Shown here: in pieces, positions 1-55,163 of the stretch | Numbering within the stretch: position 1 is the stretch's first letter | How the letters are laid out: the number at the start of each line of letters is the position of its first letter | Assembly (NCBI GenBank): GCA_938091675.1 | Contig: CALKMX010000057.1 | Location: 1 to 55,163, forward strand | DNA from: an uncultured Opitutales bacterium | GTDB lineage: Bacteria; Verrucomicrobiota; Verrucomicrobiia; Opitutales; Seribacteraceae | Direction: 5' to 3' | DNA length: 55,163 nt | The notes under the pieces: model-generated | What the model was told of the DNA's origin: nothing | Database searches by the model: none | What the model saw: only the letters and a program-made list of their open reading frames with translations | Translations under genes and position numbers: made by a program

Positions 1-317
1 CTGATTGCCTGATGCACGAGAATATTCGCCTTCTTGTACCGCAGGTTGGCATTATCTGAAAGAAATTTGAACACGGTAGCCACAATATGGGTGGGTTTAA
101 CATCGTCGGGGATAGGGTAATTTTCACGATGCGAGTCAAAAATCGCACTTATATATCCGTATGCTCGCCCGGCATTCAACAACTGCTGGTCAGTCATGCC
201 TTTTTCAATGTAGTAATCCTCCAATTGAGCCAGTAAGTCATGGCCAGATATTTCAAAGGCAAACCCAGATGAAACCCCAAGGCTTAAGAACAGAGCGAAT
301 AGATAAAAAACCTTCAT
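1..317 (-). CDS. Secreted Rap1a/Tai-like small protein, partial (C-terminus off the left edge)
   Basis: The frame is open from an ATG at 317 down to base 1, so about 105 N-terminal residues are visible and the C-terminus is missing. It begins with a clear signal peptide of about 20 residues (MKVFYLFALF..., cleavage likely after GFA). The mature part has a GYISAIFDSH segment, then a Pro-rich stretch, then a helix with VATVFKFLSDN. This order resembles the Rap1a/Tai family (small exported proteins, some of them immunity proteins of type VI effectors), but the match is by eye only. No effector or secretion gene is nearby, so an immunity role is not supported. A leaderless promoter appears to drive it (316-353). 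Confidence 0.55.
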   Translation of the reverse strand, partial: MKVFYLFALFLSLGVSSGFAFEISGHDLLAQLEDYYIEKGMTDQQLLNAGRAYGYISAIFDSHRENYPIPDDVKPTHIVATVFKFLSDNANLRYKKANILVHQAI

Positions 318-353
318 TATCTTATTAGTTGGATCAATTGTCAAAATTGTCAA
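316..353 (-). promoter_or_regulatory. Tandem TTGACA promoter, possibly leaderless
   Basis: Read on the minus strand, two perfect TTGACA hexamers lie at 353-348 and 344-339, nine bases apart. The upstream one has ACTAAT 18 bases further on (329-324), which puts +1 at about 317, the A of the ATG. The downstream one has GATAAT after exactly 17 bases (321-316), but that box overlaps the start codon. The first pairing therefore fits a leaderless transcript. Start-site mapping is absent, so this is inference from sequence. Confidence 0.4.
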
Positions 354-537
354 TTTGCAGATTTACTTGTCCAGTATGAACATCTCTTATTTATCAAGGA
401 ATAGCTCAAACGACGGACTAAATGATGTTTGTATTCTTTACCAAAACTTGGCTTGGCAATAAAAAGCCTATTTGACCCGTTCAGAGTTTTGAATCCCAGC
501 ACCATCAAAACTTCATCCAGGAAAATTTGATTTTTTC
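318..537. other. Intergenic region between divergent genes
   Basis: This 220-base AT-rich stretch separates the minus-strand Rap1a-like gene from the plus-strand mini-lipoprotein gene. It holds the tandem TTGACA boxes and a small inverted repeat (GGCTT...AAGCC, about 451-470) with no strong T-run. No further convincing ORF was found. Confidence 0.5.
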
Positions 538-684
538 ATGCTTCCGTTATTTAGTATATATATGCAAATAATTATATATTTCCTGGTTTGTTTGTTTCTT
601 TTATCGGGTTGTTTCACCAAAAAATGGAAGCAACAAAAAGAGTATGCCAACCATGCCATAAGTAAGGAGAATGTAAACGGATGA
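538..684 (+). CDS. Mini-lipoprotein, 48 residues, coupled to the next gene
   Basis: A 48-codon ORF runs from ATG 538 to TGA 682-684. It encodes a hydrophobic segment ending in a good lipobox (LLSGC, Cys25), then a short Lys-rich tail ending in NVNG. If lipidated at Cys25, the mature peptide is only 24 residues. A second ATG at 562 (Met9) would still leave a complete lipoprotein signal. Its stop overlaps the next start as ATGA at 681-684, and the AAGGAG ribosome-binding site for that gene lies inside this ORF. The overlap and lipobox make a real gene likely. No family was recognised. Confidence 0.6.
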   Translation: MLPLFSIYMQIIIYFLVCLFLLSGCFTKKWKQQKEYANHAISKENVNG

Positions 685-1202
685 GGAAGTTTCATCACAC
701 TACCCTAGCCGGGGCAAGGTTTGCCCGGCTCATCCTTATCGCCCTTACGATGGCATCCTTGTTTCTTGGAGTAGAGGAGGTAAAGGCCCGAAAATTTGAT
801 GGATTAAAAGTGCATGGTGACTACAAGGTATTAGAGCCCCTTGTCGGGGAAATACCCCACAACCGATCGGGTTTAACCCGGGAGGATGTGGTTGAGTTTG
901 CAAGGCAAAAGCTATGGGGGGCTGGAATCAAACCAGCACGGCCCCTCTACAGGACTCACTTTTTGGAAATAGATTTGGTTATACATTCAAAGGGAACAAA
1001 CTTCAGTGTCGAAGTATCTTTAAAAAAAATGTCCCAGGCCTATGGGTACGATCCAAAGGTGGTCGGGCCAGTTGTTCAATTACCTCAGGGAGAGTACGGA
1101 ATGTTTGGCAATGCCGGTAGGGATAAATCCTACATTCTCAAGGCGGTGGGAGAAGTGATGGACGAATTTATTGCCGACTATAAAGACTCAAACCTTAATT
1201 GA
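681..1202 (+). CDS. Secreted hypothetical protein, 173 residues
   Basis: The protein starts with a signal-anchor or signal peptide at about residues 12-36 (basic N-terminus, then LILIALTMASLFLGV, possible cleavage after VKA). The mature part alternates short strands and helices, contains a region like RTHFLEIDLVIHS, and ends in an acidic helix. No family was recognised. ATG 681 is preceded by AAGGAG (664-669) at good spacing and overlaps the stop of the mini-lipoprotein gene, so the two are probably translated together. Its 3' end is only about 20 bases from the convergent phnE stop, with no visible terminator hairpin between them. Confidence 0.7.
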   Translation: MRKFHHTTLAGARFARLILIALTMASLFLGVEEVKARKFDGLKVHGDYKVLEPLVGEIPHNRSGLTREDVVEFARQKLWGAGIKPARPLYRTHFLEIDLVIHSKGTNFSVEVSLKKMSQAYGYDPKVVGPVVQLPQGEYGMFGNAGRDKSYILKAVGEVMDEFIADYKDSNLN

Positions 1203-1223
1203 GCCAACAGAGAAGCCTGGAAA

Positions 1224-2027
1224 TTACTGGGTAGTTCCTTCGAGCTTGTCTCGGATGGTTTTCCGTATCTTCTCTCCTGCAAAATCCAACAGAGTAACGA
1301 TTACCAGGATGCATAACAGAACAAGGGAGAATTTATTCCAGCTGTCTGCAGATTCGGCATAAAGCTTGAGGTGCAGACCAATCCCTCCGGCCCCAACATA
1401 TCCGATAATACTTGCGGAACGTACATTGTACTCAAGCATCCACAGGCAATGGCTCCAGATAATGGGGCGGGCATTGGGCCAGAGCCCGTATTGAAATGCC
1501 TGCAGTGGACTGGCTCCCAAAGAACTCAGTGCTTTTTGGGAACTTAGGTCAGCCGATTCAAAAGTTTCACTAAAGAATTTGGCCAGATAGCCAACGCTGT
1601 AAAGGGTAAGCGCAATCACCCCAGCTAAGGAATTGGACCCTACGATCACAACCGCGAGCAAGGCCCATAGCAAACTAGGTATGGTGCGAATGACATTAAG
1701 CAACATACGGGTTGGCCAAAGGATCCAACGGGGGGCAACATTTCGGGCAGCTCCCAGTGAGATAATAAATGATAGAAGGATGGCAAGTAAGGTGGAAACC
1801 ATTGCAATCTGCACGGTTTCAAGAAGGCCCGTAAGGGTGCGGTCAAGAATTGACCAGTCAGGAGGGAAAAATTGAGCAGCGAATTGGGAAAGGTTACCCA
1901 GGTAGTCGAGGTCACGGCCCGATCCATCAATGGAAGGAATGGCACTTAGGGAAGCGGCCAGGAAGATCAAAAAGGTTATCCCAAGCAAATCAAACCGGCT
2001 ATGCCAAGGTAGAGATTCTTTGTTCAT
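1224..2027 (-). CDS. phnE: Phosphonate-type ABC transporter permease
   Basis: This 267-residue inner-membrane permease has the features of the PhnE family: an N-terminal membrane helix, a periplasmic stretch with FFPPDWSILDRTLTGLLETV, then four or five more helices. The cytoplasmic coupling loop (SLGASPLQAFQYGLWP region) is the one that docks on the ATPase. ATG 2027 is preferred over the longer alternative at 2060 because it overlaps the phnC stop as ATGA, the usual sign of translational coupling. It would form the channel for substrate delivered by the PhnD lipoprotein. Substrate identity (phosphonate, phosphite, phosphate or another oxyanion) cannot be read from sequence. Confidence 0.88.
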   Translation of the reverse strand: MNKESLPWHSRFDLLGITFLIFLAASLSAIPSIDGSGRDLDYLGNLSQFAAQFFPPDWSILDRTLTGLLETVQIAMVSTLLAILLSFIISLGAARNVAPRWILWPTRMLLNVIRTIPSLLWALLAVVIVGSNSLAGVIALTLYSVGYLAKFFSETFESADLSSQKALSSLGASPLQAFQYGLWPNARPIIWSHCLWMLEYNVRSASIIGYVGAGGIGLHLKLYAESADSWNKFSLVLLCILVIVTLLDFAGEKIRKTIRDKLEGTTQ

Positions 2028-2710
2028 TCTTCGAAATCGGAAATTTTTTCCCAAGACCAATTAAGGGCATTTTCGGGATCTAAGCGAAGGGCAAAATCCG
2101 CAAATTTTTGAACCTGATCCTCATCGTGCAAGGTGCAAATCACGCTGCCATTCACTGATCTCTGGGTATCTTTAAGAATATGTAAGGTGCGATTCGCCCA
2201 ATCGGCATCCAGGCTGGCAACCGGTTCATCCGCGAGCAAAAGGGTGGGGGAGGACAGTAGGGTTCTGCAAATTGCTAAGCGTTGACGCTCTCCGCGGGAG
2301 AGGGTGGATGCCCACTGACGAGAATGGGTTTGCAGACCGAACCTAGCCAGCCATTCGGTGGATTTATCGATTTCCTTTTGAGGGAACCCAAAAAAGGTAC
2401 GAAGAGCAGAATGCCTTCCAAGGCAACCGCTTAGAGCGTTGGTGATCGTACTGGCCCCATTGGCTAATTGCAGATCCTGAAAGATTGTGGAAGTGTTCAT
2501 CTGCCCCGATAAAAGGGAGGCATCTATCGTTCCTTCAGTTGGGGCGAGGTCCTTCGCAAGTAAGCGTAATAATGAGGTTTTCCCCACTCCGGATGGACCG
2601 GTAATCGCCACAAAGGATGCCCGGGGAATGGTTAGATTGAGATCGCGAAAGAGCCATCTGTCCGACAGATAAAGCCCGAGTCTCTTGAGATGAAGTAAGG
2701 AATGGCTCAT
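2024..2710 (-). CDS. phnC: Phosphonate-type ABC transporter ATP-binding protein
   Basis: A 228-residue ABC ATPase. Walker A is GPSGVGKT (about residues 38-45), the Q-loop is QDLQLANGAS, the signature is LSRGERQRLAI, and Walker B with its catalytic Glu is LLLADEPVASLD. The region FEDxLxANGAS followed by a spacer and a second helical part is typical of PhnC. Length is slightly under the usual 250 or so, the C-terminus being short. It lies 39 bases after phnD and overlaps phnE by 4 bases, so the three form one operon powering uptake across the inner membrane. Confidence 0.9.
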   Translation of the reverse strand: MSHSLLHLKRLGLYLSDRWLFRDLNLTIPRASFVAITGPSGVGKTSLLRLLAKDLAPTEGTIDASLLSGQMNTSTIFQDLQLANGASTITNALSGCLGRHSALRTFFGFPQKEIDKSTEWLARFGLQTHSRQWASTLSRGERQRLAICRTLLSSPTLLLADEPVASLDADWANRTLHILKDTQRSVNGSVICTLHDEDQVQKFADFALRLDPENALNWSWEKISDFEE

Positions 2711-2749
2711 CAGTCTTGCTTGGATGAACAGAAAATTTCTTTGGGCAAA

Positions 2750-3688
2750 CTATTGCTTGATTGATTTTTGGACCTGGATTGCCTCCCTCGTGACCCTTAA
2801 ATGCTCGTCTTGATCAACCACGCTAAGCTCCCCATTGAAGACTTTGTCCCGGAGGGCTGGGTTGTCCTCATTCATCGCAAGAAGTGTATTTTGAAGAATG
2901 AGACAGTCCTCTGGGGATAACGATGCCCTGGCACAGATGGTATGTGAAGGGACTGGACCTTGCAGTTGGACAATTCGTAAGCGGGCTTTTTGTGCATCAC
3001 TTAAATATTTGTTATCACCTGTAAAAACATAATCGCTCACCGCCGCGGCCTCCACCTCTCCGCTGAGAACTTTTTCCACCGCTGAAACATAGCCAGTTCC
3101 ATAAATAGTGAGGGAAAAGAAATCGGTCAGCGAGCGATCCGGTCCCACATGTCCACGGTTTGCCAGATCCCAAACCGGTATCAAAAACCCTGAAGTGCTT
3201 GATCGGCTGGCAAACGCCACCGGTTGGCCTTTTAATTCGTCAATTGATTTGTAGCCTTTTTCCTTAAGGGTCAGCCAGATACTTTGGTAGTTTGGTAGAC
3301 CATTTTTTAAATGAATGAGCAGGATGGAAGCGGTTTCCTGATCAAGGTTGCGGGCTGCATCTGTGGAACTTAGGTATCCCAGATCCAAAGTTCCATTGCG
3401 GAATGATTCCACTACCACGGATGAGTCGGTTGGAATAAGAACCTCCACCGTCCGGTTTAATTTTTTGGACAGATACTGCTCGACAGCTTCTTTTTCTGCC
3501 AGCATTTCTTCGGGGTTTTTATTCGCCTTGAGGGCAATAACCACTTTTTGCAAAGAAAGTCCTTGAATTGTATTTTCTTCCCCGGAAGTGGGCTCCTGGT
3601 TGAGGTTCGAGCAAGAGAAAAGAGCAAACGGAAAAAGTGTATGAAGAAATATTTTACCTAGCAGATGGGTTTTGTTTTTCGGTTTCAT
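2750..3688 (-). CDS. phnD: Phosphonate/phosphite-type substrate-binding lipoprotein
   Basis: A 312-residue PhnD-family binding protein. It carries a lipoprotein signal with lipobox ALFSC (Cys about 26), so it is probably anchored on the outer face of the inner membrane as in many diderms. The type-II binding fold is visible: a KANKNPEEM strand-loop, the ASRSSTSG loop that normally hydrogen-bonds the phosphonate oxygens, then YGTGYVSAVEKVLSGEVEAAAV. In classical PhnD proteins a His often sits where this one has GY, so ligand preference may differ. It is first in the operon phnD-phnC-phnE, and a Fur-like palindrome lies 22 bases upstream. Confidence 0.87.
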   Translation of the reverse strand: MKPKNKTHLLGKIFLHTLFPFALFSCSNLNQEPTSGEENTIQGLSLQKVVIALKANKNPEEMLAEKEAVEQYLSKKLNRTVEVLIPTDSSVVVESFRNGTLDLGYLSSTDAARNLDQETASILLIHLKNGLPNYQSIWLTLKEKGYKSIDELKGQPVAFASRSSTSGFLIPVWDLANRGHVGPDRSLTDFFSLTIYGTGYVSAVEKVLSGEVEAAAVSDYVFTGDNKYLSDAQKARLRIVQLQGPVPSHTICARASLSPEDCLILQNTLLAMNEDNPALRDKVFNGELSVVDQDEHLRVTREAIQVQKSIKQ

Positions 3689-3709
3689 AGAAAGGGATCA
3701 AATACTAAT

Positions 3710-3724
3710 TGAGACTGAGTCTCA
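3710..3724 (-). promoter_or_regulatory. Perfect 7-1-7 inverted repeat, possible Fur-family operator
   Basis: TGAGACT-G-AGTCTCA is a perfect palindrome with one central base, 22 bases before the phnD ATG. The 7-1-7 geometry and the outer TGA/TCA bases match the classical Fur box layout (TGATAAT-n-ATTATCA), differing only at two symmetrical positions in each arm. A weak promoter (TTGCAT about 17 bases from TACTGA, minus strand) overlaps it, which would allow repression. The family of regulator is inference. Confidence 0.45.
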
Positions 3725-3776
3725 GTATCATTTTTGGGGTGAAGATGCAAGTAAACGAGCTAAATAATTGAGCCTT

Positions 3777-5069
3777 TTATGGGGAGATGGATAAAAGAGT
3801 GTAAATTTTCTCCAGTGTTCTGACAGAAGGAGAGCCCTGAGCATTCATCCAGGCGAGGGCACTCAGGCGAAGCTTTTCTCTCTCTTCCGAACTCCGGGCA
3901 AGCTCTAACAAAATAGATTTGGCTTCCATGGCAGATTCGGCAGTCCGAACCGCTTCATGAACCTGCAAATCCCCGCATGTCTGATGAAAGTTCTGAAAAT
4001 TTGGTCCCAAGACCAAAGGAATGCCAAGAGCAATAGGCTCGATTGGATTTTGTCCTCCCCGGTTGGGGGGTAGTGTTTTGCCACCCAAAGCGAGGTCGGC
4101 ACATTGAATTAAGGTGCCTAGTTCTCCAGTGGTATCGGCAAGGTAGACCAAAGTGCCATCCGGAGCATCCCGGGAAACTGTCCGAAGATGGTGACAGATA
4201 TTTTTATTTTGAAGCATGGTCGCTACCTGCTTCCTTCTTTCTGCGTGACGGGGAATGAGCAAGAGCCGGGCATCAATTTGCTCATCCCTTAATTGTCCAA
4301 TGGTTTCGACCAAGAGTTCTTCTTCGCCTGGCCAGGTTGAAATGCCGGCAATGACTAAGGAACTTTCCTTAAACCCAAATGCCAATTTCAGTTGGGTTGG
4401 AGAAACCCGATTTTCGGATGAGGATGTTACGGCATCCACCTTAAGGTTTCCCACCACTTGCAACCGATCATCTGGCACTCCCACTTCTGACCACCTGGCA
4501 CACTGTCTTTCCGATGTGGTTAAGATCTCCAAACCTTTTGGCAATAATAGTTTGCGGGCTAAAGAAGACCTGCAGAGTCTGGCAAATGTATTATCTGAAA
4601 GGCGGGCATTAATAATAAGAGCTGGAACACCACGCAAACTTGCCTGATAAAAGTGCTCGGGCCAGAGCTCGCTATCCACCGTTATGATCAGGTCTGGTCG
4701 CACGCGTGACCATGCCAAACGGCTAAACCAAAACCAGTCCAGAGGGAAGGGCCCATGTACAAGCACCCTGCCTTTATATTTGTCGGAAGCCATCCGCAAG
4801 CCTGTGCTGGTTGTTCCCGTTAAAACGATCTCAATGTTTGGGTCTTGGAGTAAAGTGTCCAGGATTTTGGCCAAGGAAGATAGTTCCCCCACGCTAACTG
4901 CCTGAATCCAGATACGTTTATTGTCGGTTTTCTTTGGGATAATCGGGAAAAGACCAATGCGGTAATAAAGCTTAAACCCATACCCCCCCCGCCTGAGCAT
5001 GCGGTAGAGGAAATAGGGGGAAGATATCAGTGCGACAAACGGGAAAGCCAATCGATATAAAAAAATCAC
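3777..5069 (-). CDS. waaA: 3-deoxy-D-manno-octulosonic acid (Kdo) transferase
   Basis: WaaA transfers Kdo from CMP-Kdo to the lipid A precursor at the cytoplasmic face of the inner membrane, so its presence argues for a lipopolysaccharide outer membrane. At 430 residues it is the usual size. It shows an N-terminal membrane-associated helix, the acceptor-domain motif IWIQAVSVGEL, the TGTTSTG loop, the DSELWP motif with the acceptor-side acidic residues, and the GNLKVDA and GGQNPIEP motifs of the GT30 C-terminal domain. The start is a GTG at 5069 with no clear Shine-Dalgarno. An eight-G run lies near codon 28. It is divergent from trpA and 88 bases upstream of phnD. Confidence 0.92.
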   Translation of the reverse strand: MIFLYRLAFPFVALISSPYFLYRMLRRGGYGFKLYYRIGLFPIIPKKTDNKRIWIQAVSVGELSSLAKILDTLLQDPNIEIVLTGTTSTGLRMASDKYKGRVLVHGPFPLDWFWFSRLAWSRVRPDLIITVDSELWPEHFYQASLRGVPALIINARLSDNTFARLCRSSLARKLLLPKGLEILTTSERQCARWSEVGVPDDRLQVVGNLKVDAVTSSSENRVSPTQLKLAFGFKESSLVIAGISTWPGEEELLVETIGQLRDEQIDARLLLIPRHAERRKQVATMLQNKNICHHLRTVSRDAPDGTLVYLADTTGELGTLIQCADLALGGKTLPPNRGGQNPIEPIALGIPLVLGPNFQNFHQTCGDLQVHEAVRTAESAMEAKSILLELARSSEEREKLRLSALAWMNAQGSPSVRTLEKIYTLLSISP

Positions 5070-5142
5070 GAAGAATTTGGAGTTTGTTTACCGTTGCCAG
5101 CAATGGTTGGATGAGAAATTATTCACTGCTCTTTTCTATATG

Positions 5143-5952
5143 ATGAATTCTGACCGAATCGCGAAACTTTTCTCTGATTGCAAGGCTGATAATCGGGCAG
5201 CGTTTGTTGCTTATGTCTGTGCCTGTGATCCCGATTTCAATCAATCCCTAGAGGTGTGCAAAACTTTAATCGAGCAGGGTATCGATATTCTGGAGTTAGG
5301 AGTTCCTTTCTCAGACCCTTTGGCCGACGGGTTGACGAATCAACTGGCTGCACAGCGTGCATTGGAATCTGGATGCACTCAGGAGGATGTATTTCGATTA
5401 GTCCGGGAAATCCGGAAGTTTTCGGAGATACCCATTGTGTTTTACACCTACTATAACCTTATTTTTTCGCAGGGTGTGGAAGTGTATGCCAAAAAATCCA
5501 AAGATGCTGGGGTGGATGGATTGCTTACCCTTGATCTTCCCCCTGAAGAGGCGACCGAACTGATCGATGCTTGCAGGGAATTCAAATTAGCAAACATTTT
5601 TATTATCGCCCCCACCACGCCCATAGAAAGAATCCCTAAAATTACCGCCCGTGCCTCTGGTTTTCTCTACTATGTATCCAGGGAGGGAGTGACCGGGGAG
5701 AGGAACGATCTGGCCTCCGATATCGAGGAGAAGGTTGCAGAAATTCGGGCGAAAACAAATCTACCTTTGGTCGTGGGTTTTGGTATTTCCTCTGCCCAAC
5801 AGGTTTCGGAAGTGGCAAGGATGGCGGATGGAGTGGTGGTGGGAAGTGCGTTGGTCAATTGCATTGCTCAAAATTTAGATGATCGCGAACATATGCTTGG
5901 CACGATAAAGGAAAAAACCAAGGCATTATTGGGTGGCTTGACTGCTGCTTAA
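5143..5952 (+). CDS. trpA: Tryptophan synthase alpha subunit
   Basis: TrpA cleaves indole-3-glycerol phosphate to indole and glyceraldehyde 3-phosphate and passes indole to TrpB. The TIM barrel is complete, with LELGVPFSDPLADG holding the catalytic Glu51 and Asp62, the YYNLIF strand, and the phosphate-binding VGFGISS and GVVVGSALV segments. The start at 5143 (MNSDRIAKLF...) gives 269 residues, the family norm, and matches known N-termini; an ATG just before it at 5140 is equally possible, while the upstream TTG at 5077 would add 22 unrelated residues. No other trp gene is present in the window, so it stands alone at the head of a run with miaA and nadK. Confidence 0.93.
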   Translation: MNSDRIAKLFSDCKADNRAAFVAYVCACDPDFNQSLEVCKTLIEQGIDILELGVPFSDPLADGLTNQLAAQRALESGCTQEDVFRLVREIRKFSEIPIVFYTYYNLIFSQGVEVYAKKSKDAGVDGLLTLDLPPEEATELIDACREFKLANIFIIAPTTPIERIPKITARASGFLYYVSREGVTGERNDLASDIEEKVAEIRAKTNLPLVVGFGISSAQQVSEVARMADGVVVGSALVNCIAQNLDDREHMLGTIKEKTKALLGGLTAA

Positions 5953-5969
5953 ATATTTGCCGGGAAACT

Positions 5970-6920
5970 TTGTTTTGCGTGTCAAACGAAGTTCAGGGAC
6001 TGTGGATTTTAGGGGGTGTAACCGCATCGGGTAAAACCGAACTTTCGTTGCGTTGGGCAGAACGCAATAATGCTGAAATTATATCCTGCGACACGGTTTC
6101 AATGTATCGTGGTTTGGATATTGGTTCTGCCAAGCCGGATGCCTTGGAGCAACAAAGAGTGGCACATTATGGGTTAGATTTGGCAGATATCTCCGAGGTT
6201 TTTGATGTCGGGCAATTCCACGCCTACGCAAACAGGGTTGTCCATGATATTATTTCAAGGGGAAAAAAGGTATTAGTGGTTGGCGGGAGCGGTTTTTTTC
6301 TCGATGGATTTTTACGCCCGGTTGTTGATTTAGTCGTCGTCTCGAAAGAAATCCGAAAACAGGTAAATTCAATCTTTGAGCAAGACGGGTTGCCTGTGGC
6401 CATCCAAGAGCTTAACAAACTTAACCCTAAGGGCTTAGGTAATCTCGATCTTAAAAATCCCCTTCGGGTAACTCGGGCCTTGGAGAGATGTTTGCAGTCT
6501 GGGCGTTCATTGAATGATTTAAGGAACGATTTTGATAAAGTGCCCGCACCGTATGGCACCTTCCCCAAAAAGATGCTTTGGTTGAACCGGGGTGACGATG
6601 AATTGATGGAGCGAATCAATCTTAGAACGCAGCAAATGTTAAGCAGAGGAATGATTGAAGAAACTGAAAGAGCAATCCGCGCGGGTATCGAAAGACATCC
6701 CAGTCTTGCTAAATCGGTTGGGTACAAGGAGGTGATTGAATTCCTGCAAAAAGGAGGAAGCCGAAAAGATTTAATGTTTTCGATCGCAAAATCCACCCGT
6801 CAGTTGGTTTCTAAACAAAGAAAATGGTTCCGGAAAAATTTCCCGGAGGGATCCCGCGTTGAATTTAACTCCACCAATTCAATGCATTCGGACGATTTAC
6901 CTTGGGTTGCGGGCACTTGA
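5970..6920 (+). CDS. miaA: tRNA dimethylallyltransferase
   Basis: MiaA adds a dimethylallyl group to N6 of A37 in tRNAs that read U-starting codons. The protein has the P-loop GGVTASGKT (residues 15-23), the DTVSMYRGLDIGSAKP motif that binds the target base and the nucleotide, the swinging insertion, and the C-terminal TRQLVSKQRKWFR motif. At 316 residues it is of normal length. No ATG is available upstream of the P-loop: the start is either TTG 5970, with GGGA a few bases before it, or GTG 5979. It follows trpA by 17 bases and precedes nadK by 44. Confidence 0.92.
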   Translation: MFCVSNEVQGLWILGGVTASGKTELSLRWAERNNAEIISCDTVSMYRGLDIGSAKPDALEQQRVAHYGLDLADISEVFDVGQFHAYANRVVHDIISRGKKVLVVGGSGFFLDGFLRPVVDLVVVSKEIRKQVNSIFEQDGLPVAIQELNKLNPKGLGNLDLKNPLRVTRALERCLQSGRSLNDLRNDFDKVPAPYGTFPKKMLWLNRGDDELMERINLRTQQMLSRGMIEETERAIRAGIERHPSLAKSVGYKEVIEFLQKGGSRKDLMFSIAKSTRQLVSKQRKWFRKNFPEGSRVEFNSTNSMHSDDLPWVAGT

Positions 6921-6964
6921 CCGATTCCACCGATCGAATTACCTTATGGTTTGAAATTACTTGA

Positions 6965-7783
6965 ATGAATGCCCTTACCAAAGTAGCCATTGTTTCGAAC
7001 CTGACAAAATCAGGCACTCGCCAGGTTGCTAAAGTACTGGAGGAGATTTGCCGGGCAAATAATGTGGAAGTTTATCTAACAGAGGATTTTCCATGCCCTC
7101 GAGATTTTCTTAAAGGTATGGATGCATGTTTCTCCATTGGGGGGGATGGGACTCTCCTAAATTTATTGGATGAGGCTATTGCGCATGAAGTACCAGTTGC
7201 TGGGATTGGTTTGGGTAAGCTAGGTTTCCTGGCGACATTATCCCCCAACACATTGGCCAGTTCCTTACCCCCCATAATTAGGGGGGAATTCCAGGTAAGG
7301 AAAAGAAGCTTAATTGGCTACAGAGAAAATGCAGGCATAGCAAAACTGGCACTTAATGATGTAGTGGTAAAAAGTGCCACAACCGGACGCCTGGGTCGCT
7401 TTTCGGTTTTTTGCGGGGAGGAGAGGGTTGCGGATTATGCATCAGATGGGATTGTCTTTTCCACTCCAACTGGATCGACCGCTTATAATTTAGCAGCAGG
7501 CGGGCCCATTGCACACCCGGAAGCCGAGGTAATTTTAATGACTCCCATATCGGCTCACAGTCTTACGAGCAGGCCATTGGTGTTTCCTTCGGGTATAAGT
7601 TTGCGCATTGAGTGCGAGAATAATTCGGTCTGTCCCCTTGTTTCGGCGGATGGAAGAGAGGCTTTTCTTTCCCCGCCCAACTTTCCATTAGAAATTTTTG
7701 TTTCCCCTAAAAATTTCCCCCTCATGGAAACGATCGGACATTCGCACTTCCGAGTCCTCCGGAACAAACTTAAGTGGGGCTAA
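6965..7783 (+). CDS. nadK: NAD kinase
   Basis: NadK phosphorylates NAD to NADP in the cytosol. The diagnostic GGDGT motif is at residues 59-63. The NDVV segment, a degenerate NE/D motif, is followed by SDGIVFSTPTGSTAYNLAAGGPI, which carries the substrate-binding and conserved glycine-rich parts. At 272 residues it is slightly short of the usual 280-300 but complete. The ATG at 6965 has no Shine-Dalgarno. It sits between miaA and the pseudokinase gene, 24 bases before the latter. Confidence 0.93.
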   Translation: MNALTKVAIVSNLTKSGTRQVAKVLEEICRANNVEVYLTEDFPCPRDFLKGMDACFSIGGDGTLLNLLDEAIAHEVPVAGIGLGKLGFLATLSPNTLASSLPPIIRGEFQVRKRSLIGYRENAGIAKLALNDVVVKSATTGRLGRFSVFCGEERVADYASDGIVFSTPTGSTAYNLAAGGPIAHPEAEVILMTPISAHSLTSRPLVFPSGISLRIECENNSVCPLVSADGREAFLSPPNFPLEIFVSPKNFPLMETIGHSHFRVLRNKLKWG

Positions 7784-7807
7784 GCTCGATGAGATAATAC
7801 CGCCATA

Positions 7808-9421
7808 ATGCTATCTTCAGGAACAAGAATTGGCCATTACCAAGTGGAAAGCTGGATCAAGGAAGGTTCATGCGGGCAGAGTTACAGAGGCCAGGCTGTC
7901 CTAGGAGATGAAAAAGGCATCGTTCGATATCTAAAGTTATTCCACCGGGATCTTTCAGAAAAAGAGGGGTTTTCGGATTATTTCACACAGGAGTGCAGGG
8001 CAATCCAGCAATTGGAAGGACGGGGAATTTGGCCTATGGTTTCGAGTGGAATAATGAAGTGGAAGCATTGGATGGCATATAACTGGTTCGAAGGCTCAAC
8101 CAGAGAGCTTCCTGGAAGTTTGGATGAGGATGAAGCCAAGGAAATTAACCTGAGATCATTGTACGACTGGATGGAGTTTTACCCCGATTCTATAGGGTCA
8201 GATGAGCTTAAAGCCATGATGATCGATTTGCATTGTGGGTTAAACCTGGCTCATAGCTCTGGGGTTATCCATGGAAATCTTAAACCGAGCAATATTTTAA
8301 TCAGTTTCAAGGATGACAGCACAGTTGAAGCTTGGATTACTGAATTTGCCTTATCCAAGATCGCATCTTTCAGGTCCTTAAATGAAGCGCCCAAGGAAGG
8401 AGATACCTTCATCTCACAAAGTTTACAATTTCAGGATTCTCTTAAAGAGAGCCAGAAATTTCTACCAAGTGGAAATGCAGCAGGGGGAATTCCTGAAGAG
8501 AAAAGCGATCTTTATGCTTTGGGCGCCCTTGTTCAATATGTATTGGAAAAAAATAAAAGCCTTTCCTTTCAACGGGCCGACTGGGAAACCTGGGCGGTAA
8601 GAGCACAAAGCCATAGCTTTTCCACAATTGTGCAATCCATGGAAGCCCTGCCGGATATTCCTGATCTATCAAAATTTGGAATAAAACCGGATCATTCGAA
8701 CAATGCATCTATGCTGAATCATGAAGAAATTCGAAGGAGGCGCGAAGTGGAGTGGGAGAGAAAGCAAAAGATTTCAAAGGCAAGCTTTCGTAGAAATATT
8801 ACCTGCCTGATCGGATCGCTGTGTGTGTTGACCTTCCTTTTTTCCAAGATTTATTTGTTTTTAAATCCTTCCCCATGGGTGGAGTATTCGATGGACGGGG
8901 TATCGGATAAATATCAATTAGGCTTTGGATTTTTGTCGGGCAAGGCTTGGGGTATTTTGCCAGCATCTTATGATTCAGATGGCGATGGGGGGCAGGATGT
9001 TGCCGGTGAGTGGGAACGTGTAGATGGTATGTTCCGATTGAATTTTCGTAAATTCAAGCATGTAAATGATGAGGAGTCTGGAAAAAAACTTTGGCAATTT
9101 ATTGGTAAAGGATCGACCAGTGATGATGATTACTACGCTTGGTCTGACTATCTGAGCTACAACCGAGAGGGGAATTATTTGAGCCTGATCAAGCGAGTGC
9201 ATGAAGGTGAGGTATTTGTCCCCGGTCGAAGGTCAGATGATATTCCCCTCCTTTTTCCGGAAATGCGTGTTCGAAGAAGTGGCGGAGCAATAACGAAAAC
9301 GGAGATTTTCTTTAGGCAAACTCAGGAAGATAGACCAACCCTTTCTATTTACATTGGCTTGGGCTTTCTTTTGGCCAGCTTCATCTATCATAAAACAATT
9401 CAGCGTATACCAGACCTTTAA
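7808..9421 (+). CDS. Membrane pseudokinase (Ser/Thr kinase fold) with an outer beta-domain
   Basis: A 537-residue protein. Residues 8-280 follow the eukaryotic-like kinase fold: a glycine loop (IKEGSCGQSYRG), a VAIK-like strand with Lys43, and subdomain IX as EKSDLYALGAL. The catalytic residues are degenerate: HRD is HGN (155-157, Asp to Asn) and DFG is EFA (179-181). It is therefore probably a pseudokinase that binds rather than phosphorylates. A basic stretch precedes a membrane helix (about 331-352), then a roughly 160-residue outer domain rich in strands with a GEWERVDGMFRL motif, then a second helix near the C-terminus. The next gene encodes a lipoprotein with a similar domain. A GATAAT box ends nine bases before the ATG, so the leader is very short. 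Confidence 0.75.
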   Translation: MLSSGTRIGHYQVESWIKEGSCGQSYRGQAVLGDEKGIVRYLKLFHRDLSEKEGFSDYFTQECRAIQQLEGRGIWPMVSSGIMKWKHWMAYNWFEGSTRELPGSLDEDEAKEINLRSLYDWMEFYPDSIGSDELKAMMIDLHCGLNLAHSSGVIHGNLKPSNILISFKDDSTVEAWITEFALSKIASFRSLNEAPKEGDTFISQSLQFQDSLKESQKFLPSGNAAGGIPEEKSDLYALGALVQYVLEKNKSLSFQRADWETWAVRAQSHSFSTIVQSMEALPDIPDLSKFGIKPDHSNNASMLNHEEIRRRREVEWERKQKISKASFRRNITCLIGSLCVLTFLFSKIYLFLNPSPWVEYSMDGVSDKYQLGFGFLSGKAWGILPASYDSDGDGGQDVAGEWERVDGMFRLNFRKFKHVNDEESGKKLWQFIGKGSTSDDDYYAWSDYLSYNREGNYLSLIKRVHEGEVFVPGRRSDDIPLLFPEMRVRRSGGAITKTEIFFRQTQEDRPTLSIYIGLGFLLASFIYHKTIQRIPDL

Positions 9422-9474
9422 TCTTTTCACGGAAAGGATTGAGTTTGTTGCAACTTTTTTAGACACTAGGTTAC

Positions 9475-10242
9475 ATGAACCAAGCTGGTCTCAGGTTGCT
9501 CTTTTCAATCGCAGTAAGTCTTTTGATGTGTTTGTTGGTATCTTGCTCCCAAGATCCAAGCGGTAAATATGTTGGCGAAGTAAAGGACTGGGTTCATGAG
9601 GTTTTTGAAGGAAACCTGATAGCGGGGCAGGAAGAATACAGGGTCGAGCTTACCCTTTCACAAAGTCCTGATAAAATGAAGGCAGATTTGTACTTCACTC
9701 ACCCGTCGATCAAAACGGTTCATCGCACTGGGACTTGGGAGATAGGTGACGGAGAACGAATGATTCGTTTTGATGACAACAAAGAACCGTCGGAGTTTTA
9801 TTTAATCAAAAGAGGGATCAGTCATGCTTTTCAATCGAAAGAGGGATTAACCAATGATGATGGATCTAACCTTCTTCTACTTCGAAATGTAGGAAAGTCT
9901 CGAAAATCTGCTCATCCAATTGAAATTATATTTGGTGATAATGGTGGGGCAGTAGTCACCGGTGCTGGCATTCTTGAGGCAAGTGCGGGCGAATGGAACC
10001 GGGTGGGCGATCGAATAACGCTGACAATTAAGTTACCCAAGGTCGCGGTCAAGAATGGAGCCAGTATTCCAGCGGAAAACTTTAAATATTTTATGCGTTG
10101 GTCCTTAAAACATGACAATGCACTGGTGCTTGAAAAAATGGTGGTTATGAGACCATTTGTTCGCGAGGACGGATCAAAGAGGCAAAGCTGGATGAGTTCG
10201 TTAATATTTTCTGACCGTCCCCTGCTCGTTGCCCAAAAGTAA
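9475..10242 (+). CDS. Lipoprotein with two GxW beta-domains
   Basis: A 255-residue lipoprotein with lipobox LLVSC (Cys24). The mature part appears to hold two related strand-rich units: one around HRTGTWEIGDGERMIRF and one around ASAGEWNRVGDRITLTI. The second closely resembles the outer domain of the preceding pseudokinase (GEWERVDGMFRLNF, then a hydrophobic block ending in LxLxKRV versus LVLEKMV). The pattern is like small lipocalin-fold or NlpE-type stress-sensing domains, but this is inference. The 53-base gap to the kinase gene and the shared domain suggest a functional pair. Confidence 0.65.
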   Translation: MNQAGLRLLFSIAVSLLMCLLVSCSQDPSGKYVGEVKDWVHEVFEGNLIAGQEEYRVELTLSQSPDKMKADLYFTHPSIKTVHRTGTWEIGDGERMIRFDDNKEPSEFYLIKRGISHAFQSKEGLTNDDGSNLLLLRNVGKSRKSAHPIEIIFGDNGGAVVTGAGILEASAGEWNRVGDRITLTIKLPKVAVKNGASIPAENFKYFMRWSLKHDNALVLEKMVVMRPFVREDGSKRQSWMSSLIFSDRPLLVAQK

Positions 10243-10265
10243 GAAATGTGCCCCCTTGCAAAGAT

Positions 10266-10293
10266 TTGACGTTCCAGAAGCTGTCTTCATCAT
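10266..10293 (+). promoter_or_regulatory. Candidate sigma-70 promoter
   Basis: TTGACG (10266-10271) is followed after 16 bases by CATCAT (10288-10293), which matches the -10 consensus at four of six positions. It lies about 30 bases before the ATG of the PpiD-like gene, in an 81-base intergenic gap. Confidence 0.3.
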
Positions 10294-10323
10294 GGAAAGT
10301 TTTTATTGTAAATTGATCCATCT

Positions 10324-12705
10324 ATGATAACCGCACTCCAGCACTTCATTTCCAGAAAAGGAAAGATTGTATTTATTGCACTTCTTTTATTGGTTATTGT
10401 TTCCTTCGTTCTTTACCTCTCGCAAGGCTCTTCGGTTTTTGACCTGATGTCCGATGGAGGAAGAGAAAAGAAAGAATTCTATGGCTACGATTGGAACAAT
10501 CCCGACCAAAGACGTTTTTTAAATGTTACAACCCGTGCAGTTGGGGCGCTGGGATTTATTACCAGTCCGGGGCAGGATGTAGTTGGGGAAGCAGACGATT
10601 CCTACATCCAGGGATTACAGCAACAGATCCAGGCAGCCTTGCGTGCAAACCCCGAAGAAGTTGATCGGGATGCCTTGCAGAGAATGTTTCAATACATGCA
10701 GGCCTGGCCAAATTTTTCACGAGATTTTAAAGTTCGTGAAATTGCTCGTGCAGGAGCGTACGACCCAGACTTTTTAGAACAGTCAATTAAGTCCAGAATT
10801 ACTTTGGAAGGGCAGGCAAATGCGTGGTCTTTTTTGCCGGCTGATGTAAATCATCCGAGTATCAATTCCCAGTTTATCCAATTTCTTGCCAACATTAATC
10901 CAGCCCTTGAGTCGGAAGACAATCGAACTGCTGCTCTGCTATCAGTTGGGAGCCGGTTTGGAATGTCTGCAAATGAACTTGAAACTCTTCTGTACGCTTC
11001 ATTTCGTGATTTCCAAGTCGATGAAATCTATTCGCATCGTGGATACGCCCTTCCTAATGAGGTGGATATATTGAGTCATCAAAATGCATTTGCTTGGGAT
11101 GGCGAGGTGGCAGTGATTTCTATGGATAACGATCCGAATGCTCGGGTTGCTTGGGGTGATATGAAGATCAATAGCATTCCCAAGGCGGGTGACTCTGTCC
11201 TATTTTCCCTTGGTGCGAGGAAAATTGAATTTCTGTTTGGAGAGCCTGTGGAGGATGAGAATCGTAGCGTATTTTCTGTTCCAATAGGAAGTGACCCAGA
11301 GCAAAGTGCCAGGAATTTAACTAATGCAATTAATACAAACAACATTGGCTTAGAAGCATCGGTTAAGAAAAACGCCCTCATTCACTTGGCACTTAAATTA
11401 CAATCCCTGCCCAAATCGCTCCCTGCCTTTTCTACAAGGGCTGAAACCTTCTCGTTTAATGATCAGTTAAGTGCCAGCCTCGCTGATTTCTATGAAGGAA
11501 ACAAGGATTTAGAGGCATTTATGGAAGCTCCTAGAACCTTTTCCACCGCTCTGGTCTTTAGCAGTGAAAAGTTTATAAATCAACCTTCTGCTCCCGACGA
11601 GGTGAGGTTGCGTTCATACTTTGAAAGGAATCGTTTGGACTTCTTGCCCGATTCAAAGGAAGAAAATAATGAGACTTTTATACCAGAGGTCACATTCGAG
11701 GATGTTGCTGACCAAGTGAAGGAATTGGTGACCAAACAGGATCTTGTTGATGCCAAGCGGGAAGCGGATCGCTTAGCTCAAAATGCAGCGCTCGATTTTC
11801 TCGATCAATTAAATAGTCTGTCCGACCGTTTGAGGGGCAATTACCCAGATTTTACTTCTTTGCGCAATTCCAATGAACTCAACGAGTTGCTCACTGAGTC
11901 AGGAGCTGAGCAAAGAAAGATTTCTTTTTCCAATAAAGATATGAACATCCAGGCGATGGTCCTTGGGTTGGAAAAGCGTGCCAGTGAAAAAAAGTCCAAC
12001 AAAGAGGCACTTGAGGAGGTTGATTCATTGAATGAATCTAAGTTCTTTACCCGGTCAGTCCGGAAATCAAGAAATGGTCATGTTGTTTTTTTGCTTGATC
12101 GCAAGATTGGTGAGCACCCATCCAGTTATTCCGATATTCCTTTTTCAACTTTGTGCAGGGAATACACAAATGACAAGAGGCGGTCTCAATTCTCTCAAAA
12201 AGTGGATAAAATTAAGGATAAGCTTCTTTCGAAAGGAAAAGCTACTGATGCAAATTTAAGAAAATATCAGTTTGAAGCGAAAAACGAGATGAGTGCCCGG
12301 GCATCTTTTGATTCCAAACGAAGGTCTTTACGCACCAAGATCGATGAATTAGAAAACAGTAGGACAGAAAAGTCCAACGATCGTAAGTCCAGTTCGGAAT
12401 CTCTGGAAAAGGAACTTAAACAGTTGAGGGATCAACTCACTCAACTGAATGAAGAGAGGACTGCAATATTTGAAGTTCTTGAAGTTGCAGAGACTTTAGA
12501 GGTGGACGGCAAATGGATAGAGTTGGAGAGGAATGAAGATCAAGCAATTTTTGCTGTACTTAATAAGGTATATTCAATCCGCGGGAAACAATTTGAGAAA
12601 GAGCAAAAAAATTCCCTACATGCCAACCTCGAGCGATCGAGGGGTATGCTATCCCGAGATCAAACGATTGAGGAGTTGCTTGCCTTAACCTTTGCCGAAG
12701 AATAG
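10324..12705 (+). CDS. PpiD/SurA_N-like inner-membrane-anchored periplasmic protein
   Basis: A 793-residue protein with a short cytoplasmic N-terminus, one membrane helix (about residues 13-33) and a large outer part. The start ITALQHFISRKGKIVFIALLLLVIVSFV resembles the anchor of PpiD-type periplasmic folding factors, and the following helices are SurA_N-like, including a DEVRLRSYFERNRLDFLP segment typical of these proteins. No parvulin domain with its Gly-rich strands was found, so it is probably a chaperone-type relative without prolyl isomerase activity. Residues about 660-710 form a charged coiled coil. It converges on tlyA with a gap of only 26 bases. Confidence 0.6.
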   Translation: MITALQHFISRKGKIVFIALLLLVIVSFVLYLSQGSSVFDLMSDGGREKKEFYGYDWNNPDQRRFLNVTTRAVGALGFITSPGQDVVGEADDSYIQGLQQQIQAALRANPEEVDRDALQRMFQYMQAWPNFSRDFKVREIARAGAYDPDFLEQSIKSRITLEGQANAWSFLPADVNHPSINSQFIQFLANINPALESEDNRTAALLSVGSRFGMSANELETLLYASFRDFQVDEIYSHRGYALPNEVDILSHQNAFAWDGEVAVISMDNDPNARVAWGDMKINSIPKAGDSVLFSLGARKIEFLFGEPVEDENRSVFSVPIGSDPEQSARNLTNAINTNNIGLEASVKKNALIHLALKLQSLPKSLPAFSTRAETFSFNDQLSASLADFYEGNKDLEAFMEAPRTFSTALVFSSEKFINQPSAPDEVRLRSYFERNRLDFLPDSKEENNETFIPEVTFEDVADQVKELVTKQDLVDAKREADRLAQNAALDFLDQLNSLSDRLRGNYPDFTSLRNSNELNELLTESGAEQRKISFSNKDMNIQAMVLGLEKRASEKKSNKEALEEVDSLNESKFFTRSVRKSRNGHVVFLLDRKIGEHPSSYSDIPFSTLCREYTNDKRRSQFSQKVDKIKDKLLSKGKATDANLRKYQFEAKNEMSARASFDSKRRSLRTKIDELENSRTEKSNDRKSSSESLEKELKQLRDQLTQLNEERTAIFEVLEVAETLEVDGKWIELERNEDQAIFAVLNKVYSIRGKQFEKEQKNSLHANLERSRGMLSRDQTIEELLALTFAEE

Positions 12706-12731
12706 CAGGGCATTTGCTATTCAGATAATTT

Positions 12732-13484
12732 TCACAAAGCCAATTTCCTCCAACCCAGAAAGAATTCTGTATTCCCATCAGTTCCCTGCGGTTTGGCTAC
12801 AGTTTCATGCACGAGCAATGAACCGGGAAGTTCCTGGGAGGCAAACCCTTTGACTTCCTCAATTACTCTTTGGTGAATGATAGGATCTTTTATTACCCCT
12901 CGAGCCAGGTCAGCTTCCACTTTTTTGCATTCAAATTGTGGTTTTACCAGGGTGGCAAGGTGCCCTTCATTCTCAAGAAATTGCCAAGCCTGCCCCAAGA
13001 CTTTGCGTAAAGAGATGAAAGATAAATCCATTACAATTAAAGGGTACTCGGGGTAGGGTAGGTCATCCTTTTGGAGGGATTTCAGATTCATTTTCTCGAG
13101 GTTTGTTACCCGGTCATCGATTCTTAGTTTGTAGTGTAACTGACCTCTGCCTACATCAACACAAGTAGCGGAATTGGCTCCTTTTTGTAAGAGACAGTCA
13201 GTGAAACCTCCGGTGGATGCACCAAGATCCAGGAAATTAAGTCCTTTAACTGTCCATTCTGACTCCCTTAAAAAATTTTCCATCTTTAAACCACCTCTTC
13301 CAACATAGGGCATTTGACTTTCCAACCAGAGTTCTGCGTTTAAAGGAATGAGTTGGCTGGATTTTTGAATTTTTTCGTCTTTCCACCTTACCTGACCAGC
13401 TAAAATACATGCTTGTGCCTTGGTTCTACTCTCTACGAGTTTTAAGGTAACCATAAGTTCATCTGCACGAATCTTTTTACTCAT
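12732..13484 (-). CDS. tlyA: TlyA-family S4-domain rRNA 2'-O-methyltransferase
   Basis: A 250-residue protein with an N-terminal S4 RNA-binding domain (about residues 4-60, KAQACILAGQV core) joined by the typical YVGRGGLK linker to an FtsJ-like Rossmann domain. The SAM-binding motif is DLGASTGGFTD (86-96). TlyA proteins methylate 2'-OH groups on 16S and 23S rRNA and were earlier labelled haemolysins; the methylation role is the better inference here. It is divergent from mraZ (154-base gap), and the T9 and A7 tracts of the mraZ promoter lie in that gap. Confidence 0.88.
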   Translation of the reverse strand: MSKKIRADELMVTLKLVESRTKAQACILAGQVRWKDEKIQKSSQLIPLNAELWLESQMPYVGRGGLKMENFLRESEWTVKGLNFLDLGASTGGFTDCLLQKGANSATCVDVGRGQLHYKLRIDDRVTNLEKMNLKSLQKDDLPYPEYPLIVMDLSFISLRKVLGQAWQFLENEGHLATLVKPQFECKKVEADLARGVIKDPIIHQRVIEEVKGFASQELPGSLLVHETVAKPQGTDGNTEFFLGWRKLAL

Positions 13485-13568
13485 ACCCCAAAGGGTGCCA
13501 ATCCATCTCGGTCGATCAATTCCCGAATGAGGATTTTAGCAGAATTATTGTTTTTTTTTGAAAAAAAC

Positions 13569-13599
13569 TTGACCGTGGTGGGTCAAAGTGGCAAATAAT
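13569..13599 (+). promoter_or_regulatory. Candidate promoter of the dcw cluster
   Basis: TTGACC (13569-13574) is preceded directly by T9-G-A7, which could act as an AT-rich UP element. AATAAT (13594-13599) lies 19 bases further, slightly beyond the optimum. The -10 and the expected start site are covered by the MraZ boxes, so binding there would block the promoter, as in known autoregulated dcw clusters. Confidence 0.45.
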
Positions 13600-13618
13600 G
13601 GTAAAGAGTGGTAGATAA
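13579..13618 (+). promoter_or_regulatory. Four MraZ boxes with exact 10-bp period
   Basis: TGG occurs at 13579, 13589, 13599 and 13609, each followed by seven bases, giving four direct repeats (TGGGTCAAAG, TGGCAAATAA, TGGTAAAGAG, TGGTAGATAA). MraZ proteins of other bacteria bind three or four TGGG/GTG repeats with 10-bp spacing upstream of their own gene, on one face of the helix. The mraZ gene begins 21 bases after the last box, so autoregulation is a strong inference. Confidence 0.75.
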
Positions 13619-13638
13619 AGCATGGTTATTCAAAACAA

Positions 13639-14085
13639 ATGGAAATAAACACAACAACTTTCTTTGTAGGAGAGTTTACCCATGCTTTGGACAGCAAGGG
13701 AAGGGTCACTATACCTTCCAAATGGAGAATCCAGGGAGGGGAGAACACTTATCTAGCCCTTCCCAACCCGGGGGGGTATATAACCGTTTATCCGCCCAAA
13801 ATGGTCAATCGACTGGAAGAAAAAGTTGCGGAGGCAAGCTTGAGCGATGTGAGAGCCCAGGCACTTTTAATGGAATTGTTTTCCAAGGCACATTCTTTTG
13901 GTTGCGACAAGCAGGGGCGAATTAATCTGAATGACAAATTGTTGGAACATGCGGGAATTTCAGAAAAGGCAGTTTTGGTGGGAAACTTTTCCGCTTTTGC
14001 AATCTGGTCAGTTAGCCGCTACGGAAAACGGCCTGCTGAAGACGAGCGGAATATTTTTGATGCGATGAGGGAGTTGGGGTTATGA
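13639..14085 (+). CDS. mraZ: MraZ transcriptional regulator
   Basis: A 148-residue protein of the MraZ/AbrB-like fold. It has the two repeated DNA-binding units: LDSKGRVTIPSKWR (about 17-30) and CDKQGRINLNDKL (about 94-106). MraZ forms ring-shaped oligomers that bind direct repeats before the dcw cluster and control it. The N-terminus is about eight residues longer than usual, and ATG 13639 has no Shine-Dalgarno, so a slightly later start is possible. It is the first gene of the cluster, directly after four matching operator boxes, and is followed by rsmH. Confidence 0.93.
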   Translation: MEINTTTFFVGEFTHALDSKGRVTIPSKWRIQGGENTYLALPNPGGYITVYPPKMVNRLEEKVAEASLSDVRAQALLMELFSKAHSFGCDKQGRINLNDKLLEHAGISEKAVLVGNFSAFAIWSVSRYGKRPAEDERNIFDAMRELGL

Positions 14086-14208
14086 AGCTTGGTTACAAGT
14101 TTTGGGCGACTTTTAGGGTGGTCGTCCTAAGAAGGGGATTTGATTCCAGGCGCCCCCTCCTCTCTCGCGCTTCATTTTGTACTAACGTTGCTCTTGGGGG
14201 AGAGTGGG

Positions 14209-15180
14209 ATGTATTGTGGTGCGGTTGAATTTGTCTGTGCTCCATCAGCGGTGAGGCATATCCCTGTTCTGCTTGATGAATGTATGGCTTGCCTAAAGCC
14301 TGAGCAGGGGGGGCTATTTGCGGATTTAACTTTTGGTGGGGGTGGTCACAGTAAGGCAATTCTGGAGTCTTCGGGAAAGAGCAGTTTATTGGCGATGGAT
14401 TGCGATCCTGATGCTTTTGAAAGATCAAGGGAATTAAGTGCTCAATATCCAGATAGATTTAATTTTTTTGATTCTTCCTTTAAAAATTTAGATAAAATAT
14501 CTTCCCCTGGCGAATTGGATGGGATTTTGATGGATTTGGGAATTTCCTCTTTTCAATTAATGGAACCGGAAAAAGGTTTTTCCTTTCGGTTGGACGCACC
14601 TATTGATATGAGATTGGACCCGAGGGTGGGTCAAAGCGCTGCCGATTTTCTGGAGTCTGCATCGTATGAGAGTTTAGTTCGTGCAGTTCGGGAGTATGGG
14701 GAGGAAAGGCGATGGAGGAGAGTGGTTGATGCAATTATCAAGCACAGAGGAACGGGCAAACTGACCCGAACGATGAGTGCGGCTGAAGTGGTAAGCGATG
14801 CGGTTGGAGGGAGAAACTTCAGGCAACGAATTCATCCAGCCACCAAGACTTTTCAGGGTATAAGAATTGCCATCAATGGCGAACTAGAATCTCTCGCAGT
14901 AGCTTTACCCAAATCGTTTAGGGCATTAAAAGAGGGTGGGGTTCTTGCGGTCATATCCTTTCATTCCTTGGAGGACAGGATAGTAAAGAGATATATGAGG
15001 AAAATGGCCGGAAGGCCGGAGACTAGGCATGATGCTAGACCGCAACAGGAGCGTAGCGTATTTGCCAAATTAAATGGGTCCAAAGCAATCTTTCCAACCA
15101 AGGAAGAGATTCAGGCAAATCCGCGAAGCCGGTCAGCCCGATTGCGCTATTTGACTAAAATTAAACAACCAGAACTGTAA
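14209..15180 (+). CDS. rsmH: 16S rRNA (cytosine-1402 N4)-methyltransferase
   Basis: RsmH (MraW) methylates C1402 in the ribosomal P site. The SAM loop is DLTFGGGGHS (39-48), followed by FFDSSFKNLD, MDLGISSFQL and the GFSFRLDAPIDMRLD motif special to this family. The C-terminal AVISFHSLEDRIVKRYM block is also present. ATG 14209 is chosen because a GGGGGAG Shine-Dalgarno lies just upstream and the 323-residue product fits the family; the upstream TTG at 14140 would add unrelated residues. It ends five bases before ftsL. Confidence 0.94.
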   Translation: MYCGAVEFVCAPSAVRHIPVLLDECMACLKPEQGGLFADLTFGGGGHSKAILESSGKSSLLAMDCDPDAFERSRELSAQYPDRFNFFDSSFKNLDKISSPGELDGILMDLGISSFQLMEPEKGFSFRLDAPIDMRLDPRVGQSAADFLESASYESLVRAVREYGEERRWRRVVDAIIKHRGTGKLTRTMSAAEVVSDAVGGRNFRQRIHPATKTFQGIRIAINGELESLAVALPKSFRALKEGGVLAVISFHSLEDRIVKRYMRKMAGRPETRHDARPQQERSVFAKLNGSKAIFPTKEEIQANPRSRSARLRYLTKIKQPEL

Positions 15181-15185
15181 GACTG

Positions 15186-15530
15186 ATGAATCGGGTGTGG
15201 TGGATGTTTCTTATACTTGCAGTATCCTTGTTCGGGGGCGGAGCTATCTCCATCGTTTGGTTACGAATGGAGATATCCGCAACCGCTAAAAATTGTGTCA
15301 ATTTAGAAGACCAGCGTGAGATGGTTGCCCGGGAATTACGTGAATTAAGGGGAAAAAAGTCCAGAATGCTCAGGCCGTCGATGATTGCTCAATTAGTGTC
15401 AGGTCGTTTGAGCGTTCCGTCTGCTGGCCGTACAGTGCATGTTTCTAGTCGGGAGATGGGAGAATACTTTCATGCAGGTATAGCACAAAACAAGGATTTC
15501 AGCAGGGGGAGCTATTTACCCCTACATTAG
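15186..15530 (+). CDS. ftsL: FtsL-like division protein
   Basis: A 114-residue bitopic protein. One membrane helix (about residues 5-25) is followed by a coiled-coil stretch rich in Glu and Leu (NLEDQREMVARELRELR). This layout and the position between rsmH and ftsI identify it as FtsL, since the family is too variable for sequence motifs. FtsL joins FtsQ and the FtsB-like partner to the FtsW-FtsI synthase. No ftsB-like gene was seen in the window. It is separated from ftsI by a single base. Confidence 0.7.
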   Translation: MNRVWWMFLILAVSLFGGGAISIVWLRMEISATAKNCVNLEDQREMVARELRELRGKKSRMLRPSMIAQLVSGRLSVPSAGRTVHVSSREMGEYFHAGIAQNKDFSRGSYLPLH

Positions 15531-15531
15531 G

Positions 15532-17304
15532 ATGAAAAATGTTTTTGTTTCTTCCTTTCGCTTTTATCTCACTTTCATTGCTATTCTTATAACCTTTTGT
15601 ACGCTGGGTGGGCGTCTCCTGCACTTGCAGGTTTGGCAATCAGATAAATACAGTGAACTTGCTGCGAATGCCCGAAAAAATTTCATTCAAGAGAGGGCGA
15701 GGAGAGGGGATATTGTGGATAGAAAGGGGAGCTTGCTGGCTACAACTAGATCCGTTGTAAATGTGGGTGTAGATCCTCACGCATATACTCAAAAAGATAT
15801 GGGTAAACTTAAGGATTTATCAGAGTTGCTAGATCTAGACCTAAAGTTTGTTTTAGAATCGGTTACCAGGAAATTTGGAACTACCTCCAAAGATGGCGAA
15901 AAACTTGTTCCAGTAAGGTGGGTGAAATTGAAAGAAGGGGTGGATGATAATACTTACAGGCAAATTAAAAAATTAAAAATTGAAGGAGTTTACGGGAACT
16001 ACAACCATTCAAGATTCTATCCAAATAATAATTTAGCTGCACATGTCTTAGGTTATGTAAACAAAGAGGGAAATCCCTGCATGGGTATCGAACTTATGGC
16101 GAATTATTATCTAAAGGGCCAGGATGGTTGGCGGGAGAGTGAAAAAGACGGCAGAAGAAAGGAAATGCCACAATTTAGGACGGTCGAGTTTTCATCGGCT
16201 GATGGTTTAAATGTTGAGCTATCAATTGATCGAGTTATTCAAGATGCAGTCGAACAGGAAATCAGTCATCTTGTGGATGAGTATGCCCCTCTTGGGGTAT
16301 CGGTAATTGTGAGCAATCCGGTTACAGGAGAAATTTTAGCTATGGCAAATGGGCCTACCTTTGACCCAAATCTCTACAACGAAGCACCGTTGGGAAATTT
16401 ACGAAACCGTACTCTGACTGACTTATATGAACCTGGATCTACCTTCAAAATAATACCGGTTGGAGGTGCGTTAAATGAAGGAATTATCCGGCCAGAAGAT
16501 ATAGTGGATTGTTCAATCTCAGACTATCAGGCTGGAAAAAAAACCTTGAGGTTACCCAGTGATCACCATCCACTCGGTAAAATAACACTGCACCAAGTTG
16601 TTCAAAAATCAAGCAACCGGGGAGCGGCTCAAATAGGACTCAAATTAGGAGCTGAAAGACTTTACAATTATTCTCAGGCATTTGGTTTTGGGCAAAAAAC
16701 AAATGTTGGTCTGGTAGGAGAGCGTTCTGGGGTTTTGCACAATCCGAACAATTGGGATGGGCTAACCATAACAAGGCTCCCCATGGGGCATGCAGTCTCA
16801 GTCACCCCGATGCAAGTGCATTGTTCCATGAGTGTAATTGCAAATGATGGGATAATGATGAAACCAACTCTTTTGCGCAGGGTCTATGATCAAACAGGAA
16901 AAACGGTGGTTCCTTTTAACCCCAGACCGATTCGTCGTGTAATTGATGAAGATGCAGCAAGCCAACTAAATGAAATGCTCGTGAGTGTTGTCGGGCATGA
17001 AGGAACCGCAAAAACTGCAATGATTGCTGGATTTGAAGTAGCTGGGAAAACAGGCACAACTCAAAAAATTATTGATGGTAAGTATTCGAGCAACCATCAT
17101 GTGGCATCTTTCTCAGGCTATTTCCCTGCCAAAAACCCGGTAGCGGTCATCACCGTGGTAGTGGATGAGCCAAAGATGAAAAAAGGAAGACTTGGATACG
17201 GGGGAAGTGTAGCGGGTCCAACCTTTCGTAAAATTGCGGGTCGTATAATCAGTTACTATGGAATTAAACCAAATCCAAAGGAATTGAGTTATGTCACCAA
17301 ATGA
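15532..17304 (+). CDS. ftsI: Septal peptidoglycan transpeptidase (PBP3)
   Basis: A 590-residue class B penicillin-binding protein. An N-terminal membrane anchor is followed by the pedestal domain (ARRGDIVDRKG start) and a transpeptidase domain with its three motifs: S303-x-x-K306 in GSTFKI, S360-S-N362 and K506-T-G508. FtsI crosslinks septal glycan strands made by FtsW. No C-terminal PASTA domain is present. Its stop overlaps the murE start as ATGA, so translation is coupled. Confidence 0.95.
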   Translation: MKNVFVSSFRFYLTFIAILITFCTLGGRLLHLQVWQSDKYSELAANARKNFIQERARRGDIVDRKGSLLATTRSVVNVGVDPHAYTQKDMGKLKDLSELLDLDLKFVLESVTRKFGTTSKDGEKLVPVRWVKLKEGVDDNTYRQIKKLKIEGVYGNYNHSRFYPNNNLAAHVLGYVNKEGNPCMGIELMANYYLKGQDGWRESEKDGRRKEMPQFRTVEFSSADGLNVELSIDRVIQDAVEQEISHLVDEYAPLGVSVIVSNPVTGEILAMANGPTFDPNLYNEAPLGNLRNRTLTDLYEPGSTFKIIPVGGALNEGIIRPEDIVDCSISDYQAGKKTLRLPSDHHPLGKITLHQVVQKSSNRGAAQIGLKLGAERLYNYSQAFGFGQKTNVGLVGERSGVLHNPNNWDGLTITRLPMGHAVSVTPMQVHCSMSVIANDGIMMKPTLLRRVYDQTGKTVVPFNPRPIRRVIDEDAASQLNEMLVSVVGHEGTAKTAMIAGFEVAGKTGTTQKIIDGKYSSNHHVASFSGYFPAKNPVAVITVVVDEPKMKKGRLGYGGSVAGPTFRKIAGRIISYYGIKPNPKELSYVTK

Positions 17305-18860
17305 TGGATGAAATTAAAGAAGTTATGAAAGATAACATTCAGGAAATGAGTAGCGTAGAACAAATCAAGTCTAGGGTGACTTCACCCCGCCTGTTGAATG
17401 AGGTTAAAGGGATAGAACCTCTTTCCAACAATGGACGAGCTAATCAAACGATCCAATCTGTTAGCTCAGATAGTAGACGCGTGGTTCCTGGATCAGCATT
17501 TTTTGCAATTCCAGGAAATCGTACAAATGGAGAATTATATTTACAGGAAGCATTAGATCGGGGGGCGAAGGTGGTTGTTTCCGAGTCATCAAATATAGAT
17601 GTGCCAACTGGTGTAACTAAAATTAAAGTGGATAATGCTCGCAAAGCATTAGCCCGCTTTTCAAAACATTTTTATAATTCTCCCGATGAGGCGATGTCCT
17701 TAATTGGCATTACGGGTACCAACGGCAAAACAACAGTCAGCTCTCTGACTAGGCATTTACTTGAGGAGCAGGGTAGGCCCGTGGGACTAATTGGGACAGT
17801 TCAGTACAACTTGGGCGATCGGGATGTGCCTTCTTTTAAAACAACACCTGAGGCATCAGATATCTATCCAATGTTAAAGAGTATGCTCGCAGCTGGGTGC
17901 AGAAGTGCGGTGATGGAAGTCAGTTCACACGGCATTCATCAGCATCGCGTGAATGGAATTAACCTGGAAATCGCAGCCTTCATGAACCTAACCCGTGATC
18001 ATTTGGATTATCATGGGAGTATGGAGGAGTACTACAGGGAAAAAAGGAAGCTGTTTAATGGAACTAATGGGCCATTACCAAAAGTAGCAGTCATTAATGG
18101 TGATTGTCCGTATGGGCAGAGGTTAATGCAGGAACTGCCGCCTCAAGTACAGATCTTGACTTTTGGTTTTAATGAAAATTGCCAATTCCGTGCAAAAAGT
18201 CTCACTTTGGATTCTGAAGGGTCAAAATTTGTTTTGGAGAGTCCGTCAGGAAGCACAGTAGTTGTAAGTCCATTGATCGGAAGGTACAATGTTTCCAATG
18301 TTCTTGCCGCATTTGCGATTATTCATGCCATGCGAGAGGATGTTTCCAAAGCTGTTCAAAAGCTGAAAAAATTTCAGGGAGTAAGTGGTAGGATGGAAAC
18401 CATTGACAAAGGCCAGCCCTACCGAGTGGTGGTTGATTATGCCCATACACCGGATGCTTTGCTCAATGCACTCGAAATGCTTAAAGAATGTACCAAAGGT
18501 AAAGTAAGGGTGGTATTTGGATGTGGTGGAGATAGGGATAAAGGGAAGCGGTTAGAAATGACCAGGGTAGCCTGTGCCGCAGCAGATCAGATATGGGCGA
18601 CTTCTGATAATCCCAGAACTGAAAGCATTGATTCAATTTTTGCTGATATGAAAAAAGGGGTTTGCAAGGGTTCTGAAGTTTATTTTGTGGAAGATCGCAG
18701 GCGGGCAATTGACTTGGCATTGGAAGCAGCAGACGAAGATGACTGTGTTTTAATTGCAGGCAAAGGACACGAAACTTATCAGGAAATTCAGTATACAGCT
18801 ATACCATTCGATGATCGTGCAGTCGCTGCCGATTTGTTGGTCGCAAAACTTTACGGATAA
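17301..18860 (+). CDS. murE: UDP-MurNAc-tripeptide ligase (meso-DAP type)
   Basis: MurE adds the third residue of the stem peptide in the cytosol. The P-loop is GITGTNGKTT (136-145). The substrate motif is DNPR (436-439), which marks meso-diaminopimelate rather than lysine enzymes, so the peptidoglycan should be of DAP type. The protein has 519 residues and an acidic N-terminal extension of roughly 25 residues before the usual start; ATG 17304 is an alternative. It overlaps ftsI by four bases and ends three bases before murF. Confidence 0.95.
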   Translation: MMDEIKEVMKDNIQEMSSVEQIKSRVTSPRLLNEVKGIEPLSNNGRANQTIQSVSSDSRRVVPGSAFFAIPGNRTNGELYLQEALDRGAKVVVSESSNIDVPTGVTKIKVDNARKALARFSKHFYNSPDEAMSLIGITGTNGKTTVSSLTRHLLEEQGRPVGLIGTVQYNLGDRDVPSFKTTPEASDIYPMLKSMLAAGCRSAVMEVSSHGIHQHRVNGINLEIAAFMNLTRDHLDYHGSMEEYYREKRKLFNGTNGPLPKVAVINGDCPYGQRLMQELPPQVQILTFGFNENCQFRAKSLTLDSEGSKFVLESPSGSTVVVSPLIGRYNVSNVLAAFAIIHAMREDVSKAVQKLKKFQGVSGRMETIDKGQPYRVVVDYAHTPDALLNALEMLKECTKGKVRVVFGCGGDRDKGKRLEMTRVACAAADQIWATSDNPRTESIDSIFADMKKGVCKGSEVYFVEDRRRAIDLALEAADEDDCVLIAGKGHETYQEIQYTAIPFDDRAVAADLLVAKLYG

Positions 18861-18863
18861 TTC

Positions 18864-20276
18864 ATGCCTGATTTTGATCCATCGAATTTAAGCAACTGGA
18901 CTGGTGGTGAGTGGACAAGTCTGCCTGAATTTTGTTGTAATGGTTTTTCGATAGATTCTAGGAAACCGTGTAAGAACTCTTTATTTGTAGCCTTGAAGGC
19001 CGAAAGAGATGGTCATGATTTTTTAACGCAGGCAATTTCTTCAGGGGCGATTGGAGGTATTGTGGATCACCAGGTAACCAGTGCCGACTGCCCACAATTA
19101 ATTGTTAAGAATCCTCTGCTTGCGTTTCAAGAAATTGCGAGGAATCATCGAAAATCCTTTACTGGTAAGGTGATTGGAGTAACCGGAAGTTGTGGAAAAA
19201 CAACAACCAAAGAGATTTTAAATACTCTTTTATCAAAATCTTATTGTACGGAAGGAAACCTAAACAATCACATAGGGGTGCCCTTAACTTTATCCAAGAT
19301 ATCATCTGAGAAGCATGATTATGCAGTAATTGAGGCGGGTATAAATCAGACAGATGAAATGGATAAATTAGCCGAAATGATCGACCCTGACATTTGCCTA
19401 ATTACTTCTATTGCCCCTTCCCATTTGGATGGGCTAGGTACAATTGATACTGTGGCCAGAGAGAAAAGTAAGCTTTGGCTCAATGGGAAAGAATCTACCG
19501 TTGCTGTTTTTCCAGAAGAATTATTGCAATTCGATTCCTTTGCTCAAGCGATAGATGAAAGGCCCTGCATTACCATAAGAGAAGGGGCATGCCGGAACAG
19601 TGACATTCCTCTAAACCAAGTATTTTATAAGCTTTCGACTGAAACAAACGAGCGTGGGTACTCAAAAACATTGCAAATCAATCGTTTTGGGTGCCCACCT
19701 CTTTTTATATCTATCCCTCATGTTTCTGCGGGAAATATTAGAAATATGGTACTTGCATGCGTTGCAGCTTGGAAGTTGGGGGTCACTGATCAACAAATTT
19801 TCGATCGCCTACCCCAATATAGGCCCACTGGTCTACGAGGTTCCTGCCTCGTAGGCCAGGGATCGTCTTATGTGCTGGATTGTTATAACGCCAACCCAGC
19901 TTCGATGCTGGACTCAATCGAGTTCTTATATGAAAAATTTATGAATCAGTCCAAGCTCCTAATATTAGGTGGAATGAATGAACTGGGTACTGACAGCAAA
20001 AAATTACATTACGAAACTGGCAGGTCAATCAACCTCGGTTCTTCGGATCAAGTTATTTTGATTGGAGAACACACTCTTGAACTGGCAAATGGCCTAATGG
20101 AAAATGGAGCTACCGCAAAACAGATATCCATCATCAGTAATCTCGAAAATGCGAAACCAATTATAAATGAATTTACTGGAGTGGTTTTGCTCAAAGGAAG
20201 TCGATCATACCAACTTGAAAGATTAATTCCAACTTGGGCAGAAGCTGAAATTGAACCGTTGAGGATCGCATGCTGA
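18864..20276 (+). CDS. murF: UDP-MurNAc-tripeptide-D-Ala-D-Ala ligase
   Basis: MurF joins D-Ala-D-Ala to the tripeptide, completing the cytosolic precursor. The P-loop is GVTGSCGKTTT (105-115), the LNNHIGVPLTL motif follows, and the C-terminal domain has DCYNANPASM with the conserved YNANP. At 470 residues it is of normal size. The coding sequence contains a near-perfect 13-bp stem-loop at 19828-19859, in the segment just before DCYNANP. It overlaps mraY by seven bases. Confidence 0.94.
   Translation: MPDFDPSNLSNWTGGEWTSLPEFCCNGFSIDSRKPCKNSLFVALKAERDGHDFLTQAISSGAIGGIVDHQVTSADCPQLIVKNPLLAFQEIARNHRKSFTGKVIGVTGSCGKTTTKEILNTLLSKSYCTEGNLNNHIGVPLTLSKISSEKHDYAVIEAGINQTDEMDKLAEMIDPDICLITSIAPSHLDGLGTIDTVAREKSKLWLNGKESTVAVFPEELLQFDSFAQAIDERPCITIREGACRNSDIPLNQVFYKLSTETNERGYSKTLQINRFGCPPLFISIPHVSAGNIRNMVLACVAAWKLGVTDQQIFDRLPQYRPTGLRGSCLVGQGSSYVLDCYNANPASMLDSIEFLYEKFMNQSKLLILGGMNELGTDSKKLHYETGRSINLGSSDQVILIGEHTLELANGLMENGATAKQISIISNLENAKPIINEFTGVVLLKGSRSYQLERLIPTWAEAEIEPLRIAC
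19828..19859 (+). other. 13-bp stem-loop inside murF
   Basis: CTGGTCTACGAGG (19828-19840) can pair with CCTCGTAGGCCAG (19847-19859) over 13 bp, with a single G-U pair and a six-base loop TTCCTG. No T-run follows, so it is not a terminator. It encodes a Gly-rich turn (GLRGSCLVGQG). Confidence 0.7.
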
Positions 20277-21415
20277 GCTGGTTACAATTTTGGGAGGATT
20301 TATGGGGTCCACTCCGACTATTTCAATATATTTCGGTTCGGGCATTGGGTGCCGGGATTACTGCATTAATTCTAGGCTTTTGGATTGGGCCTACATTAAT
20401 TACTTTACTCAAAAAAATTGGTGCTAAACAGGCATTCAGGGATAAGGATGAAGTCGGAAAATTAGCTGATTTGCACCTTGGGAAGTCCCATACACCAACC
20501 ATGGGCGGGATCCTGATTTTTTGTTCAGTTTTTTTAAGTGCTATTTTATGGGCAGAACCAAATGTTTATGTTTTCACATCCCTGATAACCTACGGATTGC
20601 TTACCGCCGTGGGCTTTGCAGATGATTATCTGAAGGTATCGAAGAAAAACAGCAAAGGGTTACCGGGTAGGTACAAGTTACTCGGACAATTGGCTGTGAC
20701 CGGAGTAGCCTTATTCATTTTACTTGGCCCATTAGCGAATTTTTTAAATGGAGCAGGGCAGGAAAATCTTGGGAGTAATGAGAAAATGAGAGAGTTTTGG
20801 ATGCCCTTTATCAGTTACACTGATCTTAGTAGCGTGCCTGTTCTCTCTTTGGGGATGTTATCTTTATTATATCTGATTACTCTCACTGGAACAAGTAATG
20901 CGATTAATTTAACTGATGGTCTAGATGGCTTAGCAATTGGCTGTACGGTAACCGTTGCCTTGACCTATGCGATTATGGCCTATGCATCAGGAAATTATCT
21001 AATCGCTGATTACTTAAAAATTAGCTGGGTGCCCGGGTCGGGCGAACTTGCTATTGTTTGTGTTGCCTTACTGGGGGGAAGTCTGGCGTTTCTATGGTAC
21101 AATGCGCACCCTGCTGAAGTTTTCATGGGTGATACAGGCTCGTTGGCCATTGGGGGCTTGATTGGTGTAATCGCATTGATGATCCATCAACCCCTTACCT
21201 TAATCATTGTCGGCGGAATCTTTGTTATGGAAGCAGCCTCAGTAATTCTCCAGGTGGCCTCTTTTAAAACGAGAGGGAAAAGAATTTTCCTGATGTCTCC
21301 AATTCATCATCACTTTGAATTGAAAGGGTGGAAAGAAACAAAGGTGGTGATACGGTTTTGGATTTTGTCGCTGCTTTTCGCACTCATCGGACTGGCAACT
21401 CTCAAACTTCGCTGA
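20270..21415 (+). CDS. mraY: Phospho-MurNAc-pentapeptide transferase
   Basis: MraY loads the pentapeptide precursor onto undecaprenyl phosphate, making lipid I at the inner membrane. The 381-residue protein has about ten membrane helices and the family motifs: KSHTPTMGG, GFADDYLKV with the Asp pair, NAINLTDGLDGLA, the NAHPAEVFMGDTGSLA metal-binding loop and the MSPIHHHFELKGW block. It starts within the end of murF (seven-base overlap) and its stop shares one base with the murD ATG (TGATG). Confidence 0.96.
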   Translation: MLSWLQFWEDLWGPLRLFQYISVRALGAGITALILGFWIGPTLITLLKKIGAKQAFRDKDEVGKLADLHLGKSHTPTMGGILIFCSVFLSAILWAEPNVYVFTSLITYGLLTAVGFADDYLKVSKKNSKGLPGRYKLLGQLAVTGVALFILLGPLANFLNGAGQENLGSNEKMREFWMPFISYTDLSSVPVLSLGMLSLLYLITLTGTSNAINLTDGLDGLAIGCTVTVALTYAIMAYASGNYLIADYLKISWVPGSGELAIVCVALLGGSLAFLWYNAHPAEVFMGDTGSLAIGGLIGVIALMIHQPLTLIIVGGIFVMEAASVILQVASFKTRGKRIFLMSPIHHHFELKGWKETKVVIRFWILSLLFALIGLATLKLR

Positions 21416-22731
21416 TGAAAACCAATCGTTTGCAAAGTATTTTTAAATGTGTTGATGCACCCGTGGCAATTTTGGGTAGTGGTATGAGTGGGCAAGCTGC
21501 TCAAAAACTTTTGTCTGCTAAAGGCAGAGTGAGTGAGTTTTTTGATGAGAAACATCGCCTTTTTGAAAGTTTGGATGCCGCAAAATGTTCTTTTGTAGTA
21601 GTTAGCCCTGGTTTTAGACCCAGTCATGAGTGGGTAAAGCTTGCTTTAAATGCGGGTAAAGAAGTGATTTCAGAAGTTGATTTAGGTTTAGTTTATTCAA
21701 AGCACACAGAACTTGTTTCAATTACCGGAACTAATGGGAAGACCTCTCTGGCAAGTATACTGGACCATGTTGCTAGCAGACTTGACATACCTTGCACGGT
21801 TCTTGGAAATATAGGGAAACCCATATCTGCAGAAGTTGCCGAGGAATCTTTGTCCGGAAAAATCGTATTTCTAGAGACCAGTTCTTTTCAGGCAATAACT
21901 TCTAATTACCTAAAACCTGATTCACTGCTATGGACAAATTTTTCTCAAGACCATCTCGACTATCATGGGACTGAAAAAGATTACTATTTGGCAAAATTCC
22001 GACTGGTATCCAATTGTAAGAACATGGATGAGGTCTTTCTTGGTCGTTCGGTATTATCTCAAGCAAAGAAATTCGGTCTAGATACAAATCCCCAATGGCA
22101 AATCATTGATCCACTCTCGGTCAATGAATTGCCTGCCCGCATTAGTTCCTTTCATAAGAGTGTGCCTCAAAGGGAAAATTTGGCATTTGCTTTGCGCTGG
22201 TTTAAACGAAAAGGATATTGTGAGAATCAATTTTTCGATGCCTTGGGTGATTATCGCCCATATCCACATCGTTTATTCAAAGTAAATGAGATTAACGATA
22301 TATCTTTCTGGAATGATTCCAAGTCAACCAACCTAGGTTCAACCCTGGCTGCTTGTGAATCGTTTTCCAAAAAAGTAATCTGGATCGGTGGGGGGAAAAA
22401 CAAAGGGCAGGAAATAAAAAAGTTTGCCACTGCGTTATTCCCATATCTGCAAGGCGCATTTCTAATAGGAGAGACTGCTGATGAACTATCGAAGCATCTG
22501 ACTGAAAGGAATATTAAAACAACAATTTGCAGAAACCTCAAAAGTGCGGTCGCAGTAGCCTTTGAATTCGCCAAAAAACATACCGATATTTTATTTAGCC
22601 CGGGATTTGCGAGCTTTGATATGTTTTCAAATTACAGCGACCGGGGAAATTCATTTGAATCTCTCGTTTTCGATTTGAAGAGTGCCTGTCAAGTCTCTAC
22701 GAAAATAAATGTGAAATCATTTGCAAGCTAG
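21415..22731 (+). CDS. murD: UDP-MurNAc-L-Ala D-Glu ligase
   Basis: MurD adds D-glutamate to UDP-MurNAc-L-Ala. The P-loop is SITGTNGKT (about 103-111), followed by the ETSSFQ and NFSQDHLDYHGT motifs, and WNDSKSTNLGSTLAAC in the C-terminal domain. The start at 21415 (MKTNRLQSIF...) overlaps the mraY stop as TGATG and gives 438 residues, the normal length; the upstream in-frame start at 21328 lies inside mraY and is rejected. The LysM gene follows after 12 bases. Confidence 0.94.
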   Translation: MKTNRLQSIFKCVDAPVAILGSGMSGQAAQKLLSAKGRVSEFFDEKHRLFESLDAAKCSFVVVSPGFRPSHEWVKLALNAGKEVISEVDLGLVYSKHTELVSITGTNGKTSLASILDHVASRLDIPCTVLGNIGKPISAEVAEESLSGKIVFLETSSFQAITSNYLKPDSLLWTNFSQDHLDYHGTEKDYYLAKFRLVSNCKNMDEVFLGRSVLSQAKKFGLDTNPQWQIIDPLSVNELPARISSFHKSVPQRENLAFALRWFKRKGYCENQFFDALGDYRPYPHRLFKVNEINDISFWNDSKSTNLGSTLAACESFSKKVIWIGGGKNKGQEIKKFATALFPYLQGAFLIGETADELSKHLTERNIKTTICRNLKSAVAVAFEFAKKHTDILFSPGFASFDMFSNYSDRGNSFESLVFDLKSACQVSTKINVKSFAS

Positions 22732-22743
22732 CCAATAAGAAAA

Positions 22744-23820
22744 ATGAAACTATCCAAAGTATTCGGTATTGTTCTATCACTCCATGTGGGTGTTATATTA
22801 TTAGTAATGTTCCAACCAAGTTGCCAGACAACTGGTGGGAATGCACGGGGGCCGGAAGGGGAGGCGAATTCCTCAATCGATGAAACATCCGTGCAATCTT
22901 TTAACCAAGCGGTTGAAGTTTCAAATACAAACACCAATGAAAAGATTTCGGGAGGCAATCAGCCAGACCAACTTGCTGCACCCAAGAGACCTAAACCAGG
23001 CGAGCTGATCATACCGAGTGAGCCTAGAGGGTCCACGGATTCCAAACCTTCGATTCTTGTGCCAACTGAAACGAGTAACCGAGTGATTGATCTTAGACCA
23101 TCTGACCTTTCCATCTATAAGGTAGTAAGAGGTGACACACTTTGGGGCATTGCTCGAAAGAATGGAGTTTCTCTCGCAAGTTTACTTAATGCTAATCCAA
23201 ACCTCGATAAGAGTGGTCGTCTCTCTATAGACCAGGAAATCATGATTCCTGCCACATCAGGTACAAACTCTGTAACTTCATCAGGGCCAATCGTAAATGA
23301 TGCTCCTGTTCTTTCTCTTAGTGGTAACTCCTACAGGGTTGAAGCGGGCGATACCCTGTCGCGCATTGCTCAAAAGTTTAATGTCAGGCTTTCGGAATTG
23401 CTCAAAGCCAATGATATGTCCATGTCTTCGATTATTAGACCTGGGCAAACCCTGTCTATCCCCTCGGAATTAAATAACCGTGATGTGGGAAGTTCTCCAT
23501 CCACTCAGGTTACCAACAGAGTCGTTCCCCCCGGAGCAAGCACGCATATTGTCAAAAAGGGTGAAAACTTATCGCGTATATCTTCAATCTATGGAGTGTC
23601 CGTTTCCCAAATTATGGAATGGAACGGATTGTCCAACCCTAGTTTAATTCGTGCTGGTCAACCGTTGATAGTTTCCCAGGGAGTCAGCGAAACTCCTAGT
23701 CAGTCTTCCCCTATTGTTAAGGATAATGCCGATGCACTTCCTGCTAACGAGGGTGGTACATTGCAGGACTTTTTTAACGAGTCATCTACAGAAGATAGAC
23801 CAATAATTGATGCTCCTTAA
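22744..23820 (+). CDS. Membrane or exported protein with three LysM domains
   Basis: A 358-residue protein. An N-terminal hydrophobic helix (about 5-24) is followed by a Cys in QPSCQTTGG, a poor lipobox, so it may be a signal anchor rather than a lipoprotein. After a low-complexity linker there are three LysM units at about 123-168, 197-240 and 268-312, each with the GDTLxxIAxxxxVxLxxLLxxN pattern. They should bind peptidoglycan. No catalytic amidase, peptidase or lytic transglycosylase domain follows. Its place between murD and ftsW suggests a role at the septum. Confidence 0.85.
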   Translation: MKLSKVFGIVLSLHVGVILLVMFQPSCQTTGGNARGPEGEANSSIDETSVQSFNQAVEVSNTNTNEKISGGNQPDQLAAPKRPKPGELIIPSEPRGSTDSKPSILVPTETSNRVIDLRPSDLSIYKVVRGDTLWGIARKNGVSLASLLNANPNLDKSGRLSIDQEIMIPATSGTNSVTSSGPIVNDAPVLSLSGNSYRVEAGDTLSRIAQKFNVRLSELLKANDMSMSSIIRPGQTLSIPSELNNRDVGSSPSTQVTNRVVPPGASTHIVKKGENLSRISSIYGVSVSQIMEWNGLSNPSLIRAGQPLIVSQGVSETPSQSSPIVKDNADALPANEGGTLQDFFNESSTEDRPIIDAP

Positions 23821-23832
23821 GGAGGTTTTACC

Positions 23833-23859
23833 ATGGTGTGTGGTGGGAAAGGAAGGTAG
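23833..23859 (+). other. Eight-codon mini-ORF before ftsW
   Basis: ATG 23833 stands eight bases after the strongest Shine-Dalgarno of the cluster (AAGGAGG) and opens the peptide MVCGGKGR, ending in TAG at 23857-23859. The stop is two bases before the TTG at 23862 that can start ftsW in another frame. This could be a coupling leader or a chance result. Confidence 0.35.
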
Positions 23860-24989
23860 GATTGGCAGATACAGGAGCACTAAGTAGGACTACAAACTGG
23901 GTGACGGCCTACTTGGTCGTTGCTTCGATTGGATTGACCATGGTTGGACTCGTCATGCTCTTTAGTGCCGGGGCAGTTCGGGGCGCACAGGATTTGCTTT
24001 TTAAGCAGATCGTTTGGGTGCTCATATCCTTTTCAGCATGTTGGTACGCATCCGTCGTAAACTTAGATTGGTTGAAGAACAGGTCCGTGCTTATCTTTGC
24101 CATTTGCATAGTTGGTCTGTTGTTGACCTTAATACCAGGGGTTGGAGTTAAGGTAAACGGAGCACAGCGTTGGATTGGTCTTGGGTCTTTAAGGATTCAG
24201 CCCTCCGAGTTTGCCAAAATTGGAATGGTACTCATGCTCGCAAAATATTTTGCTGATGAGCAGCGAGAGATAGGAAGATTGGTTAAGGGCTTTGTGATCC
24301 CATCACTCTTTATAAGTGGCATTTGTGGTTTAATCCTACTACAGCCAGATTTTGGGACATGTTTCTTATGCGGAACGGTGGGAGCGATCCTAATGTTTCA
24401 GGCTGGTGTCGGATTAAAGTGGCTATTGCCCGTGGCTGGACTTGCTGTCTCTGCCTTTTCTGTTTTGGTCTATTTCGATCCTGTTCGTATCAGGAGAGTG
24501 ACATCCTTTCTAGATGTCGAAGCAAATTCGAATGACAGTGCATATCAGTTATGGCAGGGTATGCTGGCTTTTGGCGTAGGTGGGGCAGAGGGGGTTGGGC
24601 TGGGAATGGGGCGCCAGCAAATGTATTTTTTGCCGGAATCACACACTGATTTTATTTTTCCTGTAATTGGGGAGGAACTCGGTTTATTTGCCACTGTAAG
24701 TATTCTCATAGTTTTTATGTTTATGTTTTTTTCGGTCGGTATTAAAATCCGGCATGTTTCTAGGATGAATGAATATCTCCTAGCGATGGGGTCCCTCCTT
24801 TTTGTTGTCCTTCAGGCGATAATCAATATGGGAGTGGTAACAGGCTGCCTGCCAACCAAGGGGATGTCACTGCCTTTTATTAGTTATGGTGGGTCCAATC
24901 TGGTCGTAACTTTTATTTTTGTGGGGCTTGTTATTAATGTAATGAGGAGGAAGGAAAGCCCGTCACCGATACAGGCAAGGGAGTTATGA
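23838..24989 (+). CDS. ftsW: Septal peptidoglycan glycosyltransferase (SEDS)
   Basis: FtsW polymerises lipid II at the septum together with FtsI. The protein has about ten membrane helices and the family motifs: KVNGAQRWIGLGSLRIQPSEFAKIGMVL, LLQPDFGT, the ESHTDFIFPVIGEELG loop and the C-terminal GMSLPFISYGGSNL. The start is uncertain: GTG 23838 gives 383 residues but is 12 bases from a strong AAGGAGG at 23818-23825. An ATG at 23833 with ideal spacing opens a different frame that stops after eight codons. TTG 23862, after AGGAAGG, is another option. It overlaps murG as ATGA. Confidence 0.93.
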   Translation: MWWERKVGLADTGALSRTTNWVTAYLVVASIGLTMVGLVMLFSAGAVRGAQDLLFKQIVWVLISFSACWYASVVNLDWLKNRSVLIFAICIVGLLLTLIPGVGVKVNGAQRWIGLGSLRIQPSEFAKIGMVLMLAKYFADEQREIGRLVKGFVIPSLFISGICGLILLQPDFGTCFLCGTVGAILMFQAGVGLKWLLPVAGLAVSAFSVLVYFDPVRIRRVTSFLDVEANSNDSAYQLWQGMLAFGVGGAEGVGLGMGRQQMYFLPESHTDFIFPVIGEELGLFATVSILIVFMFMFFSVGIKIRHVSRMNEYLLAMGSLLFVVLQAIINMGVVTGCLPTKGMSLPFISYGGSNLVVTFIFVGLVINVMRRKESPSPIQAREL

Positions 24990-26122
24990 AAAACATTATC
25001 ATAGCCTGTGGGGGAACCGGTGGACATTTGACTCCAGGTATTGCACTTGCCCAAAGCTTGGAAGAGTTGGGCTGTTCTACCTGGCTTTTTATTAGCCAAA
25101 AACAAGTGGATTCTAGACTCGCTTCCAAATATCCTGAGTTAACCTTTGTTCCTATGTCTGGAGCTCCACTGGTAAAAACTACTTGGGGTATAATAAAATT
25201 TATAAAAGGCTTCCTGGTATCCTTTCTCCGTTCGCGTTCATTCTTCCGGAAAATTGATGCCGATGCACTGGTTGGATTTGGGGGGTTTTCATCTTTTGGT
25301 CCCGCACTTGCTGCCCGCACATGTGGTATTCCCTTCTATGTACACGAAGCCAACCGGGTTGTCGGGAAAGCTGTCCGTTTTTTGGCAAACCGTGCCCAAA
25401 AGGTTTATTTTCCAGCAGGTGTCAATTGCCCCGGTGTATCAATCGAAAAGATTTCACACATTGGGTATCCCTTAAGGTCAGACTTTAGAAGAATCCCGAT
25501 GGAAAGAGCACGAAAGTGCTTAGGGATTTCTATGTCCGATAAATTGCTCCTGGTGTTAGGAGGGAGTCAGGGAGCATCCTCCCTTAACAACTGGGTTAAA
25601 AATAATTTGTCACATTTAGCTGAGGATGGAATTTCAGTGTACTGCCTGACCGGATTAAAGGAACAAAACTCTGGAACAGTTCAGCTTGAAGGAATAGGTG
25701 GGGAAACAATTACCAGCCGGTTTGTTGCATTTAGCGACCAAATGCACATTTTACTATCTGCCGCAAATTTGGTTATCTCCAGAGCTGGAGCGGGTTCAAT
25801 TGCTGAGATTATAAGATGTCGAGTGCCATCAATTCTCATTCCTTATCCCTTTGCTGCCGACCAACATCAGCTTGCCAATGCGAATTACTTGGAGGCTAAG
25901 GGTGGCAGCGTTGTTTGTACGGATGGAACCATTGCAGATAAATTACTCCTAGAAGTTCGTGAGCTCATGTTTAATGAGGACTTTAGGGCAGTACTACGGA
26001 GAAACCTTTATTCGTTAGATGTTGAGGATGTTTCTTCTGTGCTGGCAAAGGACCTGCTCAAGAATTTGTCTAAAAGTAAAAGCATACCAGTTTACACCGA
26101 TCTTTTGGAGGTGAGTTCATGA
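24986..26122 (+). CDS. murG: Lipid I N-acetylglucosaminyltransferase
   Basis: MurG adds GlcNAc to lipid I on the cytoplasmic face, making lipid II. The 378-residue GT28 protein has the two glycine-rich loops, GGTGGHLTPGIALA near the start and GGSQGASSLN in the C-terminal half. The acceptor-site segment GFGGFSSFGP and the UDP-GlcNAc motif SRAGAGSIAEI are also present. It starts within the ftsW stop (ATGA) and its own stop overlaps the murC-murB start. Confidence 0.95.
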   Translation: MKNIIIACGGTGGHLTPGIALAQSLEELGCSTWLFISQKQVDSRLASKYPELTFVPMSGAPLVKTTWGIIKFIKGFLVSFLRSRSFFRKIDADALVGFGGFSSFGPALAARTCGIPFYVHEANRVVGKAVRFLANRAQKVYFPAGVNCPGVSIEKISHIGYPLRSDFRRIPMERARKCLGISMSDKLLLVLGGSQGASSLNNWVKNNLSHLAEDGISVYCLTGLKEQNSGTVQLEGIGGETITSRFVAFSDQMHILLSAANLVISRAGAGSIAEIIRCRVPSILIPYPFAADQHQLANANYLEAKGGSVVCTDGTIADKLLLEVRELMFNEDFRAVLRRNLYSLDVEDVSSVLAKDLLKNLSKSKSIPVYTDLLEVSS

Positions 26123-28323
26123 GACGCCCTAAAAGAGTTTTACTACTGGGTGCAGGCGGGATGGGGATGGTCCCCTTGGCTCTTTATCTTAGGGGGGCTG
26201 GCGTACGTGTGGAAGCTTTCGATGATCAATTCCACGAGCCTATACGAAGCCACCTAATTGAGCATGGTGTAAAATTATTGGATGAACTTAGCCCAATTAA
26301 GGAGCCCGATTGTATTGTTCATTCCTCCGCAATAAATCACGATGAAAGTAGGCTAAAAAAGTTAAAGCTTTCGGGAATTCCTTTTTATCGTCGCGGGGAG
26401 TTTGTGGCTAACTTGTTTTCCCGTCACAAGATAATTGCAGTGGTAGGAAGTCACGGCAAAACTAGCGTTACGGGTAAACTGGCTTGGGCACTTGACCTAT
26501 GTGGATTTGAAACATCTCATTTGGTCGGTGGTCAGTTTAAAAACTTTTTTTTACCATCCGGATATTACTCAAAATCTAAATGGGTAGTAATTGAGGTCGA
26601 TGAAAGTGATGGATCAATTGATGCATTTTCTCCCTGGGTAACGATTTGTTTGAATTGTGACTGGGATCATGTCGATCAGTACAAAGACAAGCACTCTTTT
26701 GCCAAAATCCTCAAAAATTTATTTTTACGAACCAAAGGCTCAATCATACATGGTGATGGGAAAATTCTTAGCACAATCATTCGCGATCTAAAAAATAAGT
26801 CGGTCTATGGCTTTGACCGCGGAAAAGATCCATCCTCCTTTCTAATTTCAAACACCAATGCGGTTTTACAAGCTGGTAAAGTCCTTGGGGTTGATTTCTC
26901 TGAGGTAGACTTTGAACGATTTCCAGGCATGGAAAGGAGGCAAAGTATACTTTTTGAATCATCTGACCGTGTGGTGCTGGAGGACTATGCCCATCATCCT
27001 ACTGAAATTTCAAGTGTGCTTAGACTTAGAAGAGAAATGCTGCCTGACCATATTTTAAGGGTGGTTTTTCAGCCACACAGATATTCCAGAACCAAGGCAT
27101 TGGCCTCATCTTTTGCTGAGGAACTTTCTGTTGCCGACGAACTTCACTTGTTGCCCACATACGGTGCCTTTGAAAAGTTTGACCCGTCAGGTGCAGTGGA
27201 GTCGCTGACTGGTTTTTTACCACCAAGGCTTCGGGATTCTGCCAAAATATTTAAGGAGTTTTACAACCTAAGAAGTACACTTAGCCCAAAACCAACAGGT
27301 TTGAGTGATCAGGTAGTTTTTGTAGGGGCTGGGGATTTAAACAAGTGGGCTCATGCATTCTCCTCATGGGAGAGAGCGAAAGGTTACAAGCAAGATGCCT
27401 TTGGTTTATTTCTTGAGGGTCGTTTATCTCATCAATCTAAGTTGATCAGAGATTTGCCAATTGGAACAATGACTACCATCGGGGTAGGTGGATCGACTAA
27501 GTGGTATGCCGAACCTGCCAATATTGAGGATCTTACCACCCTTGTGGAAGCATGTGATATTTTTGAATTGCAAAGAGCAATGATTGGCCGGGGTTCTAAT
27601 CTGATCGTGCCCGATCAAGGTTTTGGGGGATTAGTGATTCGCTTACGTGGTGAGTTCTGGCGGACGATTGATGCCAGGTGTGATGATTCCATCATTGTTG
27701 GAGCTGGGGCAAAGCTTAAGGAAATTTGTAAATTTGCATGCTTGAAAAATCTCAGCGGTTTCGAGTTTTTGGAAGGAATACCTGGTACCTTAGGCGGTGC
27801 CCTCAGAATGAATGCGGGTGCGATGGGTTGGGAGATTTTTGATTTTGTGGAATGGGTTAAATTTTTAATGCCTAACGGAGAAATTAAACAAATAGATGGA
27901 GATGAACTTGAAGTCGGATACCGGTATTGCAGGGAAGCATATGAGGGAATTGCCCTGAGGGCGAAACTCAGGGCAGAGGGCAGGGCACAGCACCTAGAAA
28001 TTCGTAAAGTTATTGAGAAAATGTCTCGCAAAAGAAGGAAATCACAACCCAAACAAGCAAGTTCAGGTTGTATATTTCGAAACCCTAAAGATAAGCCTGC
28101 TGGTTGGCTTATTGACCAGGCAGGTTTGAAAGGCGAACAAATCGGAGGAGCTGCCGTTTCCGAAGTTCACGGAAATTTTATCGTCAATCAGGGAGGCGCA
28201 ACCGCTGAGCATGTGGTTGAGCTTATTCAAAGAGTGAAGCAACAGGTAAAAGATACGCACGGAATTGTGCTGGAACCGGAAGTTAATTTACTCGGTCAAA
28301 CCTGGAAACAATACCTATCTTAG
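26119..28323 (+). CDS. murC-murB: MurC-MurB fusion: UDP-MurNAc-L-Ala ligase / UDP-enolpyruvyl-GlcNAc reductase
   Basis: A 734-residue bifunctional protein for two consecutive cytosolic steps. Residues 1-430 are MurC: GAGGMGM, P-loop GSHGKTSVT (110-118), DYAHHPTEI and FQPHRYSRT. Residues about 445-734 are MurB: IGVGGSTKWYAEP and GRGSNLIV for FAD, GIPGTLGGALRMNAG, and SSGCIFRNP, where Cys replaces the usual proton-donor Ser, and the final LEPEVNLLG. The MurC half is odd: about 30-40 residues of the central domain are missing before SNTNAVLQA, where other MurC proteins have GxHNxxNAxAA. A strong GGAGGTGA lies just before the ATG. The frame is intact. Confidence 0.92.
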   Translation: MRRPKRVLLLGAGGMGMVPLALYLRGAGVRVEAFDDQFHEPIRSHLIEHGVKLLDELSPIKEPDCIVHSSAINHDESRLKKLKLSGIPFYRRGEFVANLFSRHKIIAVVGSHGKTSVTGKLAWALDLCGFETSHLVGGQFKNFFLPSGYYSKSKWVVIEVDESDGSIDAFSPWVTICLNCDWDHVDQYKDKHSFAKILKNLFLRTKGSIIHGDGKILSTIIRDLKNKSVYGFDRGKDPSSFLISNTNAVLQAGKVLGVDFSEVDFERFPGMERRQSILFESSDRVVLEDYAHHPTEISSVLRLRREMLPDHILRVVFQPHRYSRTKALASSFAEELSVADELHLLPTYGAFEKFDPSGAVESLTGFLPPRLRDSAKIFKEFYNLRSTLSPKPTGLSDQVVFVGAGDLNKWAHAFSSWERAKGYKQDAFGLFLEGRLSHQSKLIRDLPIGTMTTIGVGGSTKWYAEPANIEDLTTLVEACDIFELQRAMIGRGSNLIVPDQGFGGLVIRLRGEFWRTIDARCDDSIIVGAGAKLKEICKFACLKNLSGFEFLEGIPGTLGGALRMNAGAMGWEIFDFVEWVKFLMPNGEIKQIDGDELEVGYRYCREAYEGIALRAKLRAEGRAQHLEIRKVIEKMSRKRRKSQPKQASSGCIFRNPKDKPAGWLIDQAGLKGEQIGGAAVSEVHGNFIVNQGGATAEHVVELIQRVKQQVKDTHGIVLEPEVNLLGQTWKQYLS

Positions 28324-28337
28324 AAAATTTTGATCCA

Positions 28338-29288
28338 ATGAATGTTAACCCAAATATAGTAGTACTTTCGGGCGGAGTTGGTCCAGAAAGAGAAGTATCT
28401 CTTTTATCAGGCAAAGCTCTCTCCGAGTCCTTATCCCATAAATTTAATACGCAGCTTCTTGATTTATCTGAATGTTCACTTCCTCCAGATTTAAATCCAG
28501 AATCTGATATTGTGTTTTCGGTTATTCACGGCGAGTTTGGGGAAGATGGAAAACTGCAGGGCTTGTTAGACGCCGCTGGCTTTGAGTATTGTGGATGTGG
28601 TGCCGAATCGAGCCGTTTGTGCATGCACAAAGCCAACGCCAAAAAAAGGGTGTTGGCCGATGGAGTTAGGGTTGCAAGTGGCATAGAATTTTTTGATCCA
28701 GCTGAATTGGATGCCTCCGAGGTTGTCCAAAAACTTGGTAAAGAGCTGATTATTAAACCCACCGACCAAGGGAGCAGTGTATCGCTCTTTTTACTATCCG
28801 GTGAAGAGGAACTTCGGGAAAAATTAAAGTTTATCAATCCAGGGAACTGGTTACTGGAGGAAAGAATTTTGGGAAGAGAAGTAACCATCGGTGTTATGGG
28901 GCAACATACCCTTGGAATTGTGGAAGTAATTCCTAACGGAGGGGTTTACGATTATGAAAGAAAGTACACTCCTGGTTCCACGGAATACCGCTTCCCTGCC
29001 GTTCTTGATTCTGAAACTGAGGCAGAAATTAAAGATTTTGCCTGGAAAGCTTTTAACAGTTGTGGGTGCAGGGATTTTGCTAGAGTTGACTTTATGATTT
29101 GTGATGATGGGCATGCCTATTTTTTGGAAATCAATACCTTGCCCGGATTGACCACTACCAGCCTCTTGCCCAAAAGTGCGAGTGCCTCAGGATACAATTT
29201 TGACCAACTTACCCAAAAGCTGGTAACCCCTGCAGTAAATAGATTTTTGGGTGTAACCATTGAGGGAGAAACTCCACACGCAGCTTAA
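28338..29288 (+). CDS. ddl: D-alanine-D-alanine ligase
   Basis: Ddl makes D-Ala-D-Ala, the substrate of MurF. The 316-residue ATP-grasp protein has the N-terminal GGVGPEREVSLLSG motif, VIHGEFGEDGKLQGLLD, the ATP-contacting KPTDQGSSVS stretch, and the metal-binding FLEINTLPGLTTTSLLPK end. GREVTIGVMG is also typical. The start ATG 28338 is 14 bases after murC-murB and has no Shine-Dalgarno. Confidence 0.94.
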   Translation: MNVNPNIVVLSGGVGPEREVSLLSGKALSESLSHKFNTQLLDLSECSLPPDLNPESDIVFSVIHGEFGEDGKLQGLLDAAGFEYCGCGAESSRLCMHKANAKKRVLADGVRVASGIEFFDPAELDASEVVQKLGKELIIKPTDQGSSVSLFLLSGEEELREKLKFINPGNWLLEERILGREVTIGVMGQHTLGIVEVIPNGGVYDYERKYTPGSTEYRFPAVLDSETEAEIKDFAWKAFNSCGCRDFARVDFMICDDGHAYFLEINTLPGLTTTSLLPKSASASGYNFDQLTQKLVTPAVNRFLGVTIEGETPHAA

Positions 29289-29292
29289 ATTT

Positions 29293-30207
29293 ATGAGCAT
29301 AAGAAAAAAGAAAGACTTAGCCATGCCAGTAAGTTGGCGGAATTTAAAACCTAGCTCTGCGAGGAAATCCAGCTCGCGAATTGTTGCCCGAAAACGTTTT
29401 GTGACCTTTGCGCGGGTGTTTGTGTATTTAATCATTGCAAGTGGAATCGCTGGTTCAGTGGTTTACCAACAGTTGCGGCAGCCTAATTCAAATGTGGTCG
29501 GACAGAGCGATTACACCGGTCCATCAATTCCTATTCAAAGGATCGATTTCCGCTCAGATGGGGTATTAAATGATAAATGGTTTTTGAACTGGATGGGCCC
29601 AATTAGGGGGCTTTCATTGGCCCAAGTTAACCTCGTTAAACTTCAACATAATCTTTTGCAGGAAGACCAAATTATTGAGGTGAAAGTAAAAAGAAATTTT
29701 CCTTCTACGCTACAGGTTTTTGTTAAGGAAAGAGTGCCTCTTCTGGTTCTCAGGCTTCGTGATAATCAACTGGAATTCCGTGACTGGCTCGTGTCTTCGG
29801 ATGGCTTGCTCTATGAAGGATCTGGATATTCTACCGCAATGATGAACCTTCTTCCTTCCCTGAAAATTCCCGGGGCACTAATCCAAAAAAAAGATAATAA
29901 CAGAGGGTATAAAAAATTAGAGGGTATCCCCGTGATTGCACCACTTTTGGAACTTGCCAGATCCGAATACCCAGAAATTTTCCGCGACTGGACTGTGGTA
30001 TCTTACAACCGTCCGAGCGACAAAGACCCTGGTGCCAATGTTACTGTAAAGTCCCGTAGAATCGGAACAATACGCTTTAACCCTTCGGATTATTCATCGC
30101 AATTGAAGAGGTTACGATATCTCTTGGATGAACCCAAGTTTTTGCAAGCATCCTTCATCCGTTCCATTGATCTTTCCCATGGGCGCTCTGTTTTTGCTAA
30201 AATTTAA
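29293..30207 (+). CDS. ftsQ: FtsQ-like division protein with POTRA domain
   Basis: A bitopic division protein of 304 residues from ATG 29293. A basic cytoplasmic N-terminus (many Arg, Lys and Ser) precedes a single membrane helix (about residues 34-55). The outer part has a POTRA-like unit (IQRIDFRSDGVLNDKWFLNW, then LQVFVKERVPLLVLRL) and the FtsQ beta-domain ending in SSQLKRLRYLLDE and IRSIDLSHG. It links FtsL to the outer divisome scaffold. ATG 29293 is chosen because it follows the ddl stop by four bases; an in-frame TTG at 29260 would overlap ddl. Confidence 0.86.
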   Translation: MSIRKKKDLAMPVSWRNLKPSSARKSSSRIVARKRFVTFARVFVYLIIASGIAGSVVYQQLRQPNSNVVGQSDYTGPSIPIQRIDFRSDGVLNDKWFLNWMGPIRGLSLAQVNLVKLQHNLLQEDQIIEVKVKRNFPSTLQVFVKERVPLLVLRLRDNQLEFRDWLVSSDGLLYEGSGYSTAMMNLLPSLKIPGALIQKKDNNRGYKKLEGIPVIAPLLELARSEYPEIFRDWTVVSYNRPSDKDPGANVTVKSRRIGTIRFNPSDYSSQLKRLRYLLDEPKFLQASFIRSIDLSHGRSVFAKI

Positions 30208-30234
30208 ATGAAAATCTTTTAAATTAATAATCCC

Positions 30235-31440
30235 ATGAGCAAAATAATTGGTGCACTAGAAATTGGTACTTCCTATGCAAAGGTCTTAATCGGCGAGGTC
30301 TCCGATGATAAAAGCCTGAATATTGTCGGCAAATCATTTCGTAAAAATGAAGGCGTTCGTAAGGGCGAAATTATTGATTTCCGTAAAACTGCTGCCAGCG
30401 TCCATGCCGCGATAGACGAGGCGGAAAAAATGTCGGGCACTACTGTTGACTCCGTATATTTAGCTCAAACAGGTTCTCACTTGAAGGGGTATTGCCTCAG
30501 GGGTAGGGCTAATGTGGCTTCACCAGATGGTCGTGTCTCTATTGCTGACCTTCAGCGTGCTGCCGATGAGGCAAAAAGAAAGCAGCCTGCATCGGGAAGG
30601 TCCTATGTTCACCATGTTCGAATGCCTATCCAGCTCGATGGTCGTCCAATCGAAGATCCAGTCGGAATGATAGGCCAAAATGTTGAGTTGGCTTATTGGT
30701 CGATTGAGGGGGATGAATCCGCAATTAGGATGAACCTCGATATCGTGCATCAGTACAGCCTAGAGGTAGACGACCTGATTTTATCTTCAATTGCATCCTC
30801 TACTCTGGTGGCAGGCCCTGATCTACGAAGAGCAGGGGTTTTGGTGATTGATATTGGGGCTGGAGTCACTGATCTTGCTCTTTATCGGGCAGGAAACATT
30901 ATTTTTACATGTGTTATTCCTGTTGGTGGAGATCATATAACTGGTGATTTGGCAATGGGTTTAAGGGTGTTGGAACCTTACGCCGAAGAACTCAAGTTAG
31001 AGTATGGTAAGGCACAACCAGACCCAACGGACGCAGAGCAGGATCTTTGGATTATTGGAAACAAGACTATCGGAGACCGCACAATTCCCAGAAAATCAAT
31101 AGCAGATATTATTCATGTAAGAACGGTTGAGCTGTTTGAAATAATAAGTAAAGAGCTAGGCGACTTAATTAACCCAAAAGAGTTGGGGGCTGGGGTTTTA
31201 TTGACCGGCGGGACATCCCGGTTGCCAGGAATCGAACAGCTAGCATCGAAAGTGCTCGGAGTTGCTACGACCAAGGCAAGTTTCCCTTCTGGGTTGGGCA
31301 ATGAACTTGCCCAAGCTGAAAACTCAACCGTGCTTGGACTGCTTCATTATGGATTGGAAGATCATCGCCTTCCTGGCGAAAGATCTCCAAGCGAAGGGGC
31401 TGGTATTTTTAAGAAGATCGGTGGATTTCTAGGCATATAG
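30235..31440 (+). CDS. ftsA: Cell division actin-like protein FtsA
   Basis: FtsA anchors FtsZ to the membrane. The 401-residue protein has the actin-like ATPase parts: phosphate-1 (GALEIGTSYAKVLIGE), phosphate-2 (VIDIGAGVTDLALY, about 204-217), the SHF-type 1C subdomain between them, and the adenosine motif GAGVLLTGGTSRLPGI. The C-terminus ends in a short amphipathic segment (IFKKIGGFLGI) that should bind the membrane. It follows ftsQ by 27 bases; ATG 30235 has no Shine-Dalgarno. Confidence 0.94.
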   Translation: MSKIIGALEIGTSYAKVLIGEVSDDKSLNIVGKSFRKNEGVRKGEIIDFRKTAASVHAAIDEAEKMSGTTVDSVYLAQTGSHLKGYCLRGRANVASPDGRVSIADLQRAADEAKRKQPASGRSYVHHVRMPIQLDGRPIEDPVGMIGQNVELAYWSIEGDESAIRMNLDIVHQYSLEVDDLILSSIASSTLVAGPDLRRAGVLVIDIGAGVTDLALYRAGNIIFTCVIPVGGDHITGDLAMGLRVLEPYAEELKLEYGKAQPDPTDAEQDLWIIGNKTIGDRTIPRKSIADIIHVRTVELFEIISKELGDLINPKELGAGVLLTGGTSRLPGIEQLASKVLGVATTKASFPSGLGNELAQAENSTVLGLLHYGLEDHRLPGERSPSEGAGIFKKIGGFLGI

Positions 31441-31494
31441 ATTTCAAATAAATGCATAGAATCCATTACTCATTCACCCCCAACCCCCTCACTT

Positions 31495-32784
31495 ATGATG
31501 AAAGATACTTTATTTGAAGATGAAAATATCGATTCCCCGACTGAAAATGCTTACGGCATTAGGGCTAAGGTTATTGGTGTTGGGGGGGCAGGCATATCCT
31601 TAGTCGATGGTTTGAGATTTGATAACTTTGATTCGGTGGATAACCTGGCGCTGGATGTTGACATGAAAGCAATTTCTGACTCTCTAGCATCCCAAAAACT
31701 TTGCTTAAGTAAAAGGCATACCCGTGGGATGGGTACGGGGGGTGATATAGCTCTGGGAAAAAGGTTGGCAGAAGAAGAAAAAGATAAAATTCGTGCACAG
31801 TTGGAGGGAGTCGATTTAGTCTTTCTTCTCGCAGGGCTCGGAGGAGGGATTGGAGGAGGAGCTTCCCCGGTTGTTGCCAGACTTGCCCGGGAGCATGGTG
31901 CATTAGTATTTGCATTTACCCCTTTGCCTTTCAGTTGGGAGAAATCTCGTCACATGCAAGCGGAGGACTGTTTGTCAGAACTTCGCAAGTATGCAAATGC
32001 TGTTGTGCCACTTCCCAATGACTCACTTCTTCAAATCGGGGGAGAAGATGCCACTGCTCTTGAGTGCTTTGCGGAAGCTGGGCGCAATGTAAGCAGAGGA
32101 ATCAGTGCCATATGTAACCTGGTATTTAAACGAGGTATGATCGATGTTGATTTTTCGTATCTTCGAAAGGTTTTTTCAGCGAGGACCGGGCGAACCCTTT
32201 TCGGTTATGGGAAAGGTTCCGGCAAGGACGCACTCCGAGAGTCATTGCGTGATTTAATGCTTTGTCCGATGTTGCACATGCCCGAGGTCTCAAAGGCAGC
32301 GGATGTTCTGATGATCTTTATTCAAGGAGGCACATCGTTAAGCATGGGAGGACTGCAGTCCGTATCCAAAGAAATTAGAGACTCCTTTAAGGCGGGTGAA
32401 GAAGTTGTTTTTGGTGCCCATGTGGATGAAAACCTTGGCGATCAGGTAAAGATCACGGTACTGGGGGCGACCTCCCTTGAGCCATTGGTAAAAGTTGCAG
32501 ATGTTGCACCTGTGGCTCAACAAGTTCTGGAATTGGCAGCACAGCCGAAAGAGGCTCACCCATCAAAGTTGGAAGTTGAAAAAAGAAAAGCCCAGCCAGC
32601 CCAAGCGGTCAATAAACGATTAATTCGAAAAAAAGAATCGAGTGTGGATCAAAACACCTTTCCATTTATGGACGAGAAAAACCAACGTGGAATTTTTGAT
32701 GATTTACCCAATCGAAACATTTATGAGGGAGAGGATTTAGATGTTCCAGCCTACCTCAGGCGAGGAGTGAAAATTGCAATTTAG
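31495..32784 (+). CDS. ftsZ: Divergent cell division GTPase FtsZ
   Basis: A 429-residue FtsZ, the ring-forming tubulin homologue. The N-terminal GVGGAGISLVDGL and the GLGGGIGGGASP signature (114-125) are recognisable but changed from the usual GGGTGTGAAP. The synergy loop, normally NVDFAD, reads D217-V-D219-F-S-Y222: Asn has become Asp and the second catalytic Asp has become Tyr. The C-terminal peptide EDLDVPAYLRRG, which binds FtsA, is intact after a flexible linker. It is the only FtsZ seen here and holds the normal place after ftsA. The 54-base C-rich leader has no Shine-Dalgarno. Confidence 0.9.
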   Translation: MMKDTLFEDENIDSPTENAYGIRAKVIGVGGAGISLVDGLRFDNFDSVDNLALDVDMKAISDSLASQKLCLSKRHTRGMGTGGDIALGKRLAEEEKDKIRAQLEGVDLVFLLAGLGGGIGGGASPVVARLAREHGALVFAFTPLPFSWEKSRHMQAEDCLSELRKYANAVVPLPNDSLLQIGGEDATALECFAEAGRNVSRGISAICNLVFKRGMIDVDFSYLRKVFSARTGRTLFGYGKGSGKDALRESLRDLMLCPMLHMPEVSKAADVLMIFIQGGTSLSMGGLQSVSKEIRDSFKAGEEVVFGAHVDENLGDQVKITVLGATSLEPLVKVADVAPVAQQVLELAAQPKEAHPSKLEVEKRKAQPAQAVNKRLIRKKESSVDQNTFPFMDEKNQRGIFDDLPNRNIYEGEDLDVPAYLRRGVKIAI

Positions 32785-32866
32785 TAATTCTTCACCATGA
32801 AACGTCAAAATTTCTATTTGCTTTGATTGTTTGACCTACCCCGCAAAATATCTTTGAACAACTTAG

Positions 32867-33760
32867 ATGAAATTTTGCTTAATTACCCTTTTAGTTGTTT
32901 CACTAGGATTTAATTACGCGATTGCTAAAATTTCCCACCTGCTTGTCACAACCATAGGGGATGGAGTAGTTCAGGTTGTCGATGGTGATACCAGTGAGGT
33001 TGTTTCCTCTTCGTCTTTTTTACCGGTAAACCGCAAACTTTCAGTTAGACCTAAAAGTGGAATTGAGACTTTAGCATCGGGTTATCTTTTTCGTTTTGGG
33101 TCTTCTACTATTTTCCAATGTGAAAAAGATTCGATAAGAATTTTTTCGGGCTCTCTTTTCGTCCGATCAAGGAATTTTAATAATACAGTGTCTATCATAG
33201 GACCAGAAACAACGGTGAGATTGTCAGGTGCTGGTTCTTGTTTGATAGAAGTGGAAAAGAACGGTGGTTTTAAATGCGTGGGACTGCTTGGGAATTTACG
33301 CCTAGGCTTGCACAAGGATGATGCCATTGCTTTGCTTCCCGGAGAATTAGTATTTACTGAATTAAAAAGCCAAACCCTAAGCGACAAGGTTACGGTTGAT
33401 CTAAAAAACTTATTTGAGACTTCATTTTTGATATCGGGGTTTTCAAACAGCAACAGTTTTGAAAATGCACTCAGGAGTGTTGCTGAATCTCAAAAATTGG
33501 TGATTGGTAAATCCTTTAACGCTTCTGTCGGGGAAGCAACGGGATCTGATAGTTTTGAAATCGTCACCCAAGCTGTATCGGAGAAGCATTCCACCCAACC
33601 TCTGAATACTTCGCCCTCAAACGCTTTTCACTCACATTACACGCTCCCCAGTGAGTCTCCCTTGACCGAATTACTTGGGCGATCGCCCAAGCGTCTTGAT
33701 GCAGAAGGTACTTCACCCGCTCAGCGTCCCTTTCCCAGTCGTCTACTACGAGGCAACTAA
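32867..33760 (+). CDS. Secreted FecR-like protein
   Basis: A 297-residue protein with a signal peptide (about 1-20, cleavage after AIA). It then has a FecR-like beta-rich domain: VSVRPKSGIETLASGYLFRFGSSTIFQCEK..., RIFSGSLFVRSRN and later strands. The C-terminal third is Ser/Thr/Pro-rich and looks unfolded. FecR domains usually act as anti-sigma sensors, but no sigma factor is adjacent and no membrane helix beyond the signal is seen, so this one is probably an independent envelope protein, a pattern seen in Verrucomicrobiota. The match is by eye. Confidence 0.55.
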   Translation: MKFCLITLLVVSLGFNYAIAKISHLLVTTIGDGVVQVVDGDTSEVVSSSSFLPVNRKLSVRPKSGIETLASGYLFRFGSSTIFQCEKDSIRIFSGSLFVRSRNFNNTVSIIGPETTVRLSGAGSCLIEVEKNGGFKCVGLLGNLRLGLHKDDAIALLPGELVFTELKSQTLSDKVTVDLKNLFETSFLISGFSNSNSFENALRSVAESQKLVIGKSFNASVGEATGSDSFEIVTQAVSEKHSTQPLNTSPSNAFHSHYTLPSESPLTELLGRSPKRLDAEGTSPAQRPFPSRLLRGN

Positions 33761-33781
33761 CCTTTAAAATCCAAACATTCT

Positions 33782-36700
33782 ATGACAACAACAAGCCTTA
33801 TACCAGTTTTAGCATCTGCTGGTGACAGTGGATATCTTTACGGACTTTTCTTTTTAATCGTTGCTTTGATTATTGGTGCAGCGACCAGACATTTTCTCCA
33901 ACGGATTCCTCTTCCATTCACCGTGCTACTACTTCTTATTGGATTAGCGATGGGTGGATTGAATCGAGCTTATGGCCCACATGGAGGTCATGCTCATGGG
34001 GATAGTCATGCGGCAGAACAGGCACCTGGGTTGTGGAATAAGTTTGTGGATACTTTGAGCGGGGCAATTTCTTGGGGAGGCAACTTGGATGGTCACCTCA
34101 TATTGTATGTATTTTTACCTATACTTATTTTTGAGGCAGGCTTTGCCCTAGATGTGCACACATTTAAAAAGTCATTCCTTAATGCATTTTACCTAGCGGG
34201 TCCGGGTATTGTGACTGCAACTGTGATGACGGGTTTTGCTTTCATGGGACTGATCTATGCATTTGGTGGATCCGGAGGAGTTCTTCAAGATTGGAATGTG
34301 GACTCGGGGGCATTTATTGTCCTCGCATCGATGCTTTTTGGAGCGGTCGTAAGTGCGACCGACCCTGTGGCTGTTGTGGCTCTACTAAAAGAACTTGGGG
34401 CGAGCAAAAAACTTGGCACATTGATAGAAGGAGAGTCTTTGCTTAACGATGGTACAGCGATCGTCGCCTTTGTTTTGTTAATCGGAGTAGTAACGGGGGC
34501 CGAGCAGTTTTTGGGGACAGGAAGTTTTCTTGGTACCGCTGCAATTGGATTTGGAAAAATTGGAGCTGCTGGTGGATTGGTTGGGGTGATTATTGGTCTG
34601 GTGGCGATTCTATGGGTGAGGAAAGTCTTTAATGATCCGCTTATTGAAATAACAGTTGTTCTCGTCACAGCTTACGCCGTTTTCTTTGTGTGCGAGCATT
34701 TTTTCCATGTGTCTGGGGTTCTTGGACTGGTTGCACTGGGGATTGTAATGGCCGGTGTTGGCAGAACGCGCATTAGCCCAGAAGTAGAACATTTTATGCA
34801 CGAATTCTGGGAGTTTACCGCTTTTGCTGCAAATGTGATTATTTTTATAGTCGTTGGTGTGGTGATCGCTCAGAAAGCTCAACCAACCGGAATGGATTTT
34901 CTCATCCTGTTTTTGGTATATGTTGCGATTCATGTAGTCCGTGCGATCAATATGGGAATGTTTTACCCACTGATGAAAAAAGCAGGTTATGGCTTGCCCG
35001 GGAAGGACGCTGTCGTCGTATGGTGGGGTGCTTTGAGGGGGGCCATAGGTTTAGCCCTGGCCCTCGTGGTTTACTCTGAGAACCTGAGGTATGAATTTGA
35101 AGTCTCTGAGGGTGGAGCGGGTTACTCCGCTAAAACCACTTCTGTTTTTGTGGTGGATGCCAAGGAGGCTCAAAATTACTCAAGACCCAACCCTGACCTA
35201 AACCTCTACGGTATGGCAGCCAACACCTTCGCCCAGGCAAATATTTCTCAGGGAAGAATAATTGGAATTTCCCAAACTGCCCAGACTGCTGATCAGACAT
35301 TGGGTAACAAAAACTCGAAAGACGCGGCGAAGTTGCGTGAACAATTATCCAACGGTGAGAAAAAGGTAGTTATTTTTGGAGAGGGTTCTGGAGCAATTGC
35401 TCAAGCCTCTGTCGTTGGTATTTCTGCAAGAGTTCGGGATCAGTTCCTCTTTTTAATTTCTGGCATTGTTTTGCTCACTCTCTTGGTAAATGCCACTACC
35501 ATAAAATCATTGGTTAATAAATTAGGGCTTACCGACTTACCTGCCGTTAAAAAGTTAATGTTTTCTAACGCTACGGGAAATATTTCCAATGTTTGCGAAC
35601 AAGAAATGGACCTATTGAAGGACGATCGTTTCCTTAGTGGTGCAAATTGGGGATTGGTCAGGAATTATTTGCCTGATCCTGTTAGCTATCCCTTAACCGC
35701 CAGCGAACTTGAGTCCATGGATACCTTGGCCGAGGCTAGGAGAAGATTGCTCGAAAAAGAGAGGAGCAGTTATTGGGCACAGTTTAGGTCTGGTTTGTTG
35801 TCTGCCCGTGCGGTGGCTCAGCTTGATAATAACCTGAGTGAGGTTCTTGATTTTCAGGGAAAAGTACCGATGACGGAGAGGGCATACTTGGACGACATTT
35901 GCATGGTTAGCAAATTAAGTGAAGCTCTCAAGGATTTACCATTTTTGAAAAGATATTTTTCTGACAAAATAACAGTTGGGTATGATGCTTCGAAAGCGTT
36001 CGTTATTGCTCAACAGACCATGGCCAAAATGGTTGATTCGCTTGTGAGGGAACTGGATGACTCAAATGATGTTGAAAAACAGCAAAAAACCTCGCGCTTA
36101 TTAAAAGACGAAATCCGCCAAAACCGTCTCAGGGGGTTACAATACATCCGTAACATGCATGAAAATTACCCTGAGGTAACAGTCGGAATCGAAACCAAGG
36201 ACGCGATACGATCAGTATTGAACCATGAACGTGCAACGATCAAGAAGATGCGCGGGGATGGTATGCTGGAAGCAGATGAAGCGACTCGTATGATTACTGC
36301 AGTGGAAGGAAGGATGAAAAATGTGATGGAAAGTCCTCTCGAACTGAGGCTACCTGAACCTGAAGAAGTCCTTCGCGAAGTAGCTTGGCTTAAAGGAATG
36401 AGCGATGAGGTGATTTCTAAAATCCTTAATGCGTCGGAATCAAGGGTTTATAATTCTGGTGATGCTCTCATGAAGCAAGGTGACACGGGGGATGGTTTGA
36501 TTGTTATTACTCGAGGAAGTGTCAAGGTTTCAATCGGAGATGTGGTCGTAGATATTATGGGTCGTGGTGCTGTAATCGGAGAAATGGCGGTTTTAGCTGG
36601 TGTTCCCAGGACTGCCACGGTCGTGGCGGATTCTACTGTGAATGCCCTTTGGTTGACGACAGATTCCATGCAGTCAATAATGGGAGAATCGCCCGAACTT

Positions 36701-36991
36701 TCTGGCAGCCTCTGGAAAACAGCTGCAATGCGATTTGCCGAAAATCTTCTTGGTACGAGGGATCCTTACAATGGATGGAGCCAAATACAGTTGCGTAGAT
36801 GGTTAAACGAGGGCGAAGTAATGGCACCCAAAGATGGAGAAACCATTAATCTTTATGGCAAGGTAGCAATACTAGTATCCGGACAAGCTGTTGCTCCTGG
36901 TTCGTCCGATCCAATTGTGGCACCTGCTGCTCTAAACCTTGCGGAGAGTATGTTTAATGGCAGTGCCAAGGTATTCGTCCGAAACGCATAG
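33782..36991 (+). CDS. SOS1-like Na+/H+ antiporter with cyclic-nucleotide-binding domain
   Basis: A 1069-residue CPA1 antiporter. About twelve membrane helices carry the ion-site motifs SATDPVAVVALLKELGASKK (191-210) and GESLLNDGTAIVAF (217-230), which closely resemble plant SOS1 and bacterial NhaP types. After TM11 (WWGALRGAIGLALAL) there is an insert of about 120 residues (about 432-552) before the last helix. A cytoplasmic helical region leads to a cNMP-binding domain (about 876-965, GEMAVLAGVPRTATV). An outer loop at 65-78 is His-rich (PHGGHAHGDSH). It should exchange cytosolic Na+ or K+ for H+. It lies 21 bases after the FecR-like gene. Confidence 0.88.
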   Translation: MTTTSLIPVLASAGDSGYLYGLFFLIVALIIGAATRHFLQRIPLPFTVLLLLIGLAMGGLNRAYGPHGGHAHGDSHAAEQAPGLWNKFVDTLSGAISWGGNLDGHLILYVFLPILIFEAGFALDVHTFKKSFLNAFYLAGPGIVTATVMTGFAFMGLIYAFGGSGGVLQDWNVDSGAFIVLASMLFGAVVSATDPVAVVALLKELGASKKLGTLIEGESLLNDGTAIVAFVLLIGVVTGAEQFLGTGSFLGTAAIGFGKIGAAGGLVGVIIGLVAILWVRKVFNDPLIEITVVLVTAYAVFFVCEHFFHVSGVLGLVALGIVMAGVGRTRISPEVEHFMHEFWEFTAFAANVIIFIVVGVVIAQKAQPTGMDFLILFLVYVAIHVVRAINMGMFYPLMKKAGYGLPGKDAVVVWWGALRGAIGLALALVVYSENLRYEFEVSEGGAGYSAKTTSVFVVDAKEAQNYSRPNPDLNLYGMAANTFAQANISQGRIIGISQTAQTADQTLGNKNSKDAAKLREQLSNGEKKVVIFGEGSGAIAQASVVGISARVRDQFLFLISGIVLLTLLVNATTIKSLVNKLGLTDLPAVKKLMFSNATGNISNVCEQEMDLLKDDRFLSGANWGLVRNYLPDPVSYPLTASELESMDTLAEARRRLLEKERSSYWAQFRSGLLSARAVAQLDNNLSEVLDFQGKVPMTERAYLDDICMVSKLSEALKDLPFLKRYFSDKITVGYDASKAFVIAQQTMAKMVDSLVRELDDSNDVEKQQKTSRLLKDEIRQNRLRGLQYIRNMHENYPEVTVGIETKDAIRSVLNHERATIKKMRGDGMLEADEATRMITAVEGRMKNVMESPLELRLPEPEEVLREVAWLKGMSDEVISKILNASESRVYNSGDALMKQGDTGDGLIVITRGSVKVSIGDVVVDIMGRGAVIGEMAVLAGVPRTATVVADSTVNALWLTTDSMQSIMGESPELSGSLWKTAAMRFAENLLGTRDPYNGWSQIQLRRWLNEGEVMAPKDGETINLYGKVAILVSGQAVAPGSSDPIVAPAALNLAESMFNGSAKVFVRNA

Positions 36992-37008
36992 CATATCCTG
37001 ACCTAGTC

Positions 37009-37096
<88 letters not shown>

Positions 37097-37166
37097 AAAT
37101 TACTGAAACAGACACATGCTTATGCACAAGGTTCAAACTTCCGTCAATGTTCAAAAGAACCGATCT

Positions 37167-37237
37167 TTGCTTCTCAAATACCTTAAAATTTAAAGAAATG
37201 TTTTCTGGTTTGCTTGTTTAGATTAATCATCTAGAAA
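37167..37237 (+). promoter_or_regulatory. Candidate promoters of the nuo operon
   Basis: Two weak pairings are visible: TTGCTT (37167-37172) with TTTAAA (37189-37194), spacing 16, and TTGCTT (37210-37215) with TAGAAA (37232-37237), spacing 16. The second would start transcription at or next to the nuoB ATG (37245), giving a leaderless mRNA. Neither is close to consensus. Confidence 0.28.
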
Positions 37238-37244
37238 AGACCAA

Positions 37245-37769
37245 ATGGTATCAAACGAAGTTGGCTACAACAGCAAGGTGGAAGGTGAGGTTATTGTTAC
37301 CCGTGCTGATGCTGTGATTAATTGGATTCGTAAACATTCGGTCTGGCCTATGCCCATGGGGCTTGCTTGTTGTGCCATTGAGCTTATGGCCTCGGCCGCT
37401 TCGCGTTACGATATTTCCCGCTTTGGCATGGAGGTTATGCGTTTTTCTCCCCGCCAATCCGACTGTATGATCGTTGCGGGAACAGTCACCTATAAAATGG
37501 CCGAGGTAGTGCGTCGTATTTATGATCAAATGGGTGATCCCAAATGGGTTGTAGCCATGGGTGCATGTGCATCCACCGGTGGCATGTACAGATCATATGC
37601 TGTGATGCAAGGAGTTGATAATGTCGTGCCTGTTGATGTCTACGTAAGTGGATGTCCTCCGCGTCCGGAAGCCTTACTGGACGCAATGATCAAACTACAG
37701 GACAAAATCGGGAATGAACCGGCAGTAAAGAATCTGTCCAAGAAGCCCGAACCTAGCCTCCTATCTTAA
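37245..37769 (+). CDS. nuoB: NADH-quinone oxidoreductase subunit B
   Basis: NuoB carries cluster N2, the last iron-sulfur centre before quinone. The four ligand cysteines are present: the tandem pair in [10 protein letters not shown], one in GACASTGG and one in [14 protein letters not shown]. At 174 residues it is of normal size. It is the first gene of the operon in the window; nuoA was not found upstream, where the tRNA and the antiporter stand. ATG 37245 has no Shine-Dalgarno and may be leaderless. Confidence 0.95.
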
Positions 37770-37773
37770 TCCC

Positions 37774-38391
37774 ATGATTGACGAAGATTTCGTCACATCC
37801 CTTCTTCACGGCAGAGAGTACTTAAAGGTATTTTCGCAAACGGACTGCTTAACTTTGGATTGCGAGCCAAAACACTTAATCGAGTTCTCCACTCTGCTTA
37901 GAGATGAAAAGACTTTTGATCTACTGGTTGATCTAACTGCGGTTGATCATGGGAATGATGCCGATATTCGTTTTACGGTTGTGTTACATTTGTATTCTTT
38001 AATCCATAAGGCATATCTTCGTGTTCAAGTTAATTGTCCGGATAATGATTCGCCGGTTTTACCATCCATAAGTTCAGTTTTCCCCGCAGCAAACTGGCAC
38101 GAAAGAGAAACTTTTGATATGTTCGGGATTCATTTTTCTGAACATCCAAATTTAAAGAGAATTTTAATGTGGGATGACTATCCTTACTATCCCTTGCGGA
38201 AAGAATTTCCATTGGCCGGAATTGAAGTCCCTTTACCCGCAGATGATGTATCTGAAGTAACTGGAGCCGATGTGGATCCTGCTCCAATGATGGGGGGACC
38301 TTTTGTGTCATCCGGGACTGGAAGGTTAAGCCAGTCTGAACCACGGGCCAAGGATGAGAGTTGGACAGAAACTTCAGAAAAGCCTTTATGA
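37774..38391 (+). CDS. nuoC: NADH-quinone oxidoreductase subunit C
   Basis: NuoC is part of the peripheral arm next to NuoD. The 205-residue protein has the 30-kDa signature: WHERETFDMFGIHFSEHPNLKRILMWDDYPYYPLRKEFP. The C-terminal tail (residues about 155-205) is low-complexity and not conserved. NuoC and NuoD are separate here, unlike the E. coli fusion. Its stop overlaps the nuoD start as ATGA. Confidence 0.94.
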   Translation: MIDEDFVTSLLHGREYLKVFSQTDCLTLDCEPKHLIEFSTLLRDEKTFDLLVDLTAVDHGNDADIRFTVVLHLYSLIHKAYLRVQVNCPDNDSPVLPSISSVFPAANWHERETFDMFGIHFSEHPNLKRILMWDDYPYYPLRKEFPLAGIEVPLPADDVSEVTGADVDPAPMMGGPFVSSGTGRLSQSEPRAKDESWTETSEKPL

Positions 38392-39620
38392 GTAAAACAG
38401 TCACAGAGGTTCAAATTGGAGATATTGGTTCTCAGGCGGCATCCCACATGGATTCTGAGAGAATGTCTTTGAATGTTGGTCCGTCTCATCCCACGACCCA
38501 TGGGGTTCTTCGATTGATGATGGAGCTTGACGGAGATTTGATTACCCGCTGTGAGCCTGTTTTGGGCTACCTTCACAGAGGGGATGAAAAAATTGCTGAA
38601 AATATGACTTACAACCAGTTTGTGCCTTACACGGACAGATTGGATTATTTGGCTCCTCTCGCCAACAATGTTGCTTACGCAATCACGGTAGAGAAACTTG
38701 CTGGGGTCACACTTCCTGAACGCTGTGAGGCAATACGTGTGTTGATCTGTGAAATGGCGAGGATATCAAGCCATCTTTTGGGCATGGGTGTTTTTGGAAT
38801 GGATGCGGGTGCATGGACACCTTTCATGTATACTTTTACAGAACGGGAAAAACTCTACACCCTTTTTGAGGAATTAACTGGTGCTCGATTTACCACCAGT
38901 TTTACCAGAATAGGTGGTGTTGCCCGCGATATTCCTGATGGTTGGTTGACCAAGGTTGAGAAGTTTGTTGATGAACTTCCTAAAGCGATTGATGAAGTTG
39001 AAAAACTTCTCACCAGAAACCGAATATTTTTAGACAGGACAGAGGGGATAGGTACCATTTCCGCCGAGGATGCTATTGCATACGGTATAACGGGACCAAA
39101 CCTCCGTGCGAGTGGAGTCGATTTGGATTTGCGTAAGGACAAGCCCTACAGTGGTTATGAAAAGTATGAATTCGATGTGCCTATCGGAACGAAGGGTGAT
39201 TGTTATGATAGGTATCTGATTCGCATCGAAGAGGTCAGGCAAAGTATTTTAATCATTAAACAGGTCATTGCCACGATGCCTGGTGGATTATGGTATGCGG
39301 ACGATGCTAAAAAAATCTTTGCCCCTCCAAAAGACAAGATTATGTCGAGCATGGAAGAGCTCATCCAAAACTTCATGATTGTCACTGAGGGACCTCAGGT
39401 ACCCCCTGGCCAAATCTATTTTGAAGCAGAAAACCCCAAGGGTGCACTTGGCTTTTATCTAGTTTCAAAAGGTGGTGGTGTTCCTTACAGGCTCAAAATA
39501 AGAGCACCAAGTTTTTGTAACCTTTCAATCCTCGAAAAATTAGTTCCTGGTCATATGCTAAGTGACATCACCGTTATCCTTGGCAGTTTGGACTTCGTTA
39601 TGGGTGAGTGCGACCGTTAA
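38388..39620 (+). CDS. nuoD: NADH-quinone oxidoreductase subunit D
   Basis: NuoD forms the quinone site with NuoB. The 410-residue protein has GPSHPTTHGVLRLMMELDGD with the quinone-contacting His, then YLHRGDEKIAE and FVPYTDRLDY with the conserved Tyr. The C-terminus FVMGECDR matches the family end. The start at 38388 overlaps the nuoC stop as ATGA; the frame extends upstream to 38361 but inside nuoC. It ends one base before nuoE. Confidence 0.95.
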   Translation: MSKTVTEVQIGDIGSQAASHMDSERMSLNVGPSHPTTHGVLRLMMELDGDLITRCEPVLGYLHRGDEKIAENMTYNQFVPYTDRLDYLAPLANNVAYAITVEKLAGVTLPERCEAIRVLICEMARISSHLLGMGVFGMDAGAWTPFMYTFTEREKLYTLFEELTGARFTTSFTRIGGVARDIPDGWLTKVEKFVDELPKAIDEVEKLLTRNRIFLDRTEGIGTISAEDAIAYGITGPNLRASGVDLDLRKDKPYSGYEKYEFDVPIGTKGDCYDRYLIRIEEVRQSILIIKQVIATMPGGLWYADDAKKIFAPPKDKIMSSMEELIQNFMIVTEGPQVPPGQIYFEAENPKGALGFYLVSKGGGVPYRLKIRAPSFCNLSILEKLVPGHMLSDITVILGSLDFVMGECDR

Positions 39621-39621
39621 G

Positions 39622-40173
39622 ATGGAAAATTTGCTTAAATTATCTGCCGAAACATTGGCCAAAATCGACGAGGTTGTTCCCAAGTATCCTCAAAAACGAA
39701 GTGCTGCGTTAATGGTCATTCATCTGGTGCAAGATGAGTTAGGTGCGGTCGATGACACCGCCTGTGAATGGATTGCCAAACGCCTCGAGCTCCAGCCCAT
39801 CAATATTAAAGAACTGATCACATTTTATCCAATGTTGCGCGAAAATCCCTGGGGAAGAAAGCATGTCCGGGTTTGTCGAACATTACCATGTGCTCTTCGC
39901 GGATCTTATGGAACATGCAAAACTTTTGAGAAGATGCTTGGAGTTAAGGAAGGGCATGTTCGAGAAGATGGGGAATACTCTCTAGAGTTTATGGAATGTC
40001 TGGCAGACTGTGGTCAGGGCCCTGTGGTAATTGTAGATGAAAAAACCTACGAAAATATTGAGGGGGAAAGAGCCACAAAATTTGCCGAACTTTTACTCGA
40101 TGGAAAATTAGATGGTGTGGAAGAATTTAAGAGCTATGAGGAGTCCTTAAACCAACAAATTCCCAAACAATAA
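39622..40173 (+). CDS. nuoE: NADH-quinone oxidoreductase subunit E
   Basis: NuoE holds the [2Fe-2S] cluster N1a. The ligand motifs are C-x4-C (CRTLPC) and C-x3-C (CLADC). At 183 residues it is of normal length. The start at ATG 39622 is one base after the nuoD stop and fits the family; an upstream start inside nuoD is rejected. It works with NuoF in the NADH-dehydrogenase module. Confidence 0.95.
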   Translation: MENLLKLSAETLAKIDEVVPKYPQKRSAALMVIHLVQDELGAVDDTACEWIAKRLELQPINIKELITFYPMLRENPWGRKHVRVCRTLPCALRGSYGTCKTFEKMLGVKEGHVREDGEYSLEFMECLADCGQGPVVIVDEKTYENIEGERATKFAELLLDGKLDGVEEFKSYEESLNQQIPKQ

Positions 40174-40181
40174 TTTTTTTC

Positions 40182-41540
40182 ATGAGCGAACAATCACCCA
40201 AAGAGCGAAGAATCATCTTAAAATATGCAGATGATCCTGCATACTCGAACCGTATTGACTGCTATTTGCGAGTGGGAGGTTATCAAAACCTTAAGAAAGC
40301 TTTTGCGATGAAACCCGAGGAGGTTGGTGAGGAGGTCCTGAAATCGGGCGTCCGCGGACGGGGTGGTGCCGGATTTCCCGCCGGAATGAAGTGGAAATTC
40401 CTCGACCGGAAGTCTGGCAAACCTATTTACCTTATTTGCAATGCGGATGAGTCTGAGCCAGGCACCTTTAAGGACAGGCAAATTATGTACAAAGACCCTC
40501 ATCAATTGATCGAGGGTATGATGATTTCGGCTTATGCAATTGGTGCGTCCCAAGCCTTTATTTATATACGAGCAGAGTTTCACGAAGGTGCACGGATCCT
40601 GAACCGGGCCATCTCCGAGGCCAAAGATAAGGGATTTTGTGGGAACAACATTTTGGGTTCTGATTTCTCTTGTGACCTGGTTGTTCACCGGGGTGCAGGT
40701 GCTTACATTTGCGGAGAAGAAACTGGGCTGATTGAATCCTTGGAAGGGAAGAGGCCCAACCCAAGGATTAAGCCCCCTTACTTTCCTGCCGTCCTCGGTC
40801 TTTACCAATGTCCAACCATCGTTAATAATGTGGAAACACTTTGTAATGTCCGTCACATCATTGAAATGGGCGGGGACGAGTTTGCCAAGATTGGCAAACC
40901 TAACAATACGGGAACCCGAATTTGGTGTGTTTCCGGCCAGGTTATGAAGCCCGGCTACTATGAATTTGAATGTGGTGCCCTTACCTTGGGTCAAATGATT
41001 TTCGATGTTTGTGGTGGATTACGACCGGGTCGATCGCTTAAGGCGGTTATTCCTGGCGGTTCTTCGGCAAAAGTCCTGAGGGCAGATGAAAGGTTCTCAG
41101 GCACCCTCAAGGATGGTACTGCTTTTGACTGGGGGCTGGGAGATATCCCTTTAGATTTTGATGGGCCCATGTCTGCAGGCAGTATGTCAGGCTCCGGGGG
41201 GATCATTGTGATGGATGACACGGTCGACATCGTGCAGGCCATGGCCAATATCAATGCCTTTTACGCTCATGAATCTTGTGGGCAGTGTACCCCTTGCCGG
41301 GAAGGTTCTTTATGGATGCGCAAAATTACTCAGCGTATGTGTTCAGGAGGAGCCCGGAAGGAGGATGCAGACTTACTTCTATCCGTGGCCAAACAAATTG
41401 AGGGACGGACAATTTGTGCATTTGGAGAAGCTGCTGCATGGCCCACCCAAAGTTTTGTTACCAAGTTTAAGGATGATTTTATTAATAAGGCTAGTGAAAC
41501 TGCTGAGAACAGAGATCCCAAATCGCTCCAACTGATTTAA
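40182..41540 (+). CDS. nuoF: NADH-quinone oxidoreductase subunit F
   Basis: NuoF oxidises NADH using FMN. The FMN/NADH-binding loops are GRGGAGFPAGMKWKF and GAGAYICGEETGLIESLEG, and cluster N3 is bound by ESCGQCTPCREG plus a later Cys in TICAFGEAAAWP. The 452-residue length is normal. ATG 40182 follows a T-rich run without a Shine-Dalgarno. It ends 11 bases before nuoG. Confidence 0.96.
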   Translation: MSEQSPKERRIILKYADDPAYSNRIDCYLRVGGYQNLKKAFAMKPEEVGEEVLKSGVRGRGGAGFPAGMKWKFLDRKSGKPIYLICNADESEPGTFKDRQIMYKDPHQLIEGMMISAYAIGASQAFIYIRAEFHEGARILNRAISEAKDKGFCGNNILGSDFSCDLVVHRGAGAYICGEETGLIESLEGKRPNPRIKPPYFPAVLGLYQCPTIVNNVETLCNVRHIIEMGGDEFAKIGKPNNTGTRIWCVSGQVMKPGYYEFECGALTLGQMIFDVCGGLRPGRSLKAVIPGGSSAKVLRADERFSGTLKDGTAFDWGLGDIPLDFDGPMSAGSMSGSGGIIVMDDTVDIVQAMANINAFYAHESCGQCTPCREGSLWMRKITQRMCSGGARKEDADLLLSVAKQIEGRTICAFGEAAAWPTQSFVTKFKDDFINKASETAENRDPKSLQLI

Positions 41541-41551
41541 CCCTGCAATTG

Positions 41552-43249
41552 ATGATTTCTCCAACTACAGAAGAGATGGTCACGATAACCTTAAACGGCA
41601 AAGAGGTAGAGGTGCCTACAGGAATTAATGCGGTGGAGGCAGCAGCCCTTCACGGGCAAGAAGTTCCTCATTACTGCTACCATCCCAAATTGAGCGTAGC
41701 TGGAAATTGCAGAATGTGCCTGGTTGAAATGGGCACTCCAATGAGGGACCGTTCTACAGGAGAAGCAATCTTTGAAGAGGATGGCAGCCCCAAGATTGGC
41801 TGGGTTCCTAAGCCTGTGATTGGATGTGCAACCAATGTCTCTCCAGGCATGCATTTAAGAACCGAATCCGATTTAGTAAGCGAGTGCAGAGAAGGCATTA
41901 TGGAGTTTCTTTTGGTCAACCATCCACTTGACTGCCCCATATGCGACCAGGCAGGAGAGTGTCGATTGCAGGAGTTTGCCACCGACTACGGGAGGGGCTA
42001 CAGCCGATATATTGAGCGAAAAAATGTTAAACCCAAAAGGACCCGTCTGGGACCAAGGGTTACTTTGGATGATGAAAGGTGTATCCTATGCTCACGCTGC
42101 ATACGTTTTTCCCAAGAGGTAGCCAAAGACGATGTCCTTGGGTTTGTTGACCGTGGAAGTTTTTCAACCCTGACCTGTTTTCCTGGCAAAGAACTGGCCA
42201 ATAATTACTCTTTGAACACCGTTGATATTTGTCCGGTGGGAGCATTAACTAGCACAGATTTCAGATTCAAAATGCGGGTATGGTTTCTCAAAGAGACCAA
42301 AAGCATTTGTACCGAGAGCAGTGCAGGTTGTAATACCATTGTCTCAAGCAGGGAAGGGGTGATCCAACGAATTACTCCCCGCCGTAATGATTTGGTTAAC
42401 GACACATGGATGACGGATAGCGGACGCGATCTGTACAAGTCGGTAAGGTCAGAAAGCCGGATTTTAAGACCATCGGTTAATGGGAATGACTTACCCCTGA
42501 AAGATGTGGTATCCTCCGCGGTTGATTGTTTACGCGGGGAAAAAATTGGTTTTGTTGTAAGCTGTCATTCCTCCCTGGAAGAGCAAATGCTGGCCAAGCG
42601 TTTGGTAAGTTTAACAAATGCCCAAACTTTTATCTGCGGCCATTTTGGAGACGATGATGGAATCTTGCTTTCAGCCGACCGAAGTCCAAATTTGCGTGGT
42701 GCTCTGGTCACCGGTTTGATCGATCAGTATCCCAATGATAATTTGGCCGATTTAAATGATGCGATTTCTAAAGGTAATATCGAAACAGTTTTCGTTTTTG
42801 ACGAAGACCTCATTTTATCCGGAGTAAGTAAAGAAAACCTTCAAAAGGTATCGATGGTCTATCTGGGGACCCATAGTAACAACAGTAGCCGGTTGGCGGA
42901 TGTCGTTTTACCGGGCCTGTCAGTTTTTGAAAAAAATGGCTCCTTTGTTAACCGTTCGTTCATCGCTCAAGCTTTTGAAATGTCTGTGCCTGGACCTGCC
43001 GGAATTAAAAGCCAAGTAGAAGTCCTGACTGATATCATTTCCAAACTGTCTGAAGAGGAAGGGATTTCATCTGATCTCGATGAGGTTTGGGATATATTCA
43101 ACAGTCATAACCAATCTGTCTTAGCGGGAACAAAATTTTCAAACCTGAAAAAAGTTTCTGTGCCGATCGATGGTTCCAGTTGGTCCCATCTTAACTTTGT
43201 GGAAAAAACGGCCCTGAATTATCACCCAATTGAAAGTGAACCCAAATGA
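41552..43249 (+). CDS. nuoG: NADH-quinone oxidoreductase subunit G (short form)
   Basis: NuoG carries electrons from NuoF to NuoI. Clusters N1b (CYHPKLSVAGNCRMC), N5 (HPLDCPICDQAGEC) and N4 (CILCSRCIRFSQEV with CPVGALTS) are complete. At 565 residues it is much shorter than E. coli NuoG (908): the molybdopterin-type domain is reduced but keeps DVVLPGLSVFEKNGSFVN. The N7 ligands are degraded (ICTESSAGC, then WMTDSGR lacking its Cys), as in many bacteria. The start is taken at ATG 41552. It overlaps nuoH by ATGA. Confidence 0.93.
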   Translation: MISPTTEEMVTITLNGKEVEVPTGINAVEAAALHGQEVPHYCYHPKLSVAGNCRMCLVEMGTPMRDRSTGEAIFEEDGSPKIGWVPKPVIGCATNVSPGMHLRTESDLVSECREGIMEFLLVNHPLDCPICDQAGECRLQEFATDYGRGYSRYIERKNVKPKRTRLGPRVTLDDERCILCSRCIRFSQEVAKDDVLGFVDRGSFSTLTCFPGKELANNYSLNTVDICPVGALTSTDFRFKMRVWFLKETKSICTESSAGCNTIVSSREGVIQRITPRRNDLVNDTWMTDSGRDLYKSVRSESRILRPSVNGNDLPLKDVVSSAVDCLRGEKIGFVVSCHSSLEEQMLAKRLVSLTNAQTFICGHFGDDDGILLSADRSPNLRGALVTGLIDQYPNDNLADLNDAISKGNIETVFVFDEDLILSGVSKENLQKVSMVYLGTHSNNSSRLADVVLPGLSVFEKNGSFVNRSFIAQAFEMSVPGPAGIKSQVEVLTDIISKLSEEEGISSDLDEVWDIFNSHNQSVLAGTKFSNLKKVSVPIDGSSWSHLNFVEKTALNYHPIESEPK

Positions 43250-44382
43250 TTGACTGGTTGCCGGACAATATCTGGTTTTCGGTTGGATTAAAGGTATTCT
43301 TTGCCTTGGTCATGGTCGGAGCGGTCATGACGATGGCGGGATATTCAGTCTTAGCCGAACGCAAGGTAAGTGCTTGGATGCAGGGCAGGGTGGGTCCGAA
43401 CCGTACTGTTTTACCTTTTATTGAATACATCCCATTCTTTGGGCCATTATTAAAAAAGCTGGGAATTTTCCAACCCCTTGCTGATGGTTTAAAATTTCTC
43501 TTCAAAGAAGAGATAGTACCTGGGCATGTAAACAAATTCTACTACTATTTAGCTCCCCTGATTGCACTTGTCCCCGCACTTACTACCATGACTGTCCTTC
43601 CCTTCGGTCAATTGTATTGGTCCGATGGTTCTGTATCGACCCTTGCCTTGGCAGACCTGGAAGTCGGAATACTGTTTGTTTTTGCGGTCTCCTCTTTGGG
43701 TGTATACGGAATTGCCCTTGCTGGGTGGTCATCGAATAACAAATATTCTTTCCTTGGTGGGATTCGTTCATCTGCCCAGATGATTTCTTACGAACTGGCG
43801 ATGGGGCTCTCCCTACTGCCTGTCTTCTTGTGGGTGTCTGTTCCTGGTGCTCAAGAATCTGGGCTTAGTATATCTGGCATTGCAAATTCTCAGGAAGGTG
43901 CAGCTTGGTTATTTATGGTACAACCAATTTCGGCTCTGATTTTTTTAATTGCTCTTTTTGCTGAAACCAATCGTTTACCCTTTGATATGCCAGAATCCGA
44001 AACTGATTTGGTTGGAGGTTTTCACACAGAGTATGGCAGTTTCAAATTTGGGATTTTCTTTGTTGCTGAGTATGCACATATCGTCATTGGTTCTGCACTC
44101 TTTGTCCTCTTATTTCTTGGCGGTTGGCATTTCCTTCCCTTTATGCAAGATCCGTGGCCATCAAACTGGGTGGGTTCCTTGCTTGGGGTAGGTTGGTTTC
44201 TTGGAAAGACATTTTTTTTAATTTTCTTCTTTATTTGGATCCGTTGGACTCTTCCCCGCTTCCGCTATGATCAAGTAATGCAACTTGGTTGGACAAAGTT
44301 GTTGCCACTGGCTTTGGCAAACTTGATTGTTTATGTTTTGATCGTTACCTTGATCGATCAAACAGCCTCTTTACCCCTTTGA
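43246..44382 (+). CDS. nuoH: NADH-quinone oxidoreductase subunit H
   Basis: NuoH is the membrane subunit that lines the quinone channel and joins the two arms. The 378-residue protein has about eight helices, with the motifs ERKVSAWMQGRVGPNR, GLKFLFKEE and the acidic loop ETNRLPFDMPESETDLVGGFHTEY, followed by the FIWIRWTLPRFRYDQVMQLGW end. It starts within the nuoG stop (ATGA) and ends six bases before nuoI. Confidence 0.96.
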   Translation: MIDWLPDNIWFSVGLKVFFALVMVGAVMTMAGYSVLAERKVSAWMQGRVGPNRTVLPFIEYIPFFGPLLKKLGIFQPLADGLKFLFKEEIVPGHVNKFYYYLAPLIALVPALTTMTVLPFGQLYWSDGSVSTLALADLEVGILFVFAVSSLGVYGIALAGWSSNNKYSFLGGIRSSAQMISYELAMGLSLLPVFLWVSVPGAQESGLSISGIANSQEGAAWLFMVQPISALIFLIALFAETNRLPFDMPESETDLVGGFHTEYGSFKFGIFFVAEYAHIVIGSALFVLLFLGGWHFLPFMQDPWPSNWVGSLLGVGWFLGKTFFLIFFFIWIRWTLPRFRYDQVMQLGWTKLLPLALANLIVYVLIVTLIDQTASLPL

Positions 44383-44388
44383 CCTATT

Positions 44389-44934
44389 ATGGCTAAAACT
44401 GTTGTACTTGAGAGAAAACCTTTATCCCTTTCTGAACGAACATATCTCCCTCAGATTGTAACCGGTCTTAAAACGACCTTTACCAACATGTTCAAGCCGA
44501 AGGTAACCTTGCAATACCCTGAGGAAAAACCGTTTATCCCCAAAAATTACCGAGGGGTGCCCACTTTGGTGAAAGATCCAAACGGGCGTGAAAAATGTGT
44601 ATCTTGTCAACTCTGTGAATTTGTTTGTCCGCCCAAGGCAATTCGAATTACTCCAGGCAGTGTTCCCGATGATCAGGAAGATCGTGAGCATGTGGAAAAA
44701 GCTCCCCAGGAGTTCGAAATAAACATGTTACGTTGTATCTATTGTGGGTATTGCCAAGAGGTTTGCCCAGAAGAAGCTATTTTTCTTCAGGAACAATATT
44801 CCTCTTCCGGTTACACCAGAGAAGAGATGATCAATAACAAGCAAAAGCTTTATGAACTTGGTGGAACATTACCTGATCATCATTACAAGTGGGATAAGAA
44901 AAAAGAAGCCGAGTTGGACGGTAATGCACACTAA
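44389..44934 (+). CDS. nuoI: NADH-quinone oxidoreductase subunit I
   Basis: NuoI carries the two [4Fe-4S] clusters N6a and N6b. Both ligand sets are visible: CVSCQLCEFVCP and CIYCGYCQEVCP. The 181-residue length fits. The GVPTLVKDPNGREKC and NMLRCIYCG segments are typical. It follows nuoH by six bases; ATG 44389 has no Shine-Dalgarno. Confidence 0.95.
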   Translation: MAKTVVLERKPLSLSERTYLPQIVTGLKTTFTNMFKPKVTLQYPEEKPFIPKNYRGVPTLVKDPNGREKCVSCQLCEFVCPPKAIRITPGSVPDDQEDREHVEKAPQEFEINMLRCIYCGYCQEVCPEEAIFLQEQYSSSGYTREEMINNKQKLYELGGTLPDHHYKWDKKKEAELDGNAH

Positions 44935-44956
44935 CTTGTTAATTGATTTTTAGAGG

Positions 44957-45520
44957 ATGAATGCGGTTGATTTACTCTTTTGGATTTTCGCCGTTCTTAC
45001 GGTTGGGGGTGGAATTTGCATGGTCTTCTCCAAGAATCCTGTTACTGCAGCAATGTTTATGATCATTTCCCTGGTTGGAGTTGCCGCGTTGTTTGTTTTA
45101 TTAGACTCTTTCTTTTTGGCAGTTTTGCAAGTGTTGGTCTACGCCGGTGCGGTTATGGTATTGTTCCTTTTCATTATTATGCTCCTCGATGTCGGTCCAG
45201 ATGTTGCGAAGCAGAAAATCACCAATTGGAGGTTTGGGATTTTGGGTATTTTGTTATCCTCATTACTTGTTGTGGTACTTATATCCCTGGGTTTTCCGAG
45301 TGATTTTTCTGGTGCGAATAATCCCTCTTGGCCCGTTTTAAGTGATGCAATTTCATCCGGCTCTGAATCTCTCCTTTTTTCAACTAAAGTATCCGCATTT
45401 GGATATGGATTGATGACCAAATACATGCTTCCTATTCAAATTGCTGGATTCATGTTACTGATCTCTATGGTCGGCGTGATCATTCTGAGCAAGAAAGTTG
45501 CTCGTGGTGAGGATGTATAG
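44957..45520 (+). CDS. nuoJ: NADH-quinone oxidoreductase subunit J
   Basis: A 187-residue membrane subunit with five helices. The broken helix VYAGAVMVLFLFIIMLLDV is the most conserved part of NuoJ and contributes to the proton path. The outer loop after helix 4 (about residues 112-145) is Ser-rich. It lies 22 bases after nuoI, with AGAGG directly before the ATG, and 20 bases before nuoK. Confidence 0.93.
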   Translation: MNAVDLLFWIFAVLTVGGGICMVFSKNPVTAAMFMIISLVGVAALFVLLDSFFLAVLQVLVYAGAVMVLFLFIIMLLDVGPDVAKQKITNWRFGILGILLSSLLVVVLISLGFPSDFSGANNPSWPVLSDAISSGSESLLFSTKVSAFGYGLMTKYMLPIQIAGFMLLISMVGVIILSKKVARGEDV

Positions 45521-45540
45521 CCGATACCCATTTTTTTGAT

Positions 45541-45849
45541 ATGTTAACGGTTACACCCCACCATTTTTTAATCCTGGCTTTTCTACTGGTTGGGATTGGG
45601 TTTTTAGGACTTTTGGTCCGAAGAAATGTGTTGTTGATGCTGATGTCACTGGAGTTAATGCTTAATGGTATAAATGTCGCTTTGCTTACCTTTTCCAAAG
45701 TGGGTAACAACTTGGATGGTGGTATTTTTGTATTTTTTATTATGACTGTTGCCGCGGCTGAAGTAGCCGTTGGTTTAGCTTTGCTTGTAGCTTTGTACAA
45801 GAAAAGGAACAGTGTTTTGTCCGATGATATGGCTTATCTTAAAAATTAA
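45541..45849 (+). CDS. nuoK: NADH-quinone oxidoreductase subunit K
   Basis: A 102-residue MrpC-like membrane subunit with three helices. The LMSLELMLNGINVALL and VAAAEVAVGLALLVALYKKR segments carry the two conserved membrane glutamates used in proton transfer. It is located between nuoJ and nuoL as usual, six bases before the latter. Confidence 0.95.
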   Translation: MLTVTPHHFLILAFLLVGIGFLGLLVRRNVLLMLMSLELMLNGINVALLTFSKVGNNLDGGIFVFFIMTVAAAEVAVGLALLVALYKKRNSVLSDDMAYLKN

Positions 45850-45855
45850 ATCCCG

Positions 45856-47691
45856 ATGATAAGTTTAGCCTTAAGTATGCTTTTCTTACCTTTGCTTTCT
45901 GCTCTGGTCACCTTGCTTTTTCTTCGCAAAAATGGAAATCTGGCATCCTTACTTTCCGTTTGCACATCTGCGGGTATACTCATACTCGCACTGAGTTTAA
46001 TATTTGGATTCGAAGAAGATGTGCAGGCTTGGGATACCACTTGGTTTGCGATGGGGGGCTGGGAATTGCGTTTTGGATTTTTGATAGATGCACCTGCTCG
46101 ATTGCTGCTCTTCATCGTGGCTTTCGTTGGTTTCTTGATTCATCTGTTCAGTTTGGGCTACATGGCTCACGATTCTGCCCGCCCGAGATATTTTGGAGGG
46201 CTTTCCATTTTTATGTTTTCCATGTTGGGGATCACCTTGGCAGACAATCTGATAATGATCTTTGTTTTTTGGGAGTTAGTTGGATTTAGCTCTTATTTAT
46301 TAATCGCTCATTACTTTAAAACCGATGAAGCGTCCAAAGCCTCCCGCAAGGCGTTTATTGTTAATCGGGTAGGGGACTTTGGTTTTCTCATCGGCATTGT
46401 TTTGACCTACTGGTCTTTTGGAACAGTAAACCTAATCGAGCTTGCTGACCTCTCTGATTTCTCTCCTAGTTTAGTAACCACATCTCTTTGCTTAGCTCTG
46501 GCATGTGGCTTTATTGGGAAGTCTGCCCAATTTCCTCTGCATGTATGGCTGCCAGATGCAATGGCAGGACCTACTCCGGTATCAGCCCTCATTCATGCGG
46601 CCACGATGGTAGCTGCAGGGATATACTTGTTGCTTAGAATTGATTTCCTTTTTACCGATCAAGCCCTTGGCTTAATAGCTTTTCTTGGAGCAGCTATGGG
46701 GCTGTATGCTGGGTTTTGTGCACTCGTGCAAAAAGACATTAAAAAAATCTTAGCCTATTCCACCCTTTCTCAACTTGGATACATGGCTGCAGCTTTTGGT
46801 TTAGGTGCTCCAGGAGTGGCATTATTTCATTTAACCACTCATGCATTTTTTAAAGCGTTAATGTTTTTAGGATCGGGCTCAGTTATTCATGCATGTCATC
46901 ATGAACAGAACATTTTTAAGTATGGTGGTTTACGAAATCGCATGCCAATTACTGCGCTTACATTTTTAGTCGGAGTGCTCGCAATATCAGGAGTTAACTT
47001 TCTTTCAGGTTACTTCAGCAAAGATGCCATTCTTTTGTGGGCATATAATTTTAACATGCCAATTTTTATTATTCTCTATGCAGGTGCCATCTTAACAGCT
47101 GTGTATATGTTCAGACTGTACTTCATAACTTTTGAGGGCCAGCCTAGGTCGGAGAGTGCCACCAACGCTACCGAAAATTCTTTCCTGATGACCGGGCCCC
47201 TTCTTACTCTTGCTGTTCTATCAATTGTGGGAGGCTATTTTGCTTTGTATCCTCAAAGGCTGGGTGCTTATCTTGGTCCGGACTTAGCTGTTGTTTCATC
47301 TTTGCCTCACCATATGTGGATGGTTGTCCTTGGTACATCCGCTTGGATAATTGGTCTTTTGTTTGCCCGCAGTTTTTATTGGAAAGTTGATCAGGTTGAC
47401 CCGCTTACTCGCCGGTATCCTGGTTTTTATGAGATTTGCCAAAGTAAATTGTATTTTGATGAGATTTATCGGTTTTATGTAGATAAGATACAGGATCCTG
47501 CTGCCCGTTTTTTAGAGATTATGGAGCTATTGTTTATTTCTGGTTTAATGGTTCGAGGCTCAGCTGGGGTGACCGCCTTATTCTCCATGCTCGCCAAGGC
47601 TTGTTATGTTGGTAGAATTCATGCTTATATTATATGGTTCATGGTAGGGACTTTAGGCTTCCTCTTTTATTCGGCTGTACTTTTAGATTAA
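45856..47691 (+). CDS. nuoL: NADH-quinone oxidoreductase subunit L
   Basis: The largest antiporter-like subunit, 611 residues, with a long lateral helix at the C-terminus. FWELVGFSSYLLIAHYF holds the TM5 Glu; GKSAQFPLHVWLPDAMAGPTPVSALIHAATMV holds the TM7 Lys and the conserved PDAM loop; and LTTHAFFKALMFL contains the TM12-side charge. All key charges for proton translocation are present. It is followed by nuoM after ten bases. Confidence 0.95.
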   Translation: MISLALSMLFLPLLSALVTLLFLRKNGNLASLLSVCTSAGILILALSLIFGFEEDVQAWDTTWFAMGGWELRFGFLIDAPARLLLFIVAFVGFLIHLFSLGYMAHDSARPRYFGGLSIFMFSMLGITLADNLIMIFVFWELVGFSSYLLIAHYFKTDEASKASRKAFIVNRVGDFGFLIGIVLTYWSFGTVNLIELADLSDFSPSLVTTSLCLALACGFIGKSAQFPLHVWLPDAMAGPTPVSALIHAATMVAAGIYLLLRIDFLFTDQALGLIAFLGAAMGLYAGFCALVQKDIKKILAYSTLSQLGYMAAAFGLGAPGVALFHLTTHAFFKALMFLGSGSVIHACHHEQNIFKYGGLRNRMPITALTFLVGVLAISGVNFLSGYFSKDAILLWAYNFNMPIFIILYAGAILTAVYMFRLYFITFEGQPRSESATNATENSFLMTGPLLTLAVLSIVGGYFALYPQRLGAYLGPDLAVVSSLPHHMWMVVLGTSAWIIGLLFARSFYWKVDQVDPLTRRYPGFYEICQSKLYFDEIYRFYVDKIQDPAARFLEIMELLFISGLMVRGSAGVTALFSMLAKACYVGRIHAYIIWFMVGTLGFLFYSAVLLD

Positions 47692-47701
47692 TTACCAAGC
47701 C

Positions 47702-49291
47702 ATGAATTTAGAAACTATACTTCTGCTTGGTGCAATTATTGTACCTGCACTCGGCTCTATCTTGTTTTTTTCTGGATTTCCTAAGAGTGGGGAAACTCTC
47801 AAGAAGCTTGGGTACCTTGTCTTTGGATTTCCTTGCTTTGCCGCGATTTTTCTTTTCTTCAGGTTTGATTCAGCAAACGGGTATTGCTTTGAGTTTCTGT
47901 ACGACCGTATGGGTTTGCAAGAGCTTGGGATTACTTTTCATCTGGGTCTCAATGGTGTTTCCAGCCCGCTTTTTGCTTTGGCAGGTATTGTTTGCTTTTG
48001 TGCGGGTCTGACCGCTGTTCATTCGGGCGCTGAACGGTTGCGCCTGTACCTTGCACTTCTTTCTATGATGGTGTCTGGCTTGATGGGTATATTTGCCTGT
48101 GTAGATCTTTTCTTTTATTACCTGTTTCATGAATTTGCTCTCATTCCAACATTTATAATGATTGGAATATGGGGAGGGCGGGATCGCAGAAGTATTGCTC
48201 TTGAAATAACCATATACTTAACCCTCGGAGCACTTATTTCTCTTGGAGGCTTGGTTGCTCTAAATGTTTTAGTTGATGCTCCTAAATTTGACTTCCCTCA
48301 TTTATCGGAAGCCATTGCTCGTTCGCCACTGCTTGAATCTTCCAGTTCAAAGATTTTTGGACTTTTACTTTTCGGATTTGGGATTTTGGTCGCTTTATTT
48401 CCTTTTCACACCTGGGCCGCCCGTGGTTATGACAGTGCCCCTACATCCGTTTCGATGCTTCATGCCGGCGTATTAAAGAAGTTTGGACTTTATGGCTTAA
48501 TTCAAATAGCAGTTCCTTTACTTCCCAGTGCAGCGGAATGCTGGAGTCCTTGGATTATGTGGTTAGCGTTGGGTAATATTGTTTTTGTGGGCATGGTGGC
48601 ATTGGCTCAGACCAGTTTTAAATCAATGATATCATACGGTTCCGTTATGCACATGGGTTATTGTTTTTTGGGAGTGGCCGCATGCAGTGCACTTGGAGCT
48701 GGTTCTGCCGTTATGCTTATGTGTGCTCACGGATTATCGATTGCGTTGATGTTTTTAGTCGCTTCCTTTGTTCGAAAAAGAACCAACACCTTTGAAATGA
48801 GTGAGATGGGTGGATTGGCTGAAAGAACCCCTCTTCTTGCCTGCTTTGGTATAGCGGCCACACTTGCCACAATCGGACTCCCTGGATTTGGGAATTTCTG
48901 GGGTGAGTTTGGAATTTTTCTTTCGCTGGGAGAATCTTCTGAGCATCTGATATTTCTTGTGATAGCTGCTTCAGGTATCGTTTTGTCTGCGATCTTTGGT
49001 CTTCGTGCGGTGGCCCAAATTTTCTTTGGTAAAGAGAGTGAGGAATTAAGCGAACATATCCAAAAATATCCCGTTGAAGATTTGTCCCCTAAGGAGATTC
49101 TTCCTGCTTCCTTTCTCTTGGGTGCTTTATTGTTTATTGGTCTATGGCCTATTTCTATTTCCCAGCGAATAGATGAGGATATAAACCAAAAATACAACCC
49201 CATGTTTTCGGATAGCTCTTTGGCGAAGCCATCCTGTTGCCCAGAAGATACCGACTCTTCGCTACCTGTTGATCCTTCTCCAGTTGAATAA
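47702..49291 (+). CDS. nuoM: NADH-quinone oxidoreductase subunit M (altered TM7 region)
   Basis: A 529-residue antiporter-like subunit. The TM5 Glu (YYLFHEFALIPTF), the TM8 Lys (VLKKFG, 257-262) and the TM12 Glu (GNFWGEFGIF) are present. The TM7 motif is changed: other NuoM proteins have a Lys a few residues before FPFHTWLPDAH, but here FGILVALFPFHTW has Leu229 at that place, and the following LPDAHxEAPT loop is AARGYDSAPT. The C-terminus is a Ser/Pro-rich tail with two adjacent Cys. It stands between nuoL and nuoN, so its identity is secure by position. Confidence 0.92.
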   Translation: MNLETILLLGAIIVPALGSILFFSGFPKSGETLKKLGYLVFGFPCFAAIFLFFRFDSANGYCFEFLYDRMGLQELGITFHLGLNGVSSPLFALAGIVCFCAGLTAVHSGAERLRLYLALLSMMVSGLMGIFACVDLFFYYLFHEFALIPTFIMIGIWGGRDRRSIALEITIYLTLGALISLGGLVALNVLVDAPKFDFPHLSEAIARSPLLESSSSKIFGLLLFGFGILVALFPFHTWAARGYDSAPTSVSMLHAGVLKKFGLYGLIQIAVPLLPSAAECWSPWIMWLALGNIVFVGMVALAQTSFKSMISYGSVMHMGYCFLGVAACSALGAGSAVMLMCAHGLSIALMFLVASFVRKRTNTFEMSEMGGLAERTPLLACFGIAATLATIGLPGFGNFWGEFGIFLSLGESSEHLIFLVIAASGIVLSAIFGLRAVAQIFFGKESEELSEHIQKYPVEDLSPKEILPASFLLGALLFIGLWPISISQRIDEDINQKYNPMFSDSSLAKPSCCPEDTDSSLPVDPSPVE

Positions 49292-49296
49292 TTGAA

Positions 49297-50841
49297 ATGG
49301 ACACTTATTTAAATTTCGCAAACGACAATTTATGGGGTGAACTTTGGCCGGAGTTATCCCTTTGTCTCGGAGCTCTTTTGGTTCTTGGAATCGACTTGTT
49401 CTCCAATTCATCTAAATCCAAATTCAAGTCTGGTACATTTGCGATTATTTTCCAGTTTTCCCTTCTTGTAATTCATCTCTTAGATTACCTGGTCCTTCGC
49501 CACACCTTCGACCGGGAAAGTTTTTCTGGTATGCTCAAGCATGGGCTTCAGCAAGATATTATGCGAAGTTTCTTTCTGTTATCTTCGTTGTTGGTTTCGA
49601 TTGTGGCTCAAGGATATTTAAAAACCAGAAAATTGCGGATTGGAGAATTTCATCACCTTAGTATGATCGCAACTGCAGGGTTGATGATTCTTTGCCAATC
49701 TCAGCATTTTATCGTTCTTTTTGTTGCACTCGAAACAGTTGCCCTTTGTTTTTACCCCTTGGTTGCATTTGATCGAGAATCTGCCAAAAGCCTGGAAGCA
49801 GGGATTAAGTACCTTATCTTCGGTGCTCTCAGTTCAGCTTTGTTGCTTCTTGGAATAGTTTTACTCTATGGCGTTTGTGTAAATCCGATTGCATGGGGTG
49901 CAAACCCAGTTTCTTCGTCCCTGTCAGACCCTTTTTCTTTTAATGGGCTTTATTATATAATTTTGGAAAATCCTAACCACTTGCTTCTTAGAGCTGGTGT
50001 GGTTCTCATTCTTTCAGGTCTTGCTTTCAAGATAGGTGCTGCCCCGTTCCAAATTTGGGTCCCTGATGTTTATCATGGAGCTCCTATGCCGGTGACTGCT
50101 TTTTTAGCCGTGTCATCTAAAGCAGCCGGCTTTTTCGTGCTGATCAACTTAGTCAATGGTCCATTTGCGGGAATGAGTGAGTTTCTCCTTCCTTTGCTTG
50201 GCTTTATTGCAACTTTTACGATCTTTTTTGGAAATCTTGCTGCTTGTGCACAAAGAAACCTCAAGCGAATGCTTGGTCTTTCAGGTGTTGCCCATGCAGG
50301 ATACCTTATGGTTGCAGTCATGGCATCCATGATTCTTCCAGGCTCTAGTGATCGAGCTATTTGGATTTTATTTTTTTATCTCTTCACATACCTGCTCGCT
50401 TCCTTTGCAGTATTTGGCGTGATGTCGATTGCCAAAGTTTCTGATGATACTGAGCATGAATTTTCAGATTATGAAGATCTTGCCAGAAAAAAACCTTGGG
50501 CTGGGTTTACTCTAATTGTTGGCATAGGATCATTGGCCGGGATTCCTCCCTTTGCCGGTTTCATTGGAAAATTGCTTTTGTTTAGTTTGGCTTTCGAAAC
50601 AAAACTTTACTTCTCGCTCGTTGCTATGGTGGTTGGAGTGGTAATTTCAATTTATTATTATTTCGGATGGATTCGTGAAATTTGTTTTCATCCACGCCCT
50701 GTTTTTGAAGATGATGAACCAAAGCATGATCCATGGGCAGATTCTGAAAAATTGGGTCTGCTTAAAGCCGCCTTACTTTCCTTGGTTTTGGCTTCTGTGG
50801 TTTTGGGACTATGGCAGGGCCCATTGGGAGATGCATTCTAA
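49297..50841 (+). CDS. nuoN: NADH-quinone oxidoreductase subunit N
   Basis: A 514-residue antiporter-like subunit, the last of the operon. ALETVALCFYPLVAF has the TM5 Glu, AFKIGAAPFQIWVPDVYHGAPMPVTAFLAVSSKAAGF has the TM7 and TM8 Lys residues, and GIPPFAGFIGKLLLF is the typical C-terminal motif. It completes the proton-pumping arm. tRNA-Leu begins 43 bases later. Confidence 0.95.
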   Translation: MDTYLNFANDNLWGELWPELSLCLGALLVLGIDLFSNSSKSKFKSGTFAIIFQFSLLVIHLLDYLVLRHTFDRESFSGMLKHGLQQDIMRSFFLLSSLLVSIVAQGYLKTRKLRIGEFHHLSMIATAGLMILCQSQHFIVLFVALETVALCFYPLVAFDRESAKSLEAGIKYLIFGALSSALLLLGIVLLYGVCVNPIAWGANPVSSSLSDPFSFNGLYYIILENPNHLLLRAGVVLILSGLAFKIGAAPFQIWVPDVYHGAPMPVTAFLAVSSKAAGFFVLINLVNGPFAGMSEFLLPLLGFIATFTIFFGNLAACAQRNLKRMLGLSGVAHAGYLMVAVMASMILPGSSDRAIWILFFYLFTYLLASFAVFGVMSIAKVSDDTEHEFSDYEDLARKKPWAGFTLIVGIGSLAGIPPFAGFIGKLLLFSLAFETKLYFSLVAMVVGVVISIYYYFGWIREICFHPRPVFEDDEPKHDPWADSEKLGLLKAALLSLVLASVVLGLWQGPLGDAF

Positions 50842-50884
50842 ATAGATTCATCTGAATGCTAATGAGTGCAGGATTTAACTTTAT

Positions 50885-50968
50885 GCCCGGGTGGCGGAAT
50901 TGGTAGACGCATCAGACTTAGGATCTGGTGTCCGTAAGGACGTGGGGGTTCGAGTCCCCCCTCGGGCA
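50885..50968 (+). tRNA. tRNA-Leu (anticodon UAG)
   Basis: An 84-base class II tRNA. The acceptor stem GCCCGGG/CTCGGGC pairs with one G-U. The D-arm contains GGTAGACGC, the anticodon loop CTTAGGA has anticodon TAG (reads CUA/CUG), a long variable arm (TGTCCGTAAGGACGT) follows, and the T-arm is GGGGGTTCGAGTCCCCC. The terminal CCA is not encoded directly after the discriminator A, unlike the tRNA-Ser gene. Confidence 0.94.
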
Positions 50969-51078
50969 CTCCACTAATTGCATAATATTATGAACGAAAG
51001 TCTTTTAGGGCTTTCATATGCCCTTTGGGAGAACAAATCTGTTCTTGCTTTGGCTGAAAGCTTTGCCATTCTAAAACC

Positions 51079-54000
51079 ATGAAAAACTCTTGTCTTTTCT
51101 TAATCAAGCAAGGCTGGTTTGGCTTACCACTATTTTTTCTTGGGTTGGGTACTTTGGCATTCAGTCAACTGGAAGAATCAAATGATGTTAAGGAATTAAG
51201 TGCTGACCAAATTGCAGTAGAAATATCCTCGAAAATTTCGAAATCAGAAAGTTTACTCGCTGATTTGAATGGGGAACTTCAATCAACAGTTCAGGATGAA
51301 TTTGCAAGTTTCAGTTCAAAACTAGCTTCCCAAGATATAGGAAAAGAGCAAAAGGGAGTGTTGGTTGCCCAATTTGATAACCTCCAAAATCGTTTCAAAG
51401 AACGCGAGTTATCGATGAGTGAATCGATGGCTAAAACAGCGGAGAGACTGGAAGATTCCAAGGATATATTTTCTGACCTCAAAGATAACTTTGCTGGTAG
51501 GCTAGAGGAGACTCGCCCAGCCTTGCTCGCACTTTATGAAAACCTCCAGGGTTCTGTGATTGAACTTGAGGCTCTCTCCACCATGTCCAGTGGTTTAAAT
51601 AAAGATTTCAGTTACGAGCTTGCTTCGCTCAATGAGCAAGCCGAGCAAACCTTTGCTCAAAACCTGCCCGTTCCGCCTCTTCAAACCAGCAAAGTTCAAC
51701 CGACGACCTCAATTGGGAAAAAAATATCTTCGGTCATTCAAGCCCGGGAGGCTATACCACTGAGGAATTCCAAGATAACTGGAATTCAAGCACAAGCCTC
51801 CACTCCCAATCAATTTGGCAAATTATCTCCTCAATCCTTCGATGATGGTGATGGTGTGATTGCTCGACTAAGAAAAGAACTGGATGATTCCAAAAATTTC
51901 CAAACCGAGCTATCCGCCGATTCCGCCGAGCTTAAATCTGATTTACGTAAAGCTTATCGAGAAATTGTTTCTTTACAGACTAATCTCAAGGAGTCTCAGT
52001 TAATCATCAATGAATTGGAAAACTCCAAAAGGAGCCTTTATCAAACCACCGATGGAGGTCCAGCGACCGCCCAGACTGTAAGTAAGGAAATTAACCGGCT
52101 AGAAAGAGAACTTGAGCAGGCGAGGGAGGATCTAAGGCAATCGAGGCAAAGTTTATTGCTCGAGCAACAGCGCTCGAATGCAATGATTAGTTCAATTACA
52201 ACTGAGCTCGACCGAACACGCAGGGAATTAGATTATGCCCGCCAAATGTCACATTCAAATGGGGCAAATTTTGAAAGGCTTGCATATTTAGAGCGGGAAC
52301 TATCTCTAGCCCAAAGAGCATTGGAGTCTGCCAATGCTCAACCCCTTGATCCCGGAAGTGAAGAATTTGTAAACCTCCAGGAAGAGCTTCGTAAGTCCCT
52401 TGGGGAAATTGCACGAATGCAAATTGAATTGTCTGAAAAAGAAAAGCTCCAAGAAGAACTGCTCCGTTTAAAAAGTACGATGGAGCAAATAGAGGAGACA
52501 CCGTCGAGGTCGGCCAGCCCTGCTTTTGTGAATAAGTTGCTAGTTGAATTAAACGCGGCAAATTCAGAGATTGAACGTCTGCAACAGGGACAATTATCGG
52601 ACAGGCAGGGTCTTTCAGCAGATGTTATTGCCCTTCAGGATCAGTTACAGGCAACCCAGACTGAATTGGATCAAGTCAGAAATGATTTTGCTGCAACTAA
52701 GGAGGATATAGCCAAGCGCGAATTTGAATTTGCATCGACCATTAAAAAGCTCGAAGAGGAAGCTCAGCTTGCCGAATCCGTCCTGCAGCAAGCCTCCGAA
52801 GGGAAAATGCCGATGGTACCTTTTGTTACTGAAATGGAGGAGGACTTGGCAGCTTCTGAGTCCAGGATCCGTCTTTTGTCTGATCAGTTTGCCAATGAGC
52901 AAAAAAGAGCAACGGATGTAATTGCTGAATTATCACAAGAAATCGAATTAGCTCAGGCAAGAAATAAGCAATCTTTAGATCAACTATCGCGAAGAGAACT
53001 TGAACTAACTAATAAAGACCAAGAGTTATCCTCGCTAACCCAACAAAAAAAGGACTTAGAGGAAGAGTTGGAAGTGGTCAAAGTCATCGCAGGTCAATTG
53101 CAGGATTTAAATCAAGTGCTGGAAGACACAAAAGAAACACAGTCGGTCCAAAGTCAAACTAGTGATGAGATCGTGGGTTCTTTAAAAGATGAGTTAAATC
53201 GTGCCAAAATAGAACTTGTTGTTGCACTAGATGAGAAGGAAAAAATGCAAGACGAGTTCTCCAAACGCCTCACAAATTTGGAAATGCAATTGGAAGACGC
53301 CAAAAATGAAATGTTTGAAGAGCAAGAACTATTTCAAGAAGCTACCAGTGAATCGAAAATCCTTATTTCTGAACTCAAAACTCAACTGGACGCAGCCCGT
53401 TCTGAAATTGCTCAAATGAAAAGAAGTGGTGTTACTGAATCCGTTGAGACAAAACAAGCCGTTACCCAGTTACAAGAGGCTCTAGGTACTATTCGAATAT
53501 TGCAGGAAAGCTTGCAAGAAGCCGAGTCAGCCAATCTTGAAGTGGATAATTTGAGAAGTGAGCTTGCTGATACAATGTCGGGTCAATTGACAAAATTTCA
53601 GGAAGTTGAAAACCAAAAGGAAGGTTTACAAGGGAAGATTCAAAGCTTGGAAGCGGAAATTGCTCTTCTGCGAGATGCCAATAGCGGGTCTCAGGTAGCA
53701 CAACTTCAATCCCGTGCTGATTTAGAGGCTAAAGTAAATGCATCAAATGAAGAGATCAAGAGACTTAGGGACCGTATTTCTCAGTCCGAGGAGATCGGCG
53801 TTGGATCTTTGGTTCAGATGGAAGACGAATTAGTAGCTCTCAAAAACGAAAATAACGAACTGAAATCGGCACTCCAATCGAATATGGGAAAAGACAGGGT
53901 AACAATCGAAGCACTGCAGAATGAATTAGCTTCAGCCCAAAATGAGCTTAAGAAACTCAACACTGGTTCACCGGTGCAGATGGATGATGAATTAACTGCC

Positions 54001-55163
54001 CTCAAGAACGAAAATGAGGAATTAAAATTAGTGATTCGATCTACCTTGGGTGATGACAAAGAAACAATCGAAGCATTGCAAAAGGAATTAGCTCTGGCTC
54101 AAAATGATCTCGAACAGTTAGGGGTTGGTTCTCTAGTGCAGATGGAAGATGAAATAGCTGCACTTAAAAATGAAAATGAGGAATTAAAACTAGTTATTCA
54201 ATCTGCCTTGGGTGGTGAAAAAGAGACAATTGAAGCATTACAAAAAGAATTAGCTTTTGCCCAAAATCAGTTACGCAACCTAAGTAATCTCAATGAATCA
54301 AACGATGAATACCTCGCTGCAAAAATAGAAAACGAAAAGTTAATTAAGGAAATACAACTTTTACAGGAACAAGCTTCTCAGCGAAATCAAATTGCAGTTG
54401 AAATTCCAACTACCGAAGATCCTTCGGTTATTCAAAAAGCGATGGATTTAGAAATGAAGCTGGAAATGGCATTGGCCAAAATTGAACAAATGGAAGGCAA
54501 TCAAATTTTACCTGATGATTCGGATATGATTTCCTTAGAAAAGGAACTTACTCAAGCAAATCTTACCATTGAGGAATTAAGATCCCAGATTGAAAACATG
54601 ATTTCAAAACAAGCGGAAGCAGAGCTAGAACTAGCTATGTTGGAAAATGCATCTCTTCCCCCTATAGACAAAGGGTTATCGGTAGAAGAAAAAGCTCTTT
54701 TTGTTGGAGAAATTGAAGCATTGAAAGAGGAACTGAGGAAAGCTAAAGAAGAGTTCTCGCAAACAAGCTCAAGGTCGCCAGAGATGACCGAACTGCAGGA
54801 AGAATTACGACAGGCAGTAGCTGAAAGCTTTGAACTCCAAATGGAATTAGAGCAGACTCAAGATCGCCTGAAAAAATTCGAAGAGCTTGCTTCTATGGAG
54901 CCCAATATGGAAACTATTGAGGAAATAACCAGAAAAGCAAACGACGCTCAAGAAAGGGCTCAGGCAAGAATTAACGAACTGACAGATGCACTCAGAAATT
55001 CAGAACTCTTGCGCACAGAAACCGAAGACTTGGTCACTGCCCTAGAAAAAAGAGCAAACCAAAGCAATGACATTTCAAATGATCCAAGGTTTATTGAATT
55101 ACAGCAGGAAATGCTAGCTTTGCAGAGTGATTTGATCAGCATACAAGAAATGACCGATCCACG
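51079..55163 (+). CDS. Giant exported coiled-coil protein, partial (3' end off the right edge)
   Basis: One frame is open from ATG 51079 to the window end, at least 1361 codons. A signal peptide is likely (about residues 1-28, ending LAFS-Q). After about 240 residues and a Pro/Thr-rich linker, the chain is almost entirely heptad-type coiled coil rich in Glu, Lys, Leu, Gln and Asp. No enzyme domain was seen. Residues 908-1069 are three tandem 54-residue units. It resembles exported coiled-coil proteins of uncertain function, such as envelope scaffolds or SMC-like exported rods, but no family is claimed. It starts 110 bases after tRNA-Leu. Confidence 0.8.
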   Translation, partial: MKNSCLFLIKQGWFGLPLFFLGLGTLAFSQLEESNDVKELSADQIAVEISSKISKSESLLADLNGELQSTVQDEFASFSSKLASQDIGKEQKGVLVAQFDNLQNRFKERELSMSESMAKTAERLEDSKDIFSDLKDNFAGRLEETRPALLALYENLQGSVIELEALSTMSSGLNKDFSYELASLNEQAEQTFAQNLPVPPLQTSKVQPTTSIGKKISSVIQAREAIPLRNSKITGIQAQASTPNQFGKLSPQSFDDGDGVIARLRKELDDSKNFQTELSADSAELKSDLRKAYREIVSLQTNLKESQLIINELENSKRSLYQTTDGGPATAQTVSKEINRLERELEQAREDLRQSRQSLLLEQQRSNAMISSITTELDRTRRELDYARQMSHSNGANFERLAYLERELSLAQRALESANAQPLDPGSEEFVNLQEELRKSLGEIARMQIELSEKEKLQEELLRLKSTMEQIEETPSRSASPAFVNKLLVELNAANSEIERLQQGQLSDRQGLSADVIALQDQLQATQTELDQVRNDFAATKEDIAKREFEFASTIKKLEEEAQLAESVLQQASEGKMPMVPFVTEMEEDLAASESRIRLLSDQFANEQKRATDVIAELSQEIELAQARNKQSLDQLSRRELELTNKDQELSSLTQQKKDLEEELEVVKVIAGQLQDLNQVLEDTKETQSVQSQTSDEIVGSLKDELNRAKIELVVALDEKEKMQDEFSKRLTNLEMQLEDAKNEMFEEQELFQEATSESKILISELKTQLDAARSEIAQMKRSGVTESVETKQAVTQLQEALGTIRILQESLQEAESANLEVDNLRSELADTMSGQLTKFQEVENQKEGLQGKIQSLEAEIALLRDANSGSQVAQLQSRADLEAKVNASNEEIKRLRDRISQSEEIGVGSLVQMEDELVALKNENNELKSALQSNMGKDRVTIEALQNELASAQNELKKLNTGSPVQMDDELTALKNENEELKLVIRSTLGDDKETIEALQKELALAQNDLEQLGVGSLVQMEDEIAALKNENEELKLVIQSALGGEKETIEALQKELAFAQNQLRNLSNLNESNDEYLAAKIENEKLIKEIQLLQEQASQRNQIAVEIPTTEDPSVIQKAMDLEMKLEMALAKIEQMEGNQILPDDSDMISLEKELTQANLTIEELRSQIENMISKQAEAELELAMLENASLPPIDKGLSVEEKALFVGEIEALKEELRKAKEEFSQTSSRSPEMTELQEELRQAVAESFELQMELEQTQDRLKKFEELASMEPNMETIEEITRKANDAQERAQARINELTDALRNSELLRTETEDLVTALEKRANQSNDISNDPRFIELQQEMLALQSDLISIQEMTDP
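53800..54285 (+). repeat. Three tandem 162-bp (54-residue) coding repeats
   Basis: Units start at 53800, 53962 and 54124, each exactly 162 bp. The encoded units share the pattern GSxVQMxDExxALKNENxELK ... TIEALQxELAxAQNxL. Copies two and three are more similar to each other than to copy one, suggesting stepwise duplication. The reading frame is kept throughout. Confidence 0.9.

Follow-up and report, generated by a model that had tools for sequence, protein, structure and literature searches.

Cleavage of GTP by FtsZ normally requires two acidic residues, both carried on the synergy (T7) loop, and the locus studied here raises the question of whether an FtsZ in which only one of them is left can be a cell's working division protein. 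The window, the whole stretch of 55,163 nucleotides analyzed from an uncultured Opitutales bacterium, holds ftsZ at 31495–32784 on the forward strand, with an ATG start and a product of 429 amino acids that is the sole FtsZ/tubulin homologue of the assembly. Its T7 loop (32143–32160, forward strand) reads D217-V-D219-F-S-Y222. The initial annotation had claimed that the residue matching E. coli D212 is Tyr and that the Asn of the loop has become Asp, and both substitutions, with their coordinates, were borne out by the codons at 32140–32163 (ATC GAT GTT GAT TTT TCG TAT CTT, encoding I216 D217 V218 D219 F220 S221 Y222 L223) and by a gap-free alignment to E. coli PGLMNVDFADV, in which N207 corresponds to D217, D209 to D219, A211 to S221 and D212 to Y222. 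The alignment of the loop is identical against FtsZ of B. subtilis and other solved FtsZs. A different Asp taking the catalytic spot, which the initial annotation had left room for, was considered and rejected, since the gap-free alignment leaves no Asp on the D212 position; in the AlphaFold model D219 lies immediately ahead of helix H8 (220–226), where known FtsZs carry D209.

Apart from this loop, the protein has the domains, fold and surroundings of an FtsZ. It matches Pfam PF00091 (Tubulin) at 112.6 bits (3.5e-32, cut-off 33) and PF12327 (FtsZ_C) at 43.1 bits (5.3e-11, cut-off 27), both above cut-off, and scores 220.3 bits against TIGR00065, the FtsZ equivalog, which is below the cut-off of 295.2 bits, an NCBIfam annotation threshold and no biological criterion. 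The AlphaFold model, with a core pLDDT of ∼90, superposes on E. coli FtsZ (6ll6) with a Z score of 37.7 and an rmsd of 2.0, and on solved FtsZs in general with Z scores up to 38.3 and rmsd values of 2.0–2.3 over ∼300 residues, as expected of an FtsZ fold. The ftsA-ftsZ position that the initial annotation had called canonical is indeed the end of a complete dcw cluster, which closes with ftsQ-ftsA-ftsZ: ftsA (30235–31440, forward strand) lies immediately upstream of ftsZ and scores 275 bits against TIGR01174 (cut-off 175.85), ftsQ (29260–30207, forward strand) has a weak POTRA_1 match, and the rest of the cluster (14140–29288, forward strand) comprises mraW, ftsI, murE, murF, mraY, murD, a LysM protein, ftsW, murG, a murC-murB fusion and ddl, with ftsW, murCB, ddl and the LysM protein identified by Pfam and the others by sequence and order. 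Within the cluster, the murC-murB fusion is a single gene of 734 amino acids at 26119–28323, and such a fusion has been described for Verrucomicrobium spinosum; the LysM protein, at 22744–23820 between murD and ftsW, has three LysM domains. Downstream of ftsZ, at 33782–36991, lies a gene for a 1069-amino-acid sodium/hydrogen exchanger with a cyclic-nucleotide-binding domain. The FtsA-binding-type peptide at the C-terminus (EDLDVPAYLRRG) is likewise kept, within the region 32665–32781 (forward strand). Just before the peptide, ∼25 residues ahead of the C-terminus, stands an RGxF motif (QRGIF, 32689–32703), which occurs in 78/80 Opitutales, 57/139 other Verrucomicrobiota and 0/100 Pseudomonadota and Bacillota FtsZs and has the appearance of a second binding motif specific to the phylum. 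With both domains, the fold, the position at the dcw end and the C-terminal peptide all present, each structural and genomic test identifies the protein as an FtsZ, yet its catalytic site departs from the canonical two-acid form.

The initial annotation had placed the extent of change in the T7 loop and in the tubulin signature; both readings stand, though the extent was understated. The signature on T4 (31840–31869, forward strand) is GGGIGGGASP instead of GGGTGTGAAP (in E. coli numbering, used from here on, T108 to I, T110 to G and A113 to S). In the T2 loop and the start of H2, D54-V55-D56-M57-K58 (31654–31668, forward strand), N43 has become Asp, T44 Val and Q47 Lys, with D45 kept; the alignment places S35 (31597–31599, forward strand) on the nucleotide-contacting N24; and directly ahead of R152 (31948–31950, forward strand), the kept counterpart of the arginine-finger-like R142, the residue that would match G139 is missing. 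The glycines G105, G107 and G109, as well as E138 and G71, are also kept. In S. aureus the key filament residues are D46, Q48, R143, N208, D210 and D213, corresponding to D45, Q47, R142, N207, D209 and D212 (PMC8936486). By this standard of a canonical site the window protein has D45 (D56), R142 (R152) and D209 (D219) in place, and has Lys for Q47, Asp for N207 and Tyr for D212. Of 86 residues whose invariance reaches at least 98% in the control sets described below, 43 are kept and 43 are changed, so the T7 change may belong to a more general relaxation of the protein.

The initial annotation had proposed an alignment to relatives as the check on the loop, and carrying out that alignment across the phylum shows that the change is no local oddity. 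We compared 219 Verrucomicrobiota FtsZs, sampled by family and not at random, with a few large clades dominating the counts, with two control sets of 50 FtsZs each, from Pseudomonadota and from Bacillota, each consisting of the best-scoring 30 of a search plus 20 from its lowest-scoring matches. Conservation of the six catalytic-interface residues across species has been described (PMC8936486), and the controls agree, with D209 and D212 both kept in 100/100 and all six in 99/100. The Verrucomicrobiota FtsZs divide into 47 with both acids, 99 with D209 only, 68 with D212 only and five with neither. In Opitutales the acid at 212 is absent in 73/80, and position 209 is Asp in 77 and Glu in the remaining three. 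In most FtsZs from the remaining orders of the class the acid at 212 is retained and D209 is lost (58/89); in Verrucomicrobiaceae, among them Prosthecobacter and Brevifollis, position 209 is Gly or Ser and position 207 is Arg or Lys at all 31 loci sampled. Six genomes (G012, G017, G029, G168, G271 and G340) have neither an ftsZ nor a full-strength ftsA match, for which a lost contig is the simplest cause, but FtsZ could really be absent from G168 (98% complete) and from G029 (93% complete, 0.9 Mb). Two or three FtsZ-model matches, the extra ones being putative tubulin-like proteins, occur in G142, G147, G162, G193, G270 (family f41) and G154 (family f46). In a further genome, which has its family's own FtsZ, a contig of 6.8 kb carries a canonical FtsZ in which both T7 acids are present (L037, G024:C107); this is probably contamination and was excluded from the counts.

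The near absence of FtsZs lacking both acids stands out against chance, with 5 observed where 34.7 would be expected if the losses were independent (n = 219). When partly retained residues were compared pairwise (703 pairs, median correlation +0.11), the most negative correlation was that of D209/D212 (r = -0.58). On a FastTree tree built without the T7 columns, a model in which the two acids evolve at dependent rates beats one with independent rates (LR 15.8, p = 0.003), a result that recurs on six column-bootstrap trees (p = 0.0001–0.003) and after removal of the most divergent sequences (p = 0.007), and in the fitted model either acid is lost at a rate ∼5-fold lower or more once the other is gone. 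The tree behind these tests is that of ftsZ itself, a fast-evolving gene, and most losses lie within a few large clades; the treekit independent-pairs test, limited to well-supported branches and low in power, is not significant (median p = 0.38). Treating Glu as a loss weakens the pattern (p = 0.10), consistent with a requirement for any acid and not strictly for Asp. These comparisons indicate that losing one T7 acid disfavors the loss of the other. Separately, retention of E274 in Verrucomicrobiota correlates negatively with that of G221 (-0.51) and of D209 (-0.45), which may point to additional coupled changes between the T7 types.

The explanation that competes best with a requirement for one acid is general relaxation, in which these cells need filaments and hardly any GTP turnover, so that catalytic residues are subject to neutral drift and clade history produces the D209/D212 pattern incidentally. 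The breadth of change in the phylum agrees with this. Verrucomicrobiota FtsZs retain 52–64% of the residues that the control phyla keep at 99%, the FtsZ equivalog cut-off is passed by 41/237 genomes of the class (59/60 and 61/61 for the control phyla), position 212 switches among D, H, Y, T, S and A, and a faster evolution of ftsZ was already described for Methylacidiphilum and Prosthecobacter in 2008 in a passage of PMC2474590. However, neutral drift should produce many double losses and not the five seen, and it would not be expected to make D209 and D212 more exclusive than every other residue pair. The P-loop-like glycines, E138, D45 and R142 also stay highly kept across the phylum, and dN/dS is low where it could be estimated (see below). 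We regard general relaxation as a somewhat doubtful account, though the most credible of the alternatives.

We consider it rather more probable that the window protein is a working single-acid FtsZ, based on D219 and with slower hydrolysis, and that it is one case of a phylum-wide state found in two mirror forms, D209 only in Opitutales and D212 only in Verrucomicrobiaceae and other orders. Conservation of the FtsZ fold, of the glycines that bind GTP, of the Asp at the Mg site (D45) and of the arginine-finger-like R142 suggests a protein that binds GTP, assembles into protofilaments and is anchored by FtsA through its C-terminal peptide. D219 would then be the water-placing acid, the sole canonical T7 acid left, with Y222 standing where the second acid was; GTP hydrolysis would be slower and the filaments longer lived. 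The rarity of double loss suggests that at least one T7 acid is needed. In S. aureus the side chain of D210 swings and places the attacking water; D213, which also holds that water, acts mainly by shaping its environment and by a bridge to Arg (PMC8936486). Among the closest counterparts of the window protein are the E. coli mutants D212G (FtsZ2) and D212A, in which the same position is altered and D209 is kept; these are single changes in a canonical protein, whereas the state found here is natural, fixed and accompanied by other changes. Both mutants hydrolyze GTP slowly (PMC7320174, PMC4383033), a D212G chimera has an almost tenfold lower GTPase activity and forms static rings (PMC7320174), and E. 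coli D212G is functional in division according to work cited in a passage of PMC4383033. By analogy with them, the slow or altered GTP hydrolysis proposed in the initial annotation is likely. S. aureus D213N, which corresponds to D212N, does not assemble at all (PMC8936486), so the effect of the loss should exceed slow turnover unless it is compensated, and Verrucomicrobiota FtsZs must have adjusted otherwise.

Such an adjustment could in principle be complete, with the changes N207D, N43D and Q47K/R and a shift of R142 through the G139 deletion rebuilding the site into a GTPase of normal rate. In the main branch of the window's family N207D, N43D and the loss of G139 have all become fixed, and position 47 is Lys or Arg in most of that branch. 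Fixed gains of acids in the family include positions 27, 32, 43, 51, 73, 175, 207, 234, 242 and 258 among others; those near the catalytic site are 43 and 207, and neither is at 212. What makes full compensation unlikely is that the other Opitutales without D212 are also without N207D (57 sequences from outside the family, with no Asp among the 207 replacements listed), and that outside the window's family no fixed acid gain accompanies the loss at 212 at positions reaching the γ-phosphate. A narrower role for the extra Asp can be imagined, since N208 and Q48 of S. aureus FtsZ hold a K+ ion (PMC8936486) and in the window's family Asp at 207 often faces Lys or Arg at 47 (18/23), where a salt bridge could replace the ion. 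A replacement of the D217–K58 type stays speculative because genus g3 has Asp facing Asp, with no salt bridge. As a phylum-wide rule, the Q47–N207 charge swap was rejected, being confined to the window's family and contradicted by this Asp–Asp pair.

Within the family, position 212 is most commonly His, while Opitutales from outside it mostly have Thr, Ala or Ser. Asp is found at 212 in 5/23 family members, at three places on the tree, which implies regain or repeated loss, and on this distribution D212 appears labile, not irreversibly lost, being present again in some genera. In a tree of 43 sequences with the T7 columns left out, Tyr arose once, inside the window's genus, from His (CAY to TAY); IDVDFSY is shared by seven of the eight genomes of the genus and the eighth still has His. 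The Tyr222 codon alternates between TAT and TAC among species of the genus, as expected if Tyr as such is maintained. For three pairs of genomes within the genus, the ones giving unsaturated values since the window's own synonymous sites are saturated against all relatives, dN/dS is ∼0.05–0.07 for ftsZ and 0.03–0.04 for ftsA, and ftsZ is thus under purifying selection in close relatives.

These observations also bear on whether the gene is a paralogue or a decaying copy, with the real FtsZ elsewhere in the genome or absent from the assembly, which is a draft of 123 contigs and 91% complete. Searches of the window's genome with Pfam Tubulin and with a family profile returned one match each and no second FtsZ or tubulin, including none of the BtubA/B type, and the other seven genomes of the genus have exactly one FtsZ each. 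Given in addition an intact reading frame, the full dcw context and the low dN/dS, a paralogue or decaying gene is very improbable, and the initial impression that the gene looks functional is upheld by its sole copy and modeled fold. An alignment or sequencing artefact, for which we found no supporting point, is refuted by independent genomes, since the loop aligns without gaps, all eight genomes of the genus are non-Asp at 212, and the sharing of IDVDFSY together with the TAT/TAC variation excludes chance or sequencing error.

Compared with known systems, the window protein shares with FtsZ of E. coli, S. aureus and B. subtilis the fold, the two-domain core, the GTP-binding glycines, D45, R142 and D209, as well as the ftsA-ftsZ operon position and the C-terminal peptide of canonical FtsZ; unlike these, it is without D212, N207, Q47, N43 and N24. 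FtsZ of Verrucomicrobiaceae (Prosthecobacter, Brevifollis, Verrucomicrobium sp.), from the same phylum, likewise has one T7 acid, in the mirror state with Gly or Ser at 209, D212 kept and Arg or Lys at 207. Within that family, ftsZ of Verrucomicrobium spinosum, a species absent from our compared sequences, is essential by transposon sequencing according to a passage of PMC12283558. FtsZ of Candidatus Thiosymbion oneisti is also a natural protein with low GTPase activity (PMC8953583), but its catalytic residues are reported as conserved, and its low activity thus has another cause. BtubA/B of Prosthecobacter belong to the tubulin superfamily and to the same phylum, but are separate tubulins. 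Verrucomicrobiota FtsZ has been called among the most divergent in a passage of PMC9871819. In the open literature, outside which subscription papers such as Pilhofer 2008 fall, we found no report of the T7-acid loss or of a catalytic either/or pattern in Verrucomicrobiota, and the passages of PMC2474590, PMC9871819 and PMC12283558 at hand make no mention of the loss. Fast FtsZ evolution in the phylum was thus known before, and the catalytic either/or pattern, as drawn from the sequences compared here, is apparently new.

The dozens of natural single-acid FtsZs could serve as a test of whether division requires GTP hydrolysis and treadmilling, and may show how the two acids divide the chemistry between them and how the neighboring Planctomycetota and Chlamydiota could lose FtsZ altogether. 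For work on FtsZ inhibitors, an invariant T7 loop should not be assumed in Verrucomicrobiota. As a tentative extension, to which we give clearly less than an even chance, the whole phylum may divide with an FtsZ of reduced GTP hydrolysis that has lost one T7 acid in either of two mirror ways, with treadmilling slow or unnecessary. Such a state might be an intermediate on the way to division without FtsZ, as in the sister phyla of Verrucomicrobiota.
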